A stretch of 64,000 nt of DNA from a virus. The notes beneath the pieces are model-generated. The model saw nothing but the letters and a program-made list of their open reading frames with translations, made no database searches and was not told the DNA's origin. Where the stretch lies: IMG/VR virus record IMGVR_UViG_3300006928_000001, positions 1-64,000 of that record, one strand, 5' to 3'. Position numbers and translations under genes: made by a program. Below, in pieces: positions 1-64,000 of the stretch (positions within the stretch are counted from its first letter, which is position 1; every line of letters starts with the position of its first letter).

Positions 1-2019
1 TCCAGCGATCATAGAGATCGTTCCAGTTGGGGCGACCGAAGTTACGCACGTATTGGTTGCGTATTCACCAGCTTGAGTTCGCTTAATGAGCGAATTCCAA
101 CGGTCTAGATGACTCTGAGGACAGCCGTACTTAACGGCATTCTTCAAGCGCTCACGGTAAATGGCAACCATGCGCTCTGCGTTCCAACCAAGTGGCTTCT
201 TCCTTCCATCCTTGGCCAACTTGAATGACCCTTCCCAACACGTAAGAGCAATCTCTCCCATAGTAGTAGCTGCAAACCGTTCAGCATCAGCCGACCCGTA
301 CGGAATATGAAACGACATTAGCGCTTCAGCCAGTCCCATTACTCCTACACCGACCGTACGAAAATGATCATGCGTCATCATATCAATGTATCCAACAGGG
401 GCGACGTTATGCTCCATCGCATCATTGATATAACGAATAGCTACATCAGCACACTCGTTCATTTTCTTCAAGTAGCTACTAAACGCAGAGCTATTGACGA
501 TGGTGTTGAATGACATACTCCAAGAGTCACCAAACTGCATCTTCAACAGGTCATTAGCTTCTAGTGCCGCAAGACGTGCGTTAAGACTAGCCAGGTTACA
601 GCTGCCGCCAGCTGAGTTAACGTACTCAGAGCAAGGATTGCTAAGACGAGGACCATACACTCGGCTATCAACCGGCTGAAACCGTTCATACGTGTCTTCA
701 AACACGAGCCCAGGGTCACCAGAATTCCAAGCGTTTTCAACGATAAGCTGCCAGACCTGGCGCGCTTTGATGGGCCCATGGAAGTTTCCAATAGCGGCGT
801 TGATGATCTTGCGGTAGAACCTAGCATAATCCGTGTCACGCCACTGATTCTTGTTGGGCTTGAGATTTTCGCGCAATCCTTCCCATGTTGTAATGACTAC
901 GCCATACCTGTAGTGAGCATCATCCATGTCAGTAACAGACGTAATCTCTACGTCCGTCATAGATTGATCAACAAGAAATACCGTTCCATCCCCGTAATCC
1001 TTAAGACCTTCACCATACGCATCTGTCTTGGTCCAAGGGAATTCGTCTCCCTTGGGTGGATCAGCTGAATACCAGTGGAACACCCAATTGTCGTCGTTAT
1101 CTACAGCCTCAAACAGTGCGTCTGGAACGCGCACAGACACGTTACAGTTCTGCATAGGGAGGTCCCAGTCCCTATTGGCTTCTCGCCAGCTGGCAAGGTT
1201 CCAGTCGTAGACCATAGGAATAACTGGGCCTTGAAGGCCGTTAAACTTGAGAACTCCAGCATCGGCCATGATAGCAATTACGCCATCATCAGTACCATAT
1301 GCATCATGGACAGCCATTGGACGAGGCCAATCCTTGTCGAGCACGAACTTAGACGAGAACAGCATGATGACCCGTTCAACACCGAGTCGTTGCTCTTCAG
1401 TCAAGTCCTGGTGTGACTCGACGACGGACTTAGCATTAGTTGCCCAGTCGTCTAGCCAACCAAGACTCGTGGGGCGCTTAGCAAGCACGAATTCAATTGT
1501 GTCAGGGTGCCATGCACTGAGCTGCAGCATCAATGCACCACGAGCGCGACCAGACCCGGTGATATATCCAGTGGTTCCTTCAACCCGGCGAGCAGGACCT
1601 CCAAAACACATACTGCCCATGGCACCTTCAGAGCAGTGGCGAATCATTGTTCCGCGAGGACGAGTTTCGTTGAGCAAAAGACCGAATCCACCACTAGCAA
1701 CGTACGCGTCTTCGGCGTCACTGTCCGCCTGACGGAACTGCTTCAGTGTATCACCCATTCGTCCCGTGAAGCAGGATGAACCGTTACGCGGGAAACGACG
1801 AATTGCCCCGTAATTCCACAACTGTGGACTCGACGGGATGACCTTCCCGCTAATCATCATCTCAGCGTACTCTTCCTGGTCTTCGACGTTAGTCGCCACG
1901 GTATTAGCAACCCGTCGAAATACGTCTGTCCATCCGTATTCATCCTTGTCACCGGGGTTTTGGTATCGCCCAAGAAACAATTCCTCTTCGTATTGAGAGA
2001 TGAACTTAAACTCTTTCAT
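1..2019 (-). CDS. nrdJ: Ribonucleotide reductase, class II (adenosylcobalamin-dependent) type, 3' end cut by window
   Basis: Reduces ribonucleotides to deoxyribonucleotides for phage DNA synthesis. The frame is open for 673 codons from the ATG at 2019 to the window edge, so the C-terminus is missing. Visible family landmarks are PSSPQLWN (about residues 62-69), GSSCF (80-84), the active-site finger NPCSE (461-465, Cys463 and Glu465) followed by GSCNLASLN, and the loop APTGTISMIAG at the window edge (Pro664). The spacing and the NPCxE form resemble B12-dependent reductases. No small NrdB subunit is seen, which fits class II, but the cobalamin-binding or C-terminal cysteine region is not in view. 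The start has GGAG eleven bases upstream. It lies downstream of the thyX-like gene, separated by a hairpin. Confidence 0.9.
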   Translation of the reverse strand, partial: MKEFKFISQYEEELFLGRYQNPGDKDEYGWTDVFRRVANTVATNVEDQEEYAEMMISGKVIPSSPQLWNYGAIRRFPRNGSSCFTGRMGDTLKQFRQADSDAEDAYVASGGFGLLLNETRPRGTMIRHCSEGAMGSMCFGGPARRVEGTTGYITGSGRARGALMLQLSAWHPDTIEFVLAKRPTSLGWLDDWATNAKSVVESHQDLTEEQRLGVERVIMLFSSKFVLDKDWPRPMAVHDAYGTDDGVIAIMADAGVLKFNGLQGPVIPMVYDWNLASWREANRDWDLPMQNCNVSVRVPDALFEAVDNDDNWVFHWYSADPPKGDEFPWTKTDAYGEGLKDYGDGTVFLVDQSMTDVEITSVTDMDDAHYRYGVVITTWEGLRENLKPNKNQWRDTDYARFYRKIINAAIGNFHGPIKARQVWQLIVENAWNSGDPGLVFEDTYERFQPVDSRVYGPRLSNPCSEYVNSAGGSCNLASLNARLAALEANDLLKMQFGDSWSMSFNTIVNSSAFSSYLKKMNECADVAIRYINDAMEHNVAPVGYIDMMTHDHFRTVGVGVMGLAEALMSFHIPYGSADAERFAATTMGEIALTCWEGSFKLAKDGRKKPLGWNAERMVAIYRERLKNAVKYGCPQSHLDRWNSLIKRTQAGEYATNTCVTSVAPTGTISMIAG

Positions 2020-2048
2020 TGTCGTTTTCTCCGACGCGTGAAGAAAGT

Positions 2049-2073
2049 AGCGGGTCGTCTATGACGACCCGCT
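2049..2073 (-). terminator. Perfect 11-bp hairpin between thyX-like gene and nrdJ
   Basis: An 11-bp perfect inverted repeat (AGCGGGTCGTC and its complement) has a 3-base loop. On the minus strand it is followed by ACTTTCTT, a weak U-rich tract. It is a likely intrinsic terminator or attenuator between the thyX-like gene and the reductase gene, whose start is 30 bases further on. Confidence 0.6.
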
Positions 2074-2098
2074 TATATTTGTGGTGGGAAGGTACTTT

Positions 2099-2131
2099 AG
2101 TATAGTACCTCTTATGTATGTAGCGGTCCAA
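2099..2131 (-). promoter_or_regulatory. Possible promoter upstream of nrdJ
   Basis: On the minus strand TTGGAC (2131-2126) lies 18 bases before TACTAT (2107-2102), which overlaps TATACT (2104-2099). The local sequence GAGGTACTATACT resembles the GAGGTATACT boxes upstream of two other genes in this window. A terminator-like hairpin lies between it and the gene, so it may drive an attenuated leader. This is inference from sequence only. Confidence 0.25.
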
Positions 2132-2151
2132 CTACGCTCATCGGACGACTT

Positions 2152-3573
2152 CTATCCAGGTCGCCCGATAAGAACATCATTGAAGTTTACGATCTCATCG
2201 ATAAGAACTGCCATCCATGTATCGTGGTACTTAATCGTTGTAGCAACCTGCTGTGCTACGCGCCTGTACGCAGGATGGCCCTGTGGAGTAGTGCGCAGAC
2301 CGAGAAGATGTACCAATTCACGTACATTGACCTTCCAAAGTACCTTGACCATTGTTGCCATTGGGCATGCATACTCTAGTGCATCAGACCCGAAGTCACG
2401 CAACTTTTCCATCCGCGTATCAGACGCCTTAAGTGCAATCTCCCGTTCACGAAACACATCAATTAGTCTCGGCTCTTGAATCGGAGACCTGAAGATTGGA
2501 TCACACCCGTATCCTCCTACAGGGTCGATATACGAACACAGTTGAGTCATCATTCTATGGCGCCCGAGATCACGATGAATAGCGATTGGCATGATCACTT
2601 CAAACCAGTACTCAGCTAGTTCAGCATCTCTAGCTGGTACCTGATGGTGTCCTCTATCATGCGTCCATCGACGCACAAGATCAAGACAATTTACTCCAGT
2701 GACTTGTTCAACCAACGGCCAATCAGGGGATTTGAGTAGCTTTACCCGTGTATCGGTGCTGAAGCCACGCCCAGCATCGAACATCTTCATCCCTGGGAGC
2801 TTGAACTTAGGACTGCAGCCAGTACTCAACGGGGTGGCAAGTACAGGGAAAACTTCAGTCGCAACGTTGGACAGGTCATGAGCTAGAGCGACGATCTCTC
2901 CATGATCATCTTCTTTTCGCTTTTGCATCATCTCCTTGAAACCAGTAATGCTCGTAGAGATACCGAAACTTGTCTTTACAGACATAGGTAGTACATCACG
3001 TACCATGTCAAGACCACGTTTCTCAGTCGCATTCAGCCACCCCTTTTCGTTCTTAAACAGGTCTTGCTTATCAAACGGGAGAATGGCTCGTACAGCTTCT
3101 ACAGCTTTAGGTACAAGCAGGGTGTAGTCACGAATCAACTGTTCACAGTGATTTTGATAAGCAGTAACTCCATACATTTCTGGTGGAGTAACGAAACCAG
3201 CCTCGGAAAAGTTAACGTAACGAGTACTCTTTGAGGTTGCCGCGATAAGCCGTGCTTCAGTGAAATCACGCTCAGCAACCGCACTAGCTCCTTCTACGGC
3301 GAAATGGATAACAGCATGATCACTGACAGATTTATGACCATAGCCGATAGTTACTCGCTTATGAAACTCTCGTGCTTTTTCACTCGCGTTTTGCGCCAAC
3401 TCGGGCGGGTCAAGATGACCAGTATCAATCATGGACTGCAGTGTATCGCGTAAATTCTTCGGGTTGCGAGAAAATTTACCGAACAGCATAGCTACAACGT
3501 CTTCAGGCAGTCCTGAAACGATTTTCACGGTGTGGTCTGAGCTACTATGGATATAGTCTTCGGCCTTACGCAT
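2152..3573 (-). CDS. thyX: Tandem-domain ThyX-like flavin-dependent thymidylate synthase
   Basis: A 473-residue protein about twice the usual ThyX length, which fits a two-domain member of the FAD-dependent thymidylate synthase family (dUMP to dTMP using methylene-tetrahydrofolate, NADPH and FAD). Copy one carries GYGHKSV (77-83) and STRY (116-119) but a degenerate RHR core. Copy two carries GHHQV (308-312) and a clear RHRMMTQ (338-344). The halves therefore look specialised, with catalytic-motif parts split between them. The start ATG overlaps the stop of the exonuclease gene (TAATG), indicating translational coupling. A dCMP hydroxymethylase-like enzyme is also encoded, so this protein is the likely source of dTMP. 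Catalytic competence is not proven. Confidence 0.8.
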   Translation of the reverse strand: MRKAEDYIHSSSDHTVKIVSGLPEDVVAMLFGKFSRNPKNLRDTLQSMIDTGHLDPPELAQNASEKAREFHKRVTIGYGHKSVSDHAVIHFAVEGASAVAERDFTEARLIAATSKSTRYVNFSEAGFVTPPEMYGVTAYQNHCEQLIRDYTLLVPKAVEAVRAILPFDKQDLFKNEKGWLNATEKRGLDMVRDVLPMSVKTSFGISTSITGFKEMMQKRKEDDHGEIVALAHDLSNVATEVFPVLATPLSTGCSPKFKLPGMKMFDAGRGFSTDTRVKLLKSPDWPLVEQVTGVNCLDLVRRWTHDRGHHQVPARDAELAEYWFEVIMPIAIHRDLGRHRMMTQLCSYIDPVGGYGCDPIFRSPIQEPRLIDVFREREIALKASDTRMEKLRDFGSDALEYACPMATMVKVLWKVNVRELVHLLGLRTTPQGHPAYRRVAQQVATTIKYHDTWMAVLIDEIVNFNDVLIGRPG

Positions 3574-4742
3574 TAAAACATGTCCTCTGGAACAATTTCA
3601 TCGTCAAGAGCAGAGCCAGCTCGCTCTACTGTATTACGTGCCGTTAGCAGACTAGGATTACGTAGTCCAGCCAGTCGATAGATACTGGAATAGAGATCAT
3701 CCTCATGATCCAGTTCAAGACGCCGTAGTGCAGCTGGAATATTGGCTAGATTGACTTGCGGGAACTTCAACTCCCCGTAGTCCATGGTATCGCACATCTC
3801 AACAAGGTTATAACACTTAACGATTTCCAAGCCGGCATGTCGGAGACTGATCTTGTCAGGGACATCGATGTCTCCTGGAATAGGCAACCCGTGCTTACGG
3901 GCGAATTCCTTCGCGAAAGTACAATTTTTTGGGTTGAGTGGTGATACCAACTTACGCCCTGCCCTAACGAACGCTCGATAGAGATTACGATCAAGGTCCT
4001 CCCAATCTACAAGGTCAGGCTCTTCACGCGCGGTGTCAATCAAGTCTGGAATAGTCTTCATTGCCTTGAGGCCTTTCGCTTCTCCAATCCCGATAAGTCC
4101 ACGGATGTTATCCCCACCGTCTCCCGCAATAGCCTTAACGTTAAGGTATTCTTGACCATAAAGGATGCCTAGAAGGGCGCATTGGTCAGGCGTCAAGATG
4201 ATACCCCTAAGAGAGCGTCGCATCAAATGGATATGCTCATCTACTAGCTGAAGGTAGTCCTTGTCATCGGAGAAAATGAGACATGTTTGATCGTGGCAAG
4301 CAACTTCACGCGAGATGGTGGCAACCATATCATCTGCTTCGCAGCCATCAACCATGACTTGAGCTACACCCATGCTAGTTAGTAGCGGGCTAAGCTCCTT
4401 CATGATTACACGAACTTCCGGTCGATTGATTACGCTACCGCGTCCGTGCTTGTACCACGGATGAATACCCCGCCGAAACGCACGATTGTCATGACCATCC
4501 CAACAGACGATAACCTTAGCTCCGTCATCTACCAGACGACACAAACTGGCCAAGCAAACGATGAATACGTAAATGCCAGCGCGGACACGGTCTTCTGGCC
4601 GATCAAGCTTACGGTGACTTGCCCATGCTGTGGTCACAAGTCCACCACCATCAATGATAAGCCACTTATACGGCTTCGGCTTACTACTTGCAATTGGCTT
4701 TGTGGGGTCAGGTTCAAACAAGTCAAGTGGGTTAAAACTCAC
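3573..4742 (-). CDS. 5'-3' exonuclease / flap endonuclease
   Basis: A 389-residue member of the PolI-N/T5-exonuclease/FEN family that removes RNA primers and flaps. Metal-ligand positions are visible: Asp31 (LIIDGGG), Asp82 (CWDG), ExDD at 135-138, SDDKDY with Asp159, Asp160 and Asp162, and GDGGDN (207-212) leading into the helix-hairpin-helix GLIGIGEAKG. The phage PolA lacks its own 5' nuclease domain, so this separate protein supplies that activity. It is coupled by a 4-base overlap to the small gene upstream, and LigA is encoded next to that, forming a primer-removal and nick-sealing cluster. Confidence 0.9.
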   Translation of the reverse strand: MSFNPLDLFEPDPTKPIASSKPKPYKWLIIDGGGLVTTAWASHRKLDRPEDRVRAGIYVFIVCLASLCRLVDDGAKVIVCWDGHDNRAFRRGIHPWYKHGRGSVINRPEVRVIMKELSPLLTSMGVAQVMVDGCEADDMVATISREVACHDQTCLIFSDDKDYLQLVDEHIHLMRRSLRGIILTPDQCALLGILYGQEYLNVKAIAGDGGDNIRGLIGIGEAKGLKAMKTIPDLIDTAREEPDLVDWEDLDRNLYRAFVRAGRKLVSPLNPKNCTFAKEFARKHGLPIPGDIDVPDKISLRHAGLEIVKCYNLVEMCDTMDYGELKFPQVNLANIPAALRRLELDHEDDLYSSIYRLAGLRNPSLLTARNTVERAGSALDDEIVPEDMF

Positions 4743-4966
4743 GGCACCTCCTCAAACGTATGAATTTTCTTTTCTCGTACAAACGTCTTCAAGACGATCA
4801 TACGACCAGTCTCGTCCATATCCTTCATGACCGTTTTCGGCACCCAGATTTGGGTATCGATTCCGGCTTCGGTGAAGTTAGTGGACGACACAAGAACCGC
4901 ATTCCACGATTCCATCACCATAGTGCAGTTTTGTACAACGACAAACTCAGAATTCTTCGTTTTCAT
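4739..4966 (-). CDS. Small hypothetical protein between ligA and exonuclease
   Basis: A 75-residue protein with no recognised domain. I prefer the ATG at 4966, which has GAGG eleven bases upstream and overlaps the end of ligA. A TTG at 4975 is possible. Its stop overlaps the exonuclease start (ATGA). The sequence is mixed, with a charged C-terminus (REKKIH), and no membrane segment is evident. Its position between ligase and exonuclease suggests a role tied to lagging-strand processing, but that is only context. Confidence 0.7.
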   Translation of the reverse strand: MKTKNSEFVVVQNCTMVMESWNAVLVSSTNFTEAGIDTQIWVPKTVMKDMDETGRMIVLKTFVREKKIHTFEEVP

Positions 4967-6878
4967 TGATTTCAACCTCTGGAATTTCTGTACCCATCAT
5001 CATGATGAGCTCCTCTTCACTGATAACTGGTACACCGAGCTGTGCTGCCCGTTTCAGTTTGGACGTCCCAGCGTCTGGCTGATTACAAACCAGATGGGTT
5101 ACGTACCTCGATACACTAGACTTCACGTCACCACCGCACTGACGAATACGTGCTTCCATCTCTGGACGTCCACAAGACCTCAGACCGAGAGTGATACAGA
5201 ATGTCTTTCCATTAAGTTGCTTCGTTGGCTCGATGATGTAGACTGCATCGATCAGTGGCTTAATGATGTCATCCCAAGATGTGTCGATGTACGCCTTAAT
5301 CACCATCGCTCGTTTCGGTCCAATTCCATCCAACATCGACAATCTGTATCGACTTACTTCTTTCAGATCATCTGGGTCTGGGTACTCTGCAGCCACAACT
5401 CTCATGACAGACTTAGCACATCCGGGAATCCCTAGGCTACCAAGAAGATCACCCCAAGTGACGCGAGTTGATGAGGCGATATTGTCAATGATCTTATTAG
5501 CAGTTTTCATCCCCATATCGCCGTTACCCATCCACACCGTGGATAGCATAACTGGATCGAGACTATACAAATCAGCAGGCGTTTGCACCAAACCTGAACC
5601 CATGATTGCCATCGCAGTCGCGGGGCCAATACCGTCGATATTCATCTCTCTAATGAACTTCAACAGTAGACCAACGCTAGTCCCAGGGCACTCAGACGGA
5701 TCAGCGGAACATCTACGAGCGCTTCCGTCTTGTTCAATAGTGGCGCCGCAAGACGGGCATGAATCGGACGGTTCCCAGTGAATTTCAGCGGATTCTACGA
5801 CTTGTTCTACATGCGGAATAACATCACCGCGCCTAGATACAAGTACCTTTGCTCCAACACCAAGGCCGTGCAGACGCTCACGCATGAGAGTCGTGTTATG
5901 CCCAGTCGCTCTAACCACGTCGGCACCGATAAGCTTGACAGGGTCAAACTCAATTACTGGTGTAACGATACCAGTAAGCCCAAGCTGTTCGACGATTCCA
6001 CGTACGGTGGTTACCGCGGATTCCGGGTCAAATTTGATCTTGATAGAGCCGTTAGGTGTTTGGAATACCGTACCGTCAACCTGATACTTCAACTTATTCC
6101 GCTTTTCAGCGGCTTCATTCCTAGAGGCCCAAGCTTCAGTAATAGTCTGCTTGTTCACTACAGCGGGTTGAAATTTATTGATTGCTGGGCCAGTCATAAC
6201 TTGATTCATAGAGTCAAGCGAGGCGACTGAAAATAAGCTGTCATGCTTCTTTCCGTTAACCCCGAGCCCAAACGACCGTACTACCATTAGGGCTGCCCAT
6301 GCCGACGGGAGCTTTTTAGACCTGATCATTGCAACAGCGTTACGTGGAGACTTGTAAGCTCGTAGGTTATCTAGATCACGGTATTCATTCAACAGCTGTA
6401 GGTTGTTTTGAGAAATAACAACTTCGCCGTATACTTCGACGAAACCATCAAGTGGGATAGTCTTAGGTACGCCACTCATCATTCGAGCGTTCGCGATTAC
6501 GTCTTCACCACGATTACCATCTCCACGCAAAACAGCGTGTGTTAGGATTCTATCCTTATACTGTAGTTCGATACTGAGACCGTCGTACTTAAGACTGGAG
6601 TAACCCCAGTCTGACTCTAGATCGCTACAATGACTTTTCAACTCGTCTAGAGTTGTAGCGCACCTGGGCATACTTGGCATGTGGTGTCTGTGCTCAACTA
6701 CTGCCCAGTCAGTACCCTTAGGCGGTGGCGCTAGATTGGACACCTCAACACCATTACTTTCAAGATGCGACTTGACAGCATCGTACTCATCATCCGTGAC
6801 AGGAGATTCACCATCGGCGTAGTAGAGGTTACGCCAGCTAATGAGTTTGTCGTATAGAGCAGAAAGTTCAGCGTCCAA
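4947..6878 (-). CDS. ligA: NAD+-dependent DNA ligase
   Basis: Seals nicks using NAD+. With the TTG start at 6878 it has 643 residues, close to cellular LigA (about 670). Domain order is a short Ia region (YDKLISW...YADGE), an adenylation domain with the lysine motif SLKYDG (Lys97) and LRGDGNRGED, an OB fold, a Cys4 zinc finger (CPSCG, then RCSADPSEC), HhH repeats (MNIDGIGPATA, MLDGIGPKRA) and a C-terminal BRCT domain (ITLGLRSCGRPEMEARI). I chose TTG 6878 because GGAG lies six bases upstream and it overlaps the preceding stop only slightly. The frame stays open to 6950. LigA is rare in phages compared with ATP-dependent ligases. Confidence 0.93.
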   Translation of the reverse strand: MDAELSALYDKLISWRNLYYADGESPVTDDEYDAVKSHLESNGVEVSNLAPPPKGTDWAVVEHRHHMPSMPRCATTLDELKSHCSDLESDWGYSSLKYDGLSIELQYKDRILTHAVLRGDGNRGEDVIANARMMSGVPKTIPLDGFVEVYGEVVISQNNLQLLNEYRDLDNLRAYKSPRNAVAMIRSKKLPSAWAALMVVRSFGLGVNGKKHDSLFSVASLDSMNQVMTGPAINKFQPAVVNKQTITEAWASRNEAAEKRNKLKYQVDGTVFQTPNGSIKIKFDPESAVTTVRGIVEQLGLTGIVTPVIEFDPVKLIGADVVRATGHNTTLMRERLHGLGVGAKVLVSRRGDVIPHVEQVVESAEIHWEPSDSCPSCGATIEQDGSARRCSADPSECPGTSVGLLLKFIREMNIDGIGPATAMAIMGSGLVQTPADLYSLDPVMLSTVWMGNGDMGMKTANKIIDNIASSTRVTWGDLLGSLGIPGCAKSVMRVVAAEYPDPDDLKEVSRYRLSMLDGIGPKRAMVIKAYIDTSWDDIIKPLIDAVYIIEPTKQLNGKTFCITLGLRSCGRPEMEARIRQCGGDVKSSVSRYVTHLVCNQPDAGTSKLKRAAQLGVPVISEEELIMMMGTEIPEVEINENEEF

Positions 6879-7176
6879 GTAGTTCTCCAACAGTCTTTGT
6901 ATTAGGTCGTGTGAATGAAACGCTATGCGGGTGTTCAGTGTCAGAACCAATCATCCACGCGATTAGTCTAGCGTGATTCATACCATCAGCAACAACGGGA
7001 ATCCAATAGTCGCCCCAAGGACAAGGATCGTCAGGGGCCTTTTCATCCGACAATCCACCTTGACTAACGAAGAAGTCAGCTTCTTTGACCATAGCGTGCT
7101 TACCATTACCGACATTTTCTCGTGGCAGTACGAAGTGAGTCGCACTTCTAATAGTATATGGCATTTCTGAATTCAC
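6868..7176 (-). CDS. Small hypothetical protein
   Basis: A 102-residue protein with no recognised family. The GTG start at 7176 has GGAG eight bases upstream and overlaps the stop of the preceding gene. It is rich in aromatic residues and His (DPCPWGDYWIP, MNHARLIAWMIG) and has no signal peptide or membrane helix. It is coupled to ligA by a short overlap. Function unknown. Confidence 0.65.
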   Translation of the reverse strand: MNSEMPYTIRSATHFVLPRENVGNGKHAMVKEADFFVSQGGLSDEKAPDDPCPWGDYWIPVVADGMNHARLIAWMIGSDTEHPHSVSFTRPNTKTVGELLGR

Positions 7177-7436
7177 GATTTACTCCTTACAACTTCTCTG
7201 ACTCGCTTGAACGCTTCATACAAATCGGTTTCAGTCCCATCAGTCGAATTCCATTCTTCATCATCTGGGTAGACTTTCCATTCCCACACAGAAGTTCCGT
7301 GACGATGGATTACTTTACCTGAATAATCGTTGTCTCCGACGTAGCGGAACCATGGCAGATACAACCCTCCTTCTTCGAAGTAAAAATCACTCGGAGGTTC
7401 AATTATTCCGCGTACGACATTGTACTCCCACTTCAT
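7173..7436 (-). CDS. Small hypothetical protein, first gene after the terL terminator
   Basis: An 87-residue acidic, Trp/Tyr-rich protein (MKWEYNVVRG, WEWKVYPDDEEW) of a beta-rich composition often seen in small phage proteins. AAGGAG lies eight bases before the ATG. It is the first gene downstream of the strong hairpin at 7471-7507, and TTATATTG between the hairpin and the gene could serve as a -10 element. Function unknown. Confidence 0.65.
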   Translation of the reverse strand: MKWEYNVVRGIIEPPSDFYFEEGGLYLPWFRYVGDNDYSGKVIHRHGTSVWEWKVYPDDEEWNSTDGTETDLYEAFKRVREVVRSKS

Positions 7437-7470
7437 GAACCAATCTCCTTAACGCCTATCCAATATAACA

Positions 7471-7507
7471 CTAGGGGGCTACGAAAGAAATATTCGTAGC
7501 CCCCTAG
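7471..7507 (-). terminator. Perfect 15-bp hairpin after terminase gene
   Basis: CTAGGGGGCTACGAA pairs perfectly with its complement across a 7-base loop, 23 bases after the terminase stop. On the minus strand it is followed by TGTTATATT rather than a long U run. This is the longest perfect hairpin I saw in the window and the likely end of the baseplate-terminase transcript. Confidence 0.75.
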
Positions 7508-7530
7508 AAATGCGTTTGGTATCGCAAACT

Positions 7531-9534
7531 CTATCGACGATCACGTCTCGCAAGCTCATCGTATCTTGCGGGATCACGAACATCACGAATCCAGCGTTGA
7601 ATGTATGCCCAACCAAACCACAGCGACATGAGAAGATCTTTGTACATTGATCGTCCGCTTTGTCGAAGCTCATAGACAAGTTCATCTGCTAGTTCACGCT
7701 GCCGCGGGTTGCCACCAGCCCTGATAACGAACTTTCCACTTTCGAATGATGACGCCATACCAGGTACGCCATCCTCCAGGTCGTGTTTTTCTGCTCCAGT
7801 AATATGTGAAATTAGTGGGACTGATCCCCAGTGTTCTTCCATACCGAACTGAAAGATGACGCCTGCAGCATTCTGCTCGATAATCATTCCAGTCTGGCCT
7901 CTAGTCTCAACTCCTCCAGCTGGCATAACGTTATTGGTCCAAACGTCGTACATCCACTTCCTGTAAGCAGCATTACCAGTTAGCCCGCGGTCTCGATCGA
8001 TATAGAATACATCAAACTTGTCGTCCCATGTCAATCCAAGCCCGATGCCGGCCATCCATGCGGTTTTCTGATCTTTGCCCTTTTCTCGTGCCCATGCAGG
8101 GTCCCACGTATTCACAATGATCTGATAAGGGCCAAGCTGACCGGATAGTGGCTGAAGTGTTGGGTCAGCCATGGTTGCTAGCCTGAGCATCTCATCATTG
8201 GTTAGTGACACACGGATAATCGACCATGGAATAATACGCCTGGCAGAAGCTTGTGGTGGTGCCAAAGTATCGTTGTATGCTCGGTCTAGCCAATCTTTTT
8301 CGAACCAAGAAGTACTGTCGTCATGAGGTTCCTGCATGTACTCAGTCTGCCATGCCCAGTGACCAACACGACTTTTAAGTGTCGATAGAGCTTCTGGCGT
8401 AAACCTTGCGCCCCAGAATGAACAAGGCTCGATGGCTGTTGTACGCGCATCACACACTGGACAGTCCATTGGCCCAATTCTAGAAGCCGGCATGCCACAC
8501 ACATCACATCCAGGTCTATCTTGTACCGCCTTGAAGACAGACTTAGAGAACGTAGTACCTCTGTGACCGTTCATGACTTCCCACAGTAGGGCCAACTCAC
8601 CGATAACCGTACCATGAAACATGTAAATTGCGTTAGGATGACAAGCTGGTACGACACGGGTATCCCACCAGTCCCACATTTTGCGAGCCATGTCTTTCGT
8701 AGTCAAGAACTTTTCGTCGTCGCTATCATCAGAAATGATCGCGTCAGGTCGGTATTGTTTGTTCTTAACACCACGCAATGACTGCATGGCTCCACGCGCT
8801 ACTAGTCTAGCTCCGTTAGGCAGGATGAAGTCGTCCTTACTCCAGGTTCGAGTCTCCTGTCTAGTGGCTTTCTGCTTTCCAAAATCTTTGATCAGAAGTT
8901 CGTTGTCTTCAAGCTCACTTCTGATTTCAAATGCCCGTTCTGTGACCTGATTGCTAGTATTGCTGAGCAGCAAGATACACCTAGCCCTACCCGTAAGTAG
9001 TAGCCAGATAGACATAACCTCGCACAGCCATGTTGATTTGGCACCACCACGAGGAACGGCCGAAACAGTGCCATCGGCGAAATGCTTACCATCCCTCATC
9101 ACTAGCGAGTTATTCAACAGCCTGGTGGCTTGTTCGACCAGATAGAAGTGGATGTACGAAGATGCGACTTGTCGTTCTTCGTTATCCCAAGGCCCCATAG
9201 CTCCGCAAGTAGGACACATGATCAAAGTACGGTGGGGGACAGTATTACCGCAATTTCCGCATTGCGGATCGCGCGATACGAACTTGTGCCGCATGTAGCG
9301 TTGACCGAATACCCACGGGCGGTCAAACGCTTCAAGTCTTTGCATCTGGTCTACAAGACTGTCTAACTCTTTGACCTTAGAGTCAGACATCTTACCGGAC
9401 CTGGCTTCCTCTAGGCGTTCTTCCATCACACGCCAAAGGTCGTCCACATCTTTCAAGTTCAGTAATTCCGCGATCTCTAGAATCGCGCGCTTTCTGAGTT
9501 TTGGATCGCCTCCCCTTTCGAAGCCACCGTCCAT
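7531..9534 (-). CDS. terL: Terminase large subunit
   Basis: The ATPase-nuclease motor that packages phage DNA into procapsids. At 667 residues it has Walker A PRGGAKST (161-168), Walker B with catalytic acidic residues in AIISDDSDDE (265-274), a coupling region FHGT (307-310) and a C-terminal RNase H-like nuclease part (NTWDPAW followed by further acidic residues). Unusually, two four-cysteine clusters are embedded: Cys92/95/107/110 before the ATPase and Cys343/346/358/361 between ATPase and nuclease. Both look like zinc ribbons. Its ATG overlaps the tail-fibre stop by one base (TGATG). No small terminase is recognised nearby, and the portal gene lies about 24 kb away. Confidence 0.93.
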   Translation of the reverse strand: MDGGFERGGDPKLRKRAILEIAELLNLKDVDDLWRVMEERLEEARSGKMSDSKVKELDSLVDQMQRLEAFDRPWVFGQRYMRHKFVSRDPQCGNCGNTVPHRTLIMCPTCGAMGPWDNEERQVASSYIHFYLVEQATRLLNNSLVMRDGKHFADGTVSAVPRGGAKSTWLCEVMSIWLLLTGRARCILLLSNTSNQVTERAFEIRSELEDNELLIKDFGKQKATRQETRTWSKDDFILPNGARLVARGAMQSLRGVKNKQYRPDAIISDDSDDEKFLTTKDMARKMWDWWDTRVVPACHPNAIYMFHGTVIGELALLWEVMNGHRGTTFSKSVFKAVQDRPGCDVCGMPASRIGPMDCPVCDARTTAIEPCSFWGARFTPEALSTLKSRVGHWAWQTEYMQEPHDDSTSWFEKDWLDRAYNDTLAPPQASARRIIPWSIIRVSLTNDEMLRLATMADPTLQPLSGQLGPYQIIVNTWDPAWAREKGKDQKTAWMAGIGLGLTWDDKFDVFYIDRDRGLTGNAAYRKWMYDVWTNNVMPAGGVETRGQTGMIIEQNAAGVIFQFGMEEHWGSVPLISHITGAEKHDLEDGVPGMASSFESGKFVIRAGGNPRQRELADELVYELRQSGRSMYKDLLMSLWFGWAYIQRWIRDVRDPARYDELARRDRR

Positions 9535-12500
9535 CAGATAGCGCCCTGACGGTTAAGCTCGTCGCTATCAGTTGCAGTTTCGTACAGTGGGGTAGTAGAG
9601 CTGAGCGTACTGATACTATTGGCGCGGTTAGCGATCATCACATTGTCAGTCCCGGATACCGCGATTTGGCCGTTGGCAATAGACCCAGCAACAACAGAGT
9701 TGTCACCGCTGATGTCTAGCGGACCAACATTTCCACTCCAGCAGTTGTTACCACCTGTATCAGTAGCCGTAGATCCGTTCCAGTTGTTACCTGCCATGGC
9801 GCATAGAGAACTACTCACGTCAATACCAGCGTTAAAGTGATTCCCAGCAACTGCTACATCATCACCAGCACAGTCAAAGTTTCCGTGTACGTAATTACCA
9901 ACAAAGGTGCAGTTGTCAAAGTCAAGCTGGCATGACCCGGTAAGTACGTTCCCAACAATCGGTAGCTGTTGAGAGCTGGTAGTTCCTCCCAGCTTATTGA
10001 ATACGTTACCAATGAATGGGCTTGTGACGATCGTAGAGCCTGCTGTAACCGGTTCAGCCTCGTCCGGGGCGAAGTTACCCATAATCACGCATTGAGACGC
10101 GTTGTTACTGTTTTCAGTTACAAAGAAGTTGTCATCATCATAGCAGCTGTTAAACGCTACGATGCTTCTAGTCACATCTAGGAAGTAGTTGGCTGTAGTG
10201 GCGTCACCCATCATGTTACCAACGATGAGAAGCCGCTGCTTAGTAGTACCACCACCACAGTCTAGACCGTTGTTAACACCACTACCAAGATTACCTAGGA
10301 TGATAGATTCTTCGCACCCTGTAGGCAGGGTGATGTCGGCTTGTAGAGCCCCACCCGCGTCATCACCACGCATGACTAGATTGCCGGAAACGATTGACTT
10401 ACCAACCAGTGGGTTAATACCAACTTCTGGTGTGTCAATGACATTACCGAAAATTATCTGGTAGTCCTTTGGTGTAGAAGTACTCTGAACGGTTGCAAGA
10501 ATACCGTACACCGATAGCGGACTAGAACCAGCGGAATTACCGGTAGCTCCCGTAAGATTCAGCATGTTAAGTGCGCAAACGTTTTGGTCGTCATCACCTG
10601 ACTCGAGACCCAGATCAATCGCGATAGGATTTTCTCCGGTCATGGTGATCATGTTCATGGCTTCGATATTGTGGTTAGTGGTATCAGTAGTACCACCAAT
10701 TCGAATACCGTACAGCTCAGCTTCGATGTTGTTGAAAGTCAGCATACAGTTCTTGGTCAGCCAACCATAAATTCCGACACCAACGTCTTTGATGTCGTTA
10801 CCAGTGATCATTCCCTTCCAACCGTTACCAGTCGCAACGATTCCGACGTTAATCAAAATCCCAGCTTCCGCGGAACTTCCTGTGCCGGTAATCTTGTTAT
10901 CTTTAATCCACATCATCGTATTATCACTAGACGATTCGCAGTGAATTCGGATAATACCATCAGTACCGGAAATAGTTCCGCTAGCCGTAAGTACGTTATC
11001 GGTAATCCAACCAGTAGTGTTCGTTGTACCTGCAGGGTCGCCCAACCGAATGACCCTTTGAGAGTCAGTCGTAAGGTCGTTCTTTTCTACCCTTAGATTG
11101 GTAGCGGTTATGATACGAATGCATGGGCTCTCAGCAGTGGCATCACAGTACGTAATCCGCGGATTAATCATTGTCCCACTAGACTCCCAGAACACAAGTG
11201 CTTGTTCTGTCCCGGCTGGAGTTCCGTATGAGCCGGAGTCGGAAAGCAGGAAACAGTTATTCATCTTAAGGTCTGACAACGAGCACGTTGCAGACGAGCT
11301 GGCATAAACGTAGCACCCGCCCATGTACGCTTTACAGTCAGTAAATTCAACGTCTCCAATAGATGAATTTCCGTCAGCCACCAGCACGTGTGCTAGTTGT
11401 CCTCCGCCGCCGTTTAGTGCTCCGCCGCTGATAGTAGACAAGTATGTGTTACCATCAAAAAGACATCGCCTAAATGCCAGTCCACTGATGATTCCAGCTG
11501 AGCTGACAATGATAGAGTCTGTGTCAGCAGTACCAGTCCCTGTATATCTGAAAGTAATGTTTTCAAACACCCAACCAGTGAGATTGACCCCTGGCTCAAA
11601 CAGTGCGTTACCCGTATGGCTCCAAATGATACGACCTTCACCATGGCCCTGATGAATTGAGTCGCCTCCAGACTGTCCGATGATAGTCACATTCTTCAAG
11701 TTGAAGAAGTCATCTTCTGTAATCTCGGCAGCAACAGTACAGTCACCGACAATTTCGATTCGAGTGGATCGCTGAGGCATACTGCTGGCAGCCATAGCTG
11801 CTGCGAACGCCAGCGCGTTTTCTAGCGTATCAAACTGAGCACCGTGATCATCCTGATCATCAGAGACCGTCAAGGTCAAGCACTCGTTATGCTTAGTAAA
11901 GTTGCGAGTGAGGTACCTTAGAGTACCAGATACTCTCAGACCAGACCCGTCTGTGTCAAACTGGATGAATGGTACTACTGTATCGTCATACACAGCATCA
12001 TTAAGCGTAGTCGTAAACGCAAAATCTGCAACTGTAGGATCAGAATCATAGTAAACGTAGATCGTTGAGTTGATCGTAAAGCTAGTCAACGACGCGGTAG
12101 GAGGATCATACTCTTTCCCGCTAATGAATGCTGACCCTCCAGCGGTGATATTGAGCGTTGCTCCACCACCAGCAAAAGACGAAGTAGGTCGTTCAAACCA
12201 CCCACGCCGCCAAAGATTGTCCATAGCAGTCGTAGACGCATCTACCCAGTCTGACAGAGTATCAGTAACCTGTTGGCCAGTCGTACTATGAGTTTCAGAA
12301 CCAGTAGCCGACGCGGTAGTTCCGATATGAACGTACGCATCATTACTATCGAAGTCAGTGGTCGTAATAACCGGACCAAGAATCGTAATCTTGTAGTGTG
12401 ATGCCGTTGTACTAGCAGGCGACTGTCCAAGGTACCCATCGCCAATTCCGTCCAGGTTGACGAGCCAATCTGTGTTTCCAGATCGCTTCCACAGTTTGGC

Positions 12501-13175
12501 CGCAAAACCAATTGCTACGTCAGGATCATCAGTAGCAATTTCAACTCCAGGCTGATCTGTGTCTAGCCAGACGATACAGTCATAGGACCAACTGTCATCT
12601 TCAGCATTAGCCGTCAACCACGGTTGAATTCCAAGTGCGGTCAGGTCAGTGTCAACAATGAACTGCATGTACGATCCGGCGTCGGACACCGTATCTGGAT
12701 TTACCGTAACTCCAGGTACCTCAACGAATCGCCCATACCCACGTCCACCAGCTTTACCGTTCTCTACGTCGATAGGGAACTCAGTCTGAGTCAGGTAGAT
12801 TCTATACGTAGTTCCATTAGCATTCTCATACGGGAGATTAGTAAACCATGCTGGATCATTCAGCGTGATTGTTCTAGACCCTTCAGTCAACTGACTAATA
12901 GTCGTCGATGATCCGCACTCATTGAAAAGATCACCATTAGCCGCCATAGCAGCCAACGTGTTACCCGTTACAGTGATCTTACGTTCATTGATCGCCGCAG
13001 CATCGTCAGTCAACCCGAGCCCAGTAAGAGTAGAGTCGATGACGACTTCGCCAATGACTAGCCCGCCGATGTCTCTAGCGTAGTCACGAGCGGCTTCAAA
13101 GAAATTGTCTTGAAGCAAGGAAGAACCAAGGCGTTGGTCCGAGAAGAATCCAGCCTTAACACGGCCAGTAGGCAT
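9534..13175 (-). CDS. Large beta-helix tail fibre/spike protein
   Basis: A 1213-residue structural protein. The C-terminal two thirds are a long series of short Asn/Gly-rich repeats (for example IFGNVID, IVSGNLVM, IVGNMMG, VAGNHFN) typical of right-handed parallel beta-helices in tailspikes, often with polysaccharide-binding or -cleaving activity. It occupies the position of P2 gene H, after J and I, and is probably the receptor-binding fibre. I prefer the ATG at 13175 (GGAG seven bases upstream) over a TTG at 13187. Catalytic residues cannot be assigned. The C-terminus (SSTTPLYETATDSDELNRQGAI) shows no chaperone domain. Confidence 0.85.
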   Translation of the reverse strand: MPTGRVKAGFFSDQRLGSSLLQDNFFEAARDYARDIGGLVIGEVVIDSTLTGLGLTDDAAAINERKITVTGNTLAAMAANGDLFNECGSSTTISQLTEGSRTITLNDPAWFTNLPYENANGTTYRIYLTQTEFPIDVENGKAGGRGYGRFVEVPGVTVNPDTVSDAGSYMQFIVDTDLTALGIQPWLTANAEDDSWSYDCIVWLDTDQPGVEIATDDPDVAIGFAAKLWKRSGNTDWLVNLDGIGDGYLGQSPASTTASHYKITILGPVITTTDFDSNDAYVHIGTTASATGSETHSTTGQQVTDTLSDWVDASTTAMDNLWRRGWFERPTSSFAGGGATLNITAGGSAFISGKEYDPPTASLTSFTINSTIYVYYDSDPTVADFAFTTTLNDAVYDDTVVPFIQFDTDGSGLRVSGTLRYLTRNFTKHNECLTLTVSDDQDDHGAQFDTLENALAFAAAMAASSMPQRSTRIEIVGDCTVAAEITEDDFFNLKNVTIIGQSGGDSIHQGHGEGRIIWSHTGNALFEPGVNLTGWVFENITFRYTGTGTADTDSIIVSSAGIISGLAFRRCLFDGNTYLSTISGGALNGGGGQLAHVLVADGNSSIGDVEFTDCKAYMGGCYVYASSSATCSLSDLKMNNCFLLSDSGSYGTPAGTEQALVFWESSGTMINPRITYCDATAESPCIRIITATNLRVEKNDLTTDSQRVIRLGDPAGTTNTTGWITDNVLTASGTISGTDGIIRIHCESSSDNTMMWIKDNKITGTGSSAEAGILINVGIVATGNGWKGMITGNDIKDVGVGIYGWLTKNCMLTFNNIEAELYGIRIGGTTDTTNHNIEAMNMITMTGENPIAIDLGLESGDDDQNVCALNMLNLTGATGNSAGSSPLSVYGILATVQSTSTPKDYQIIFGNVIDTPEVGINPLVGKSIVSGNLVMRGDDAGGALQADITLPTGCEESIILGNLGSGVNNGLDCGGGTTKQRLLIVGNMMGDATTANYFLDVTRSIVAFNSCYDDDNFFVTENSNNASQCVIMGNFAPDEAEPVTAGSTIVTSPFIGNVFNKLGGTTSSQQLPIVGNVLTGSCQLDFDNCTFVGNYVHGNFDCAGDDVAVAGNHFNAGIDVSSSLCAMAGNNWNGSTATDTGGNNCWSGNVGPLDISGDNSVVAGSIANGQIAVSGTDNVMIANRANSISTLSSTTPLYETATDSDELNRQGAI

Positions 13176-13245
13176 CGTGAACTCCAAGTGATAGAATTGA
13201 CCTTACCCTAGCATGATAGGTAAAGCCAACTTTTGCGATTCGTGA

Positions 13246-15234
13246 TCAGCTGATTCCACTGATTCCTAGTCTGTTACCGGCCCACAGTGCTAGCAGCAAG
13301 ACTTCAGAATCGGTAAGAGCTCTATCGTAGACAGCAACTGTATGGATCGGGTTACTGGACCACACCTGGGTAATTGACCCGCGGCCACCATAAGCCATGC
13401 TATCGATCGTCAAGGTTCCAGTAGTTGGGTCAGACCCGTAACTCTCCTGAGTTGGCTTCTGTATGCCACCACCGTCCAAAGAGTCGTACCAACAATCCAT
13501 CGTTAGATCAACGCCCGCTTCTCGTCGGAAAATTACGATTGCATGAGAACCGGTGTTCCCGTTATTGAAGTCTACGTCAATTTCGAAAGACCCGCCCTGC
13601 ATGAAAGCTTGGATATGACCTGGAGTAGTACCTTGTCCAAACACGAACTGAAAGTTCGCCCCACCACCATCATCACCATAAATGCTAAACATAGCAGAAC
13701 CGGTTGTTTGACTGTTTTCTGTTGGAACGATTGCGAACACCGTGAAGTCAGTCAATACCTTAGCTAGACCAGCAGCCGATTCTGGATGATTCGTAGGCAG
13801 TGCAACCGTGAAGTTACCAGGTAGATCTGTTGGTACGCCATTAACTTCGTAAGAAACTGGAGTTGGACCAGTAGTCGAGTCTGGGGTTGCATCAATCGTG
13901 TTGGCACTTTTGTCTGTAATGCTGAGAAGCTCGCTACTTCCGTTATAGTTGGCAGAATCGTAACCATCCCACCAAACGTACAAACCACTAACGGCGTCAG
14001 GGGCTACGAATGTGATGTCAATCGTGTTGCCAACGTATTGATCACGAAATGTCAGTGCGCCAAGCCTAAGTGTTCCTTGAGTAAATACCGCTGTATCCAG
14101 ACCGGCAAACCCGTAGCTGCCTCGTGGTCTGTTCCCGATAAAAATGACAGAGTCAGCATACCAGAATGACGGGTTGCCATCGACTGCGACACGTAGCAGT
14201 GCTTCTTGTTCAGCTTGGATGATAAAGAAATCGAATCGATGGTAATCACCAGCGAGATCTTCACCAATAACGAATGGGATAGTGGCGATAGCACTACCGA
14301 CTGTACCAGCGTACTTTCTATGAAGCGTAAGATTTCCGGACCTATTATTGATTCTCGCAACGTACGCCTCTGACGATCCACCATCGGGTCCGTCACTTGA
14401 AGCGTACGCGTAGACTTCCCAATACTCGTTAAGCGCAGTTCCGTCAATCTTAAACCATACTGTGATCCACTGGGTTTCGAATCCAGCAATCGTGTCTTTT
14501 ACAGTCGGCGTTCTGATGTACTGTTCCGCGTTAACCGCATCGATATCTGGTCCGAGGTCCATAGCCTCGTATTCACCGTTGACGGTAGTGGCTACCATAG
14601 ACGGATCAAAATCCGTGTACAGCCAGCTACCATACCCATCTTTCCAAGCGGTCAACGCCCAACAAGGAATCAAGGTAACTTGGTCGAGCGGGATTGCCAC
14701 GGCTTGAAGCATACGAAGCGTCTCGCCTTCTTCAAACTCAGTAGCCGATGGACCTTGACCCAGTAGAAATATATCAGTGTTGTTTGACAATACGTCAGGA
14801 ATCAGCACAAATGACATGGATGATTCATCCACAACAACGCGATTCACCAGGTACGGTCGAATAATCGACACACCACCGGCTAGTGCATTAGACGTAGCAC
14901 GATGCGATGCGAATGAACCGCGCCAAACAGATAGCAGCTGAGCCAAAATTGCCAAGCGCCGTTGTTTGGCAACGGATAGCGGTTCCTTTTTTACGTCAAT
15001 TCCGTGTAGCGCCAGAACTCTAGGCAGGTCTTCATCAAGGCACCTTGACGGATTAAGCAAGATAGGAAGGTACTGTTCCAGATCAATCATGATGTTTAAA
15101 GCATAAGCGATCTGGTCGGCCAGTGCCTCCATATACCGTCGACCCTCAGGGGTCCTAGTCAGAGTGCTAGGAGTCCATCGACGCGCTAGCGAAGACAAGC
15201 CATGGACATCAGTACCAAGCTGAGGGATAGCCAT
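13246..15234 (-). CDS. Tail protein I-like baseplate protein with C-terminal LamG/lectin-like domain
   Basis: A 662-residue protein. The first 200 residues resemble P2 gpI-type tail proteins (an N-terminal helical segment with RTPEGRRYMEALADQIA, then LPRVLALHGIDV, then the RRLAILAQLLSVWRGS region). The rest is beta-rich, and its end (VAVYDRALTDSEVLLLALWAG) is the signature closing strand of concanavalin/LamG-like modules, so a glycan-binding domain appears fused to the baseplate protein. It is encoded directly after the J-like gene and before the tail spike, the P2-type order. Host-surface recognition is inferred. Confidence 0.75.
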   Translation of the reverse strand: MAIPQLGTDVHGLSSLARRWTPSTLTRTPEGRRYMEALADQIAYALNIMIDLEQYLPILLNPSRCLDEDLPRVLALHGIDVKKEPLSVAKQRRLAILAQLLSVWRGSFASHRATSNALAGGVSIIRPYLVNRVVVDESSMSFVLIPDVLSNNTDIFLLGQGPSATEFEEGETLRMLQAVAIPLDQVTLIPCWALTAWKDGYGSWLYTDFDPSMVATTVNGEYEAMDLGPDIDAVNAEQYIRTPTVKDTIAGFETQWITVWFKIDGTALNEYWEVYAYASSDGPDGGSSEAYVARINNRSGNLTLHRKYAGTVGSAIATIPFVIGEDLAGDYHRFDFFIIQAEQEALLRVAVDGNPSFWYADSVIFIGNRPRGSYGFAGLDTAVFTQGTLRLGALTFRDQYVGNTIDITFVAPDAVSGLYVWWDGYDSANYNGSSELLSITDKSANTIDATPDSTTGPTPVSYEVNGVPTDLPGNFTVALPTNHPESAAGLAKVLTDFTVFAIVPTENSQTTGSAMFSIYGDDGGGANFQFVFGQGTTPGHIQAFMQGGSFEIDVDFNNGNTGSHAIVIFRREAGVDLTMDCWYDSLDGGGIQKPTQESYGSDPTTGTLTIDSMAYGGRGSITQVWSSNPIHTVAVYDRALTDSEVLLLALWAGNRLGISGIS

Positions 15235-15242
15235 TCATTACC

Positions 15243-17462
15243 TCAGGGTAGGACGATGATGATGTTAGTATCAGGATCGAACGTTGAATCTAGAACTGGT
15301 AGTTCGTACGTCCCTAGCTGGACAAAGTCTCCAGCATCGTAAGTATCAACGCCGTCGCTAGTACTGATCTCGATAAAAGTGCGATTAGGAATAGCGTTCC
15401 ACAGCAGCCCAAATAGAACAGCCATTGGTACCTTACCACCAAATGACCATCGGAACGTTCCGTTTTCATCTCTAGAGTGCGGTGAGAAGAACGTACGAAT
15501 TACCTGTTCTGCCTGAGCTCTGACGTTCTCAGAGCTTGGGACGTACACAGTAATGGTTGGTAGCAGACTGCGGCTGACGAAAGCCGATACAATCGCTTCT
15601 GTATTTTGAGGACCGTGCCCACCAACGACTTCGATACCCACTTCAGTTCCGTTAAGCCATACTTCAGCCTCTGCTGCATCGGCCGATGAAACGGTACCCA
15701 GTGGATCGTTTTCTGATCCAACTACCAGAACGCGGTATTGACGCGTACCAGCCCCTTCAAGAGTGTAAAACGCACGAGAGAATGGCTTACGACCATCTGA
15801 CGTCGTGAATGTTGCTCGGTTAGGCGCACCACCAGACAGTGCGGTGGTGACTTCTGGCGCCGAGATAACACTTTCGGCCCTAAGTGCTAGCTGTGGTACG
15901 ATATTAAACCTGAATCGCTGTGTGCTATCGTAGTCACTGCACTCTTTTTGCATGTACCCTTCAGTTCCACGTGGAAGAACAAAGGATGAGACCAGCCCTG
16001 GACCACCTAGAGCCTTCACTTCAGACCCATCAGCTAGGTCTCCGGGTTGAGTAGAACCAGAGCGGAATGTTACGTAGACTGGTTCACCATTAGTGGGTAG
16101 TTGACCAACTGTTCCATCACCAAAAATGACACCCCAACCATCATCTACATCTTCAGAGAAGATACCGTGCTTTGACGAGGCTGTGGTAGCGGTAAAATCG
16201 TCAACGATCTCCCAGTCCGTATCAGTATCGATAGTAACTTCAACCTTAGGGTCACTAACTGGTTCATCAATCGGTTCTAGAGAAACAGAAATGAATTGGA
16301 ATTTAGTACCATCAGTTTGTCCGGCCGTGACCTGACGACGATATCCTTGAGTAATCATCACCTCTGCATACCAGCTACCATCAGTGTTCGTTGGTTGCTC
16401 TAGATCAATTAGTTCTGGAAATACCGCAGTTCCAGCTGGGTCACAGATCCGACCACGGATAGCCCAACCATACTCATCGTGCTCAGCCCAATCATTCGTT
16501 TCTGACTTCAGATCAGTGATCAGGAACGAAACTGTACCATCACCCGTCATGTCTGTCGTACCATCGACTACGGATGGAATGGGGCGCCAATCAGCTATGA
16601 CTTCGTAATCAGAGATACTAGTACTAGGAGTCGCTTGTCCCAAGTAAGACGTCACAGCTGTTGCTGGCGCTGATGTAGATGTGACAGTAACTACTTCTGT
16701 CACATTGGTAGGTTTATGCGTGATGGACACTTCCAGTCCATACGCACTATCACTTGCGTCATTTAGGTAGTCTGACAGATCGAACTCAAGAGTTCCGCTA
16801 ACCTCAGTAACAGAAGATGGCGACCCAGATTCGATATTGAAGTATTCCCATGAAATACTACCAGACGCAGCCGGATTTGAGTTGAATGCCAGGTCGACGG
16901 CATTGAACATTAGACCAGGAAAGCCAATGATAATAGCGTCATTCTCTTCCATAGAAATACCGGCTGCAGTGAATACTTGCTGAGTAGCAGTATCCGCAGA
17001 CGTATCATAAAACCAGGCGTCAAACGCAACGGACCCTCCCGTAGCGATATCCTCGTCAGCACTGTATGACGGGTCAGTGATACCTGCTTGTGCGAATCGC
17101 ATACCTTCAACAAGATAAGTCGTGTTGATTACCGGCGCTCCACTCAACTTACCATACACCTTCCCACGGCTAGGCTGCATGGGGAGAAGAGGGCGATTCA
17201 TATGCGCAAGCAACGCGATCATTGCACGTCTGGCAGAGATAGATCGAACGTCAAACTGCTTAAGTGCGTGGTTAGCCCTATTAAAAACGTGTGATCCAAG
17301 AGCCGTTGTCAACACCATCTGCTGTACAAACGGATCGATCAAATCCTTAGCGGTGTGTTCAGGGAAATGAAGCGACCGAAGTTGAAACATGACGTCTAGA
17401 ATATCGTCGAAATCGATGTTATTACTCGGTGGCCACCGAACATCTTGAGGCTGATTAGCCAT
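15243..17462 (-). CDS. Baseplate J-like (gp6-family) protein
   Basis: A 739-residue wedge component of the contractile-tail baseplate. The diagnostic region is WGVIFGDGTVGQLPTNGEPVYV followed by FRSG, the FGDGxxGxxPPxG pattern of the J/gp6 family, and a C-terminal part with TITVYVPSSE resembling the J end domain. I chose ATG 17462, which overlaps the stop of the gp25-like gene by eight bases. The frame is open upstream to 17570 but that part lies within the neighbour. Large beta-sandwich inserts in the middle (about residues 150-400) make it longer than P2 J (302 residues). Confidence 0.82.
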   Translation of the reverse strand: MANQPQDVRWPPSNNIDFDDILDVMFQLRSLHFPEHTAKDLIDPFVQQMVLTTALGSHVFNRANHALKQFDVRSISARRAMIALLAHMNRPLLPMQPSRGKVYGKLSGAPVINTTYLVEGMRFAQAGITDPSYSADEDIATGGSVAFDAWFYDTSADTATQQVFTAAGISMEENDAIIIGFPGLMFNAVDLAFNSNPAASGSISWEYFNIESGSPSSVTEVSGTLEFDLSDYLNDASDSAYGLEVSITHKPTNVTEVVTVTSTSAPATAVTSYLGQATPSTSISDYEVIADWRPIPSVVDGTTDMTGDGTVSFLITDLKSETNDWAEHDEYGWAIRGRICDPAGTAVFPELIDLEQPTNTDGSWYAEVMITQGYRRQVTAGQTDGTKFQFISVSLEPIDEPVSDPKVEVTIDTDTDWEIVDDFTATTASSKHGIFSEDVDDGWGVIFGDGTVGQLPTNGEPVYVTFRSGSTQPGDLADGSEVKALGGPGLVSSFVLPRGTEGYMQKECSDYDSTQRFRFNIVPQLALRAESVISAPEVTTALSGGAPNRATFTTSDGRKPFSRAFYTLEGAGTRQYRVLVVGSENDPLGTVSSADAAEAEVWLNGTEVGIEVVGGHGPQNTEAIVSAFVSRSLLPTITVYVPSSENVRAQAEQVIRTFFSPHSRDENGTFRWSFGGKVPMAVLFGLLWNAIPNRTFIEISTSDGVDTYDAGDFVQLGTYELPVLDSTFDPDTNIIIVLP

Positions 17463-17799
17463 TGAATTCGATCTCCGTCTGCTGACGTGCTTCTCGATCG
17501 GTAAACTTGAGCGAGTACGTACGAATGCCGTCAGCAATATCATCCTTAGACGAAGAGTCCTTAAACTCATCGATGTAGATGATTGAGCTTAGTCTCTGTA
17601 GCGTAGCTCTGATACGACCTTCTGCGGCTTGGTCCGTCTTAAACGCAACCTCACCTAGACTTAACGAACGAGGGTTGTACGGATTTTGACTTGTATCACC
17701 CAGCGTAAGCAATACAAGAATGGTTGTGGCATCAATACCTTTAACCATCGGAATTCGACCACCAACAGGAACAGGCGGCCATTTCATCACTTTAGCCAT
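17455..17799 (-). CDS. gp25/W-like baseplate wedge protein
   Basis: A 114-residue protein of the size and position of P2 W / T4 gp25, between V and J. The LGEVAFKTDQAAEGRIRATLQ region and the closing beta strands (RTYSLKFTDREARQQTEIEF) match the lysozyme-like gp25 fold pattern. It probably initiates wedge-to-sheath connection. Its stop overlaps the J-like start. Identification rests on synteny plus weak sequence pattern. Confidence 0.65.
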   Translation of the reverse strand: MAKVMKWPPVPVGGRIPMVKGIDATTILVLLTLGDTSQNPYNPRSLSLGEVAFKTDQAAEGRIRATLQRLSSIIYIDEFKDSSSKDDIADGIRTYSLKFTDREARQQTEIEFNG

Positions 17800-17802
17800 T
17801 GA

Positions 17803-17928
17803 TCAGAGCTCGTCGAGTGGACAAGGAAACACAAGACTGAACACTGGCAAAGACGGAAGTGGTGGAAGAACAATACCAAGTTCGAAAGATGGAATTGGTA
17901 GAGTCGGGAGTTGACACTTCGTAGCCAT
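17803..17928 (-). CDS. 41-residue proline-rich baseplate-locus protein
   Basis: A very short protein (41 residues) with regularly spaced prolines and hydrophobics (LPTLPIPSF, VLPPLPSLPVF, FPCPLDEL) and two cysteines. GGAG lies eight bases before the ATG. It sits three bases after the spike gene and three bases before the gp25-like gene. I know of no confident family. By position and composition it could be a spike-tip or spike-cavity peptide. The alternating P-L-P pattern suggests an extended polyproline-like chain. Confidence 0.6.
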   Translation of the reverse strand: MATKCQLPTLPIPSFELGIVLPPLPSLPVFSLVFPCPLDEL

Positions 17929-17931
17929 CGT

Positions 17932-18780
17932 TTAATCTCCGTAGATTCGTTTCGACAGGTAAGGAAGCCCAGAAGCGATTGATGTAGCCGCGTTCACACT
18001 AAAAGCCGTAGCGTTGACGGCTGTGTACGGGGCTCCGGCAGGAATTGCCAACCCGCAAGCTACAACATCATCAGCTAGCAATTTTAGTGCAGCTAGCAGT
18101 GTTAGCATTAACGGGTACGGGTGTACTGGTGGAGTGGTACCACCTCCCATTTCAATCGTACTACCTGCGATCTGGATGTTGCCACCACCCAACTTGGTGA
18201 TGTTACCGTCTTCCATCGCAAGGTATGATATACCATCTTTATGAGAGATCAAAACTCCGTCTGGATTCATTTGCAGTGCATGGTTAGCCGTAACACCGAA
18301 TGTACCTTCTTCCATGATTAGGCCGACACCATTGGCCGTACCCATTTGAATTCTGTCGCTACGTGGATCAATGTTAATGAACGACTGCTTTTCGGCGTCG
18401 GCTGTAGACGTTGCAATTAGGTATACGCCTAGATTATTGTCTAGAAGAATACTATGCCTACCATCTGGTGATCTAGCCCCTGCTCTTGTCTCAGGGTTGT
18501 CAGAGATGGAAGTCCAACTCTGACTAGAGCCCAGCCAACGGAATGAATTTCCACCAAGATGAGCAACGATAACGCGAACTGGTGCGGCATCGTCATCGGG
18601 GTTGGTGGGCCATGCAATCGAGTGCCAGCCGCCGAACGGCGAACCGGGATACATAGGTGCGATCAGTGCTGGACACTCGTCGTCCCTAAACAGCTGAGGA
18701 ATCTTCACCTTAATGTGTCCTGGCAGATTGGGGTCAGGGTTTCCGTCCGTGACCTCAGCCTCATAGAACTCGACCGGCAT
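17932..18780 (-). CDS. Baseplate spike protein (gpV/gp5-like)
   Basis: A 282-residue protein with an N-terminal OB-fold (PVEFYEAEVTD...LPGHIKVKIPQLF, the classic gpV opening), then SPDGRHSILLDNN and repetitive beta strands (GVGLIMEEG, HALQMNPDG, VLISHKDG, ISYLAMEDG, NIQIAGSTIEMGGG) typical of the intertwined triple-stranded beta-helix of contractile-tail spikes. It pierces the cell envelope on contraction. A hydrophobic Ala-rich C-terminal segment (LMLTLLAALKLLADDVVACG) extends beyond the needle. First gene of the P2-like V-W-J-I order here. Confidence 0.85.
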   Translation of the reverse strand: MPVEFYEAEVTDGNPDPNLPGHIKVKIPQLFRDDECPALIAPMYPGSPFGGWHSIAWPTNPDDDAAPVRVIVAHLGGNSFRWLGSSQSWTSISDNPETRAGARSPDGRHSILLDNNLGVYLIATSTADAEKQSFINIDPRSDRIQMGTANGVGLIMEEGTFGVTANHALQMNPDGVLISHKDGISYLAMEDGNITKLGGGNIQIAGSTIEMGGGTTPPVHPYPLMLTLLAALKLLADDVVACGLAIPAGAPYTAVNATAFSVNAATSIASGLPYLSKRIYGD

Positions 18781-18783
18781 GTA

Positions 18784-19677
18784 TCAGTCCTCGGTATTCA
18801 GCGTGAACTTGTCAGCATCGAATTCGTTCTTACTCATAAACGCCAACGTGTATCCGTTGGGACCCTTCTTGCGGGAGGTAGCACCATCGAGAATAGCTTC
18901 CGGCGGCCATCCCTGATCGAATGCGGATTCCATCGCCTCGAGTTCATCAATTGGGACAGCAACGTTAATCTTCTCAGACCATACTTCGCCATCATCCAAC
19001 TTTACCCCGGTAGGCTTACCAGAATTCTCCGCATCAGGTTCGCCATTGTCAACAGGTTTTCCGTCATCTTCACTAGACGTGTCTGACTCTGGTTCCTTGA
19101 CGTCTGGTGGCCCGCTCTTTGCGACATCCTCAGACTCCTCATTCTTCTTAGGCTCGGGAAGAATTGTGCGCCCTTCAATCTTAACCTGCTTAGGCTTACG
19201 CCGCTTCGGCTTAAGCGACTCCCAAGCTCGGGTGATCATTCCGGATAGAATTTCGTCGGGAAGAAGAACCATTCCGTCACGCTGAAACCTGTCGTTAAAC
19301 AGACTATGCTGAACTTCAGGCATAATACGACGTCCGCGAGCGCCGGCATTCTTTACCGCAACCTGCATGATAGACGTGATAATTTCGTCGTACGCAGACT
19401 CAGGGTGAATAACATCACTGGACTCAGTTGCTACGGGGTATTCGCTAAGTACCTGATCGTGAGTAACAAGTACGTCCTTGGTAACCACCTTTTCGTGCTT
19501 AACCCAATTACGTGGCTTGTTCCGTACAGGACGCCATCCACGCCCAGGACGACTCCCAGCCTTAGCACGACGCTCACGAACTCCACTTACGATATCAACG
19601 CGCTTTCCCTCAGTGGTTTCAACACCCACAGAGACAATGGGACAGACGCGTCCTCCGAAGATGATGTATTGCTGCAC
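18784..19677 (-). CDS. Hypothetical protein upstream of the spike gene, acidic linker
   Basis: A 297-residue protein without a recognised domain. The GTG start at 19677 has AGGAGG five bases upstream. The N-terminal half is basic (RERRAKAGSRPGRGWRPVRNKP). It is followed by a long Asp/Glu/Ser/Pro-rich low-complexity stretch (about residues 180-240) and a short ordered C-terminus. Gene position immediately before the spike suggests a tail or baseplate-associated protein, possibly a hub or tube-end factor, but no homology supports this. Confidence 0.6.
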   Translation of the reverse strand: MQQYIIFGGRVCPIVSVGVETTEGKRVDIVSGVRERRAKAGSRPGRGWRPVRNKPRNWVKHEKVVTKDVLVTHDQVLSEYPVATESSDVIHPESAYDEIITSIMQVAVKNAGARGRRIMPEVQHSLFNDRFQRDGMVLLPDEILSGMITRAWESLKPKRRKPKQVKIEGRTILPEPKKNEESEDVAKSGPPDVKEPESDTSSEDDGKPVDNGEPDAENSGKPTGVKLDDGEVWSEKINVAVPIDELEAMESAFDQGWPPEAILDGATSRKKGPNGYTLAFMSKNEFDADKFTLNTED

Positions 19678-19686
19678 TCGAACCTC

Positions 19687-21336
19687 CTACTCTACTGCAT
19701 CTATGATATATTCAGGAATGTAGCCAGACTTCATGATTCGCTCGAATCCGGAGTCAAGCAAGTACGTGATACCGTGGTCAGATGCAGACCTAACAACACG
19801 GCCAATACCTTGAACGGTAATCTGTGCTGCCTTCCACGTGTACCAAGCTGATGACCACCTTCTGTCAAGATTCTTCATCAGATACTCAACAGTTGGGTCT
19901 TTCATGTGTGGCCAAGGTGCTTTAGCCATAACCTGCCAGCGGCAAGAATCATCCGCACCATCCACGCCTTCCATCATAGACGGACCAACAAGAATCGCGT
20001 TAGGACCATACCCACCAGACAGAAAGCGTTGAATTACTTCAGTTCTAGCACCACCCCTTGGCAGCTGTTCAATCATACGGCCACCCATACGGCGGCGTAG
20101 AGCATCCGCTACATCTCCAGCCAAGTAATGACTGTGTGTATGAATGATTCCAGGTTCGTCATAATGAAGGTTTGCCAGTCGCTCAATTTTGTCAATCAGA
20201 GCAGGAAACGTACGGGTCCTGTTCTTGTAAGACATAGAACCAACGTAGTCTTTCTTAACGATACGGTTTTCAGGGTCAAATGCTGAAAGAATATCGATCA
20301 TCTCAAAGTTCTTGAGGCCTAGTTCTGCGGCAAACAGCTTAATGTGCAAGACGGTTGCGGTGACTATTAGAATCTTGTTACCCAGGCCGGTCAGTGCTTC
20401 AGCCATGGTAGCGACTTTCAATGGCTTAATCGTCCATCGACCTTGCGGATGCCACTGATTAGGTTCTTCCCACGTCGTTCCCCACGGGACGGAGCCTGAG
20501 TCAAGCAAAAACCGCTTGGCAAAACTTTCGTAGGAACGTTCTTCCTTCTCGTCAGAATTGTCATACATCTCTTGAAGTTCAGCTTCTTCGTAGATGCCGA
20601 AACCCTTTTTATGGGTTTTCATCTTCATGAGTGTAATGGCCATCTCCTCCGAGAGACCTCTCTGTTGTTCATCCATGTCAAGATACCGCAGTTGCCAACG
20701 TAGCCAAGGTAGGAAGAAGTCAGGATTCGCTGGTGGCTCGTCTGTAGTCAACGTCAATAGATCTTCTGGGTCGATAGTTGACGTCAAGTATGTTCTGATC
20801 CAGTCAACGGCAGTGTGACCCTCATCCATGCACAGCAATTCGCGCGGACCAAAATGAGATGAAATGTTCGCTTGAGCCATCAATGACGCATAACTATGCA
20901 TCACGATAGGTGAGTCTTGTGCTTCACTAAGAGCGGTGTAAAACGGACAGTTGCCGACACTGCATTCAGCTGGGTTCTCTTCTCGAATCTGTGGGTTCAG
21001 GTTACAAGGTGCATTCTTAGCCGTAACACTGGTACCGAGCATCAATGTGCATGAGTATGCTGACTTGCCCTTCATGATTTTCAGCTGTTCCCAACCACGC
21101 ATCTGATCTTGGAGAACCTTCTGTGGTGTACAGACATACGTTCCTTTGTTCAGCGTGGCAAGATACCTACCAAGTGCTAGCTGAATGATGCTCTTCCCCA
21201 CACCGGTAGGTGCCTGTAGAAAGACGACGTCTTTGTCGTCTATCCAGAAGGCATTAAAGATACGTGACAGCGCTTCTCTCTGCTGCGGCCGAAGTGTGAC
21301 TTCTGGTACGAGCTCTTCCCAGTCTGGTTCAATCAT
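19687..21336 (-). CDS. DinG/XPD-like superfamily 2 helicase
   Basis: A 549-residue helicase of the Rad3/XPD/DinG group. It shows Q-motif-like TLRPQQREAL, Walker A APTGVGKS, an inserted four-cysteine region (YSC...APC...AEC...GNC) consistent with an iron-sulfur cluster, the DEGH box (in MDEGHTAVD) and C-terminal motifs ending in GIGRVVRSASDHG (motif VI, Q-x-x-GRxxR). It unwinds 5'-3' in this family and could resolve D-loops, RNA-DNA hybrids or replication blocks. It is coupled to the small gene upstream by one base. Confidence 0.85.
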   Translation of the reverse strand: MIEPDWEELVPEVTLRPQQREALSRIFNAFWIDDKDVVFLQAPTGVGKSIIQLALGRYLATLNKGTYVCTPQKVLQDQMRGWEQLKIMKGKSAYSCTLMLGTSVTAKNAPCNLNPQIREENPAECSVGNCPFYTALSEAQDSPIVMHSYASLMAQANISSHFGPRELLCMDEGHTAVDWIRTYLTSTIDPEDLLTLTTDEPPANPDFFLPWLRWQLRYLDMDEQQRGLSEEMAITLMKMKTHKKGFGIYEEAELQEMYDNSDEKEERSYESFAKRFLLDSGSVPWGTTWEEPNQWHPQGRWTIKPLKVATMAEALTGLGNKILIVTATVLHIKLFAAELGLKNFEMIDILSAFDPENRIVKKDYVGSMSYKNRTRTFPALIDKIERLANLHYDEPGIIHTHSHYLAGDVADALRRRMGGRMIEQLPRGGARTEVIQRFLSGGYGPNAILVGPSMMEGVDGADDSCRWQVMAKAPWPHMKDPTVEYLMKNLDRRWSSAWYTWKAAQITVQGIGRVVRSASDHGITYLLDSGFERIMKSGYIPEYIIDAVE

Positions 21337-21743
21337 TACACGTGGTCCATATCAGGATTGTTGATGAGCCATCCCTGGCTCGTTGGTGTTGCCTCGTCAA
21401 GCTCGTGCTTCATAATCCATGAAAGCGCTTCAGCAACTACGACTCTAGGTGCGTCTTCATCTTCTTTAAAGAGCTCAACTGGAATTGGACGCTGCACAGA
21501 TACTTTGATGAATTTTACATGGTTCGAACTGGCATCTGGAGCCATGTATGTAACCACTAGTGATTGACCACTATGAATTCTGTCAAACACTACCTTAGCT
21601 GTTGGTTGCATGAGTTTTAGCAGCCCACGAAATTTGATGCTACTCCAAACTTCCATGACTTGATCGGCGATTGAACCAGGTGCGTAACTACACTCGTTTT
21701 GGTTTACAATCGGCACGTAAAGAGTCATGTATGAATCGTTCAT
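21336..21743 (-). CDS. Hypothetical protein
   Basis: A 135-residue protein with no recognised family. The middle part alternates hydrophobic and polar residues in a beta-rich pattern (SLVVTYMAPDASSNHVKFIKVSV), and the C-terminal third is helical and acidic. It overlaps both neighbours by 1-4 bases between the Topo VI-like/zinc-ribbon genes and the DinG-like helicase, so it probably belongs to the same replication operon. Confidence 0.65.
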   Translation of the reverse strand: MNDSYMTLYVPIVNQNECSYAPGSIADQVMEVWSSIKFRGLLKLMQPTAKVVFDRIHSGQSLVVTYMAPDASSNHVKFIKVSVQRPIPVELFKEDEDAPRVVVAEALSWIMKHELDEATPTSQGWLINNPDMDHV

Positions 21744-22126
21744 GACAACTTCCAGTCACAATCCCTGTTTGAACAGTACCTATTGCCCGATGTAGAATAG
21801 ACTTCATGACCACACATGGGGCATGGATACTTTACAACGTAAGGTTCCTGTTGATACATCTGTACGAACGCATCATTTGCCTCAAACAACGTTGGTAGCT
21901 TCATCCCGTTGATACTAGCGCCAGGAACCATCACAGGCAGGATCATCTTATCGAACCATGCCAGTAGCTTTTGACGCTGAACTTCAGTCATCTCTTCGTC
22001 AGGACCTATATCATCACAGATGAGTGTGTGAAACCGCTGCCCGATCAGAGGGTTGTGTTGCATCGGCTTGATGACTACTACGTTATCAGGGTCGTTAGTT
22101 ATGACTAGTAGTTTGTTCTTTTTCAT
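21740..22126 (-). CDS. Small protein with C-terminal zinc ribbon
   Basis: A 128-residue protein ending in a clear zinc ribbon (CPMCG, then 12 residues on CSNRDC). The upstream part holds VVVIKPMQHNPLIG and a helical region. It overlaps the start region of the 21336 gene and the end of the Topo VI-like gene (ATGA), so it is translationally coupled to the topoisomerase. It could be a DNA- or protein-binding adaptor for that enzyme, which is inference from linkage. Confidence 0.7.
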   Translation of the reverse strand: MKKNKLLVITNDPDNVVVIKPMQHNPLIGQRFHTLICDDIGPDEEMTEVQRQKLLAWFDKMILPVMVPGASINGMKLPTLFEANDAFVQMYQQEPYVVKYPCPMCGHEVYSTSGNRYCSNRDCDWKLS

Positions 22127-24747
22127 GACTGCTCCTGAAACAGGAGAGGAACACGCCGCTTCATCACGCGAGTCACTGCTTCATTGATGTCTTCACCACC
22201 TTGCGCTGCCCTAGTCACCAGGTATTCCCAATGCGTTTCTGGCCTACCTTCCAAAACTTTGTCCAAGTCATACGCCGGGACGCCAATCTCTCGCATGACT
22301 TCCATGACCATGTCTTCCCCGGCCAGCTTCATGAACACCGCACCCATCTCAGTGGTAACCTTGTTACGACGGGCCGTCTTCATCTTCTCTTCGACGATAG
22401 CATCTGGTGGGCGAACCTTCTTGCATCCATGCTTCTCCAAGTTCTTTTCGACCCATTGTTCGAATTCCTTAGGAGGCATCGCGTTAAGTTCAACTCGTCG
22501 ACCCTTCGGCTTGTCTACCCAATACGGGAATTCACCGGTACGAAACATCTTTGGCATGAACGCATCAAACGCTTCTGGTTCCATCAGCGGACGTTTTGTT
22601 CCGTCTGGGTCTACGATTTTATGTTTGGTCATCGTCTTATTGATCATAGACCAGTTATGCTTTTTAATCTCGAATGGTTCGTCTTGTAGTCCCATCTCGA
22701 CAGCATCCCGAATTGTTAGACCGACGTCGATGACTTCGATCTTAACGTTCTCGCCAAACCGGGGAAGGTTAGTGGCTAGGTCGTACCCAATCATGTATCC
22801 AGCTGGGTCTGCGTCGTGCAGGCAGATGATCTTGACCATGTCACCAAGAAGCTTCTTGTATTTCTGCAATACGTCACGAATGGCTTCAACCGCAAATCCC
22901 TTAGAGCCGACGATGATAGCGTCCCATCGCTTATCGATCTTCATCTGCCTCATCTGAGCGGCGAGGTTTTCCTTCTCAACGAAGATGATAGTATGACCCA
23001 GCCACTTCTTCGGTTTGAAGTCACGAACGTCTGCAGTGCCTAGACGAACGGTCTTGCCGTTGTGAGGTTCGTACATGGTCCCTCGAGGGTCCTTTAGACA
23101 GATAGCTTTACCAGCAACATTTCGTTCGTACTCATCGATATAAGCACAGAATGTCCCGTAGTGAAGCTCACGATCGTCTAGGACATACCACTCTTTACGC
23201 ATCGAGTAATAGAACTGACGAATCAACGGCTCGTACTTACCATTGTCGGTTACCTCCTTGAGTACCCTAGGGATCAAGCGAAATAGTTCAAGACGAATAG
23301 TATCTCGCTTCTGCTTTTTAGCCTTCTTTCGCTTAGTTTCCCCGTGGCGTTGACGGCGTACCTCAAGAGTTGCTTTTTCAAGACACTCAGATAGCGGAGC
23401 AGACAACCAGGACGTATCAAACTGTTGTTTCCCGTACCCGCTATATCCAGGACTAGGGCAGGTTACGTGGACAACAAACGAACAGGGTGTCTTACCATGG
23501 TCAATTTGGTATGCTCTAGCGATAGAGCCTAGGTCACCATTGATAGACAACCATTGTCCACGAACCTTATCACGATACTTGAATCCGTCTTTACCCTTGA
23601 AAGACGGAGACCCATACAAGAACGTTCTGTTCATAGCTAGAATCGGTTCTGGAGCCCGCCGTTTACCTTCTGGCATTTGCATCAGACAGACTTCTACAAG
23701 AAACGGAATCTCTGCCTCGTTGCTAGAAAATGTACCTGAAACCGAGTGGTACCAGTGTCCAGCATCCGCATCAGTACCCATTTCTTTCGTAAGAAATTGA
23801 GCGAGTCTTTCATCGCCCACGGCGTTAAACTGTGGGAACGTGGCCTTCTTAGACGTGACCTTCGACATATACTCGTAGACGCTTTTAACCTGCTTGACAG
23901 CGTTTTCAATTGGTACGTTATCAATTCCTTGGTTCCGCAGGTCTGATGGAGAAATACGAGAAAACGCGAATTCACGCATCCAGTCATACAGCTTATAGTT
24001 AGGCCTAGCTCTAACGTCAGCTGCCATACGCTCTGTAAACTCATCTAACGTAAACCAAGTAGACGCTCCAGCCTTATGGGCTTCATTCATGCATGGCTTC
24101 GTCTTGGTAGTGTTCATTGGTGGGGTTGACCAGATAGTCGACTTGTACATCACCATGAACTTCGCGTGTGGATTCATCCACGCAAATTGACGTACGGCGT
24201 CAAACACATCGTCTAGTGTTGATCCACCTCGCTTCCAAGGTAGTTCCGGTAGTGGGACTCGAATAGCTGATGGCTTTGGGGCACCAAATGGAATACGTAT
24301 CACATCGACTTTCTGCTTCACCTTGTCAAGATTGACCTGAAGTCGAAGCGAATGTCCACTAGGTCGGTACAACTCGATGTACCCAACATCCAACCATGCC
24401 GAGACGATACCCATAATCGTCATGATGGCGTTGCCCTGAGCACCTCGGGTGGGTAGCTTGTGATGTCTGTTACTACCACCAAATCTGTCAAAGTCCAGGA
24501 TGTTATCAAGAACCGCGTCTGAAATGCCAGGCCCGTTCTCCGCAACTTCGATATATGAATCAGTCAGTGTAACGCGAATCATTGGCGTTACACCGAACTC
24601 TTCAATTGCTGCTACGGCGTTATCCAGTAGTTCTTTTACTACGTACACTGGCCAACGGCCTTGGTTAACTCCGCATAGCTTAACCAACTCACTAGGCTGA
24701 AAATTAGACCAGGTACGAGAGTCGGAATGGAATACGCGTCCACTCAT
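22123..24747 (-). CDS. Single-chain topoisomerase VI-like protein (GHKL B part fused to Spo11-like A part)
   Basis: An 874-residue protein combining both halves of a type IIB topoisomerase. Residues 36-120 hold the GHKL ATPase: N-box KELLDNAVAAIEE (Glu39, Asn43), ENGPGI (70-75, with Glu in place of the usual Asp of DxGxG) and RGAQGNAI (101-108). Residues about 200-460 read like the transducer. A basic linker (about 470-482, KRKKAKKQKR) leads to a Spo11/TopoVIA-like part: RQFYYSM with the candidate catalytic tyrosine (513 or 514), then a Toprim fold with VEKEN (Glu591) and HDADPAG (Asp645, Asp647). It probably relaxes or decatenates DNA during phage replication. It resembles the Topo VIII class of bacterial mobile elements but is longer. 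Confidence 0.85.
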   Translation of the reverse strand: MSGRVFHSDSRTWSNFQPSELVKLCGVNQGRWPVYVVKELLDNAVAAIEEFGVTPMIRVTLTDSYIEVAENGPGISDAVLDNILDFDRFGGSNRHHKLPTRGAQGNAIMTIMGIVSAWLDVGYIELYRPSGHSLRLQVNLDKVKQKVDVIRIPFGAPKPSAIRVPLPELPWKRGGSTLDDVFDAVRQFAWMNPHAKFMVMYKSTIWSTPPMNTTKTKPCMNEAHKAGASTWFTLDEFTERMAADVRARPNYKLYDWMREFAFSRISPSDLRNQGIDNVPIENAVKQVKSVYEYMSKVTSKKATFPQFNAVGDERLAQFLTKEMGTDADAGHWYHSVSGTFSSNEAEIPFLVEVCLMQMPEGKRRAPEPILAMNRTFLYGSPSFKGKDGFKYRDKVRGQWLSINGDLGSIARAYQIDHGKTPCSFVVHVTCPSPGYSGYGKQQFDTSWLSAPLSECLEKATLEVRRQRHGETKRKKAKKQKRDTIRLELFRLIPRVLKEVTDNGKYEPLIRQFYYSMRKEWYVLDDRELHYGTFCAYIDEYERNVAGKAICLKDPRGTMYEPHNGKTVRLGTADVRDFKPKKWLGHTIIFVEKENLAAQMRQMKIDKRWDAIIVGSKGFAVEAIRDVLQKYKKLLGDMVKIICLHDADPAGYMIGYDLATNLPRFGENVKIEVIDVGLTIRDAVEMGLQDEPFEIKKHNWSMINKTMTKHKIVDPDGTKRPLMEPEAFDAFMPKMFRTGEFPYWVDKPKGRRVELNAMPPKEFEQWVEKNLEKHGCKKVRPPDAIVEEKMKTARRNKVTTEMGAVFMKLAGEDMVMEVMREIGVPAYDLDKVLEGRPETHWEYLVTRAAQGGEDINEAVTRVMKRRVPLLFQEQS

Positions 24748-24756
24748 TGGAAAACC

Positions 24757-24903
24757 TCACTCTTGGCCCCTCCCCTAAGGGGCAATTCCGTAGGGGTAGG
24801 AGACCCCTGGAGCTCACGAAGAGGGGTATGAGGGGAAGGATATACCCCTCTTAGTTTCGTAAGCCCCAGAGGCCCCACAGTGAAATACGGTAGCTTGGGC
24901 TAC
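24757..24903 (-). repeat. Cluster of four short inverted repeats in the intergenic region
   Basis: This gap holds several hairpins: GGTAGC/GCTACC overlapping the upstream gene's stop (24888-24903), AAGAGGGGTAT/ATACCCCTCTT (24819-24829 with 24842-24852, 11 bp perfect), AGGGGT/ACCCCT (about 24792-24808), and a GCCCCT/AGGGGC pairing (about 24760-24783). The 11-bp stem is a likely terminator for the upstream gene. The C-rich and G-rich blocks could also pair with each other. The rest of the gap holds the Topo VI-like gene's SD. Confidence 0.6.
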
Positions 24904-25637
24904 CACTCCCTCGGATCAGTATCCGGAGCAACAGGCAGATGACCGCGACGAGACAGCGATAGATAGTGCTTACCGTGTCGGCCGTCCAGCTTAATGTTGG
25001 CGGATGGAAACGCCTCTTTAAGAAGGCGGTTCAACTCTTTGTCACCAACCTGTGGGTTTTGAGCGATCAGATAAGCTGCCGTAAGCTTCTGAGTATTCTT
25101 ACGCTTCTTGGTAGCGATTCGAGCCGCGGTGCGTGGGGTACGCTCCAGCTTGACCCGGTTGCTAATTGAAATCTCTGACTGATGCTTGTACGACCAGAGA
25201 ATAACTCGGTTACCATCAAGACGCTGGAACGCCACGTTAGTGGAACTTGGAGTTACATAGATTCGACGAGGATCAAACTCATTTCGAATTGGGAGATCAC
25301 CAGTAGTGATCTCAAGACCATCTTCGATTTTGATGATACGAAGATTACCTTCATCCGTCTCAACCACTTCATTACGGAGCGGGAGTTGATCACCATAGTG
25401 GAGCTGGCCACACTGATTATCATCTTCAGTGTAAAATCGCCAACTCATCAGATCGCCTTCTTCCAAGCGGTATAGAGCGTACACGGGTGTAGCCTCTGAA
25501 CTCGCCTTTAGCTTCTCACGACGCCGAACTGCGCGCAACTCTTTCTTCAAGTCATCATGGCTAGCTTTCGTCCTCTTAGCGATCTCATTCGCCGGTTCTG
25601 CCTTGAGGATTTCTGCTCTCATCTTGTCTTTGGTCAT
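24900..25637 (-). CDS. RHGKHY-domain protein, probable DNA-binding (paralogue of 57223-57825)
   Basis: A 245-residue basic protein. The N-terminus is helical and charged (KKELRAVRRREK), the middle is beta-rich, and the C-terminal module reads LNRLLKEAFPSANI, DGRHGKHYLS, SRRGHLP. The same module occurs in the protein at 57223-57825 (LSNAFPNANI, DRHGKHYMS, ARHGRL), so the phage encodes two members. The Arg/His/Lys-rich motif suggests nucleic-acid binding. It is flanked on both sides by hairpins and so may be a single-gene transcript. Function otherwise unknown. Confidence 0.7.
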   Translation of the reverse strand: MTKDKMRAEILKAEPANEIAKRTKASHDDLKKELRAVRRREKLKASSEATPVYALYRLEEGDLMSWRFYTEDDNQCGQLHYGDQLPLRNEVVETDEGNLRIIKIEDGLEITTGDLPIRNEFDPRRIYVTPSSTNVAFQRLDGNRVILWSYKHQSEISISNRVKLERTPRTAARIATKKRKNTQKLTAAYLIAQNPQVGDKELNRLLKEAFPSANIKLDGRHGKHYLSLSRRGHLPVAPDTDPREW

Positions 25638-25666
25638 TGTTGTTCTTCCCCTCAGAAGACGTTAAA

Positions 25667-25686
25667 GGCCCCTCCAATGAGGGGCC
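25667..25686 (-). terminator. Intrinsic terminator after P-loop kinase gene
   Basis: On the minus strand GGCCCCTC-ATTG-GAGGGGCC is followed directly by TTTAA. The 8-bp GC-rich stem with a 4-base loop and short U tract is a good intrinsic terminator, 60 bases beyond the stop of the 25746 gene. A second small hairpin (CCTTGT/ACAAGG, about 25692-25709) precedes it. Confidence 0.7.
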
Positions 25687-25745
25687 CCATCCTTGTATCA
25701 CACAAGGAATTTCGTAGGTAAAAAATATTCTCGTGAATTCGCAGA

Positions 25746-26390
25746 TTACCTGTTGACAACGCTCATAGCGATTTCCATAATGTAGTCTTCGCGAGTCGGT
25801 AGTGGAGGCACTTTTCCATACATACAGCTAATCCATTGATCAAGACAAGCTTTTACCATACGTTCAAACGCCCGATGATACGCGAGACTCTGTTGTCGTG
25901 CAGGGTCATCTCCAACATTAATGAACGCGTCCATACTACAGAACAAAACCAAGTCATACCGTAGCATATGCTTTGCGGCGTTAAGCTCGAACTCGTCACT
26001 CAGTGAGTATGGAGCGTGCATAGCAGTATAGCAATAATCGTCGATAGTAGTTCTATCGGTGATGAACCTGTCGTGGTTATTTTCCCACTCGATTTTTTCA
26101 GTTTGTAGACGCCGCTGAAACATAGTTCGACACGTGTTACCCTTAGAGCCATAGTTGTTGTAGTCAGACACCGCCGCCTGTGCCGCTAGGTCAGGAGTTA
26201 GTCCTTCTAAAACTGCGGCGTTATACGCAGGTTGGTTAGCAAGATCAACGTCGTACGGATTAGTAAAACCGAGAACTTCGGCGGTGCTACGTGACCCCAC
26301 CGGGTTAATTGGCACATGAAATCGCTCAGACAACATCCGAGCAATCGTGGTCTTTCCAGTTCCGCTAGGTCCACACAGTCCGATTCTCAT
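25746..26390 (-). CDS. P-loop nucleotide kinase / AAA_28-type NTPase
   Basis: A 214-residue protein with N-terminal Walker A GPSGTGKTT (residues 7-15), an internal ITDRTTIDDY segment like the DRx motif of nucleoside and deoxynucleoside-monophosphate kinases, and LVLFCSMD as the parallel core strand. It is coupled to the dCMP deaminase upstream by an ATGA overlap, which suggests a deoxynucleotide kinase. NadR-like or T4 Pnk-like NTPases share the fold, so the substrate is open. A role as the modified-dCMP kinase is possible given the hydroxymethylase-like gene nearby. Confidence 0.7.
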   Translation of the reverse strand: MRIGLCGPSGTGKTTIARMLSERFHVPINPVGSRSTAEVLGFTNPYDVDLANQPAYNAAVLEGLTPDLAAQAAVSDYNNYGSKGNTCRTMFQRRLQTEKIEWENNHDRFITDRTTIDDYCYTAMHAPYSLSDEFELNAAKHMLRYDLVLFCSMDAFINVGDDPARQQSLAYHRAFERMVKACLDQWISCMYGKVPPLPTREDYIMEIAMSVVNR

Positions 26391-26959
26391 TTCGGTTCTC
26401 CTCTGTACTTGTTCGGATAGTAGTGTTGACCCATGACCTTGAGAGCAGACGTGATCTCTTCTTCGGTCACGAGTTTCAAGTCCTTGGCTTCTTCATCGGA
26501 CATAGGAGTCAAAAGCTGTTCGCGAGCGTTGGTATACTTATCAATACGTATTTTCGCTTCAGCCGCGATCTTAGTACTCACAGAGTCTTCATCTTCGTGA
26601 TAATCACCCATGAAAATGACGTGCTTAATACCAGCCGAAGCAATCAGCTTCAGACAGGTAGGGCATGGATGCGTCGTCACAAAGATTGTGCAGCCATCTG
26701 TACTCTGTCCACCTAGTGCAGCCTGAGCAATAGCGTTTGACTCAGCGTGTACAGTACGGACGCAGTGTCCGTCGTGCATCAGATGGCCAACGTCGTCACA
26801 GTGCGGTGCTCCAGGTAGAGAGCCGTTGTATCCAGTGGCCACGATGTGACGACGCGAATTGATGATCACACACCCAACTTGACGACGGTTACACGTGGCT
26901 CTAGTCGCTACCATTTGAGCGATAGTCATAAAGTAGTCATGCCATGCTGGTCTACTCAT
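26387..26959 (-). CDS. Deoxycytidylate (dCMP) deaminase
   Basis: A 190-residue zinc deaminase converting dCMP to dUMP, the ThyX substrate. It shows the zinc and catalytic motifs HAESNAI (His71, Glu73) and PCPTC (Cys99, Cys102), plus the N-terminal substrate loop GYNGSLPGAPHC typical of phage dCMP deaminases. Cys23 and Cys54 may form the second structural zinc site seen in T4 Cd. It overlaps neighbours on both sides by four bases, forming an operon with the kinase. Confidence 0.92.
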   Translation of the reverse strand: MSRPAWHDYFMTIAQMVATRATCNRRQVGCVIINSRRHIVATGYNGSLPGAPHCDDVGHLMHDGHCVRTVHAESNAIAQAALGGQSTDGCTIFVTTHPCPTCLKLIASAGIKHVIFMGDYHEDEDSVSTKIAAEAKIRIDKYTNAREQLLTPMSDEEAKDLKLVTEEEITSALKVMGQHYYPNKYRGEPK

Positions 26960-27414
26960 CGTTCACCACCACTAGTACTAGCGACGTATGAAGCGATTGC
27001 TCGCTCTCTGTCCGTCATCTTTTTGCCTTGTGAAACTCGTCGCATGATCGGTGGCCAGAACACGTCAACAAACCATTCAGGAGGACTGCCGGTAAGTAGT
27101 ACCTGGTCAACATGGCTAACGATATCCCAGTCAGTAACGTTTCCAGTTACCTTTGCAGGCCTTTCCTCTACCGATACGAAGAGAGGTTTGTCATCATCCA
27201 ATCTAGCATTACTTACGATAGCTGCTACTTCTTCATCGGTAACACCAACCTTCTTTGAAAGCCCCATCATAACACGAGATAGCACTAGCAGAGTATTCTT
27301 AGCGTCGGCCACGCGTTTAACATGAGACTTTTCTACGATACCAGGGTAATGCTTGTGCATGACTTCACCTAACCCAATTAGCAACTTACGTAGATCAGGG
27401 GTTGACTCAGACAT
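26956..27414 (-). CDS. Hypothetical helical protein
   Basis: A 152-residue protein with no recognised domain. It is predominantly helical, with charged residues throughout (LRKLLIGLGEVMHKHY, KSHVKRVADAKNTLLVLSR). It overlaps the dCMP deaminase start and the nuclease stop region, so it is co-translated with nucleotide-metabolism genes. No membrane segment. Function unknown. Confidence 0.65.
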   Translation of the reverse strand: MSESTPDLRKLLIGLGEVMHKHYPGIVEKSHVKRVADAKNTLLVLSRVMMGLSKKVGVTDEEVAAIVSNARLDDDKPLFVSVEERPAKVTGNVTDWDIVSHVDQVLLTGSPPEWFVDVFWPPIMRRVSQGKKMTDRERAIASYVASTSGGER

Positions 27415-27811
27415 AGCAGCCCATTAGTCGCAAGAAGTTGTCCTCACCTTCACAGACACAAACGTATTCTTCAGACGCTTCGTTAAACGGGTCCGCTGGA
27501 ATCCAAACCTTGAGACGACCGCCACCAACTGTGTCAGTTACCACATACGCGCTACTACCGGCTCTTTTTCGGATAGCTTTGATGTGATGATCTTGAGCAC
27601 CGGATAGCTTCAGCGACTTGTACGTGCGCTCTGACATGGTGCCCTTGGTCGAATCGACCTTGAACTCCATCATGATCACACGGTTAGTAACTATCATGGC
27701 GTCCGGTATACCTCGTGTAAAGCTATCGGATAACTTTACGAAATGTGCGCCATTACGCTTTAGTAGGTCCTTGATCCGGTTAGTGACAATCGTCTCAGGG
27801 TTCTTAGACAT
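27407..27811 (-). CDS. VRR-NUC/Holliday-resolvase-like PD-(D/E)xK nuclease
   Basis: A 134-residue protein with the compact nuclease core of VRR-NUC family enzymes: an N-terminal ETIVTNRIKDLLKRNGA helix, FVKLSDSFTRGIPDAMIV (catalytic Asp in GIPD), VIMMEFKVD (Glu-x-Lys) and a QDHHIKAIRKRAG helix corresponding to the conserved Q. It probably cuts branched or ssDNA junctions during replication and recombination. I prefer ATG 27811, which overlaps the end of the PC4-like gene. The frame continues upstream to 27898 within that gene. Confidence 0.8.
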   Translation of the reverse strand: MSKNPETIVTNRIKDLLKRNGAHFVKLSDSFTRGIPDAMIVTNRVIMMEFKVDSTKGTMSERTYKSLKLSGAQDHHIKAIRKRAGSSAYVVTDTVGGGRLKVWIPADPFNEASEEYVCVCEGEDNFLRLMGCYV

Positions 27812-28157
27812 CGACTGCGTTAACCTTGCGATCACGAAGACTATCAATCGCTTCCTGGTACTTATCCAAATCTTCGTCGGTGAAGTCTTCCGGTTCAAGA
27901 CCAGTTAGCAAAATCTCGATGAGCTTGCTAATGTTATCACGAACAATCATGATACCCTTGCGCCCGTGTACTGGTGGCTCAGTGACACCGTCTCGATACC
28001 AAAACTCACGGATATCAACGTACCGACCAGGCTTAGCATTCTTCCTGGCCGAGAAGATCTTGGTAAGAACACGCTGCTCAGTTCTAGCTGACTTAGGAAT
28101 GACTCCAATCACTTGCTCATCATCAGACAAAACAGAATCGTTACGAGCTCCAGGCAT
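27804..28157 (-). CDS. PC4-like ssDNA-binding protein
   Basis: A 117-residue protein with a PC4/p15 domain: GRYVDIREFWYRDG (44-57), GRKGIMI (65-71) and the following helix NISKLIEILLTGL. These match the conserved VDIREYW and PGRKGIS elements of the transcription coactivator PC4 family, which binds ssDNA and is also found in some phages and bacteria. The N-terminal 40 residues are a variable extension and the C-terminus is an acidic helix. It is encoded between DNA polymerase and the VRR-NUC-like nuclease, which suggests roles in replication, repair or phage transcription. Confidence 0.8.
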   Translation of the reverse strand: MPGARNDSVLSDDEQVIGVIPKSARTEQRVLTKIFSARKNAKPGRYVDIREFWYRDGVTEPPVHGRKGIMIVRDNISKLIEILLTGLEPEDFTDEDLDKYQEAIDSLRDRKVNAVDV

Positions 28158-28181
28158 TTTTCCCCTCTCTTCATTGGTTAG

Positions 28182-30608
28182 TTAAGCGGCGATATCGACG
28201 GCCTTAACGTCGCTAACGCCATCCCAAGACTTGGGCCCGCGCTCAGACGAACTGGCAAGCGGAACCTTAAGTCCAAAGAACGCAGTCATACACGACCGAA
28301 TACACCAATCAGTATGTGGTGTGTCAAGCTCTTCCTTAATCTCGTTCATCAATTCATCATGGATACAAGTGAGCACCCGTGCGTCAGTAGGGATGCGGCG
28401 ACGAATGATTGGATGAATCTCAGTGGCGTTGAATGCCTTACTCGCAAACATTTGACACGTGCGAACAAATCCAACCTTAAAGGCAGAAGCAGCCCAGCCC
28501 TGGATGAGACGGTTGAGACCAACGTACGCCTTACTGATAGGCAGATAGTACCTTCTACCGAATGGGTCAAAGACAAATCCACGCTGTCGAAGTGCCTTTT
28601 TGATGTTATCCTGAACCTGCTTGATTTCAGGTAGGCGACCGTGGTATTCACGCATGTACTGGTAACTTTGTGCCTTGGTCCAACCCTGGCCTCTAGCCAG
28701 CTTCTTTTGACCCATGCCGTATAGAATACCGAAGTTAATACCCTTGGCAGACTTGCGGTCCATACCAATTTCGTCAGCGACTCCTTGGTGAGCATCAAAC
28801 GGATTTTCTTCCATGGATAGATGACGTCGCCAATCAACATCGTACTTCGACTTGTCTGGCAATTCACCTGTTTCCATGTAGTCTCTAATGTACTTCAATT
28901 CGTCTGAGACTTGGTCATCCTGCATCGGAGTTCCGTACCCGTCACAGAACAGAGTTGCTCCTGTGTAGTGGGCAAATCCACGTAGCTCAACCTGACTGAG
29001 GTCCAGTAGCCTCATCATATGACCGGGCCTAGAGATGAACAGTGAGCGTACTGAAAAGTCTACAACTGGAGACCCGGGTTCAAGCTTCAATACCTTGGCT
29101 TCATCACCCTCTTTACACTTCGACATTACCATAACGTTCTTAGTGTACTCGTATTCACGAGGTGACAAGAACGCTTCGAGGATTCTAAATAGCAGATCAG
29201 CATTGACCAGCATCTTAAACCGCTTCGGTACCTGCTGCGCATTATAGTCAGCAGAACTCATACGTCCAGAAACAGTCCCAACTGTTCTTAGCCGATGAAA
29301 CATCAAATCTACCCAGTCGTCAACTACTGGGTAGTTAAACCATGGGTCAGGGCAGGCTTTAGCACCGAATGTCTCGGCGCGCTCATTAAACCACGCCAAA
29401 GCAGTGTTGCACTTTCGATAGACCTGAAGCATGAACATGAGGTCTTCATGTTCTGGATGTTGTTCGCCATAATGTTGAAGAGCATCAACATCAAGTGACA
29501 TGTAATCGATGATCGACTTATCACCGTATCCAGCCATAATCTTGACTTGGTCACGCTCTCTCATTTTCTTGAATGCATCAGTGGTATGCATCATGGACGG
29601 TTTAAAACCGAAGTCTTTGTTACGGAAGAGAATACCACGAAGCTGCTGGTTACTGCCAGGGTTCAACGTCGGCATCTTAAGGTAAGACCTTACCCAACGT
29701 GTAGCGACAGCTTGGAGAGTCGTAGCTGCTACCGTCTGACGTTCTGCCAAGTTGCGGTCATACCTAGTACCACGCATACCGGCAATGGTAGCTTGGATAG
29801 CTGACTCGATTTCTAGTTCGTATAGGTCAAGGCGGTATCGACGGTCAGGACCCCTGTACCACCACCATCGTGTGGGCGCTTGATAAATCCACTTGTACCA
29901 CTTGAGGAAAATCAATAGCGTGTCTGCAGCATCGTCCTGCGCGTAAAGACCAGCCAATGGAACTGGCGCGCGCCAAATGTCTGCGCCTGGCTTGAACTTA
30001 TGGTCTTTCAGCCAACGATCCATATCATTCTTGGTATCCAAATCACGACCAAGAACATCTTTCTGGAGGGGCTTAAGACCAATGAGCTCATTCCAACCAA
30101 CGCCCTTGTTTAGAACACGAGCCGCGATTTGAATGTCGTGCAGCTGACCTTCCAATGGCCAAACTATATTCTCGGCTAGCATGAAACCAAGCTCCATGCT
30201 AAGATTGTGTACTACAACCAATTTGTCTTTTGGTCTTTCTTTCATCCACTCGGAGAAGGATTGAATGACCTCCTTAGACGACGGCTGTATACCTCCAGCA
30301 AAGCGTTGATCATGCCGAATGCCAATGTATGCAGATTTCACTTTGCCGAGATCTTCATCTAGCCAAGCGATAGCGATCCCAGCTATTTTTGCGCCAAACT
30401 CGGGCCTAAGGGCTGAGGGGTATGCCTTGTTGACCTTCTTACCGATCTTCTTTGGTGCTAAGTCGATAGTACGACCATTTGGTTTGGTCTCAAAGTCGAA
30501 CCCAACGAACCGCGCCTTCATGGCTTCGGCAAGAATCAGGTCCCAATGCTCTATCGTCCAACATGTGGTGTAAAGGTCGATAGTGCGGTCAATAGACGGT
30601 TGAATCAT
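28182..30608 (-). CDS. polA: DNA polymerase I (family A) with 3'-5' exonuclease domain
   Basis: An 808-residue replicative polymerase. The DEDD exonuclease starts with FVGFDFETKP (Asp38, Glu40). Later exonuclease motifs are VVHNLSMELGF and YAQDDAADTLL. The polymerase domain has motif A LLDLSQVELRG, motif B RKSAKGINFGILYGMG (finger helix with Lys, Phe and Tyr) and motif C IHDEL (His750, Asp751, Glu752). There is no 5' nuclease domain, which is supplied by the gene at 3573. It overlaps the TS-family gene (ATGA). Family A polymerase points to a bacterial rather than archaeal host. Confidence 0.95.
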   Translation of the reverse strand: MIQPSIDRTIDLYTTCWTIEHWDLILAEAMKARFVGFDFETKPNGRTIDLAPKKIGKKVNKAYPSALRPEFGAKIAGIAIAWLDEDLGKVKSAYIGIRHDQRFAGGIQPSSKEVIQSFSEWMKERPKDKLVVVHNLSMELGFMLAENIVWPLEGQLHDIQIAARVLNKGVGWNELIGLKPLQKDVLGRDLDTKNDMDRWLKDHKFKPGADIWRAPVPLAGLYAQDDAADTLLIFLKWYKWIYQAPTRWWWYRGPDRRYRLDLYELEIESAIQATIAGMRGTRYDRNLAERQTVAATTLQAVATRWVRSYLKMPTLNPGSNQQLRGILFRNKDFGFKPSMMHTTDAFKKMRERDQVKIMAGYGDKSIIDYMSLDVDALQHYGEQHPEHEDLMFMLQVYRKCNTALAWFNERAETFGAKACPDPWFNYPVVDDWVDLMFHRLRTVGTVSGRMSSADYNAQQVPKRFKMLVNADLLFRILEAFLSPREYEYTKNVMVMSKCKEGDEAKVLKLEPGSPVVDFSVRSLFISRPGHMMRLLDLSQVELRGFAHYTGATLFCDGYGTPMQDDQVSDELKYIRDYMETGELPDKSKYDVDWRRHLSMEENPFDAHQGVADEIGMDRKSAKGINFGILYGMGQKKLARGQGWTKAQSYQYMREYHGRLPEIKQVQDNIKKALRQRGFVFDPFGRRYYLPISKAYVGLNRLIQGWAASAFKVGFVRTCQMFASKAFNATEIHPIIRRRIPTDARVLTCIHDELMNEIKEELDTPHTDWCIRSCMTAFFGLKVPLASSSERGPKSWDGVSDVKAVDIAA

Positions 30609-31567
30609 CGAAGATTAGCCTTCATCAGTCTGTCGTATTCTGGCCACAAATGTCTATCTCGGTTGATAGCGCCAATGAAAGGCTTTAGCCCATCATTTCC
30701 GTACGGGCAGTCACCAGTAAGAATCATCTGCCATACGTTCTTAAGCCTTCTCGTAGTATCAGCATGAAAGATGCTTTTAAAGCTCGGCAGTTCAGGTACT
30801 AGAACCTCAGGAATGTTAATCCTGCGACTGTAAATCGCATCAGCGTCGTCGAAGTTAGTACCATACAGATGGAGATTACTCAACACATGATTATACACGC
30901 CAGGCTCTAGTTCAAGCATAGACGCAACAACCCGTTGTACCGTTGTAAACGACAGTACGTCATACGGCATGCCGAGCCAAACATCGTGACTTCGCATGAA
31001 CACAGTCAGATTCAACTTGCCGTTACGAATAGTAAAGTGCCAAGCAACCGTACACGGAATGTCCTTGGATCGCCAGGAGTTTCCGTCCCATTCTGGCTGT
31101 TGAGGATCGTTGCTGGAAACAACACCAGCTGACTTCAGTGTTGGATAATCATCCTGACCTTCGTGCGGATGAGGATACCCGTTAAACGGACCAACTTGAG
31201 GTCTCCAAGTAGTTACTATAGCTTGACGGCTATCAGGATCGCGTTGAAGGGTCGCGACAACGTGATTGATCTGGCCCATAAGACGTGGCCCATAAGCTCC
31301 CCACAGAACTTTACCGTCATCACTAAACTGTGCCATGACCTTGTTGTAGTCACTGATGACTTTGACGTCATCGGACCCAGCAAGAATCCAAGCAGCTTCA
31401 GCAAAGCCAAAACGATAGTTCACCCGTCGGATTGGATCTAGGATGAAAGGCTTATGAACGTCAGTTAGCTGAAGAGTGACAGGCCACGGAACCTCATACA
31501 CTAGGTTACCACGTGGCGCTGACTCAACTCCATGCAACAAACATAATGAAAGGGCGTACCTCCACAT
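30605..31567 (-). CDS. Thymidylate synthase-family enzyme, probable dCMP hydroxymethylase
   Basis: A TS-family pyrimidine C5-methyltransferase or hydroxymethylase, 320 residues from ATG 31567. Family motifs include WILAGSDD, YNKVMAQFSDDGK, GAYGPRL, the nucleophile in DIPCTVAWH (Cys172), FMRSHDVWLGMPYDV and HLYG. Asp203 in MPYDV stands where true TS enzymes have Asn (LPFN, E. coli Asn177). That change marks T4-type dCMP hydroxymethylase and related dCMP-modifying enzymes. A separate ThyX-like protein covers dTMP. The frame is open to 31981, but that extension overlaps another gene in a different frame, has no well-placed SD and is not TS-like. Product could be 5-hydroxymethyl- or 5-methyl-dCMP. 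Confidence 0.82.
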   Translation of the reverse strand: MWRYALSLCLLHGVESAPRGNLVYEVPWPVTLQLTDVHKPFILDPIRRVNYRFGFAEAAWILAGSDDVKVISDYNKVMAQFSDDGKVLWGAYGPRLMGQINHVVATLQRDPDSRQAIVTTWRPQVGPFNGYPHPHEGQDDYPTLKSAGVVSSNDPQQPEWDGNSWRSKDIPCTVAWHFTIRNGKLNLTVFMRSHDVWLGMPYDVLSFTTVQRVVASMLELEPGVYNHVLSNLHLYGTNFDDADAIYSRRINIPEVLVPELPSFKSIFHADTTRRLKNVWQMILTGDCPYGNDGLKPFIGAINRDRHLWPEYDRLMKANLR

Positions 31568-31608
31568 GGAGTCGCCTGTTTTGAAAGTAGGGACCCCGAA
31601 TGAAGGGT

Positions 31609-31962
31609 TTACTGTTTCTGAGACTCGCTGGAAGCTGCCTTTGAGGAGGTCTTCGACCGAGACTTTGAAAGCTGCTTCGAGGCTACGGTCTTGGATTCGA
31701 CCTTGGGTTCGGCCGAGGGTGCGATGGGCGGTGGCGCATGTTGGTGCCGACCGTACACTCTCCGGAAAATTCTCAAACTCTTCGAGAGTCCCGGATCGGC
31801 CTGAATCAAGGAGAGCCCTTCTCGGTGAAACTTGATGGTCTTCGTCTTTGGCGTCAACTTCAGTGTATCGTCCGTCAGGCGGTTCCACGCCTCCAGAAGG
31901 TTGTGAAATGTCTTCTGATTGCGCTCCGGCATCCGGAAGATGATGTCCGCCTGGAATTCCAT
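31609..31962 (-). CDS. Small protein with Lys/Ser-rich tail
   Basis: A 117-residue protein. The ATG at 31962 has a near-perfect AAAGGAG seven bases upstream, which is why I accept this frame over the longer overlapping one. The first 75 residues are probably folded. The last 40 are disordered and basic (PPPIAPSAEPK, then KSRSKTSSKAASSESQK), suggesting nucleic-acid or protein tethering. It ends 41 bases before the TS-family ATG. No family recognised. Confidence 0.7.
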   Translation of the reverse strand: MEFQADIIFRMPERNQKTFHNLLEAWNRLTDDTLKLTPKTKTIKFHREGLSLIQADPGLSKSLRIFRRVYGRHQHAPPPIAPSAEPKVESKTVASKQLSKSRSKTSSKAASSESQKQ

Positions 31963-32016
31963 GACTATCTCCTTTGGACACAGTCTACCCCTTATCAGTC
32001 TAGTGAACCATGAGGT

Positions 32017-32577
32017 TCAGTTCGTCTGGTCTCGAAATGAAGAGAGGATTGTCTTAGCCATCCAAGATGGATATCCCCTCATGTCTTGAGTGTACCAGTA
32101 TGGTGAGATAGCCCCTAACCGACTTAGGTCACCACAGCAACGCATGAAACCACTTGCGATGGGACCTGCATGGGACATACCTGCTCCAGACTTCTTGTCT
32201 GGAATACCACCATCACGTTCAACTTGACGCTTGAGAATACTCAATAGCGGCAACCAACAGTGCACCAACTTTCCACCGTTGGCGACAATACGTTCATCGA
32301 TTTCACGCGCTTCGTTCATGGAGAGGTTAGACCCTCCTCGGAGAAGATTGGCGTATACGATCTCGCCAACGTGAAACCGATCGACTACTACTAGCGTACC
32401 AGTTTCTGAAATCTCGATGAGATCGTCAAGCATGATGTCGTAGTGCAGATATGGCGGAATATCAGTTGGTGGTGGGCCGTTGTTGATTCGTACAACTGGA
32501 CCGTCAAATTCTGCTTCAATAGCGTCAGCAAGGGTGGACTTACCGACGCCATCAGCTCCTTCCAGGAAGATCATCAC
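32017..32577 (-). CDS. Thymidylate kinase-like P-loop kinase
   Basis: A 186-residue protein with the dTMP-kinase opening FLEGADGVGKSTLADAIE (P-loop about residues 5-13), a DRF motif (VVVDRFHVGEIVYA) like the DRY/DR(F/Y) of tmk, and a lid-like segment KRQVERDGGIPDKKSG. It is shorter than cellular Tmk (about 210). It probably phosphorylates dTMP or a modified dNMP. A hairpin overlaps its stop (TGAACC/GGTTCA, 32002-32017). Confidence 0.78.
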   Translation of the reverse strand: MMIFLEGADGVGKSTLADAIEAEFDGPVVRINNGPPPTDIPPYLHYDIMLDDLIEISETGTLVVVDRFHVGEIVYANLLRGGSNLSMNEAREIDERIVANGGKLVHCWLPLLSILKRQVERDGGIPDKKSGAGMSHAGPIASGFMRCCGDLSRLGAISPYWYTQDMRGYPSWMAKTILSSFRDQTN

Positions 32578-32582
32578 TAGCT

Positions 32583-32750
32583 TTAGCTCTCAAAAGAGAG
32601 AGCAGAGACCATGCCGAGCACTGAAATTCCGGTAATAGTAACTACCGTGCTAGTATCACCGCCAAGTGATACTGCGTAAAACGCCCCACCAGAGATAACA
32701 ACGATACCAAGTACCCCAAGGGCCATCAAAATGGTACTTTTATTCATCAT
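32583..32750 (-). CDS. Small two-helix membrane protein
   Basis: A 55-residue protein with two hydrophobic stretches (LMALGVLGIVVISGGAFYAV and TVVTITGISVLGMVSAL) separated by a short GGDTS turn. GGAG lies seven bases before the first of two adjacent ATGs (32750; 32747 also possible). The size and topology fit a small holin-like or superinfection-type membrane protein, but there is no endolysin nearby to support a lysis role. Confidence 0.65.
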   Translation of the reverse strand: MMNKSTILMALGVLGIVVISGGAFYAVSLGGDTSTVVTITGISVLGMVSALSFES

Positions 32751-32753
32751 CTT

Positions 32754-32972
32754 TTACTCCTGCGCTTGTTCAACAGCAGTCTCAAGATAAGCCTTGGCTG
32801 CGATGAACTCTTCACTACTGGTATGGGCGTCTAGGTACGTTGCGAGATTATCGTACAATTCTGGCTGTTCGTCACTATTAGTAATATGGTACTGCGTAAT
32901 CATAGCCATCAACTTCGGTTTATTTTCCGTGTCAGCGAAGTGATCTACAATCGACTGCATCAACGGAGTCAT
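32754..32972 (-). CDS. Small hypothetical acidic helical protein
   Basis: A 72-residue, acidic, all-helical protein (MQSIVDHFADTE, EFIAAKAYLETAVEQAQE). It overlaps the stop of the methyltransferase gene by four bases (ATGA) and lies directly before the two-helix membrane protein. No recognised domain. Confidence 0.65.
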   Translation of the reverse strand: MTPLMQSIVDHFADTENKPKLMAMITQYHITNSDEQPELYDNLATYLDAHTSSEEFIAAKAYLETAVEQAQE

Positions 32973-33907
32973 CCTGCAATCTCCTTGGCGTCAGCTGGAA
33001 CACGAACCTTCCAGGCAATGTTGCGAGCCGCCTCGGGATGCATGGCACTGAACACACACGACAAAGTGTGTGGACTATGGTAGTTAGCCAGACGATTCCA
33101 GATTTCAATCTCCTTATCATCCATAGCACGAAAAAGATTACGAAGATTACTGAATGTCCCGTACTCTTCCATCACCTCACATCCGCGCTTTTCAAAAGCA
33201 CGACGTAGTTCAGACCGCTGCCATTCATAGATGTGGTTCTTGGCGATGAATCCGCCATTGACTGGCGTAGACAACAGAATCATCCCATCTGCACCATCCT
33301 CGCGCTCAGGCTTGCGGCGCGCATAACGAACCATTCCATCTAGGAATCGCTCGCCGTCAGGCTTGTCCATGTGCTCAAGTACTTCAAAGGAAATGACGAC
33401 GTCAAACGTCCAATCAGGAACTTTCTCCGGCTCGTCAACAGCATTCGTCTTACTGAGAATCTTGGTCTCAATGCCGGAAACGCGTGGACGGTACTTGATT
33501 TGATTCAGGTCTACGGCGCAATACTGCGAAGGCTTGTAGTGCTTAACGGCGCTATGGTCGCAGGTAAGCGTACGGAACAGAGGAATTTCTTTGCCACATC
33601 CCATTTCCATGATTCGAACGCCGGCTCCAAAGTGTTCCTTAACGACCTTCATCGGAAAACCATACCTGATTGCGTGAGCTAGGTAGTCACGTCCAATACG
33701 GTATGCCTTCTCAGGGGAAAGATGAGACTTATCGAACCGATTATCATCGGATCGTTCAGTTGGTGCAGCCCGGCTATGCGTCTTCTGTTCAAAGTACGGC
33801 TCAGCTTCCTTTACCGGCAGCCAATTATGCTCACCATCATCACCAGGCTCTGCCTCTCGGCGAAACTGACCGGTTCGAAGACAAACAAATCCTACGACGT
33901 CACTCAT
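32969..33907 (-). CDS. Class I SAM-dependent methyltransferase
   Basis: A 312-residue protein with a Rossmann methyltransferase core: motif I RIMEMGCGKE, an acidic motif II region (YCAVDLNQ), motif IV FDVVISFEVLEHM and a following LLSTPVNGG strand, the pattern of the Methyltransf_11/23 group. These usually modify small molecules, lipids, glycans or proteins rather than DNA, and no NPPY motif is present. The N-terminal 60 residues contain a charged segment without known fold. It lies between the portal gene and nucleotide-metabolism genes. Substrate unknown. Confidence 0.8.
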   Translation of the reverse strand: MSDVVGFVCLRTGQFRREAEPGDDGEHNWLPVKEAEPYFEQKTHSRAAPTERSDDNRFDKSHLSPEKAYRIGRDYLAHAIRYGFPMKVVKEHFGAGVRIMEMGCGKEIPLFRTLTCDHSAVKHYKPSQYCAVDLNQIKYRPRVSGIETKILSKTNAVDEPEKVPDWTFDVVISFEVLEHMDKPDGERFLDGMVRYARRKPEREDGADGMILLSTPVNGGFIAKNHIYEWQRSELRRAFEKRGCEVMEEYGTFSNLRNLFRAMDDKEIEIWNRLANYHSPHTLSCVFSAMHPEAARNIAWKVRVPADAKEIAG

Positions 33908-33936
33908 AACGCTTTCCCCTCTCTGTGATTGTTACT

Positions 33937-33974
33937 GTGGTAAAGTACCACTAAGGTGAAGTGCTCACCACTTC
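33937..33974 (-). terminator. Two hairpins after the portal gene
   Basis: Immediately after the portal stop codon the minus strand can form GAAGTG-GTGAG-CACTTC (33958-33974) and then GTGGTA-CTT-TACCAC (33937-33951). Neither is followed by a long U run, so termination may be partial. The 68-base gap to the methyltransferase gene otherwise holds only its SD (GAGGGG). Confidence 0.45.
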
Positions 33975-33975
33975 G

Positions 33976-35751
33976 CTAGTTCGCTGGTGGGCGCTCTTGC
34001 GAAGATTCTTCGTCATCAGAATTCATCTGATCGATCTTACTGTTGACGGCGTCAAGGGCTTCTTGAGCCTGATTCTTGAATTCGCTGACATCAAAATCGT
34101 CTGGCAACTTAACGCTAAAGAGCTTCGCCATCATCTCTGGGTTCTCAGCATTCAGAATCGCTTCGACAACCATAAGTGGAACGTCACCCCACCAAAGATC
34201 AGTAGGCTTGTAGTCTCCACCAGTTGCGCTAGAGAACACGCGAGCAGCCTGATTGATGGACACACCGCCAAGCTGACCAGTAACACTGGTAATACCAGCA
34301 GCGGGTTCATTGTCTCCCCACTCTGGAGATTCGATTACGATCTTCCACTTAGTGATACCCATCTCGATAAGAACACGGTCTAGAAACGCCATACGTTCTT
34401 CGTGGTGCGGTCCAAACCTCAAGCGATTTACTACTGCCCATGCTGCTGATGCCGTGGCAAAATTGTACGAGTCAGACCGTCCAAGTAGAACAGCTGGAAT
34501 ACGTTCTGCTTCAGAGAACCTTGCGGCTAGACTATCCTGTAGTCCTGATTGGTCAAGAAGCTCCTTAGGTAGCTTGGTACTTAGCTCATGGAGCACAAGC
34601 TTGCCACGGTCATCACTGTTGTTACCAAATGGCAACTGACCATTCATATTTGCAGCAGAATCAGATGGCATCAGTGATAGAGTAATCAGTGATGCAAGCC
34701 CTTCACGGCCGCGACCAAGTGTATCGATCTTACTTACTGCAGAATTTGCTACAGCATCATCAAACGGGCGGTTAGCCGCGGCAAGGATTACACTGTGTAG
34801 ACCGGACTTGAGGTAGCTAAGCACGAGCTTAACATGCTCTTCAGCAGCAGTAGCCGCGTTCATTTCAGAATGCCACCCACTCCATCCGTACGGGTATGCT
34901 CCAGGAAACGACGTGCGCCAAGCCATAACTTCAGTCGCGGGTGTAGCACCCTTGGGTAGGGCTCCCGGCTTGTACTCTCCAGGTTGACCTGGCTTAAGAG
35001 ACGGTCGATGTCTATTACCGGTAGAGTATTTTCCGGTCTTAGCGTCCATTGCACGCCAATCACCGTATTCCTTGAACCAACGAGATCTACCACCGGACAG
35101 GGAGACCTTAAGCCGTCTAAAATGCCGTGGTTCTTCAATCCAGTAAATCGTACCGTCTTCAAGAGCTACTGGAACAGGAACCTTTGTTGCTGCTTGGTCT
35201 GGCTTGGACCATTCGGCATTAACAGCTTCAAACCTAGCGAATCCACGTGGCTTGGTAGGCATCGTCTGCTTAGCCTTACCCACGTAGGTTTCGCGGATGA
35301 CTACCACGCCACCCCAACCGAGGATTACGCGATCAAGCTCTTGTTCCTTGAAGCCAGCACGCAGTGACTTAGCACCACGTCCCAAGAAACCAGTTTGAAC
35401 AAGTACCTGAAGCCGGTTACGTTCTTCACGTACTTCCGGCTTCCAAGTCTTAGGCTTATCAAGATCGAATTTATCATCCTCCATCATGTTTACGTCAAAT
35501 CGCGGTTGTACCGAGTAGTGTGTTCCAGCACAACCTTCAGCGACGACGTGACAGACAGCCATCAGAGCACCGTTCTGCTTAACCGCATGCAGAACTAGCT
35601 TTGGATCAATTGGCTTACGAGTCATTGCTCCAGTAAACATCTGATTGATGTCGCCTGGCTCAGAACCGGGAAGTTCACCCGGCCGATACTGCAGATTGAT
35701 GCTCTGCGAGCCGAGAATTACCGCGGCTTCAGAGGCGACGTAATCAGGCAT
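33976..35751 (-). CDS. Portal protein (PBSX type)
   Basis: A 591-residue portal, the dodecameric ring at the capsid vertex through which DNA is packaged. The region EVMAWRTSFPGAYPYGWSGWH followed by helices (EEHVKLVLSYLKSGLHSVIL) matches the clip/wing core of PBSX/P2-type portals, where the host-side motif is a proline-rich YG-x-P/W segment. A charged C-terminal helix (FKNQAQEALDAVNSKIDQM) closes it. I chose ATG 35751 (GGAG nine bases upstream). The stop of the AAA+ gene lies within its first codons. No protease, scaffold or major capsid gene follows in this window. Confidence 0.82.
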   Translation of the reverse strand: MPDYVASEAAVILGSQSINLQYRPGELPGSEPGDINQMFTGAMTRKPIDPKLVLHAVKQNGALMAVCHVVAEGCAGTHYSVQPRFDVNMMEDDKFDLDKPKTWKPEVREERNRLQVLVQTGFLGRGAKSLRAGFKEQELDRVILGWGGVVVIRETYVGKAKQTMPTKPRGFARFEAVNAEWSKPDQAATKVPVPVALEDGTIYWIEEPRHFRRLKVSLSGGRSRWFKEYGDWRAMDAKTGKYSTGNRHRPSLKPGQPGEYKPGALPKGATPATEVMAWRTSFPGAYPYGWSGWHSEMNAATAAEEHVKLVLSYLKSGLHSVILAAANRPFDDAVANSAVSKIDTLGRGREGLASLITLSLMPSDSAANMNGQLPFGNNSDDRGKLVLHELSTKLPKELLDQSGLQDSLAARFSEAERIPAVLLGRSDSYNFATASAAWAVVNRLRFGPHHEERMAFLDRVLIEMGITKWKIVIESPEWGDNEPAAGITSVTGQLGGVSINQAARVFSSATGGDYKPTDLWWGDVPLMVVEAILNAENPEMMAKLFSVKLPDDFDVSEFKNQAQEALDAVNSKIDQMNSDDEESSQERPPAN

Positions 35752-36988
35752 TGATCGATTCTCCACGACGGGCGGTAATCAGCTTCATCGCAGCGATGAT
35801 ATCACCGTTACCAATCCGTTCGGTATCAGCAAGGTTCAATGCCGCGGCAATAAGCCCTCGCAGATCGTCATAAGACCAGTTGCTAGAACTGCGGACGACA
35901 CTCTGTAGAGTTCCATCGTCAACGTCGTCTTCAACCAATTGACGCTTAAGGTACTTCATACGTAGGTCAGGGCCAGGAAGCGGGACTTCCAAAATCATAT
36001 CAAAGCGACGGCGCATCGGACCATTAAATGGTTCCGTGCTATTGGACGTGACTACGAAGATAAGTCCATCCGTACTACCCATTCCACTAAGCGCAGTTAG
36101 TAGAGTGTGTCCAGTAATTCCAGTTCTGTTTTCAGAAGCAAGAACCTTTTCGAAGTCATCTAGAATTACTACAGCCGGGCCCTTACGCTGTGCCCAACTA
36201 AGAAAGTTCTTGAATGTACGACCGTCAGCGTATCGATCAGTGAAGTCAAAAGACACTGGTGTAAGACCGAGTTCAGTTGCCATCCATCGTGCTAGAGACG
36301 TCTTGCCAGTCCCAGCTGGACCGTTGAACAAATACTTACGGGTCCATGGCAACCGACGCTTCTGAAAGGACTCCTTCTTATCGAGAAATCCCTTAACGTC
36401 GTTAACGATAGATGTTTTTACGTAGTCATCCATGATAATGTCGTTAAGGGTCATTGGACTGATACGCTCAGCCCCACCGTTATAGACTTCCATCATCATG
36501 TTGGCTTGACTGATGAATCTAGTTGCCGTGTCAGCAGCGTTGACGAGTCTCATCCATGGTTCGATAGCCGTTTTTGGAATCAGAGCAACGTGCTCATTCC
36601 ATTCTTCTCCAGTACGCATCATTTGATGCCTAACCGGAACGATATAACCTACTGGGCCTTCGTTAGCATTGTGCTGAGCGAACCTCAACTTCATCGCCGC
36701 GCCATCGACTACAGGATGTACCCCACGGAACGAAATTCCTGGAGACTCTAGATGGCTAACGGATACTGCACCACTCAGCTGAGTGAAGATCATCTTCGCT
36801 TCTTCAGGTGTACCAAGAAGCCCGCTAAGATCGCTAGAAGCGACCAGCCAGTATACAAGCTGATCAACTCCACCCTTAAAAACGATGTGACTAGAATCCA
36901 TAACGGCAGGAAGGCCGAGACTTTGAAGCATCTGCTGCAAAGACTCTCGATGCAACCAATTACGCTTTTGAGTTACAGACGGGTACAT
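35744..36988 (-). CDS. AAA+ ATPase (BCS1/Cdc48-like core)
   Basis: A 414-residue protein. The first 190 residues are an unrecognised N-domain. The AAA module has Walker A FNGPAGTGKTS, Walker B VVILDDFEK, sensor 1 FVVTSNST and the arginine finger region GPMRRRFDMILEV, the form seen in BCS1/FtsH/Cdc48-type ATPases. It is coupled to the portal gene by overlap. It could remodel capsid, portal or replication complexes. The ATG at 36988 has AGGAGG six bases upstream, better than TTG 36991. Confidence 0.82.
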   Translation of the reverse strand: MYPSVTQKRNWLHRESLQQMLQSLGLPAVMDSSHIVFKGGVDQLVYWLVASSDLSGLLGTPEEAKMIFTQLSGAVSVSHLESPGISFRGVHPVVDGAAMKLRFAQHNANEGPVGYIVPVRHQMMRTGEEWNEHVALIPKTAIEPWMRLVNAADTATRFISQANMMMEVYNGGAERISPMTLNDIIMDDYVKTSIVNDVKGFLDKKESFQKRRLPWTRKYLFNGPAGTGKTSLARWMATELGLTPVSFDFTDRYADGRTFKNFLSWAQRKGPAVVILDDFEKVLASENRTGITGHTLLTALSGMGSTDGLIFVVTSNSTEPFNGPMRRRFDMILEVPLPGPDLRMKYLKRQLVEDDVDDGTLQSVVRSSSNWSYDDLRGLIAAALNLADTERIGNGDIIAAMKLITARRGESINA

Positions 36989-37046
36989 CAAGAACCTCCT
37001 CGACTACTCTGTCAGGTTACCACATTCGAACTAGTTCGTCCAGCTC

Positions 37047-38006
37047 TCACGGCTTCGTACCATCTCGCTTGCACAAGCGATAAAACGGGCAACGCTCACA
37101 TACAGACGGGTCGTCAGTTGCTTCAAACTTATCACGGATAGGGATGTTTTGGTCTAGATCACCATCTTTCAAGCGATCGGCCAGATCTTCGGCAAAGAGA
37201 TCGATGATCATCCCAGTTTTTTCGATGTCTTCATCGGTGATGCGAAAATGATCTACTTGCACGTTTTCTTGACTGATGTATGGAATTACAGAATGGACGG
37301 ATGACCATCCAAGACCGTTAGCCCACATTCCGTACAGTTTAGCTTGTAGTTTGTCTTTCTTACGCTTGCGGCCAGTCTTCCAATCCACTACTATGACAGA
37401 GTTATCACTACCACGAATAACCAAGTCCATAGCTACCCAGACTCGTAACCCTGACCTTCGAAAAGACATCAAATCTTCGACCATAACTATTTGCCTGTAG
37501 TTATTGATCGCGTGTCGCAATATGTTCCTAGTCTCATTACCAGTATCGGCTTTGTACCAGGAGTTATCCTTCGCTAAAGAGTGTAATTTTTGCTGTATCC
37601 GCAGCCAGACATTCTCCCAATTTACCGGTTCGCCGTCAATAATTTCTGATAGCTGTAGCCTATGCTTCGGATTGCCAGAGTGTTGATTTAGAGCTTGGTC
37701 TTGCCCACGTGCGAACATACTTCGTGCGTGGGCAAGCATCACCGGTTCTATGTCACTAAACTTACGGCCTTGCCTAGCTTGATCGAGGATATGCTGTGCA
37801 GCCTTATGGATGATTTTTCCTGACCATGATGGTATCGTCTCAATAAACTTAGCCTCGTAGTTCTCCTCAGCTGTTCTGTCAGATGGAGGCTTATTACCAC
37901 GCCACCACCCACCCCATGAAGCATAAGTCCACCGATAGTATTTCAGTGGACACTCTGCAATCATCGTTGCTTTAGAGAATGAAAACGATGCTTCGTTCTT
38001 AAACAC
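37047..38006 (-). CDS. RecB/Cas4-like PD-(D/E)xK nuclease with C-terminal cysteine cluster
   Basis: A 319-residue PDDEXK_1-family protein. It opens with SFSFSKATMIAECPLKYYR (the SxSxxxxxxxCPxxY motif of RecB/AddB/Cas4 nucleases, first Cys of a Fe-S site), carries GKIIHKAAQHILDQ (His site), WVAMDLVIRG and VVDWKTGRKR (catalytic Asp and Lys), and ends with CERCPFYRLC, the remaining cysteines of the Fe-S cluster. This is the Cas4/AddB-type exonuclease layout, suited to recombination or end processing. There are no CRISPR repeats or cas genes in the window. It ends next to the AAA+ gene. Confidence 0.85.
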   Translation of the reverse strand: MFKNEASFSFSKATMIAECPLKYYRWTYASWGGWWRGNKPPSDRTAEENYEAKFIETIPSWSGKIIHKAAQHILDQARQGRKFSDIEPVMLAHARSMFARGQDQALNQHSGNPKHRLQLSEIIDGEPVNWENVWLRIQQKLHSLAKDNSWYKADTGNETRNILRHAINNYRQIVMVEDLMSFRRSGLRVWVAMDLVIRGSDNSVIVVDWKTGRKRKKDKLQAKLYGMWANGLGWSSVHSVIPYISQENVQVDHFRITDEDIEKTGMIIDLFAEDLADRLKDGDLDQNIPIRDKFEATDDPSVCERCPFYRLCKRDGTKP

Positions 38007-39295
38007 TATGCAGCCTCAGACTCGCTAAGTGGCATCTTGATATCGGGGTGCCGCTTAGCCCACCAGGCTTGACGCTCCTTTAGAGACATCTTAAGCGAGA
38101 GACGTTCTCCACGACTACGCCAGTCAATCGCCTGCATCCAAGAGTTACGGTGACTTGGCTCACCAGTTAAAGCCGGAACGGTTCGTACTCCTCGTCTAAT
38201 ACCATCTGCCAAGACTCTACCCAAAAATGCGGCATTATGCGTACACAGCCCGCGACCAATTTCGGCATACGCCTTAGACTTTGGTGAGAACTCGTAGTCA
38301 AGCGGAAACCCCATGATGGTTGCACACTCACGCGGCGTGAGATACCTGTCTTCTACTGGGTGGATGACGGTATGGCCGCCTAGAATATTCGGTGATGGTC
38401 GATCAAGGCGACCACGGGTGTGCGTGAATCCCGGCCTAGAAGAACCATTCCATTTTGCGCCACGAGGCCGATAATGCTTATGCATCAATTCATCTGCCAC
38501 TTCACGTAGATGTGATCCTGGAGGGCAGTACGGCATAATGGACCTGAACGCACCAAAGTAGGTATTCTTGTTGTTAGGAAGATCACCACCGTTTTTTACG
38601 AGCTCTAGTGCGTCTCCAAGAGTCTTGGAACCAAGATTGTCTGCAGATTCGTTATTGTAAACGCCACGCCAATCTAGATCGTATTTACTAGCTACGAAAT
38701 GGAACCTTCGTCGATCTTGGTATCCACCATGAATAGCGGATGTCGTTAGAAACGCATAACACCTGTATCCAAGGGATCTTGCTCTAAAGGCCATCGCGTC
38801 TAGAAAGCTACGTTCCTTGCTAAAGATTGCTGGAACTAGCTCCCAAGTCCAGATGTCTGGCTGAAGACGGAATGCTGCCTCGTACGCTACGTACCGTGTG
38901 TAGCACATTCTGTCATCACTAGATCCTTCGTGCTTCCCAGGCCCAGCATAGGCTACACACGGCGGATTCGCATAGAAAATACGAGGTACATTACCCGCAC
39001 TCTTTAGCTCATCAATGAATGACAACCAATCTTCTCCGTTAGTGGACCTGTTAAGATACCCGTCTTTGAGAGGGATATTAGCAACCGGCCAACGTTGGCG
39101 TGACACGTTGCTACCTAAGTCTAGATCAGGTAGCTCTAGATGACCAGCAACGTTAATTCCAGCCTGCTCCATACCAAGACTGAAAGCTCCAGCAAAAACG
39201 CATGCACCCAGAGCAGTGACTTCGTTACGCCCAGCTTCTAGTTCAGCATGAATTGCGTCCATTTGTTCGCGGTTAGACAATGGAAGATACGACAT
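38006..39295 (-). CDS. C5-cytosine DNA methyltransferase-like protein
   Basis: A 429-residue protein with DNMT-type motifs: I (GACVFAGAFSLGMEQAG), IV NPPCVAY with the catalytic Cys113, a VI-like WELVP (ENV in classic enzymes, so the Asn is changed), VIII YQDRRRFHFV (QxRxR), IX RYLTPRECATIMGFP and X IGRGLCTHNAAFLG. The target recognition region is short. It methylates cytosine C5 in DNA, probably protecting against restriction, unless the changed VI motif or the modified cytosines predicted here alter its activity. No cognate endonuclease is seen. It overlaps the RecB/Cas4-like gene by one base. Confidence 0.82.
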   Translation of the reverse strand: MSYLPLSNREQMDAIHAELEAGRNEVTALGACVFAGAFSLGMEQAGINVAGHLELPDLDLGSNVSRQRWPVANIPLKDGYLNRSTNGEDWLSFIDELKSAGNVPRIFYANPPCVAYAGPGKHEGSSDDRMCYTRYVAYEAAFRLQPDIWTWELVPAIFSKERSFLDAMAFRARSLGYRCYAFLTTSAIHGGYQDRRRFHFVASKYDLDWRGVYNNESADNLGSKTLGDALELVKNGGDLPNNKNTYFGAFRSIMPYCPPGSHLREVADELMHKHYRPRGAKWNGSSRPGFTHTRGRLDRPSPNILGGHTVIHPVEDRYLTPRECATIMGFPLDYEFSPKSKAYAEIGRGLCTHNAAFLGRVLADGIRRGVRTVPALTGEPSHRNSWMQAIDWRSRGERLSLKMSLKERQAWWAKRHPDIKMPLSESEAA

Positions 39296-40083
39296 TAGTA
39301 GCCATCCTTCTGACGCTTGAAGTTAATGTCGTTCTTATGCATGAACGCGTAGTATAGATGGTCAAGTTTAACGCCTGGAATAGCCTGTGCGCAGGCACAG
39401 ATTTCAGGCATCAGCGTAAAGTAAATGAACCCAGATCCGGGTGGAAACTTGTGAGGATTTACAGCACCATTACTAACAAGAATCTGTTGGCGAATAGCCG
39501 CTGCAGTATCAACAAGTAGCTGACGTAGATAGTTAATCCTGGCCGCTACCTTTTTCTCCCAATCCTCGCCATGTGCTCCGTCAGCATGACTGAACATACT
39601 ATAGATTGCAAGGTTCGGACCCTGTCCATTACGTTCAGCCAGAGCCCAAGCAAAGTCAAGACCAAACGCAGGTACCTGCACTTGCATGGCGCTAGCTGTA
39701 ACTTTTGCCACAAGCTCCCGCTCAGGTTGTCCGCCCATGAAAAGATATGCGTTGACGACGAAGTGCATCACGTCGACAAGCTCCATGAGCAACTCATCTT
39801 TGTCGGCTTGAACAGGGTTAGACTTATGGTGCTTCCATCCACCTTCCACCATGTCCCAAGCTTCACTAGCCTCTTGGACACCCATATCAAGATGGTGGAT
39901 AACCCTACGTGGAAGGCAGAACGTCTTCTTGCCGAAGTCTTTCAGCCTGGAATCGTATGACCCAACCAGAGTCTGAAAATCCATCTGTCGCTTAATGATT
40001 TTTGCCTGGTGATCAATCGACCAGTCAAGTTCATCAAATTCGGTGTCGATGGAGAATTCATCGGCACAGTTCTGCACTTTCAT
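39295..40083 (-). CDS. All-alpha NTP pyrophosphatase (dimeric dUTPase / dCTPase-like)
   Basis: A 262-residue helical protein. VQEASEAWDMVEGGWKHHK and DELLMELVDVMHFVVNAYLF give the ExxE...ExxxD metal-binding pattern of the MazG/dimeric dUTPase superfamily, which also contains T4 gp56 dCTPase/dUTPase. It would remove dUTP, and if gp56-like also dCTP, giving dCMP for modification. It overlaps the C5-methyltransferase-like gene by one base, which supports nucleotide or DNA modification context. Which substrate it uses cannot be read from sequence. Confidence 0.75.
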   Translation of the reverse strand: MKVQNCADEFSIDTEFDELDWSIDHQAKIIKRQMDFQTLVGSYDSRLKDFGKKTFCLPRRVIHHLDMGVQEASEAWDMVEGGWKHHKSNPVQADKDELLMELVDVMHFVVNAYLFMGGQPERELVAKVTASAMQVQVPAFGLDFAWALAERNGQGPNLAIYSMFSHADGAHGEDWEKKVAARINYLRQLLVDTAAAIRQQILVSNGAVNPHKFPPGSGFIYFTLMPEICACAQAIPGVKLDHLYYAFMHKNDINFKRQKDGY

Positions 40084-40086
40084 CGT

Positions 40087-40428
40087 TTACTTCCTATTCT
40101 TTCGCTTTGAAGCCTTCTTGGTCTTCCGCTTCTTCTTCTTAGCCTTTCTAGCCTTTCGTGACACTGGCTTGGATCGGTCGCTGTCGGGCAAGATCACTCG
40201 ATACTCGATTTCATCGGTATCTGCTTGTTCACTTGTCAACTCGGCGTCAGTGTGAGAAGCGGCCGTCAACTTCGTACTTGATGACACAGGAATACCGGAA
40301 ACTCCGAACCCGAAAAAGCCCGACCCACTACCATTTCCGGTAGTCCGTCGGACTTTTACAAGCTTGGCTTTCCTCACTGCGCCAGTTAAAGCTTGGCGCA
40401 GTGAGGAGACCAGCGGATCAGGCTTCAC
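40087..40428 (-). CDS. Lysine-tailed small hypothetical protein
   Basis: A 113-residue protein with an extremely basic C-terminus (RKARKAKKKKRKTKKASKRK) and a Gly/Ser-rich middle. It overlaps the stop of the 40425 gene by four bases (ATGA). The tail resembles small phage DNA-condensing or capsid-packaged proteins, but no family is recognised. Its short neighbour distance to the dUTPase-like gene (three bases) shows operon membership. Confidence 0.65.
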   Translation of the reverse strand: MKPDPLVSSLRQALTGAVRKAKLVKVRRTTGNGSGSGFFGFGVSGIPVSSSTKLTAASHTDAELTSEQADTDEIEYRVILPDSDRSKPVSRKARKAKKKKRKTKKASKRKNRK

Positions 40429-41555
40429 TCAGCGTCGCTGTCCTTCTCGGAGTCACCCTTCTTGGAGTCACCCTTCTTAGAATCATCCTTCTTAGAATCA
40501 TCCTTCTTGGGCTTGGGCGTAGGCGCAGTAGTCTCAATCAGAGACTCATCATCGAACCGCTCGCGGATATCCTCAGGGATAGCCTCAAGCTTCTCCTCGT
40601 GGGAGCCGTCAGCACGGTTGTAGTACTTACGAGCTTCGATCTTAGCGACCACTCCGGCGATAGGCTTCTCCACGCCAGTACGGCCAGTCTCACCCTTGCC
40701 AGTGGGCTTGTAACCGTTCAGGTAATACGGAACGTGCTTAGTGGCCTTAGCCATGAACTTGGTAGCCTTATCACCGATACCAAGCTCAGTACAACGCTGG
40801 AAAACACGACCGGCAAAGGAACCGTCAGACTGCAGAGGACCAGGACCTCCATCCTTACCCTCGATGACGTCAACAACAGCCTGGCGAAGAGTCGGCCCAC
40901 GCTCACGCTTCTTGCCGCCACCACTACTCTTACGCTTGGAAGAACGGCGCTTCTTCTCAGGGACAACTTCCGTGTCACCGGAGACGATGTTGGGGCTGTC
41001 CTCAGGGTTTGGGACCAGAAGAGGCAGTCCATCAAAAGAGACGATGACGTGCGGGACGCCATCCTTCTCGATCTCAGCGATCACGTCAACCGGCGTACCA
41101 GCCGGAACGGTGACAGCCTCCTTACCAGAACCAACGGTAAGAGCATGACCAAGACGAGTGCACTCAGTGAGGTCCACACTCTCAAGCCAAGAGGCAAAAC
41201 CACCCCACGTCAGATCACCAGCCTCAGCAGCTGCAAACACCAGACTAGGCGGAGGAGTCTTGACAATTTCACGTCCGTCAAGACCAAAAGCGTAACCCTG
41301 GCTAAGGGCAGCTACGAGCTCAGCGTCAGTGTTCTCTCCGTCAGTTGGGACGGAGTCGTCGACATCGAAAGTACCGTTCTGCAGACCACGGTGGTAGCCA
41401 CAGGCAAACATCGTTTCCTTGGTAAGGAACTGATCCAGGTCAATGTTGTACTCAGCAAGCTTGTCTTCAAGCTGCTTGTTAGGGTCCTCACCCTCAACGG
41501 GGTCAACCCCAAGGAACACAAGGGCAAGAACAACTGCGGTGGCGGGAAGACTCAT
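40425..41555 (-). CDS. Hypothetical protein with charged KKDDS-type tandem tail, likely highly expressed
   Basis: A 376-residue protein. The ATG at 41555 has AGGAGAGAG close upstream, so the longer frame to 41597 is rejected. The N-terminus has a hydrophobic stretch (ATAVVLALVFLGV) that could be a signal or short membrane segment, followed by acidic domains, a basic linker (KKRRSSKRKSSGGGKKRERG) with a following helix-rich part, and a C-terminal run of five-residue KKDDS/KKGDS repeats. Wobble positions are C-rich relative to neighbours, which suggests high expression. A candidate promoter lies at 41613-41641. Function unknown. Confidence 0.7.
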   Translation of the reverse strand: MSLPATAVVLALVFLGVDPVEGEDPNKQLEDKLAEYNIDLDQFLTKETMFACGYHRGLQNGTFDVDDSVPTDGENTDAELVAALSQGYAFGLDGREIVKTPPPSLVFAAAEAGDLTWGGFASWLESVDLTECTRLGHALTVGSGKEAVTVPAGTPVDVIAEIEKDGVPHVIVSFDGLPLLVPNPEDSPNIVSGDTEVVPEKKRRSSKRKSSGGGKKRERGPTLRQAVVDVIEGKDGGPGPLQSDGSFAGRVFQRCTELGIGDKATKFMAKATKHVPYYLNGYKPTGKGETGRTGVEKPIAGVVAKIEARKYYNRADGSHEEKLEAIPEDIRERFDDESLIETTAPTPKPKKDDSKKDDSKKGDSKKGDSEKDSDAE

Positions 41556-41612
41556 CTTCTCTCTCCTGGTGGGAATTCGCAAGGGGTTAAGCCCCATGCT
41601 GTGTGCTCATGA

Positions 41613-41641
41613 AGTGTATCACTCCATGGTATCCATGCCAA
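41613..41641 (-). promoter_or_regulatory. Candidate sigma70-like promoter for the 40425-41555 gene
   Basis: On the minus strand TTGGCA (41641-41636), a 17-base spacer, then TACACT (41618-41613) matches -35/-10 consensus in five and four positions. It lies about 60 bases before the ATG, and the leader contains a GGGG-CTTAA-CCCC hairpin (41582-41595). CCATG/CATGG inverted repeats overlap the -35, a possible operator. Confidence 0.5.
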
Positions 41642-41675
41642 TGCATGGAAGACTTCGTAAGTTCGTTGTGATCCG

Positions 41676-44528
41676 CTAGAACCCCATGTCCATCTTCGTA
41701 GGCTTTGGAGGGTCTTTCTCCATTTCACGAAGAAGATTCATGAATTCTGACGTCCAAACCATAGCCGTGTTACGGCTATTTTCTTGATCGAAGAAAGCTG
41801 CTCCGTTACGTGCCATCTGTGTGATGAACATTCGGGCTTCATTCCCGTCAAGTCCTAGAACCATCCCGATGCTATTGGGATTGACTCGGCGTAGATCAAG
41901 TAGAGCTCTACACGTATTACCAACGTCACCAGGGTCTACATCGACGATAGCAGCAATTACTGCTTCTGTATCCAACTTCTGGCGTTTCTTGTACTCACTG
42001 AACTCTTTATAGCCCAGTTCACCGTCGTACGCACAACGCATAACCCGTTCAGCAAATTCTACGTGGCACCGACGGACGTAGATGATGTTAGGGTCATCGT
42101 CTTTTACCGAGAATGTCCGTGCAGCACTTGCTACAGCTAGGCGCGCTATTTTTAGGTCCTGTTCTGCGGGTTCTACCAATGGCATAGAGTGATCGTACTC
42201 TTTCGCCATAGCCGCACCACGTTTAGCCGCAAGGTTTTCAGCTCCATCTTCCCATTCGACGTGGGATTCAGTTCTTGACCAGGCAAACCTGACTAGAGCC
42301 CTTCGTAGTTCTACGAGCGCAGGGTAGGGTTGTTCGCCAAGCTCTTGGTCAGCGGCTTCTTTATCTAGACCCTGCTTAACGGCGCATGCAAAATCAAAAC
42401 GCGCTACGTCTTCTGGCGTTCCGATAAGATCCATGATCGCTTCAACTGGTGTTCCGTATGACGATAGCATTCTGCCCAAACCACGTGGGTTACCAGCCAT
42501 AATGATTCTAGTTCTAGCTGGTGTTGAAGCATTACGAATCTTAGTAATTTCTGCGATCCCACTAGACCGCATCCCAGACATCTTAGAGATATCGTCTACG
42601 CTTAGTGAACTAGCTTCGTCAATCGTGACGAGACCACGGTCATTAGTAGGAACAAGTCCCCAAGTAACGACCCATGACTTATCACCACTCCCTACCTGTT
42701 GAAGACCACCAACGATACCGGCGTACGTAGTATTAGCGGGGTCCATGACGTACTTTCCTAAACCAAAGTATTGAGTCATGGTGTTCATTGTTTCTGACTT
42801 ACCTGTACGTGTATCACCGATTACGCAAAGTGACAACCATCCACGAGCTGGAACTTTACCACGATACTTGAATCGGATCACGCTATGGTACGTTAGATCG
42901 ACTAGTCTGAGCAGATTATTACGTCCAAACACCCCTGTGACGTGTCGAGACAGGCTTTTTTCTTCGGCTATCATTACAGCGTCAATAGAATCTGCTGTCC
43001 ATTGACGTGGATTGAACGTTTCCTTGAGAGACTGGGTCATCTCTTCGTCAAGGGTAAATGAATCGATATCATCTTCAGCAGGTATTGCGTCTGAGCTAAC
43101 CAATGTCCATTCGTTCGTCAAAACGTCAGGTTCAATTTTTCCGTAAAAATGGTACAACTGATTAGATCTGATTGGTGGTGTTCTACCATCCGCCGGACAG
43201 ACGTACATGGCAGCTCGCATCGTACTATCACCACCATGGCGCTCAGACATTGGTGGGATCAACTTAAGGTGCTGAATTTGCCAGTGACCGTCCATCTTGA
43301 ACTTGACCATTGGACAACGTCCAGGGATTCCTGCCTTACGCCTAAACTCATTCTCTTGTTGCCTGGAGTTCATGACGGCCAAGTTCATGAGCATCTCTGA
43401 CTCAGCATCAATCTCGACGCGAAGTGATCCAGCTGTTCTCATGACGGGGCAAGCAGCACACTTCTTTTCGTCCCAGTTCATATGGCACTTGACTTCAGCC
43501 AGTTGTGGAACTAGAACAGGAATCATGTTTGTACCGAGTACGTGGGCTTTAACCGAGATGCTTTCCTTTGGAACGCCACCACCAAGCTTTACTGGTAGCG
43601 GGGGTGGTGCTTCTTCTTGGTCTTTTTTGCCTTCCCACTGGTCATTTGCTAGCTTCTTGAACCAAGAAACGCTACGCTTATCCTTAAGAATAGCGTCGCT
43701 GAAGTCTTTGAAGTTAGGGTCAGACAACGAGAAGTCTAGATGAAGAGCTTCAACATCATTGGTTACCAGTCGTGACCTAACGGTACGAGCCCCTCTTCTT
43801 CCAGGAGTATCGATGTCGTAGCATAGCACTACTTTCTTACCACGGACTATGTTAAGAACATCTGCTGTCCAGGTTCCAGCACCACCTGTGATCAGCAAGG
43901 TCGGAAGACCTTGCTGGGCCGCTAGAATTCCGTCTGGCTCACCTTCGAACATCCATACTTCATCCGCCTTTTCGATAGATTCGAAGCCAAACGGAATCCA
44001 TACAGCTTTACGGTTAAGCCCTTCATCATTGGCGTAATGAAACGACTTAACCGTTGATCTTTTGAACGGGTCGTACATACGCGCGTTGATAAGTTTACCA
44101 GACTGATCGCGAATCGGTATCCAAAGATGACTACCGTCCCAGCCGATCAAAAGCTTTTCAATCGTAGCCTTAGTCCATCCCCGCTTACGTTCTAGGTCTG
44201 TTACGACCTGAGGAGAGTCGACTAGGATACGATGGTATCGTGCAATCAAATCCTCAGACAGAGGGGGCAAGTCGCGTAGAGTTACAACTGTCCCAGCGGA
44301 CTGAGGAGACTTGACAAACACGTCAAGTGGCGGACCATCATCTCTCGATGATGCTCTGCACCGATGACACCGGTAGTATCCAGTGTCGATGTTTACACGC
44401 AGAGATGGCCGCTCATCTGGTCCACAAGCTGGACACTTAGCCGTCGCCCAACCATTGGACGAGGCTTTAGTTTGGTCCAGCCCAAGAGCCGTCAGAGCGG
44501 CGTTCAGCGCAGCTGCTGAGAGCTTCAC
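41676..44528 (-). CDS. Toprim primase fused to MCM-like AAA+ helicase
   Basis: A 950-residue replication protein. An N-terminal zinc ribbon (Cys32, Cys35, Cys54, Cys57) and a Toprim domain (FEGEPDG with Glu195; CYDIDTPG with Asp238/Asp240) form a DnaG/T7 gp4-type primase. A middle cysteine region (CHMNWDEKKCAAC, about 348-360) reads like an MCM N-terminal zinc/OB part. The C-terminal AAA+ motor has Walker A GDTRTGKS (571-578), Walker B GLVTIDEASSL (632-642), AGNPRG sensor and an RFD arginine finger (710-712), the MCM pattern. It thus primes and unwinds in one chain, in place of a DnaB helicase. Start GTG. No DnaB or DnaG elsewhere in the window. Confidence 0.85.
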   Translation of the reverse strand: MKLSAAALNAALTALGLDQTKASSNGWATAKCPACGPDERPSLRVNIDTGYYRCHRCRASSRDDGPPLDVFVKSPQSAGTVVTLRDLPPLSEDLIARYHRILVDSPQVVTDLERKRGWTKATIEKLLIGWDGSHLWIPIRDQSGKLINARMYDPFKRSTVKSFHYANDEGLNRKAVWIPFGFESIEKADEVWMFEGEPDGILAAQQGLPTLLITGGAGTWTADVLNIVRGKKVVLCYDIDTPGRRGARTVRSRLVTNDVEALHLDFSLSDPNFKDFSDAILKDKRSVSWFKKLANDQWEGKKDQEEAPPPLPVKLGGGVPKESISVKAHVLGTNMIPVLVPQLAEVKCHMNWDEKKCAACPVMRTAGSLRVEIDAESEMLMNLAVMNSRQQENEFRRKAGIPGRCPMVKFKMDGHWQIQHLKLIPPMSERHGGDSTMRAAMYVCPADGRTPPIRSNQLYHFYGKIEPDVLTNEWTLVSSDAIPAEDDIDSFTLDEEMTQSLKETFNPRQWTADSIDAVMIAEEKSLSRHVTGVFGRNNLLRLVDLTYHSVIRFKYRGKVPARGWLSLCVIGDTRTGKSETMNTMTQYFGLGKYVMDPANTTYAGIVGGLQQVGSGDKSWVVTWGLVPTNDRGLVTIDEASSLSVDDISKMSGMRSSGIAEITKIRNASTPARTRIIMAGNPRGLGRMLSSYGTPVEAIMDLIGTPEDVARFDFACAVKQGLDKEAADQELGEQPYPALVELRRALVRFAWSRTESHVEWEDGAENLAAKRGAAMAKEYDHSMPLVEPAEQDLKIARLAVASAARTFSVKDDDPNIIYVRRCHVEFAERVMRCAYDGELGYKEFSEYKKRQKLDTEAVIAAIVDVDPGDVGNTCRALLDLRRVNPNSIGMVLGLDGNEARMFITQMARNGAAFFDQENSRNTAMVWTSEFMNLLREMEKDPPKPTKMDMGF

Positions 44529-44555
44529 CGCTAACCGCCGCTCATGAGGGTTTTA

Positions 44556-45584
44556 CTAGAACGAATCTTCCGGAGCAGCCTCATCCTCGGAGGGAGGAGC
44601 GTCAATCACATCGCCAGACGCGGCCCCGGTCTCGCCGAGATCACCGCCGTCATTCATGTCAGGGACGTAGGACTTATCCTGCGTCGACTCGTAAAGTTCA
44701 CGAGCCTGATCAGTCAGGGCCTTAACTGCGTATCCAGTCTGAGCCACCGTAGCGACGTAGAAAATACCCTTATCGTTCTGAGTCTTCTTAGCAGCCAGGG
44801 TGAAGATCTTAGCCCATGCCGGTTCGCGCGCAGCCAGCTTAATCATCCCAGCCAAGGAACGTCCCGCGGCAAGGCTACTGCGACTGAAGCTGATGAATGC
44901 CGGAACAATCTCTGGAGGCATTCCGTTGAACGGAGGCAGAGCTACTAGGGCCAAGACGTCAATGCTAGCAGTACACCTGGGAGCCCGCTGTTCGTTCTCA
45001 AGTCGGATAGATTCTCCGTCCTGAACGATGATCTTAGGCAACCAAGAGTTGCCTCGGCCACTGGGGGTACGCCCTGCAGCAGAAGCCGCTGCGCCGGGAC
45101 CGTAAACACACTCTTCACAAGAGGAAGTAGGACGTCCACCAACCCACTCAAGGCTAGTAACAACACCCTTACTGTTAACTTCGAGCTTGAGCTTAGCCGC
45201 GGCCAGCCCTTCAGCATCCCGAGCCTGGTAATCGCCATAGGCTGCTTCACACTCGATGCCACCACCTTCAGTAAGAGGGGTCCATCGACGCTGAGCGTTG
45301 AAGATGCGAACAACAATAAACTTGAGACCATCTTCAGCAGACAAGCTAGCCGGTCGGTTGTATGGCGTGGTCCAGTACAGACCAGCCTTAGCACCTTCAA
45401 TCTCCTCCTGCACGGCCTTACTCATTGCCTGCAGCAGAGAAATCCGTGGTAGAACAATATCACCAGTCTGAATATCCTCAGACCCAGCTCCAGCATCACC
45501 CGCGTCAAACTGCTGGGTTTCAGCCGGCATCATAAGGTCTTCGACGCTCACAGCAAGTGCCGTCTCTTCTTTCTTCTTGGCCAT
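44556..45584 (-). CDS. Probable single-stranded DNA-binding protein
   Basis: A 342-residue protein with a beta-rich core containing a possible zinc site (CEECVYG, RAPRC), Ala/Gly-rich linkers, and an acidic C-terminal tip ending in EDEAAPEDSF. Such acidic tails ending in Phe are typical of SSB proteins (SSB DDIPF, T7 gp2.5 DF). It is encoded just upstream of primase-helicase, uses C-rich wobble codons (high expression) and has its own candidate promoter. No sequence identity with cellular SSB is visible, so the call rests on layout, tail and context. Confidence 0.65.
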   Translation of the reverse strand: MAKKKEETALAVSVEDLMMPAETQQFDAGDAGAGSEDIQTGDIVLPRISLLQAMSKAVQEEIEGAKAGLYWTTPYNRPASLSAEDGLKFIVVRIFNAQRRWTPLTEGGGIECEAAYGDYQARDAEGLAAAKLKLEVNSKGVVTSLEWVGGRPTSSCEECVYGPGAAASAAGRTPSGRGNSWLPKIIVQDGESIRLENEQRAPRCTASIDVLALVALPPFNGMPPEIVPAFISFSRSSLAAGRSLAGMIKLAAREPAWAKIFTLAAKKTQNDKGIFYVATVAQTGYAVKALTDQARELYESTQDKSYVPDMNDGGDLGETGAASGDVIDAPPSEDEAAPEDSF

Positions 45585-45615
45585 TATGGCCTCCCTTTCG
45601 TCAGGTGGACACTGC

Positions 45616-45644
45616 AGTATACCTCAATGGTCTACGCATTGCCA
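45616..45644 (-). promoter_or_regulatory. Candidate promoter for the SSB-like gene
   Basis: On the minus strand TGGCAA (45644-45639), a 17-base spacer and a perfect TATACT (45621-45616) precede the gene by about 35-60 bases. CAATG/CATTG inverted repeats lie between the boxes. The -10 context GAGGTATACT recurs at 57893. Confidence 0.45.
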
Positions 45645-45676
45645 TGGTTCAATAGTCGTGTGCCTTCGCCAGAGCA

Positions 45677-45946
45677 TTAAGCCGAAGCGATATTCTTGTT
45701 TTTGAAAACGGAATGGTCTTGCCATGATTCGATGTGTTCAACAATCTTCTTAGAATCACCATCAGATTCGACAAGGTCTAGCCCATACAAAGCGGCTGCA
45801 CCCCGTAGAATTTCAATTACATCTTCATCTTCACCAATGTGGTTTACGGATAGATACCCACCAGGCATCAGCGTAATTTCTACTCTTCCAATACACCCCT
45901 TCGGGATACTCGATACTACTGTGATCATCTTATCATCGTCAGCCAA
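45677..45946 (-). CDS. Small acidic hypothetical protein
   Basis: An 89-residue protein from the TTG at 45946, which has GAGGAG eight bases upstream. An ATG at 45991 in the same frame lacks an SD, and the TATACC box lies within that extension. Beta-rich core (GRVEITLMPGGYLSVNHIG) followed by an acidic helix. No recognised family. Confidence 0.6.
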   Translation of the reverse strand: MADDDKMITVVSSIPKGCIGRVEITLMPGGYLSVNHIGEDEDVIEILRGAAALYGLDLVESDGDSKKIVEHIESWQDHSVFKNKNIASA

Positions 45947-46031
45947 CAGACACACTCCTCTGTGGAGAAAGGTATACTCTACAGTAACCATGAATGGTTC
46001 TGCGGAAAAATTACGCTACTGCGTAGAAGTC

Positions 46032-47696
46032 CTAGCCGTAAATCGTTTCAGCAAGCCAATTTAGTAACGACAGAGCTACGCTTCGTTGTTTTCTATGAGC
46101 GATGACTACGGCTTCATCTGGACCATTGTCAACTACCAAATCGTAGATGATAGCTTTGTGCTTCAAACCATGCCGGTGCACTCGATCTTCAGACTGTGAT
46201 CTTGCGATCGTTCCAAGTGGCTGTGAATAGTACACTGCCGATTTGCTATGCTGCCAGTTCAACCCAGCACCAGCCACACCCGGGTGTGCGATTACGGTAT
46301 GATATCTTCCTGCTCTCCAGTCCGATTGAATCATATCTCTTTGACGAGCGGGCGTAGGCCCATGAATAATCGCGACTCCTCTCTTCCCGAGTAGTTCAAC
46401 TACTCGTTGATATTCAACCCGTGAAAAGTCTGTTGTTCCGTCTTCTTTGAGAGGTCCATACACTTGACCCCCAACACGAAGGGCGGTGTCTGGTTCTTCC
46501 CCAGCCGCGACAAGCGCAGCGGCGATGACTTCTCTGGACCTCGAGGCCCAAATGTGACGTGGCGCACGGTCACCGTGGGCGTCTTTGATTTCTTCGATAA
46601 CATCTCGGAGGAGGGCAAGCTTTCCACTGTGGACAGGTCGCCCTTCAAGATATCCACCCGTAAGCTCAATGGTTCGAAGTCGTTCGATGAGAACATTCTC
46701 AGGGACGATTGCGTGCCCGTCGTCAAGAACGGCACGATCGTCTTCGATGAGATCGAGCATAAGCTTAGCAGCTGACGGCGGAAGATCAAAAGAGCGTTTG
46801 AAGTAAATTTTGTCAGGGAGGTCAAGACACTCGTCCTTACGCCTACGAACTGTGTATGGATGCATTGGGTCAAGTACTTCGTATTGAATGCGTTTTTGAT
46901 TTACGCCAACTACGAATGATCTAGACACACTGAACTGTTTACCCTTACTCTCCATCGGGTCATGTAGCTGACCGTATCTATACTTGAACGCATCAAACGA
47001 ACCTGGGGCACCGGCTGGAAATCTAGCTTTCCCGATTGTAATGATATCTGGTGGAAGTCTCTTCAAAACGTCTGGGCGTACAAGCTTCGTTAAACCCCAG
47101 AGTCTCATATGCTCCGGTCTACCAATTGGAGTAGCTGTGATACCAGCAGCTCCAATGCAGGCAGACGCAAAAGCTCTAGCTGCTACACCTTGCCCTGAAT
47201 GAGATAGTGCAACGCCTTGTGCTTCATCCACGACGATGGCTATACGCCTACCCCTTGCATGTATCATCATAGGATGATCAGCTTTTACGATGTTTTTGCG
47301 TCGGTACTTAGTCACCAATAGACTACGAAGGCCGGAGAACGTAGTTGCCATTACCGTAAGTTTGTGCTGTTCAGTTCTCAATCCCGACGTGATGACATCT
47401 TCAATCAAGTCGTTATCTGGTGGTCTACAGTCGATGAAGTTCACCAACCCTTCAGGCCACGTTCGCCCATCAAATGTTTCGCGCCAGTCTGGCATCGTCA
47501 TACTTGGTAGCACCAAGACAACTTCGTCAATGACACCTCTAAGCCAGAGGGTTTGAAGCCACCAAGCTGTTGTAGCAGTCTTACCAGTACCCAGTTCGTT
47601 CCAGATGTTAACCCTAGAAAATCGAGCTAGTCTTTGAACATCTTCAGCTTGATGTTTAAGCGGAGACCATTCCGCTGGTAGCAACTGGTACGTCAC
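46032..47696 (-). CDS. SNF2-like DEAD-box helicase
   Basis: A 554-residue SF2 helicase with motif I NELGTGKTATT, motif II VVDEAQ, and C-terminal motifs AGAGLNWQHS and QSEDRVHRHG (SNF2 motif VI form QxxxRxxR-x-G). The opening SPLKHQAEDVQRL matches the SNF2 Q-region. Phage SNF2 proteins commonly remodel DNA-protein complexes. The start overlaps the small membrane protein stop (ATGA). Confidence 0.88.
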   Translation of the reverse strand: MTYQLLPAEWSPLKHQAEDVQRLARFSRVNIWNELGTGKTATTAWWLQTLWLRGVIDEVVLVLPSMTMPDWRETFDGRTWPEGLVNFIDCRPPDNDLIEDVITSGLRTEQHKLTVMATTFSGLRSLLVTKYRRKNIVKADHPMMIHARGRRIAIVVDEAQGVALSHSGQGVAARAFASACIGAAGITATPIGRPEHMRLWGLTKLVRPDVLKRLPPDIITIGKARFPAGAPGSFDAFKYRYGQLHDPMESKGKQFSVSRSFVVGVNQKRIQYEVLDPMHPYTVRRRKDECLDLPDKIYFKRSFDLPPSAAKLMLDLIEDDRAVLDDGHAIVPENVLIERLRTIELTGGYLEGRPVHSGKLALLRDVIEEIKDAHGDRAPRHIWASRSREVIAAALVAAGEEPDTALRVGGQVYGPLKEDGTTDFSRVEYQRVVELLGKRGVAIIHGPTPARQRDMIQSDWRAGRYHTVIAHPGVAGAGLNWQHSKSAVYYSQPLGTIARSQSEDRVHRHGLKHKAIIYDLVVDNGPDEAVVIAHRKQRSVALSLLNWLAETIYG

Positions 47697-47881
47697 AGCT
47701 TAATCACGTTCCCGTGTTCGTCGGTGATGACTTCAACTGTTTCAGACGATTGAAACACAGATGCCATACTGACAACCCAGGTCCCCAAAGCTATCACGAG
47801 ACATAGTGTAGACGCTGCCTCGTGTGTGGGCGCCAAGTAACCAGTCAACACTACCAGTGATACAGGAAACAAGTGATGCAT
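47693..47881 (-). CDS. Small two-helix membrane protein
   Basis: A 62-residue protein from ATG 47881, whose SD (GGAGGA) overlaps the previous stop. Two hydrophobic segments (LFPVSLVVLTGYLA and TLCLVIALGTWVVSMASVF) with a short charged loop and an acidic tail (EVITDEHGN). The frame is open upstream to 48010 within the neighbouring gene. Holin-like topology but no lysis gene nearby. Confidence 0.65.
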   Translation of the reverse strand: MHHLFPVSLVVLTGYLAPTHEAASTLCLVIALGTWVVSMASVFQSSETVEVITDEHGNVIKL

Positions 47882-47882
47882 T

Positions 47883-48137
47883 TTATCCTCCACAAACAAG
47901 AGCTTCACCAAGAGCGTCAGACACATCGGTGTCGACTGCACCCTGAAGCTCCATAATCGGAATCCAGCGCCAGTCATCTGGCGGAGTCCCTGTAGAGTGC
48001 TGAATGACACGAACCGTGTTATAATCGAATGACTCGATCACACTCGTGAACGACTCAACCTCTTCCACGGTAGGAATAGGGTCAGTAGTAGATGGCTTCG
48101 CCAGAACCTTCGTTCCACGAATTACGATGGCAAGCAT
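47883..48137 (-). CDS. Small hypothetical protein
   Basis: An 84-residue acidic protein (VEEVESFTSVIESFDYNTVRVIQ) with a possible mixed alpha-beta fold. AAGGGAG precedes the ATG. An extended -10-like element (TGGTATAAG, about 48164-48172) is upstream, so this may be the first gene of a transcript containing the SNF2 helicase. Confidence 0.65.
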   Translation of the reverse strand: MLAIVIRGTKVLAKPSTTDPIPTVEEVESFTSVIESFDYNTVRVIQHSTGTPPDDWRWIPIMELQGAVDTDVSDALGEALVCGG

Positions 48138-48163
48138 TCTTGCTCCCTTAAGGTTTACAAGAT

Positions 48164-48172
48164 ACTTATACC
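48164..48172 (-). promoter_or_regulatory. Possible extended -10 promoter element
   Basis: The minus-strand sequence TGGTATAAG resembles an extended -10 (TGnTATAAT) about 30 bases before the ATG of the 47883 gene. No good -35 is visible. The 80-base gap holds nothing else recognisable except a weak CGCAGA/TCTGCG hairpin near 48200-48219. Confidence 0.3.
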
Positions 48173-48217
48173 ACTGCCCTTAAGTGAGGACCATTCCGCA
48201 GAATCGTTTGTCTGCGC

Positions 48218-48703
48218 TTAGCCCCACATCCACTCAGACGTAAAATCGTTTTGCGGACATTCGATTTCATCAATCTGCGGAAATGGTGACTGTCCGTGCT
48301 TCACACGTTGAACAGCGACTTCAAATGTATTTCGCCCAATTGGCTTAAACGTCAGGCCGCCACCAACTCTGGTTTCTGCAGCGCGTCGTTTGTCGCGACT
48401 AGTAGCCCATCCGGTCATCAACCCAATTTTCGTCTTTGGGGAGTGCTCACGAATAGCCTCTCCTAGACCAACACCAACAGGACCACCATTCAACCGTACG
48501 TCGATTATAACGATGTTAGGTTGCCACTGCTCTGCTGTGTCTAGGGCTTCTCTTTTTGAAGTTACGCCACGTACACTCGCACCCAATCCTCGCATATGAT
48601 TCATATACGATTTTAGTGCAATGACGTTATCTTCGACGATAAGAACTCTTAGCTCTTCATTTGGGTCTGGTGGGTCTGGCCAAATATTGGTTCCTGGCAT
48701 CAT
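48218..48703 (-). CDS. CheY-like response regulator receiver protein
   Basis: A 161-residue single receiver domain with the full set of conserved residues: acidic pair Glu24-Asp25 (LIVEDN), phospho-acceptor Asp68 (VIIDVRL), Thr97 (LMTGW) and Lys120 (FKP). A Pro-rich N-terminal tail and an acidic C-terminus flank it, with no output domain. It probably signals by protein interaction, either with a host histidine kinase or with the adjacent phage proteins. Receiver domains in phages are uncommon. The start overlaps the stop of the 48700 gene (ATGA). Confidence 0.9.
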   Translation of the reverse strand: MMPGTNIWPDPPDPNEELRVLIVEDNVIALKSYMNHMRGLGASVRGVTSKREALDTAEQWQPNIVIIDVRLNGGPVGVGLGEAIREHSPKTKIGLMTGWATSRDKRRAAETRVGGGLTFKPIGRNTFEVAVQRVKHGQSPFPQIDEIECPQNDFTSEWMWG

Positions 48704-49404
48704 GGGATTCCTTTAACACGCGTCTTGAGCGTGTTAGCTGCGGAGCTGATTACCCATCGTGTAAAAGCCGCTCTAGACGAGCGCACAGCAGAATCTTCGC
48801 TATCAGGGTCTTCGTCGTCATCCTCATTTGGCATGACCATCGACGCAGGTGCTGCGTGATGAACTGCTAGGTACACTAGCTTTCTATCGTCTTCGGCTCT
48901 CCATAGCGTTTCGATAGATGCACTCAGAACGTCAGATACTTGCCACTGATCACGTAGCTGACCAGGATTGACCTCTGACAGATCAAGGATGATAGACTTC
49001 TCGTCTTTTTCGATGAGATGAGAAAGCACAGAAGCTCTGTACGAATCTGTTACTTCTCGTCTACTCCAGTGGTTCTTAATTGGTTCAACTGCCCTAAGCG
49101 TGGCTTCTGAGACAATCGTTATGAACAGGTTAGATTTCGCTTCTCGTAGTGCGCCACCACCATTAGTAACGACTACGATAAACGCTCTTAGAGCAGCAGT
49201 TTCATTTACGATTCGTTGAAGCTGATTCTGAATGGCGAGCATATCACCACCACTAGCTTCTGCGTTAAGCTCTTCCTGCTTATACTTACGCCACCGTGCC
49301 CATAGCTCTCTAATCAACTGTCCAAATGCTACAGACGCAGTTGAGATAGCCGCTGCCACTTCTTTAGGGTGTGACTGAATGATTGCGTCAAACCAAGCAA
49401 GCAT
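48700..49404 (-). CDS. Hypothetical protein, receiver partner (possible GAF-like domain)
   Basis: A 234-residue protein. An N-terminal amphipathic/hydrophobic helix (EVAAAISTASVAFGQLIRELWARW) could be membrane-associated. A coiled region (LNAEASGGDMLAIQNQLQRIVNE) leads to a mixed alpha-beta part (AFIVVVTNGGG, NLFITIVSEAT, SIILDLSEVN, KLVYLAVHH) that has a GAF-like strand order, followed by an acidic linker and basic C-terminus. It is coupled to the receiver gene by ATGA. It may present the receiver with a signal or be its output partner. No firm family. Confidence 0.6.
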   Translation of the reverse strand: MLAWFDAIIQSHPKEVAAAISTASVAFGQLIRELWARWRKYKQEELNAEASGGDMLAIQNQLQRIVNETAALRAFIVVVTNGGGALREAKSNLFITIVSEATLRAVEPIKNHWSRREVTDSYRASVLSHLIEKDEKSIILDLSEVNPGQLRDQWQVSDVLSASIETLWRAEDDRKLVYLAVHHAAPASMVMPNEDDDEDPDSEDSAVRSSRAAFTRWVISSAANTLKTRVKGIP

Positions 49405-50072
49405 TAGTCCATACCACCACGAATAAGTTCAAACGTCTTTTCACCACGATCAGACGCTTGAATGGAATTCATTTTGTGCTGAATCTCATTGAGAATCTGC
49501 TCACGGTCACTAGCCTTTTCTGACCAGAAGGCGCTAGCACGACCCTTAAGATTGAGGTCCGGCATCATCTCGGCTAGTGATTCTTCAACTGAGGTTAGTT
49601 CTCTACATGCATCGCGTAGAGCTGTAGAGAACTGCGTTTTTCCGCTTTCACACTTTTCTAGTTCCGTCATTACGTATGCCGAAAGAGCTTCCCAGCGTTC
49701 CATAACCATGCGAATCTTAGTAGAATGGAACTCGATACCAAGAATAGCCCACACCTGAGCTTCAGCTTCAAGCAAAGCATCTCGACGAATCGCTGACCGT
49801 TTGGACTGAAAGATGGCACGCTTCTCTCTCCACCGCTCAGCGCGAGACCGTCTGCGTAGTTCACCTGGAACTGTGTGCTGCTCCATCTCTTCGAATTGGT
49901 CTGAATACATGCGGACAAGCTGCTGCATAGTCAATGGCACAGGACTGCAGATGAAAGCATCACCTGGGTCCTGGAAGACCAAGCGCAGATCTTCAATTGA
50001 ACCATTGCCATTTTGAAGACGATTGATCAGTGAAGTCTGACTCTCGTCAAGTCCGTCGTTGTCGTCTCGCAT
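49404..50072 (-). CDS. Hypothetical helical protein
   Basis: A 222-residue, mostly helical protein with basic stretches (RRRSRAERWREKRAIFQSKRSAIRR) and coiled-coil-like heptads through the second half. It is coupled to the 48700 gene (TAATG-type overlap) and belongs to the receiver cluster. It could be a structural or DNA-binding protein. No domain recognised. Confidence 0.6.
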   Translation of the reverse strand: MRDDNDGLDESQTSLINRLQNGNGSIEDLRLVFQDPGDAFICSPVPLTMQQLVRMYSDQFEEMEQHTVPGELRRRSRAERWREKRAIFQSKRSAIRRDALLEAEAQVWAILGIEFHSTKIRMVMERWEALSAYVMTELEKCESGKTQFSTALRDACRELTSVEESLAEMMPDLNLKGRASAFWSEKASDREQILNEIQHKMNSIQASDRGEKTFELIRGGMD

Positions 50073-50091
50073 CTTACCAAGATACCCCGAC

Positions 50092-50574
50092 TTATCCTGT
50101 GATTCCAGACCTGTGAGCTCGACTGTTTTCGATGTGACGCCAAGATACGTACCGTGCTAACTTAGCATCTTGTGGTGCTACATTTATTTGATTCTCGACA
50201 AAGATTCGATACGCATCGATAACATATTGACTGTTACCATCAATCTCTGGAGGTCGTAGCCCCATGATCCATTGTCTAGACATTTCTACGATTTCTTTTG
50301 TACGCTTATGGTGAGACCCTAGAGGTCTGAGATACCGTGCCATCCGTCTGTGCGCGTCAGACGGCGCGAAGGCTACATTATGCGCTCGTGGCCAATCAAT
50401 GAGAAACTTCCATATAGCTTCGTCATTGAGTATCATGCTAGCCAGTACTACTCGCCAACTATGCTCGTCTTCATCTTCGCCACCTACCATTTCCTGCGGT
50501 AGTAGAAGTGGGCTTTCAGGGTACCCTCGGTTCTCAACTTGGAGGAGCAAGTATTCAAACTCGTAGTCAATCAC
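50092..50574 (-). CDS. Hypothetical protein
   Basis: A 160-residue protein with several Trp-containing helices (HSWRVVLASMILNDEAIWKFLIDWP, SRQWIMGLRPP). It overlaps the stop of the small coiled-coil gene. No recognised family, and no membrane segment is clear. Confidence 0.6.
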   Translation of the reverse strand: MIDYEFEYLLLQVENRGYPESPLLLPQEMVGGEDEDEHSWRVVLASMILNDEAIWKFLIDWPRAHNVAFAPSDAHRRMARYLRPLGSHHKRTKEIVEMSRQWIMGLRPPEIDGNSQYVIDAYRIFVENQINVAPQDAKLARYVSWRHIENSRAHRSGITG

Positions 50575-50713
50575 GTTTCTGACTCAGTACAGGAGTAGAT
50601 TCTAGTCGAGCGATTTCGTTGTTAATTTTACGCAGTTCCTCTTCAAGCTTACGTTTCTTTTGATGAAGAAGCATTAAACGTTGATTATGTTCATCCACCG
50701 ATGAGGAATGCAT
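50567..50713 (-). CDS. Very small coiled-coil protein
   Basis: A 48-residue protein, almost entirely one coiled coil (LMLLHQKKRKLEEELRKINNEIARLE), from the ATG at 50713 (GGAG eight bases upstream). The frame is open upstream but lies inside the fibre gene there. It overlaps that gene's last codons. Oligomerisation or scaffold role is inferred. Confidence 0.55.
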   Translation of the reverse strand: MHSSSVDEHNQRLMLLHQKKRKLEEELRKINNEIARLESTPVLSQKRD

Positions 50714-52829
50714 GGGCCTCTCCAATAATATCTTCGATAGCGATGTTCCCGACGAATGTATCACCAGTGGGGCTAGTACCACTAGTAGCATCTCGGTAGA
50801 ATCGAATCCACAACTTGTCTCCAGGCACGAACGATGAGATGTCGAGCTCGAACTCTGTACGCTGGAGCACGTCATCATCAGCGGGAACAATGGCTGTGAT
50901 CTCGGTGATCGTGTCGATGGCCACACCAGAACCATCGATTGTATCTCCGATTCGAGCTCGGCCATACTCGATGGACAGCGCAACGTTACCGGTGGCTGAC
51001 GCCCGGGGAAGCCAGTCGATCCGGAACCGAGCTTTAATTGCTGTGTTCACCCAATTTGGCATGATGACCTTGGCACCACGGGCGTCTACCTGACCATTGT
51101 TGTACGAGTTGTCGCCTGGAGAGAGCGATGTCGTCGAGCTATACGCGATGTTGTTGTTACCAGGGCTTGTCGATGTGTTGACTGTGTCGGCGAAACGGAT
51201 CAGAGTCCGCCACTGTTGGAGAAGCCCGTAGAGTTTGGCCCCCACCTGATCCGCGGCCAGACGGCTCGTGCCGATCTCGCATCGGCTGAACTCCATGGGA
51301 GTTGTGAACGTGGTGGCCGGTCGAACTGACAGCCAGTAGTACTCCTGACTGTTATGTGTATCAGCATCCCAGTCGTCAAAAGCCGTTGCATGGTGGTCTA
51401 GATGCTGTGCAACCCGCGTTGACGTATCGTCTTTGAATACATCGTTTCCGACTGGGTCGACGCCTCGAACCAGACTGGCGTCCATGACGTCGATCTCGTT
51501 CCAGCCGCTAGCACCGTCGGACAGTTCGATCACTACGTCTCCGGAACCTAGTGCCGTAGCCAGAGCGTACACCCAGTTCGTGAACTTGCCAAACTTGTAA
51601 CCAATGAGAATTCGGTCATTGGTGTCACCGGGATGCACTACGTTGGTACCATCACTGACGTTGGCTGTGACGTCGGTGTAGACACCAGAGCCTCCTCCAG
51701 CGCTGTCGTCGTACGAGAGGACCACCATGTTCTCGACGCCGGGTGCACCCTCGACAGCATAGAAGTTCTGCGGGTTTCTGGGTGCACCATGACTGAATCG
51801 ACCACCTGCGCGTGTAGTTGGCGGGTTTACCACACCTTCGTCGAAGTAGAATACCCGCAGATCGTCACCAAGACCGGACACGAACGAAGCTGGGACGTCG
51901 ATCTGCTCGCGCCGCATCTCCATGCTGGTGAGCGAAAGAATGGAGCCACTATACGCTGGGCCATCATCTGCTGTGAAGTCATTGGCCGTTCCGTGGAGAC
52001 GACCGCCGTTCATGACCATCGTGAATGGTCCGTCGCCGAAGTGAACCGCGTTGTTAATTCCACCACCACCATTCGGTGTGATGATTTTGACATCGACATA
52101 CGCTCCGGCAGAACCACTGTCGAACACAAAGACAGTGTCGGTGATCGTCATGGCAGGGCCACAGTCGATGGTACCTGGTCCTGTCACGTTTGCGTCTGTG
52201 TTGAGATTGATTCCCTTCGCCAAAGAGCCGTTGTTGAAGTTGATGCCTCCAGCGAGAACTCGCACGTTTCCGTCGTTCACCTCGATACCAGCCACAGCTG
52301 CCGAACCACTGTTGAACGACAATTGGTTGACAACCAAAGCATTGGTGTTCTCGGCTCTGACGCCTTCACCACCACCGGTGGGGACTTGGCAGACTACTCG
52401 AGTCAGAAACGAGTTCGCTCCCTGTGTTAGAATCGAAGGGGACGAACCGTCAGCACCACCATTGACACGAATGTCCTGGATGCTGCTGTTATTGTTCAGC
52501 GTGATTGTTGGGCCAGTACCATCACCTTCGATGACCGTGGCACTGATAAGTGTCGCGGCCATGATCTTGACACCAGCAGGTGTGTCGACACCAGACCCCA
52601 CGTTAAAAGTACTCGGCCCAAGTACGACCACGTCACCTGATGTTGCGTCTTGAAACGCTTCGGCAATCGTGTCGTAACTTTCCTGCGTAGTAGCCGTCAG
52701 AAGGTTTACACCAACAAACGAATTGATGTCGTCCAACGCGGCGTTGACTGCCGTGTACCATGCCCACTCAAGTTCTAGATGCTCAGCAACCAAATCAATG
52801 TCTGAATATGGACGTGCTGCGTCAATCAT
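50691..52829 (-). CDS. Second beta-helix tail spike/fibre protein, GC-rich
   Basis: A 712-residue structural protein. The first 350 residues contain pectate-lyase-like or other beta-helix repeats (QDIRVNGGADG, NVRVLAGGINFNNG, TIDCGPAMTI), followed by jelly-roll-like beta domains (FTTPMEFSRCEIG, IKARFRIDWLPRA). It is about 55% GC against the mid-40s of its flanks, which suggests acquisition from another source. I use ATG 52829, next to an SD inside a hairpin (see 52831-52864). A TTG at 52874 is rejected. Target ligand unknown. Confidence 0.78.
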   Translation of the reverse strand: MIDAARPYSDIDLVAEHLELEWAWYTAVNAALDDINSFVGVNLLTATTQESYDTIAEAFQDATSGDVVVLGPSTFNVGSGVDTPAGVKIMAATLISATVIEGDGTGPTITLNNNSSIQDIRVNGGADGSSPSILTQGANSFLTRVVCQVPTGGGEGVRAENTNALVVNQLSFNSGSAAVAGIEVNDGNVRVLAGGINFNNGSLAKGINLNTDANVTGPGTIDCGPAMTITDTVFVFDSGSAGAYVDVKIITPNGGGGINNAVHFGDGPFTMVMNGGRLHGTANDFTADDGPAYSGSILSLTSMEMRREQIDVPASFVSGLGDDLRVFYFDEGVVNPPTTRAGGRFSHGAPRNPQNFYAVEGAPGVENMVVLSYDDSAGGGSGVYTDVTANVSDGTNVVHPGDTNDRILIGYKFGKFTNWVYALATALGSGDVVIELSDGASGWNEIDVMDASLVRGVDPVGNDVFKDDTSTRVAQHLDHHATAFDDWDADTHNSQEYYWLSVRPATTFTTPMEFSRCEIGTSRLAADQVGAKLYGLLQQWRTLIRFADTVNTSTSPGNNNIAYSSTTSLSPGDNSYNNGQVDARGAKVIMPNWVNTAIKARFRIDWLPRASATGNVALSIEYGRARIGDTIDGSGVAIDTITEITAIVPADDDVLQRTEFELDISSFVPGDKLWIRFYRDATSGTSPTGDTFVGNIAIEDIIGEAHAFLIGG

Positions 52830-52830
52830 T

Positions 52831-52864
52831 GTAGTAGCCTCGTGTGTTATATTGAGGCTACTAC
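52831..52864 (-). promoter_or_regulatory. Hairpin sequestering the SD of the 50691 gene
   Basis: On the minus strand GTAGTAGCCTC pairs perfectly (11 bp) with GAGGCTACTAC across a 12-base loop. The 3' arm contains the SD GAGG and ends one base before the ATG. No U tract follows, so it is better read as a translational switch than a terminator. Confidence 0.6.
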
Positions 52865-52889
52865 AGTTGTTCAATGAATACCAATCGAT

Positions 52890-53081
52890 TTAATCGTCTG
52901 TCACCGCAGCAGCCACAAGCATTACGAACGTGTGTAAGACCGCTACCATAACCAATACGACTGTTACAATCGTCATGACAATTGAGACTACTACCATTGC
53001 AGCTCGTATTATGAGGTCCATAGGATCAAACGTCCAAACGTCCAAGTCCGGTGGTTCGGAGTCATTCGAAGTCGTGGGCAT
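52890..53081 (-). CDS. Small membrane protein
   Basis: A 63-residue protein: an acidic N-terminus (DSEPPDLDVWTFDPMD) then an uninterrupted hydrophobic region of about 35 residues (LIIRAAMVVVSIVMTIV and on), ending in VTDD. Possibly one bent or two short helices, with N-out/C-out uncertain. It could be a holin-like protein, but no endolysin is near. AAGG precedes the ATG. Confidence 0.6.
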   Translation of the reverse strand: MPTTSNDSEPPDLDVWTFDPMDLIIRAAMVVVSIVMTIVTVVLVMVAVLHTFVMLVAAAVTDD

Positions 53082-53139
53082 GGCACCTTCGTGGCATCTA
53101 GGGTAGTTTACAATTGCCGAATTAGTTCGGGGCCCGAGC

Positions 53140-53212
53140 TTGGTGGGACGGGCCGTCGTGGGCTGTAGTAACTGGGTACCCCTTTCCCCGGCTGCTATGG
53201 CCCACGGCCGTC
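53140..53212 (-). repeat. Long imperfect inverted repeat in intergenic region
   Basis: The 130-base gap between the 53212 and 52890 genes holds nested inverted repeats: GGCCGT/ACGGCC and TGGGC/GCCCA with small bulges, arms near 53140-53160 and 53195-53212, plus TGTAG/CTACA. It is GC-rich and unlike the flanks. It could be a terminator or a structured RNA. No T run follows. Confidence 0.4.
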
Positions 53213-53730
53213 TACAGAGTGTTGTTCCTTAGTTCACGCCACATTCTAAGTACATGACGAGCATGCCGTAGAATTTGAACGTTGTCCAAATGAGCAATCC
53301 ACAATGACCAAGATTTATCGTACCTGACCGAGTGCTTGACAATTTCGTCTGGTGTCAAGTTCTTTGTACCAATTTGAGACATGACGTCTCGACCGCACAC
53401 GTGTGGGTTATTAGCGTATTGTGCCGTTGCCTTCATGACAGCTGCAACAGTAGCTTCAGACCCTTCCGGTGAAAGAAGTCTTTCTACCGCTTCGGTACGA
53501 ATCAGAATCTCACGCCTGAAATCTGCTTCGATCCGTGAAAGTTTGACGATCTGTTCTACATCTGGGAACTTGTCGCAGATATTTTCTGCTGCCTCTTGCC
53601 AGACCGCGTCTAGCCAATCTTCAAACTGACTTGGTGGCATGTCTCCACTGTACCTGTACCAAACCGCACGAAGCAGGTATGAGCAGCAGACTTCTTCTAC
53701 GTAATTTTCAAGTTGCTTGAGTGTGGACAT
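53212..53730 (-). CDS. Hypothetical helical protein
   Basis: A 172-residue protein, helical throughout, with Cys-rich N-terminus (ENYVEEVCCSYLLRAVWY) and basic C-terminus (HARHVLRMWRELRNN). The ATG at 53730 follows the previous stop with GGGGTG upstream, while a GTG at 53739 overlaps it. No recognised domain. Confidence 0.6.
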   Translation of the reverse strand: MSTLKQLENYVEEVCCSYLLRAVWYRYSGDMPPSQFEDWLDAVWQEAAENICDKFPDVEQIVKLSRIEADFRREILIRTEAVERLLSPEGSEATVAAVMKATAQYANNPHVCGRDVMSQIGTKNLTPDEIVKHSVRYDKSWSLWIAHLDNVQILRHARHVLRMWRELRNNTL

Positions 53731-53732
53731 CG

Positions 53733-54545
53733 TTAACACCCCATCCGAATTTCAGCCATTCGCTCTGCGTGATGCGCCGCTTCATCCGCAGCCATTTCAT
53801 TACGCCAGGTGAGCCATGCGTCGTACATCGGCTTGTCATCTGGATGAATAGCTGACTCTACCACAGCGATGTCATGGCCACCACCATTACAGCTGTAGCA
53901 GCGAACGTCGAAAACACCACTGAAGTAGTTATCGCGAAAGCCGGGGTCTTCATCGAACTCGCGAGACGAGATACCGCCAGCATCTACACTGGGGTTTACG
54001 TGAGTGCCCTTACCACCGCACGTCTCGCATGGAACACGCTTGACTGGCAGTACCATCTTGCGGAAAGGCCTGTACTCTCTGTCTTCCATGTCAGGGTCAG
54101 GCTTCTCTTCGTCTAGACGTACGAGAACTGAGGACTTTCCGTCGATGCACCACGAATCGTTACACTTTTCCTTACGAAAATTTTCGGGGCTCGTTTCAAA
54201 CTCGCTTTGATAATTAGCCCACATCGGGTCGGTGGGGGTTCCATCTGCACGGAGTGTAACGCCTTGCCACTCTTTATGCCGATACATAACCCTGTGACCT
54301 TTACACTTCTGACAAGGCTTGTCGATTGGTTGACGTTCCATGGAGATTACTGGCCGACCTCCAGCCTCGAAGTCTTCGGGGTCATAACCTGCGTCAGCCA
54401 GCAGCTGGTAGTCTGCAGTTGGGACCCTGACTACCGCTTCAGTAGGTCCCTTCTCGTTATCGAGGCCGATGTACCAAGCTTCCTTGCCAAGGGCAAGTAC
54501 CCGGCGGTCATTGTGGTAATTGACGTTCTCGAGTGTACTATGCAT
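53733..54545 (-). CDS. DnaJ-type zinc-finger protein without J domain
   Basis: A 270-residue protein with CxxC pairs at Cys78/81, Cys128/133, Cys173/176 (CETCGGKG) and Cys216/219 (CYSCNGGG). The CxxCxGxG form matches the zinc fingers of DnaJ, but there is no HPD-containing J domain and no G/F region. It could bind unfolded proteins or hold thiols for redox chaperoning of a host target. ATG 54545 overlaps the previous stop and has GGGAG nine bases upstream. Frame continues to 54593 within that gene. Confidence 0.7.
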   Translation of the reverse strand: MHSTLENVNYHNDRRVLALGKEAWYIGLDNEKGPTEAVVRVPTADYQLLADAGYDPEDFEAGGRPVISMERQPIDKPCQKCKGHRVMYRHKEWQGVTLRADGTPTDPMWANYQSEFETSPENFRKEKCNDSWCIDGKSSVLVRLDEEKPDPDMEDREYRPFRKMVLPVKRVPCETCGGKGTHVNPSVDAGGISSREFDEDPGFRDNYFSGVFDVRCYSCNGGGHDIAVVESAIHPDDKPMYDAWLTWRNEMAADEAAHHAERMAEIRMGC

Positions 54546-54783
54546 TTGTAAGCTCCCAATCAGTGATTCTGATATCAGAACTACCACGGACAATCACACA
54601 ATCGTACAATCGTCCATTGATAGTCAGGTTTACGTTGAATTCTTCAATGAGTTTTGAGTCCTCGTCATAGGAACACCCCCAACTATCTTGAAAGAAGAAG
54701 TTCACTACTACATGAAGCTCTTCTTCCTGAATGCCTCTGTTGATGAGATGTTGAAGACGGGACAGGGCTGTGAGGTTATCCAT
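54538..54783 (-). CDS. Small hypothetical protein
   Basis: An 81-residue protein from ATG 54783. Two helical segments followed by a beta-rich part (NVNLTINGRLYDCVIVRG). Overlaps both neighbours. An ATG at 54801 in the same frame would lie well inside the upstream gene. No recognised family. Confidence 0.6.
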   Translation of the reverse strand: MDNLTALSRLQHLINRGIQEEELHVVVNFFFQDSWGCSYDEDSKLIEEFNVNLTINGRLYDCVIVRGSSDIRITDWELTNA

Positions 54784-55048
54784 TGATCTTCTCATCAACA
54801 TCTAGTTTGTCTGTGCGAAAACAGTTTTCACGAGTATATAGTTCAGGATTTTCAAGCCAATCGAGTACGTCATTTGACCAGTGCATCATCAGGTAAGTCG
54901 GATACCAAAGACGAGCATCTATTTCAGGGTGCTTCTCAAAAGCATCAAGCATGAGTGCTTGTGCTTGATGACCTCTAGTATCGATCTTGGCTTGTTCACA
55001 GTACTGCATGAATGTATGTACGATCTTCTTTAGCTGTTCTACAGTCAT
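54776..55048 (-). CDS. Small hypothetical protein
   Basis: A 90-residue helical protein (VEQLKKIVHTFMQYCEQAKID, HQAQALMLDAFEKHP). The ATG at 55048 follows the upstream stop by seven bases with GTGAG upstream. A longer frame to 55072 overlaps that gene. No recognised domain. Confidence 0.6.
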   Translation of the reverse strand: MTVEQLKKIVHTFMQYCEQAKIDTRGHQAQALMLDAFEKHPEIDARLWYPTYLMMHWSNDVLDWLENPELYTRENCFRTDKLDVDEKING

Positions 55049-55055
55049 TGTAATC

Positions 55056-55472
55056 TCACTTCTGCTTTTCATCCTTAATCACGATGCCAGCAGCTCTAGC
55101 TGCAGCTTTTGCCATTGTTCGCATCGATTGTTCCATTTGAATTACACGGTTCTCCATTTTGTCGATGCCAATCTCTGGAGACCCGTCAAGATTGAAGTTT
55201 CTAACGTTGCGTTCTGCTTCAGACGCACAAATCCAATGACAAATTTCATGAAGCATGTCATCGGCATTCATCACAGGAAACTCATCTTCTCCACTATTAC
55301 GCCTATTAGGCTTCTTGATCATCCATTTACCAAATCCGTCGTAGTAGTAGTCATTACCGCCCCATTCAGACGTGACGTATTTGATGTTTTCTCGTTGGTA
55401 TGAAGGTTCCCATTCGATAGTGAAACCCATGGATACCCACAACTCCATGACGATCCAGCGGTACAGATTCAT
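55056..55472 (-). CDS. Small zincin-like protein (HExxH)
   Basis: A 138-residue protein containing LHEICHWIC (HExxH, a metalloprotease zinc motif) in a helix, followed by an acidic EAER that could give a third ligand (E in gluzincins). Upstream is a beta-rich YYYDGFGKW part, and downstream a coiled helix (KMENRVIQMEQSMRTMAKAAARAA). Possibly a small phage peptidase against a host protein. The rest of the fold is not recognised. Confidence 0.6.
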   Translation of the reverse strand: MNLYRWIVMELWVSMGFTIEWEPSYQRENIKYVTSEWGGNDYYYDGFGKWMIKKPNRRNSGEDEFPVMNADDMLHEICHWICASEAERNVRNFNLDGSPEIGIDKMENRVIQMEQSMRTMAKAAARAAGIVIKDEKQK

Positions 55473-56209
55473 TCCGGATACCCCACAGTAATGTAGTCAC
55501 GCAACTCAGTAAGCATATTAACCACAGTCTTATCATCCTCACTGGACTTATACGCCAGCTCAAGAGACTTGACTGCGTCAAGCAGATGAGACCTTGGATT
55601 CTCGGGTAGACCATCTTCAGGAATACCGGCTACAAATGCAAGTTCTTCGAAGGTTAGGTCAATTCCGTGGCTGCTGAAACTATCGTAGATGAAATCAGCC
55701 GGTGACCCTACACAGCAAATCATATCGGCGAGCTGGTACATGATCTCGTTATCTTTGAGACCAGTCCATCGATAGCCGATAGTCATGTCAATTGTATCGC
55801 CTCCACAGATACCAAGTGTATCAGCATGGATTTGAAGTCCAATCTCACAAAGCTCATTTGCCCGTTCTTCAGTGAGTTTAAACGGTCTGCCCTGTGGCAA
55901 GTCGTTGAACGCGCGTACCAAATCGATGATTGGTACGACACCGTTAATAGACATACGTCCCTCGATCTGAATCGTGTCGTCACCAGACACAATTGTAACA
56001 TTGGCTACAGACCGAGCGACTAGAATTGCGGACGGGTTGTTCGGGTCAGCAAAATCTAGTTCTTCAATGGTGATAGCCACAACATTTCCGTACTCAGCTT
56101 CCTCAAAGCTAAGCGTCAGACCAAACTCATCCATGAGGTCTGTAGCAGACATTCCGATGTAACGCGAGTGAAGGTTCATCGCGACAAAAGCATTGAGCAA
56201 AGGGTCCAT
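55469..56209 (-). CDS. Hypothetical protein
   Basis: A 246-residue acidic protein with no recognised domain. It alternates beta strands (VVAITIEELDF, ILVARSVANVTIVSGDD) and helices, and has a His/Cys-containing middle (LQIHADTLGICGG). It overlaps neighbours on both sides. Function unknown. Confidence 0.6.
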   Translation of the reverse strand: MDPLLNAFVAMNLHSRYIGMSATDLMDEFGLTLSFEEAEYGNVVAITIEELDFADPNNPSAILVARSVANVTIVSGDDTIQIEGRMSINGVVPIIDLVRAFNDLPQGRPFKLTEERANELCEIGLQIHADTLGICGGDTIDMTIGYRWTGLKDNEIMYQLADMICCVGSPADFIYDSFSSHGIDLTFEELAFVAGIPEDGLPENPRSHLLDAVKSLELAYKSSEDDKTVVNMLTELRDYITVGYPE

Positions 56210-56799
56210 TAGTCAATGTCCTCTTCAAAAATCACGAAATCGGCTGGGTAACCTGGAAACGATTCGTACACCGTAATTCGCGTACTAGATTGAAACGCGT
56301 TGAAATCGTTGCTGTGTAGTAGTTGGATAACCTCGTCGTTACATGCTGGTGCCTCAATCGCGATGTCTGGTCCATCTTCGAAGTGTGAATCAGCTGGGAC
56401 TTCGAAGACGTGCTGTGTAGTGAAGGTGTACTCAACTAGGAGCCTTGCAGGAGGTGCGTTTTTTTCAGGAACTTCAAGTGTGCACTTGTTGGGGTGACCG
56501 TCTACCACATTGATGTTGTACGTAGTTGACATGCGGTTAAACGTAACCTGCCAACAATAATCTGTGAATGGGCTAATGCTTAATGTAAGTTCTGCGGACG
56601 TTACCGGCTTGGCTGGATCATTCGTGAGTAACTGTAGATGCGCGCTTGGGAACAGGTAATTAACAACGGTCTTGAAATCTTCGTCTGTATGTTCAAGACT
56701 AACCCACCATTTGTGTAGTTTGGCTAGATGATCTTTATCATCTTGATTGATTAGGTCATCAAACATTTCGATTAGCTTGAGCTTGTCCATACTACTCAT
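56209..56799 (-). CDS. Hypothetical protein
   Basis: A 196-residue protein with a C-terminal acidic tail (YPADFVIFEEDID) and a central beta-rich region (AELTLSISPFTDYCWQVTFNRMS). The ATG at 56799 overlaps the small upstream gene (ATGA). No recognised family. Confidence 0.6.
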   Translation of the reverse strand: MSSMDKLKLIEMFDDLINQDDKDHLAKLHKWWVSLEHTDEDFKTVVNYLFPSAHLQLLTNDPAKPVTSAELTLSISPFTDYCWQVTFNRMSTTYNINVVDGHPNKCTLEVPEKNAPPARLLVEYTFTTQHVFEVPADSHFEDGPDIAIEAPACNDEVIQLLHSNDFNAFQSSTRITVYESFPGYPADFVIFEEDID

Positions 56800-56924
56800 T
56801 GAGTCACTTCCTTCTGTGAAGTCAAGAACTTCATGATGGCATCGTACTCAAGCTCTGAGATAACGCCATCATCGTAATTATTCATCGTCAATTCTTCGAG
56901 AAGAGTTAAGACGTCAATTTCCAT
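56796..56924 (-). CDS. Very small acidic protein (SHOCT-like)
   Basis: A 42-residue protein (opening MEIDVLTLLEELTM, then GVISELEYDAIMKFL) whose pattern of short helix, Gly turn, helix with E-x-E/Y resembles SHOCT domains. AAGG precedes the ATG at 56924 and its stop overlaps the 56799 start (ATGA). Present between two coupled genes. Confidence 0.55.
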   Translation of the reverse strand: MEIDVLTLLEELTMNNYDDGVISELEYDAIMKFLTSQKEVTQ

Positions 56925-57147
56925 ACGTCACACCTTCCAAGAGGTTTCCGTCCTCATCATACTCTGCATCATCATTGACTGGTTCATCAAGGCTAGAGGT
57001 GAGTCGATGCTCAGCAAACGAAATCACGGCCAGTGCTGCTCCATACTCTTCGCTCGTCAAGTACCCGTTTTCTAGGTCAGAACCCAACGCTGACTGAAGT
57101 ACGAAGATTGCCTCAGCCCATGTCTTTCTGTTCTTCATGTTGGCCAT
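56914..57147 (-). CDS. Small hypothetical protein
   Basis: A 77-residue protein with a helical N-terminal half (KTWAEAIFVLQSALGSD, ENGYLTSEEYGAALAVISFAEH) resembling a SHOCT-like helix-turn-helix, and an acidic tail (DDAEYDEDGN). It overlaps the 42-residue gene. ATG 57147 follows the hairpin at 57172-57203 by about 25 bases. Confidence 0.6.
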   Translation of the reverse strand: MANMKNRKTWAEAIFVLQSALGSDLENGYLTSEEYGAALAVISFAEHRLTSSLDEPVNDDAEYDEDGNLLEGVTYGN

Positions 57148-57171
57148 CCTCAGCATGCACCTTATGCATGG

Positions 57172-57203
57172 ACACCCACTTGTCAGAATTGACGAGTGGG
57201 TGT
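57172..57203 (-). terminator. Terminator-like hairpin after the 57223 gene
   Basis: ACACCCACT pairs with AGTGGGTGT (9 bp), and the loop adds GTCA/TGAC pairs, giving a nearly continuous stem in the gap after the RHGKHY-domain gene. A strong U run is absent on the minus strand, so it may serve as a partial terminator. Confidence 0.55.
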
Positions 57204-57222
57204 TTCGGCCTTTAAGTGAACT

Positions 57223-57825
57223 TCAGGCAGCTTCGCTCTTAGCCTCAACGATCTTCTTCGCAATCGTCTCAGGCTTCCAGCGGGTAGTGGCCTTGATGCC
57301 AAGTGCACCAGCCATTTCTACGAGGGTCTCATGGTCGTTACCCTCCACCAGGAGAGCAACGGTCAACTCAGGTGCATCCTTGGCCTCTTCCAAGTCTGCC
57401 TGGACCTCTTCCTTCTGACGAGTCTTACGCACCGCGTGCGGAATCGGCGGAAGGTCTTCACGAAGACCCTTCAGTCGACCGTGCCTGGCGTGGCTCATGT
57501 AGTGCTTACCATGTCGGTCACTGATGTTAGCGTTCGGGAACGCATTCGACAAAGCAGTAGTCAGGTTGCTGTCATTGAACGGGACCCCCTCGCCGATAGT
57601 GAGGTTGATAAGCACCGCAGCAAAGTGACCCTGGGTCGAGATACCCTGCATCCGGAGGTAAGCTTCCGCTCGATCCTCTTCCGTAGAGCCCTTAGTGACA
57701 GCAATGTTGGACTTCTCCAGCTCACTGTCGATGGTAGAGAGCTCCACAACGGACGTCATGACAGTGGCCGCTGCTCGGACGTCAAAGAAACGGGCGTTCT
57801 TGTTGTTGGTGTTAGCGTCAGACAT
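57223..57825 (-). CDS. RHGKHY-domain protein with C-terminal HeH/SAP-like segment
   Basis: A 200-residue paralogue of the protein at 24900-25637. Shared core: LSNAFPNANI, DRHGKHYMS, ARHGRL. It differs by having an acidic middle (KEEVQADLEEAKDAPE) and a C-terminal helix-extended-helix pattern (HETLVEMAGALGIKATTRWKPETIAKKIVEA), common in DNA-binding phage and archaeal-bacterial proteins. Wobble positions are C-rich, as in other likely abundant proteins here. ATG 57825 has AGGGG upstream, and a TATACT box lies about 70 bases before it. Confidence 0.7.
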   Translation of the reverse strand: MSDANTNNKNARFFDVRAAATVMTSVVELSTIDSELEKSNIAVTKGSTEEDRAEAYLRMQGISTQGHFAAVLINLTIGEGVPFNDSNLTTALSNAFPNANISDRHGKHYMSHARHGRLKGLREDLPPIPHAVRKTRQKEEVQADLEEAKDAPELTVALLVEGNDHETLVEMAGALGIKATTRWKPETIAKKIVEAKSEAA

Positions 57826-57892
57826 GATGATTCCCCTCATCGTGGCCCGGTGGATGATGGAGAAGGAGTGGGCCTTGCCCCTTCCCTAGATT

Positions 57893-57921
57893 AGTATACC
57901 TCTCTTTGTGGGAGAAGTACA
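57893..57921 (-). promoter_or_regulatory. Candidate promoter for the 57223 gene
   Basis: On the minus strand a perfect TATACT (57898-57893) in a GAGGTATACT context lies 17 bases after TGTACT (57921-57916), a weak -35. The same ten-base context occurs before the SSB-like gene. The gap to 57946 holds nothing else recognisable. Confidence 0.4.
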
Positions 57922-57945
57922 TAGGAAAATGCATCTAAGATGCCG

Positions 57946-58266
57946 TTAGTTCCACCTCTCAGGAAGCTTCATGTTCCACAAGGCGTCAAGTCCGATCTCG
58001 ATCGCTTCCAGATGGTCATCAAGAGTACGCAAGTCATTAATATTGATCTCAACGCACTGACGTTCGAAGATGATTTCGCCACTGTGTACAGTAATGTCAC
58101 CAGTTCCACTATCGGGGAAGACGAGACCGCCACAGGCGCTGTGCGCATAGTGTGCCCAAGAAATTAAGTCATTTTCTTGACGCAAACTACTCCACTTTCC
58201 GTCAGCATAACTCTCAATACTAGGAAAGATGGCGTCGTAGTTGATATCTTCATCATCGGTTGGCAC
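57946..58266 (-). CDS. Hypothetical protein
   Basis: A 106-residue acidic protein with Trp/Tyr-rich parts (WAHYAHSACGGL, DITVHSGEIIFE). Overlaps the stop of the next gene upstream. No recognised domain. Confidence 0.6.
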   Translation of the reverse strand: MPTDDEDINYDAIFPSIESYADGKWSSLRQENDLISWAHYAHSACGGLVFPDSGTGDITVHSGEIIFERQCVEININDLRTLDDHLEAIEIGLDALWNMKLPERWN

Positions 58267-58606
58267 GTTGGTACTCCATAGCTTCTTCGTAAGCCTTAGT
58301 CATTTCTTCTTTAGACAGATCCGTTCTAAGCCAGAGGCCATCGCCAACATACATGTATTTGCTGTAATCGACGCGATCGTTGTTCATACCGAAGATATAC
58401 CAACCTCGAGGCTTATTATCTTCAGGATAATCTGTCTTGTCAGATACCAGTTCGGTATCAATTGGAGACATATACTCCAGTCCAGCTTCAACAAACAGTC
58501 TACATGCTTCTTTCTGCATGTCAGTCAAGTTGTCAGCCATGACGTCCCCATCAACTACTTTGCCGACCAGCAAGCCAGCTTCAGCCCATGTGATGTTGGT
58601 TTTCAT
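58253..58606 (-). CDS. Hypothetical protein
   Basis: A 117-residue protein, helical with Tyr-rich C-terminal half (YMYVGDGLWLRTDLSKEEMTKAY). Overlaps both neighbours. No recognised domain. Confidence 0.6.
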   Translation of the reverse strand: MKTNITWAEAGLLVGKVVDGDVMADNLTDMQKEACRLFVEAGLEYMSPIDTELVSDKTDYPEDNKPRGWYIFGMNNDRVDYSKYMYVGDGLWLRTDLSKEEMTKAYEEAMEYQRANR

Positions 58607-58896
58607 AGTGATTGACTCACACGAAATTCAGGGTTAGCCTCGTCTCCAACGTTGTCTTCAGCTGGAATTTCCCATTCCACGGGATAGTGGATTTCATCCA
58701 GTGGGGGCTGATAGACGAGAATGAAGTAGGTACCCCATTTTGGGTCCTTAGACCTATCGAAGAGAACACAAGTCTCACCAAGTGGTGTGGTAGCATAAAA
58801 GATTGGGAAATCTTTCGTACCTTCGTACACCTCCATTGCATGGCGAGCGAAATCGTTGATCTCTCCTCTGGAGGGCTCGAATGTGATGGTGTTCAT
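58603..58896 (-). CDS. Hypothetical protein
   Basis: A 97-residue protein with aromatic-rich beta strands (YFILVYQPPLDEIHYPVEW). Four-base overlap with the next gene. No recognised domain. Confidence 0.6.
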   Translation of the reverse strand: MNTITFEPSRGEINDFARHAMEVYEGTKDFPIFYATTPLGETCVLFDRSKDPKWGTYFILVYQPPLDEIHYPVEWEIPAEDNVGDEANPEFRVSQSL

Positions 58897-59165
58897 TCCG
58901 GCCTCTTAACATTCCAAACGCCAATAGCGAATGCGTACATGTCTGGAACATTGATGAGCATCTCGTAGAACCGTTCAACCAGTTCCTTCTCTTCAGGCTC
59001 GCAGTGGTCATACAGGCGACCAGCGTCGTAGCACAGTTCGACGATAGCTTCTTCGTCGTCAGGATCATCCATGAATGGGATACAGTCGGCAGCGATGTAT
59101 TGCCATGCTTTGTACATGATTCGATGCATGGTCCAAGCTTCACCGGGTGTTAGCTCAAGTACCAT
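58893..59165 (-). CDS. Hypothetical protein
   Basis: A 90-residue helical acidic protein (MHRIMYKAWQYIAADCIPFMDDPDDEEA). Four-base ATGA overlap with the 58603 gene. No recognised domain. Confidence 0.6.
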   Translation of the reverse strand: MVLELTPGEAWTMHRIMYKAWQYIAADCIPFMDDPDDEEAIVELCYDAGRLYDHCEPEEKELVERFYEMLINVPDMYAFAIGVWNVKRPE

Positions 59166-59533
59166 TACTTCTTCGGCTCCAGCTTGATGACGTTGCCAGA
59201 CCTGGTGTTGTATGGCTTGTTAGGGATAAGATGGTCTTCGCTGTAGTTAAACGTCACGAAAGACTCCCAGGGAATCTTGACCCTGTACAGCTTGTCGAAG
59301 CTCACAAAAGCGTGAAAGTAGGTGTCATCGGTCTTAACTTCCATGCCCTGGTGGACGTTGTCGTTAGAGAAGTCGAATCGAAGACCAACAAGAGCACGTC
59401 GCTCACGGTGCGCTTTGACAACATTCTCCGGAAGTCCAGTTTCCGCGCTACTCAGAAAGGGAGAAACCAGGACAGTACAATCAGCATGTGCTTCGTACGC
59501 CCCATCAATCAGCACCTTGAAAAAGTTCACCAT
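59165..59533 (-). CDS. Hypothetical protein
   Basis: A 122-residue protein with mixed strands (VNFFKVLIDGAY, DTYFHAFVSFDKLYRVKIPW). Overlaps neighbours. No recognised domain. Confidence 0.6.
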   Translation of the reverse strand: MVNFFKVLIDGAYEAHADCTVLVSPFLSSAETGLPENVVKAHRERRALVGLRFDFSNDNVHQGMEVKTDDTYFHAFVSFDKLYRVKIPWESFVTFNYSEDHLIPNKPYNTRSGNVIKLEPKK

Positions 59534-59718
59534 ACCGACACCTCCTCATCATCCAGATAGTCTGGTTCCAAACCGAAGACGCTTTGCATCGCTTCTTCTA
59601 GTTGAAACAATCCAGTAGCTCCTTCAATTTGTTCTTTATACTCAGCGATCATGTCATCAACAACACTGTCATCAACATCATCGCGGTTCTTGATTAATTC
59701 ACGTAGACTCAATTTCAA
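59527..59718 (-). CDS. Small acidic hypothetical protein
   Basis: A 63-residue acidic helical protein if the TTG at 59718 is used (SD GGTGGG just upstream, overlapping the 59699 gene). Otherwise an ATG at 59652 gives 41 residues. Sequence is rich in Asp/Glu (DDVDDSVVDD). Low confidence on start. Confidence 0.45.
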   Translation of the reverse strand: MKLSLRELIKNRDDVDDSVVDDMIAEYKEQIEGATGLFQLEEAMQSVFGLEPDYLDDEEVSVW

Positions 59719-60034
59719 CCCACCTACCAAAGCAGTTATTCTCGTTATGCCTGGACCCAGGCACATTCTTTTCGACGACCTTGCAGTCATCACACCGGCA
59801 TAGTACGTCAAGGTGGGCAGATTGATGCCGCCGAATACGAACGGAAGTACCATAAGCACCAATCTGACCACGAATGACGAAGTTTCGCATCGGGAAGTAT
59901 TCCCGACCGATTAGGTCTGCACACTTTGGGCAGTAGAACAGACCCGTGATACTATTCCAGCAACGTGGATCAGCGGAGTTGTGACAGGCTTCACGACCAC
60001 AACGAAGCCAGGCTTCATCACTTGGATTGCTCAT
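59699..60034 (-). CDS. Hypothetical cysteine-rich zinc-binding protein
   Basis: A 111-residue protein with several Cys/His pairs (RCGREACHNS, CPKCADLIG, CRCDDCK, HNENNCFG), consistent with two or three zinc-binding sites. The C-terminus is basic. Overlaps the 60031 gene. Possibly a small regulatory or adaptor protein. Confidence 0.6.
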   Translation of the reverse strand: MSNPSDEAWLRCGREACHNSADPRCWNSITGLFYCPKCADLIGREYFPMRNFVIRGQIGAYGTSVRIRRHQSAHLDVLCRCDDCKVVEKNVPGSRHNENNCFGRWVEIEST

Positions 60035-60528
60035 TGTGGGTTCACCTCTATCGGAAAATAAACCGTTTTACGAGCTACACCTTCAGCACGGATTTTGCCA
60101 CTATTCTTCAGTGTCAACGCGAACTTTTGGAACCGCTTGGACTCCAGACCCATGATCTCACGATAAGTCTTGGGTGAGCAACCTGGATGTTCTCTTACGA
60201 GCCGAAGTAGTTGCTGTGTACGAGTCTCTTTCTTCGGTACAGACAGATTTCCGGAAAGCTCAGGCTCAAGAAACGCCAGTAGCACACCAGATTGACTAAA
60301 GTCGAGCCTCAGCTGGTACTTCGGATTGCCTTCGTTCATATCATGGAATCCAGCAGCCAGACCCTTGGAATCTGGGCGTGCCATGACATAGTTAGGTCGT
60401 GACGGTTCTGGTTCATACATCACTACCGTGACAATTTTGCGGTCAGCTTCCTCAGCAAGTTTCTCGATGACTTGACCGATAAGGAATGACTCATGGTTTT
60501 CAGAACCCTTAATGATGAGTTTGCTCAC
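60031..60528 (-). CDS. Putative winged-helix DNA-binding protein
   Basis: A 165-residue protein. The last 75 residues (TQQLLRLVREHPGCSPKTYREIMGLESKRFQKFALTLKNSGKIRAEG) have the helix-turn-helix pattern of a winged-helix domain, and the first half is an alpha-beta part with FLIGQVIEKL. Possibly a phage transcriptional regulator, as it lies in a run of small early-type genes. Overlaps neighbours. Confidence 0.6.
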   Translation of the reverse strand: MSKLIIKGSENHESFLIGQVIEKLAEEADRKIVTVVMYEPEPSRPNYVMARPDSKGLAAGFHDMNEGNPKYQLRLDFSQSGVLLAFLEPELSGNLSVPKKETRTQQLLRLVREHPGCSPKTYREIMGLESKRFQKFALTLKNSGKIRAEGVARKTVYFPIEVNPQ

Positions 60529-60827
60529 AAGTCCTTCCCAGTCTTAGGATTCCAAAGCCAATCACACTCAGGCTTTACTTCAGCAGACTTCCACTGCTGA
60601 CGAGTGATGAGCTCACCAGCGTCGTTGAGCATACACCATTCATTACCATCGAATGATAGGTCAGCGTAATTAACAAACTTTTCGTTGTCAATCCAGGCAA
60701 GACAAACGTAAATTCCGCCACTGTTGTGATGAGCAATTTTCATATCAAAGAGCTCATTCCACTTAACGTCATGCCCGTATTCTTCCCAGTATTCCTTTAG
60801 GCCGTTTACATCTTCAACCTTACTCAT
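60525..60827 (-). CDS. Hypothetical protein
   Basis: A 100-residue protein from ATG 60827 (ATGA overlap with upstream gene), Trp-rich (WEEYGHDVKWNELFDM, CDWLWNPKTG). No recognised domain. Confidence 0.55.
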   Translation of the reverse strand: MSKVEDVNGLKEYWEEYGHDVKWNELFDMKIAHHNSGGIYVCLAWIDNEKFVNYADLSFDGNEWCMLNDAGELITRQQWKSAEVKPECDWLWNPKTGKDL

Positions 60828-61036
60828 GCTTCTACCCTCACTGGCTTGATTTTGTCTTTGTCTACAGTGTGTTGAGCGGCGTTCTTTCTGGCGTTGAACA
60901 GTGTGGCGTTGCACAAATTGTCTACGATACTGTAACGCACAAACTCACGGAGTTCTCCATACTGTCGTTTGGCGGTTCTGCGAACATTCAAGAATCCATC
61001 GTCGCGGATGATGACATAAGCTTTGTCATTCTTCAT
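60824..61036 (-). CDS. Small basic hypothetical protein
   Basis: A 70-residue basic protein from ATG 61036 (GGAG eight bases upstream). Mixed alpha-beta with Arg/Lys-rich C-terminus (DKDKIKPVRVEA). Overlaps both neighbours. Confidence 0.55.
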   Translation of the reverse strand: MKNDKAYVIIRDDGFLNVRRTAKRQYGELREFVRYSIVDNLCNATLFNARKNAAQHTVDKDKIKPVRVEA

Positions 61037-61235
61037 CTTTGTGCTCCTTAAGAAACTGTTCGAAGCAGTCTCCACACACTGGTGATGAAAACGGATTGGA
61101 GCTCACTTGATGCATATCATCGTCTGTTGTGACGTTGTCACACTCACAGCGCCAGTAACCAGGCTCAAGGCCTTCCCGCGCATCAAAATAAGCAGATTCT
61201 GCAGCGTCTTCCATTGAACTTAGCCAACACAGCAT
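61026..61235 (-). CDS. Small cysteine-containing protein
   Basis: A 69-residue acidic protein from ATG 61235 (AGAGG upstream). CEC followed by CGDC (WRCECDN, VCGDCFEQ) gives a possible zinc site. The frame is open upstream to 61283, but that part lies in the RNA-like region. Function unknown. Confidence 0.55.
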   Translation of the reverse strand: MLCWLSSMEDAAESAYFDAREGLEPGYWRCECDNVTTDDDMHQVSSNPFSSPVCGDCFEQFLKEHKDEE

Positions 61236-61258
61236 TGTTTTCCTCTTTTTGTTAAAAA

Positions 61259-61446
61259 CGGAGATAATGGGAATCGAACCCACCAGTCTTTCAGTGAGCT
61301 GCTCAAGTGACGGAAGCCGTCCGTTAGGCCTCTACCCCTTACGTCACGAGCACAAAGGTTGCAGGCACACAACCAGTTGGTGGAACACATCTTGACTATC
61401 CATGAGCCTACAAAGCTCGGCGGTCACCAGCTCCGCATGTATCTCC
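61259..61446 (-). ncRNA. tRNA-like/structured RNA region with split acceptor stem
   Basis: Reading the minus strand, the 3' end has a T-arm (GTGGG-TTCGATT-CCCAT) followed by TATCTCC and G, then T-rich sequence, as in a tRNA 3' end (Ser-like discriminator G). The matching acceptor arm GGAGATA occurs 187 bases upstream (61446-61440), followed by GCGG-AGCTGGTGA-CCGC (a good D-arm) and GAGC-TTTGTAG-GCTC (an anticodon-like hairpin). Between them lies a hairpin-rich insert (TGCTC...GAGCA with GTGACG...CGTCAC). No normal-length tRNA closes. It could be an interrupted tRNA gene, a tRNA mimic or coincidence. Confidence 0.4.
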
Positions 61447-61476
61447 TGGATGCCTTAGTCGTCTCGACGCCAGCCA

Positions 61477-62280
61477 TTACGCTGACTCATCGAATTCCCT
61501 GTAGACTCGAGAAGGGATGCTCTTACCTCCAGGAGCTTCTGTGTCGTAGAAGTCTCCGTTGATGAGGTACGTAATGTTTTCTACGTAGCCCCATGGTCCA
61601 GATGATTCTGGTTCGATCTCGGCCTTAGAACGAATCAGCTTGTTATCAACAATGATAACATCACACCCATCCTTCTCGTGCCTAATGAGTTCACACTCAT
61701 GACTGTAGCCGTCACCAAGCTGGTTGCTCTCAGGATACCAATTGTAGTCATGACCTCGTTCAACCCAATAGACCACGATCCGTAGCTCTCCATGATGGTC
61801 GTAGGCGCCCTTTACATAACTGGCGAATGCCCACGGTACTGGGGCATCATAAGAGGCTCGGCCACCTAGTACAACTACATCACCAACTACGAATGGACAC
61901 TTGGCACTACGGGGCTGGTACTCACGGACTGGTGCTCCTCGACGAGCTACAGCAGCCATAGTCAAGTCTACAGTCATTCCCGTAAGGTCATCTTCCTCAC
62001 CGCTATAGCGAAGACGGTATCCCCACTTTTCATTACTGGTAACAGTAAACCATAGAGTTTGACCAACCAAGTCTTCGTCGATACACTCCTCCACAGTCAT
62101 GGATGCAACATCTTTCGTAAAAGACTGAAGCTTCAATTCGATGTGGAAGTACGGGGTACCAAGAGTGCACCGCTTCGGCAAGAACTCCTTCACACGAGTC
62201 TCATAATTGATCCTATCCCAGTCAGAATCAGGATGGAGGTAATGACAGACAACGCGTTCGTTCGTGTAGTTGTAGAACAT
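61477..62280 (-). CDS. Hypothetical protein
   Basis: A 267-residue protein with beta-rich N-terminal half (CHYLHPDSDWDR, YFHIELKLQSFTKD) and a Tyr/Trp/His-rich middle (HGELRIVVYWVERGHDYNWYPE). Four-base neighbour spacing. No recognised domain. An RNA-like region lies just downstream. Confidence 0.6.
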   Translation of the reverse strand: MFYNYTNERVVCHYLHPDSDWDRINYETRVKEFLPKRCTLGTPYFHIELKLQSFTKDVASMTVEECIDEDLVGQTLWFTVTSNEKWGYRLRYSGEEDDLTGMTVDLTMAAVARRGAPVREYQPRSAKCPFVVGDVVVLGGRASYDAPVPWAFASYVKGAYDHHGELRIVVYWVERGHDYNWYPESNQLGDGYSHECELIRHEKDGCDVIIVDNKLIRSKAEIEPESSGPWGYVENITYLINGDFYDTEAPGGKSIPSRVYREFDESA

Positions 62281-62498
62281 CAGAAGCTCCTGGGGTATTC
62301 AACCTTGTAATGGCATTTGCCGTTGACAGAGACCGTTACCTTGCCTTCTTCGAAACCGATGGAGACATCAGCCATTCCGAGCTGGAGCTCGAGCTTGGCA
62401 TATGTTGGATCAACATTGTCATGGACAACAGTACAGTCTTCGCCATTTACAGTTGTCGTGATATTCCCGTTGTTCTCAGTCTTAAGCTCGGCGTACAT
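62280..62498 (-). CDS. Small hypothetical beta-rich protein
   Basis: A 72-residue protein of short alternating strands (ELKTENNGNITTTVNGED, KVTVSVNGKCHYKVEY), resembling a small beta-sandwich or tail-like module. Overlaps the upstream gene's start/stop. No recognised family. Confidence 0.55.
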   Translation of the reverse strand: MYAELKTENNGNITTTVNGEDCTVVHDNVDPTYAKLELQLGMADVSIGFEEGKVTVSVNGKCHYKVEYPRSF

Positions 62499-63307
62499 TA
62501 CTTCTTCTCCGTCGGTGGGGTAGAAAATCCAATGCCCTTCCAGTCACGCAAAGAGTCTTCCAGTCGCCTTCTAGTGTCCAAAGGCGATCCGTTAAGACAC
62601 ATAGCCTCACGGACGAGATCATCTCGTGACATGCTATTAACACTCCCGAATCCTTCTGAGATAGAGTCGATTACCATGTCACGACTCAACTCAGGCTCAA
62701 GCCAACAGTTGGCTACATACCAGGCGATGACACCATCTGAGTAGCCTTCCAGACAGTCTACTGCCCGAGGGTTAGGATCATCAGTAGACGTAGGCTTCCA
62801 TGTGAGAGTGCGCATGTCACACATCTCATTGATACTACGCGCGGACTTTTCTTTCACGTTGACGAAGTAAACGCCACTAATCGCCTCGTACCATCCATCC
62901 TTGGCTGGTTGGGGAGAAGCGCGGTCGACACGAATCTGCTGTGCAGAGTGCCAAAGCATCATGGCCATACGCTCCATCTCACTCGGTGTCATGGTGAAAC
63001 CAGCACGATTTCCGATGTTGAGTAGCGGCAACTGGCCGTCGATCTCGTCGGTTACTGTAACCGGCCCATGGACACTACCGATGTACATCGTGCCGATGTC
63101 TTCGACCTCACTGAACTCGTCGTACATGTCGAAGATAGCCATGATGAGTGGCGCAAGCGGGTCTGGTGAGTACTGGGTATTATCCTTGATTGATGGCTTC
63201 CCATACGTAGCGTAGTACCCAATTTCATCCTCGTGCACAGTGATACTACGGATTACTTTGTCCGGAAGTGTGACAGCCGCGGTGATATGCTTTTCTGGCT
63301 TAGGCAT
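62498..63307 (-). CDS. Hypothetical protein
   Basis: A 269-residue protein with a beta-rich N-terminal part (YATYGKPSIKD, TMYIGSVHGPVTVTDE), a helical middle (TPSEMERMAMMLWHSAQQIRV) and a basic Pro-rich C-terminus. The overlap with the previous gene and shared pattern with its neighbours suggest one early operon. No recognised domain. Confidence 0.6.
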   Translation of the reverse strand: MPKPEKHITAAVTLPDKVIRSITVHEDEIGYYATYGKPSIKDNTQYSPDPLAPLIMAIFDMYDEFSEVEDIGTMYIGSVHGPVTVTDEIDGQLPLLNIGNRAGFTMTPSEMERMAMMLWHSAQQIRVDRASPQPAKDGWYEAISGVYFVNVKEKSARSINEMCDMRTLTWKPTSTDDPNPRAVDCLEGYSDGVIAWYVANCWLEPELSRDMVIDSISEGFGSVNSMSRDDLVREAMCLNGSPLDTRRRLEDSLRDWKGIGFSTPPTEKK

Positions 63308-63310
63308 GAT

Positions 63311-63682
63311 TTACCTCTCTTCTGCGTTATGAAAGTGAACTGTATCCCAGAGCAATTCTGGCATAGAACCTTCTGCTCTAGATCTAACGTTGTACCGTCG
63401 GCCGCCATGGTGGATACCAACTCCGTATGTTACGGTACCTTTATACGGGTATTTCCAGAGCATGATGTGCGCAATTTTCCCATTACACTTGCGAGAAAAT
63501 GTGTAGATCTGCATTTTATCGAGTGTACGCATGGCACCAATTTGCGGGAACCGGAGCAGAAAGCTTGTGCTAAGCGCTCGGCACTTCAATTTGAGAGTGC
63601 TTCCATCCGCTACGAGCTTGGCCTTTGTGACGTCTGCCATGATGACGTCATTAGCAAACTGTAGGATTTTCTTGCTCATCAC
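63311..63682 (-). CDS. Hypothetical protein
   Basis: A 123-residue basic protein (FSRKCNGKIAHIMLWKYPYK, HHGGRRYNVRSRAEG). Three-base gap to its neighbour. No recognised domain. Confidence 0.55.
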   Translation of the reverse strand: MMSKKILQFANDVIMADVTKAKLVADGSTLKLKCRALSTSFLLRFPQIGAMRTLDKMQIYTFSRKCNGKIAHIMLWKYPYKGTVTYGVGIHHGGRRYNVRSRAEGSMPELLWDTVHFHNAEER

Positions 63683-63894
63683 TCTTCCACGAAGCAGACA
63701 TCGTCCAACGCCACCTCTGGGCCTGTTGTGTCCATAGACTCAACGTTCACCAGGTGGAGGTCTGTGATGTTGAGAAGAAGGCGTTCTTGGATTGCTTTCT
63801 TGGCCTTTTCGACAGCTTGGTCTTTTGTTGCACCGCGAGCATCAACAACGACACTCATCTCGACTGTGAGCGTGATTTCGTACAAGTCTTCCAT
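63679..63894 (-). CDS. Small hypothetical protein
   Basis: A 71-residue acidic protein with a helix rich in Ala/Lys (GATKDQAVEKAKKAIQERL) between strands, suggesting a small alpha-beta fold. Overlaps the next gene's start (ATGA). No recognised domain. Confidence 0.55.
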   Translation of the reverse strand: MEDLYEITLTVEMSVVVDARGATKDQAVEKAKKAIQERLLLNITDLHLVNVESMDTTGPEVALDDVCFVEE

Positions 63895-63902
63895 TATGGG
63901 TT

Positions 63903-63998
63903 CTACCTCTTTGCGAGAAGACTACGAGCTTCTCGGTCATTTCTGATTTGAATCATTGCTACTGCTGAGCCGTTCAATGTCGCTCTAAGTAGCTTCAT
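63903..63998 (-). CDS. Partial or very small basic protein at window edge
   Basis: A 31-residue frame from ATG 63998 to a TAG at 63903 (opening MKLLRATLNG, closing REARSLLAKR), basic and helical. The frame has no room to show an upstream start within the window, so it may be the 3' end of a longer gene beyond 64000. An SD for the next gene (GAGG) follows its stop. Confidence 0.4.
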   Translation of the reverse strand: MKLLRATLNGSAVAMIQIRNDREARSLLAKR

Positions 63999-64000
63999 GA

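Follow-up and report, generated by a model that had tools for sequence, protein, structure and literature searches.

A single-chain topoisomerase of the Topo VIII type in the genome of a contractile-tailed phage

The DNA analysed here, referred to as the window, is a stretch of 64,000 nucleotides (positions 1 to 64,000 of the IMG/VR virus record IMGVR_UViG_3300006928_000001). A gene for a protein of 874 amino acids was found on the minus strand at 22123-24747, reading from 24747 to 22123. It has an ATG start, and no internal stops were present in a check of the open reading frame. The reading frame, homology and structure models identify the product as a single-chain type IIB topoisomerase of the Topo VIII type, in which the B and A parts are fused (GHKL, H2TH-like segment, transducer, winged helix and Toprim). 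The GHKL ATPase domain consists of residues 1-212 (24112-24747, minus strand, as are all parts of the gene given below) and was recognised from invariant columns and a Foldseek match to Topo VI-B; its boundary is approximate and was taken from the model. It contains the N-box KELLDN (38-43), with Glu39 assigned as general base and Asn43 assigned to Mg, the motif AENGPGI (69-75), with Glu70 in the place of Asp, and the lid RGAQGN (101-106). The middle region of residues 213-323 (23779-24111) is H2TH-like, as judged by the Topo VI-B profile alignment and the helices of the model. In the transducer (residues 324-448, 23404-23778) the pair GK at 439-440 places the invariant Lys440 at the switch-lysine position of Topo VI. 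A stalk helix and basic linker (residues 449-483, 23299-23403) connect the B-like to the A-like part; the model helix spans 449-477, and the basic linker, visible in the sequence, is 464-481, RRQRHGETKRKKAKKQKR. The winged-helix domain of 5Y-CAP type (residues 484-580, 23008-23298) matches the fold of Topo VI-A/Spo11 and carries the motif RQFYY (510-514) with the presumed catalytic Tyr514, which is present in 55 of 55 relatives. It is followed by the Toprim domain (residues 581-715, 22603-23007), where VEKE (590-593) and HDADPAG (644-650) supply E591, D645 and D647, and by a C-terminal part (residues 716-874, 22126-22602), recognised from nearly invariant columns and model helices, with the family signature RVELNA at 751-756.

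The first-pass annotation had described a single-chain Topo VI-like enzyme in a phage, with GHKL and Spo11/TopoVIA-like motifs, a full-looking transducer and a basic linker. The intact reading frame, the matches to Topo VI-B and Topo VI-A and the phage genome itself bear this out. Every motif that it named is present, the profile match extends through the transducer and the linker is basic as described.

Three genes follow on the same strand. The first (21740-22126) encodes a protein of 128 amino acids with a C-terminal Cys4 zinc-ribbon-like motif, and its start overlaps the topoisomerase stop by 4 bp. The second (21336-21743) encodes a protein of 135 amino acids with no assigned function and overlaps the first by 4 bp. 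The third (19687-21336), with an overlap of 1 bp, encodes a DinG/Rad3-type superfamily 2 helicase of 549 amino acids (phrog_2488, 1.6e-80; PF13307). Because of the 4-, 4- and 1-bp overlaps, co-transcription of these genes is likely. The helicase also matched a type IV CRISPR-associated DinG model (1e-55), and no cas genes were noticed nearby.

A second phage contig of 91.9 kb, L008, carries a 65% identical topoisomerase inside a syntenic block of 20 kb. The polymerases of the two phages are 59% identical and the helicases, which are likewise syntenic, 53%. Only the N-terminal part of the 128-residue protein is conserved in L008, whose homologue has no Cys4 ribbon. The zinc-ribbon protein and the DinG-like helicase were thus found as neighbours as the first-pass annotation had stated, but its proposal of a dedicated module holds only weakly. 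The helicase and the N-terminal part of the small protein are syntenic in L008, but so is the whole 20-kb block, and the zinc-ribbon protein and helicase were absent beside all other Topo VIII loci inspected. A zinc-ribbon-coupled module as a general feature was rejected on these observations.

The contig of 107,823 bp has an exact direct repeat of 123 bp at its two ends (window 1-123 and L105 3701-3823). The phage genome therefore appears to be complete, at about 107.7 kb, and circular or terminally redundant. Terminase, baseplate, tail sheath, tape measure and head proteins are encoded, and the contig is that of a contractile-tailed phage that is distant from those in culture. Its replication genes include a PolA-type polymerase, primase, helicases, NAD ligase, nucleotide-metabolism enzymes and a clamp-loader-like ATPase. 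A type IIA or IA topoisomerase was not found in the phage genome by matches to the two Pfam families PF00521 and PF01131. Shine-Dalgarno-like sequences before some genes, together with the PolA/NAD-ligase set, suggest a bacterial host, in contrast to the nearest relatives of the topoisomerase, which are archaeal. A tRNA scan of the contig gave none, so no hint of the host came from tRNA. Two different thymidylate synthase families were matched by the proteins at 2152-3573 and 30605-31981 (both minus strand); the phage may have two thymidylate synthases or one derived activity, for instance in base modification. The approximate stretch ANI..DGRHGKHYLS..RRG is common to two otherwise different proteins at 24900-25637 and 57223-57840 (both minus strand), the first of which is conserved in L008, and is possibly a small domain used twice.

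Pfam gave TOP6A-Spo11_Toprim (PF21180, 5.7e-8) above the cut-off, HATPase_c (1.6e-5) just below it and Topo-VIb_trans at 0.036. A PHROGs 'DNA topoisomerase' family matched the cleavage half (1.4e-6). NCBIfam gave weak matches to Topo VI-B and then Topo VI-A, in the expected order, with 45.6 bits against a cut-off of 274 for NF003218 and 30.8 against 380.7 for TIGR01052. Topo VI proper was rejected on these curated cut-offs and on the presence of a single gene. A family profile searched against PDB matched Topo VI-B with 1.4e-32 over the GHKL domain, the H2TH-like region and the transducer, Topo VI-A with 2.1e-16 and Spo11 with 0.013; this alignment also covers the part of Topo VI-B that lies between GHKL and transducer, which corresponds to residues 213-323 here. 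HHalign gave a co-linear alignment with Topo VI B+A (E 1.9e-27). The full-length AF2 model had a pLDDT of 83.5 and a pTM of 0.57, so the placement of domains in it is uncertain; its best PDB match by Foldseek was Topo VI-B (9.4e-20). The C-terminal half was modelled with a pLDDT of 92.5 and a pTM of 0.88, and all ten of its ten significant PDB matches were Topo VI-A or Spo11. In the profile check that had been proposed, the two halves therefore come out first with Topo VI-B and Topo VI-A/Spo11, whether sequence or fold is compared. Among the viral proteins of BFVD, none had a good TM-score across both halves, and the best named matches were type IIA ATPase parts and rIIA-like proteins. The active site of Topo VI-A is formed at the dimer interface. 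That of Spo11 likewise assembles between two subunits, as PMC12871325 describes. Since the active site spans two subunits, the distance from tyrosine to Toprim in a monomer model is an unsuitable test.

A tblastn search of 50,697 phage records gave no relative, and a scan of viral contigs with the single protein as query gave none. Plasmids were more informative. Plasmid 5 of Halalkalicoccus jeotgali was matched with 95% coverage (4e-55), and other full-length relatives were found on pMPPla107, pBASL58 and pPPM1a of Paenibacillus polymyxa M1. The proteins of H. jeotgali plasmid 5, pMPPla107 and pBASL58 are reportedly founding Topo VIIIs (Gadelle 2014). PMC7614492 shows the P. polymyxa plasmid protein as its drawn example of Topo VIII. 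An alignment of the plasmid relatives was needed to find those in viral contigs, and it retrieved 15 loci from viral contigs and 80 from genomes; most of them encode a single chain, and some have two genes. Rescans with the L008 protein and with an alignment of the two phage proteins gave no additional close relative. A tree of 79 rows was built by a quick method with three Topo VI sets as outgroup, and its deep order is provisional. The window protein and that of L008 form a pair (support 100), with the H. jeotgali plasmid protein and a Thermoplasmatota contig as sisters (96). A long, fully supported branch separates Topo VI from the Topo VIII side of the tree, where the window protein is found together with those of pPPM1a and the H. 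jeotgali plasmid. Because the tree groups it with the plasmid Topo VIIIs, the window protein is a deep-branching protein of Topo VIII type and not a new enzyme class. The likeness to Topo VIII suggested earlier is confirmed by tblastn and tree, which both give it as nearest family, and membership of this known but little-studied family is near certain. In work by Takahashi from 2020, a short C-terminal motif reportedly separates Topo VI, Topo VIII and Mini-A. In the family of the window protein RVELNA hardly varies, and a different sequence is aligned there in Topo VI-A.

Residues E39, N43, R101, N106, K440, Y514, E591, D645 and D647 are invariant among the 55 aligned single-chain relatives. 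Given this invariance, the topoisomerase motifs are judged to be far above chance. Tyr513 and Tyr514 had both been put forward as catalytic; position 513 varies (Y/F/M/W/L) but Tyr514 is invariant, which makes Tyr514 the likely nucleophile. With the exception of Glu70, the GHKL motifs, switch lysine, catalytic tyrosine and Toprim acids of Topo VIII are all kept. The replacement of Asp by Glu in DxGxG, noted in the first-pass annotation, is true of this protein but private to it: Asp is present in 53 of the 55 relatives, L008 included. It is, on the alignment, a conservative one-off change. The Asp at this position contacts adenine in GHKL enzymes, and Glu70 might weaken the use of ATP. Compared to L008, the Toprim domain is 79% identical, the winged-helix domain (WHD) 77% and the GHKL domain 67%; the H2TH-like region (residues 213-323) is the least conserved part, with 43%. 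First, second and third codon positions differ by 29, 20 and 63%, and the gene is, in this comparison of two sequences, under purifying selection.

Terminase families were found in six of the other Topo VIII-bearing viral records (L010, L011, L013, L014, L018 and L021), and some of these may be prophages. In L010, a phage unrelated to this one, a single-chain Topo VIII is encoded at 8162-10654, and genes for primase, terminase (phrog_9) and a major head protein lie nearby; the genes at 16752-18296 and 18327-19949 accompany its Topo VIII. This is apparently an independent capture. Because terminase families are present in these records and L010 is unrelated, Topo VIII was probably captured by phages more than once. 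Loci with B and A in two adjacent or overlapping genes, often planctomycete (L015, L017, L035, L036, L077, L078, L083, L084, L086, L089, L090, L094-L096 and L100), are interspersed with fused forms in the tree, pointing to repeated fusion or fission. The closest cellular-binned relative, L023, is a Thermoplasmatota contig of 18.7 kb in which several ParB-like and DNA-methyltransferase genes surround the topoisomerase, which suggests that the contig derives from a virus or plasmid of archaea and not from a chromosome.

We consider it probable that the window protein forms homodimers and is active as a type IIB, Topo VIII-type topoisomerase that serves phage replication. Two chains, each with a Topo VI-B-like ATPase/clamp and a Topo VI-A-like DNA-cleaving part, would bind the gate segment, and Tyr514 of each chain would act in cutting both strands, with Mg held by E591, D645 and D647 of the Toprim domain. 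ATP would close the GHKL gate, the second duplex would be passed and the break resealed. Supercoils could in this way be relieved, and daughter or concatenated DNA separated, during the phage's own replication. Relaxation activity has been measured for the Topo VIII of the P. polymyxa plasmid (PMC7614492), and decatenation is also performed by some Topo VIIIs (PMC8084294). The characterised enzymes are weakly active and many Topo VIIIs appear to be inactivated (PMC7614492); these points, Glu70 and the uncertain domain placement in the full-length model count against this reading.

A use resembling that of Spo11, mainly for double-strand breaks without efficient strand passage, could start recombination-dependent phage replication or break the host DNA. 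In its favour, one characterised Topo VIII, that of Ammonifex degensii, is limited to cleavage (PMC7614492), conservation between the two phages is highest in the cleavage half, and Glu70 is unusual for an ATPase. However, E39, N43, the lid R101-N106 and K440 are all kept, as expected under selection for ATP-driven strand passage, and the L008 homologue has the normal Asp, so a Spo11-like use is considered unlikely. Topo VI-A-like Toprim nucleases also work in plasmid defence (PMC10123090), and a defence or exclusion nuclease against competing DNA, similar to the Topo VIA-like proteins MksG/JetD of plasmid defence, could be imagined. This is very improbable for a protein with both the ATP-binding domain and the 5Y-CAP tyrosine that are missing from MksG (PMC10123090), with no PADLOC match and with its gene in a run common to the related phage, replication genes included; MksG/JetD, a Wadjet-type nuclease that comes with condensin partner genes, was rejected as an identity on the ATPase domain, Tyr514 and PADLOC result. 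It is just as improbable that the gene is a decaying passenger taken from a plasmid, with no present function, even if many Topo VIIIs seem to be at some stage of inactivation (PMC7614492). In the sister phage the topoisomerase is conserved more strongly than polymerase and helicase, third codon positions differ two to three times more than first and second positions, and the catalytic residues are intact except for the conservative D-to-E change. From the constraint seen, the passenger-gene reading appears largely refuted.

A wider proposal, which we put forward tentatively and lean slightly against, is that one lineage of tailed phages depends on a fused Topo VIII as its only, essential topoisomerase for replication, much as T4-like phages use type IIA enzymes, and that phage and archaeal-plasmid Topo VIIIs make up an old branch which has been exchanged between viruses and plasmids across domains. 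As in T4-type phages, a phage type II enzyme is found beside a replication gene set, and the analogy of role would follow from this; the T4-type type IIA topoisomerase has another cleavage fold and several subunits, and no type IIA match was obtained in the window phage. With polymerase, primase and helicase genes present and no other recognised topoisomerase, the role of Topo VIII can be tested here by deletion of a single gene.

According to reviews, Topo VIII is found on plasmids and integrated elements, and viruses have only the truncated Mini-A (PMC7614492, PMC8084294). No literature linking Topo VI or type IIB enzymes with phage genomes was found. Mini-A is, like the cleavage part here, a virus-encoded relative of Topo VI-A, but it is a truncated A-subunit homologue without a B part (PMC7614492); the complete GHKL and transducer half of the window protein led to its rejection. 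Both subunits of Topo VI (A2B2) are homologous to the window protein, with the same folds and catalytic residues, but are encoded by two genes instead of one and lie across the long branch. Topo VIII has the same one-chain B + A composition, domain order and invariant residues, full-length tblastn matches, grouping in the tree and carriage on mobile elements (plasmids and integrated elements there, a phage here; PMC7614492). The window protein differs from the plasmid forms, to which it is 24-29% identical, in Glu70 instead of Asp and exceeds the Paenibacillus form in length by about 120 residues. It also differs in its location, as those forms are plasmid-borne and this one lies in a complete contractile-tailed phage with replication genes. 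Single-chain enzymes are simpler models of the Topo VI/Spo11 mechanism, and a complete, constrained and catalytically intact-looking Topo VIII in a complete tailed-phage genome is a new setting for a known family.

Follow-up and report, generated by a model that had tools for sequence, protein, structure and literature searches.

The stretch of DNA analysed here (the window) comprises 64,000 nucleotides, the first part (1-64000) of a record of 107,823 bases from an uncultured bacteriophage. On its minus strand, positions 30605-31567 hold an open reading frame of the thymidylate synthase (TS) family, which runs from a first ATG at 31567 to a stop at 30605 and encodes a product of 320 aa. The frame stays open as far as 31981; this extension overlaps an ORF read in another frame (31609-31962), which leaves the start codon uncertain. 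Membership of the product in the TS fold is established by matches to Pfam PF00303 (1e-22) and PHROG 5131 (1e-54). An earlier note on this DNA had recognized a TS-family enzyme with Asp at the position of E. coli Asn177 and an intact nucleophilic Cys, and both observations hold: the motif MPYD is present, its Asp (D203, codon GAC, 30961-30959) aligns with E. coli TS N177 and T4 D179, and the nucleophile is C172 (codon TGT, 31054-31052; E. coli C146, T4 C148). Next to the latter, T173 (codon ACG, 31049-31051) takes the place of E. coli H147 (T4 T149), while D169 (codon GAC, 31061-31063) takes that of E. coli L143 (T4 D145), a position that is Leu in ThyA and Asn in the Xp12 group (alignment and PMC6400193). 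The full set of catalytic Glu, phosphate/ribose-binding residues and nucleophilic Cys is present: window E57, Y92, R114, R192, S193, D195, H233 and Y235 correspond to E. coli E58, Y94, R126, R166, S167, D169, H207 and Y209, and all are intact.

A near relative of the window was not found by megablast among 50,697 phage records; by tblastn the window TS matched 2,208 phage records, each at less than 60% identity. When the window TS was used as a single-sequence query, IMG/VR gave zero matches; its relatives there were retrieved with an alignment query instead. The TS encoded by a 91,853-base IMG/VR contig (L104) is 50% identical to that of the window and keeps every active-site residue, and the run of genes around it is the same, which argues that Asp177 and the catalytic set are not there by chance.

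Upstream of the TS gene lie (minus strand for all coordinates given) a P-loop dNMP-kinase-like gene (32017-32577; PHROG 761 thymidylate kinase, 1.6e-12), a SAM-dependent methyltransferase (32969-33907; PF13489, 4e-9), a PD-(D/E)XK nuclease, a C5-cytosine-methylase-like gene (38006-39295; PF00145, 4.7e-18) and an all-alpha NTP pyrophosphatase of the dUTPase_2/MazG-like type (39295-40083; PF08761, 3.7e-11; PHROG 173). Downstream are a family A DNA polymerase (28182-30608; PF00476, 3.6e-31) and a dCMP deaminase (26387-26959; PF00383, 2.3e-26), both conserved members of the cassette, and a second kinase-like P-loop protein (AAA_28; 25746-26390; PF13521, 3.4e-12). Of 80 related TS loci in IMG/VR, 70 have the deaminase, 67 the kinase-like gene, 62 the polymerase and 32 the methyltransferase beside TS, always on the TS strand. 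By eye, L104 has a nucleoside deoxyribosyltransferase-like ORF between methyltransferase and kinase (L104:11151-11570); the corresponding interval of the window holds two small ORFs unrelated to it.

Residue code, phylogeny and predicted structure

We aligned the window TS with E. coli ThyA, T4 gp42 (from AF158101), SPO1 gp29, the enzymes of PhiW-14, AG3 and other phages, and those of the Xp12 genus, represented by three genus-mates of Xp12 (MT664984), namely AXL1, Elanor and 83-24. At positions 143, 147 and 177 (E. coli numbering) the window TS has D/T/D, identical to T4 gp42; ThyA has L/H/N, the dUMP hydroxymethylases D/N/N, and the Xp12 group N/P/D. The same triplets were recovered in separate scans of environmental contigs (79/80 DTD, 79/80 DNN and 13/13 NPD), so that residues 147 and 177 co-vary between the DTD and DNN sets. 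The TS-seeded scan pattern required MRS(S/N/H)D; Met165 is thus preselected in that set, while D143, T147 and D177 lie outside the pattern.

The window enzyme therefore carries neither the signature of ThyA (Asn177, His147, Leu143) nor that of the SPO1 gp29-type dUMP hydroxymethylases (Asn177, Asn147), nor the W80, N143, P147, D177 pattern of the Xp12 group, in place of which it has M, D, T and D. In T4 gp42, cytosine is selected by Asp at 177, the mutant D179N loses activity and affinity for dCMP, and D145N is impaired (PMC6400193). MetaGPA associates modified cytosine in phage DNA with Asp177 and with an altered residue 147 (PMC8670742). Asp143 is found in the two biochemically known hydroxymethylases, T4 gp42 and SPO1 gp29, whereas ThyA and the Xp12 group lack it. 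The combination of D143, T147 and D177 thus predicts hydroxymethylation of cytosine rather than methylation.

In a maximum-likelihood tree of 41 proteins (IQ-TREE), the ThyA pair (100/100), the Xp12-genus trio (100/99) and the hydroxymethylases (100/99) form separate clades. The window TS falls in the last of these with T4 gp42 and SPO1 gp29, outside both ThyA and the Xp12-genus clade. Since T4 gp42 is only ~24% identical to the window TS and its branch is very long (5.5), its exact place within the clade is unsure. Moreover, the dUMP hydroxymethylases nest among the D177 (DTD) enzymes, so that the clade alone does not fix the base, which rests on D177 and T147: membership in the clade would say 'hydroxymethyl', and the residues would say 'cytosine'.

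The best fold matches of the AlphaFold model of the window TS (pLDDT 75) are to MilA, a CMP/dCMP hydroxymethylase, ahead of any thymidylate synthase; MilA is also the best sequence match among solved structures, and shares the Asp at the base-selecting position. It differs at the sugar, with the ribose signature Lys133/Ala176 where deoxyribose enzymes have Arg/Ser (PMC5175136); at the equivalent positions (E. coli 126 and 167) the window TS has R114 and S193. The likeness to T4 gp42 extends to the catalytic set, the D143/T147/D177 triplet and the clade, while the low identity and position 80 (W in T4, M in the window) set the two apart.

Taken from sequence, the window enzyme is very probably a phage dCMP hydroxymethylase of a non-T4 kind (we put the probability at roughly 0.85). 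The dCMP-modifying role suggested in the earlier note is supported by D177, D143/T147, the tree and the conserved cassette shared with phage AXL3 described below. Of the 5-hydroxymethyl- and 5-methyl-dC that the note had left side by side, the former is clearly favoured, by the place of the protein in the hydroxymethylase clade and by N143/P147 in the Xp12 genus. More generally, a three-residue code (143/147/177) that sorts dTMP, hm-dUMP, Xp12-group and hm-dCMP enzymes would make the likely base modification readable from phage genomes.

The cassette in phage AXL3 and a proposed pathway

Very similar cassettes occur in Stenotrophomonas phage AXL3, which is the closest among named phages, in Pseudoxanthomonas phage PW916 and in two spring-water genomes. 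AXL3 gp28 is 43% identical to the window TS and has the same residues, but was annotated by its authors as a thymidylate synthase, with the modification left unknown. The methyltransferase, the kinase-like gene, dCMP deaminase, family A polymerase and ThyX are common to AXL3 and the window; by contrast, the AXL3 ThyX is single-domain and the C5-methylase-like gene was not seen in the stretch of AXL3 examined. The AXL3 pyrophosphatase has no detectable homology to that of the window, so that it is the function, not the gene, that the two have in common. Only 2 of 37 restriction enzymes cut AXL3 DNA, both at A/T-only sites, and all those tested with G/C in the site failed (PMC7504290). Given that resistance amounts to 82% of enzymes for the 5hmC DNA of T4gt and to 8% for 5hmdU DNA (PMC7653180), this phenotype, far above the latter value, fits modified cytosine and not modified uracil.

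We infer a pathway in which Cys172 would attack C6 of dCMP while Asp203 recognizes the cytosine ring and donates a proton to it; a one-carbon unit would then pass from methylene-tetrahydrofolate to C5, and water, not hydride, would end the reaction, yielding 5-hydroxymethyl-dCMP. The adjoining kinase-like protein, a probable hydroxymethyl-dCMP kinase, would raise this product towards the triphosphate, while the NTP pyrophosphatase would probably clear dCTP and the deaminase would send dCMP to dUMP. The phage family A polymerase would put 5hmC into the genome, as a shield against host nucleases.

The earlier note had also argued that a ThyX-like protein frees the TS-family enzyme for a modification role. 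Such a protein exists 27 kb from TS (2152-3573, minus strand; PF02511, 4e-37) and is a possible source of dTMP, but its activity is less sure than had been assumed, because it has a tandem-domain form and scores 67.7 against a cut-off of 87.9 for NCBIfam thyX. The argument is also weaker than claimed: of 40 records that were searched, nearly all of which carry this type of TS, a ThyX is present in only 8, and ThyX is hence not a requirement. By eye, the window protein has the STRY motif in its first domain and RHR in its second, a layout suggestive of a single active site to which both halves contribute.

With regard to tailoring of the base, T4 employs glucosyltransferases, while the MetaGPA contigs with TS and carbamoyltransferase (5-carbamoyloxymethyl-dC), which resemble the window in their Asp177 TS, dCMP deaminase, NTP-pyrophosphohydrolase and origin from modified-cytosine phages, employ the carbamoyltransferase. 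Neither a glycosyltransferase 2 nor a carbamoyltransferase was found in searches of the 107.8-kb record; a search for TET/JBP detected no control.

Two methyltransferase-fold partner families

The product of 32969-33907 is modelled as a class I Rossmann fold (pLDDT 86), with Hen1 and UbiG as nearest profiles. We scanned IMG/VR with this protein and with the C5-methylase-like protein as queries, in scans free of TS selection. With the methyltransferase as the only query, a TS was present within 10 kb in 62 of 80 loci (61 DTD, 1 DHD, 0 N177), and 8 of the 18 loci lacking one had less than 4 kb of sequence downstream. With the C5-like family a TS was present within 10 kb in 64 of 78 loci (61 DTD, 2 DND, 1 with position 177 unaligned). 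D143 is found in every TS near either family, and D177 in all those with a readable position 177, whereas neither family adjoins any of the 80 N177 enzymes or of the 13 Xp12-group enzymes. The difference between D177 and N177 loci has a Fisher p of about 1e-10 for the methyltransferase and 2e-3 for the C5-like family, in a calculation that ignores kinship. Grouped at 50% identity, the TSs linked to the methyltransferase fall into 12 clusters and those linked to the C5-like family into 9; the loci are therefore not copies of one virus, even if the counts are not fully independent. Within the 50,697 phage records, members of the methyltransferase family turned up in five records from four genomes, and the TS is of the DTD type in each. 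The methyltransferase can thus be regarded as a dedicated partner of the dCMP-hydroxymethylase type of TS, and the C5-like protein as a linked family.

In the C5-like family the Cys of the PPC motif, the Glu of motif VI and both Arg of the motif VIII RxR are invariant in 90/90 members, and since these catalytic residues are kept the family probably still attacks cytosine C6, in a phage where CH2OH should by then occupy C5. The ENV form of motif VI is absent, with ELV in the window and Ser for Asn in 85/90 members. As an ordinary methylase, such a protein would be odd in a genome without a free C5, which counts against the hydroxymethylase reading. In vitro, ordinary C5 methylases swap the hydroxyl of 5hmC for a thiol (PMC7176277), so that a tailoring reaction on 5hmC is plausible in chemical terms. 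A second C5-methylase-like paralogue of 600 aa, with a C-terminal extension, is encoded at L020:14711-16513 (plus strand; record bases 78711-80513).

Judged by this linkage, the two families are candidates for tailoring 5-hydroxymethylcytosine: both proteins may act on 5hmC, and the target of the SAM methyltransferase could be its hydroxyl or another position. Because both genes almost only adjoin this kind of enzyme in environmental viruses, a further-modified, undescribed cytosine in the viral DNA is possible. Tentatively, and at somewhat less than even odds, 5hmC would be only an intermediate in this phage and in many uncultured relatives, the methyltransferase and/or the C5-like enzyme converting it to an undescribed hypermodified cytosine, such as a methyl ether or a C5-CH2-X base (Cys attack at C6, with the hydroxyl replaced). 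No description of either partner was found in the literature searched, and the main text of the MetaGPA study names no methyltransferase (PMC8670742); as far as searched, the combination of this cassette with two dedicated partners of methyltransferase fold is an undescribed variant. Hypermodification of DNA is one of the chief means by which phages counter defence, and it is also a source of enzymes; two families that accompany only the hm-dCMP type offer leads into new chemistry of cytosine. The named isolates AXL3 and PW916 already carry one of the two.

The serious competitor of tailoring is that 5-hydroxymethyl-dCMP is made as proposed, while both methyltransferase-like proteins act on host or viral RNA, on host DNA or on leftover cytosine. 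UbiG and Hen1, as nearest profiles of the methyltransferase, indicate no specific substrate, and capping-type enzymes are among its fold matches, with one homologue annotated as 'capping protein'; yet a role on RNA or host DNA predicts no restriction to hydroxymethylcytosine-type enzymes, to which both families are tied, with none beside hydroxymethyluracil-type or Xp12-type enzymes. We put this alternative, too, at somewhat less than even odds.

Alternative enzyme activities and other genes in the record

It is very improbable that the enzyme is instead an Xp12-like dCMP methylase, which would give phage DNA with 5-methylcytosine. Considered by itself D177 would fit, as the Asn-to-Asp change there is cited to make ThyA a dCMP methylase (in PMC8670742), and AXL1, genus-mate of the 5mC phage Xp12, also has D177. 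However, positions 80, 143 and 147 are W, N and P in AXL1, Elanor and 83-24, and N143/P147 is also seen in 13/13 of their environmental relatives, against M80/D143/T147 in the window; the 100/99 separation of the Xp12-genus clade and the lack of either partner family near Xp12-group enzymes point the same way. A DHFR gene adjoins TS in both AXL1 and Elanor. No DHFR was detected here, but this counts for little, since the same search could barely pick up the DHFR of Elanor.

That the enzyme works on dUMP, as a thymidylate synthase or dUMP hydroxymethylase tolerating Asp177, is likewise very improbable: the cassette deaminase would supply dUMP and databases call relatives 'thymidylate synthase', but the loss of activity and dCMP affinity in T4 D179N, the co-variation of T147 and D177, the restriction resistance of AXL3 and the position outside ThyA all argue against it.

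Some other genes of the record deserve mention. An 874-aa protein (22123-24747, minus strand) joins a GHKL ATPase to Spo11/TopoVI-A Toprim domains, in what resembles a topoisomerase VI made of one chain and encoded by a phage, and a stretch of it is 76% identical in L104. A Toprim domain is fused to an MCM helicase domain in a 950-aa protein (41676-44528, minus strand), with a 60% identical homologue in L104. By eye, a ribonucleotide-reductase (NrdJ-like) fragment at L022:3233-3823 (minus strand) runs off the record end, so that part of the genome may be missing from the record, or the record may be circularly permuted. Finally, positions 48218-48703 (minus strand) encode a stand-alone response-regulator receiver domain (PF00072, 1.3e-12), which is unusual for a phage.
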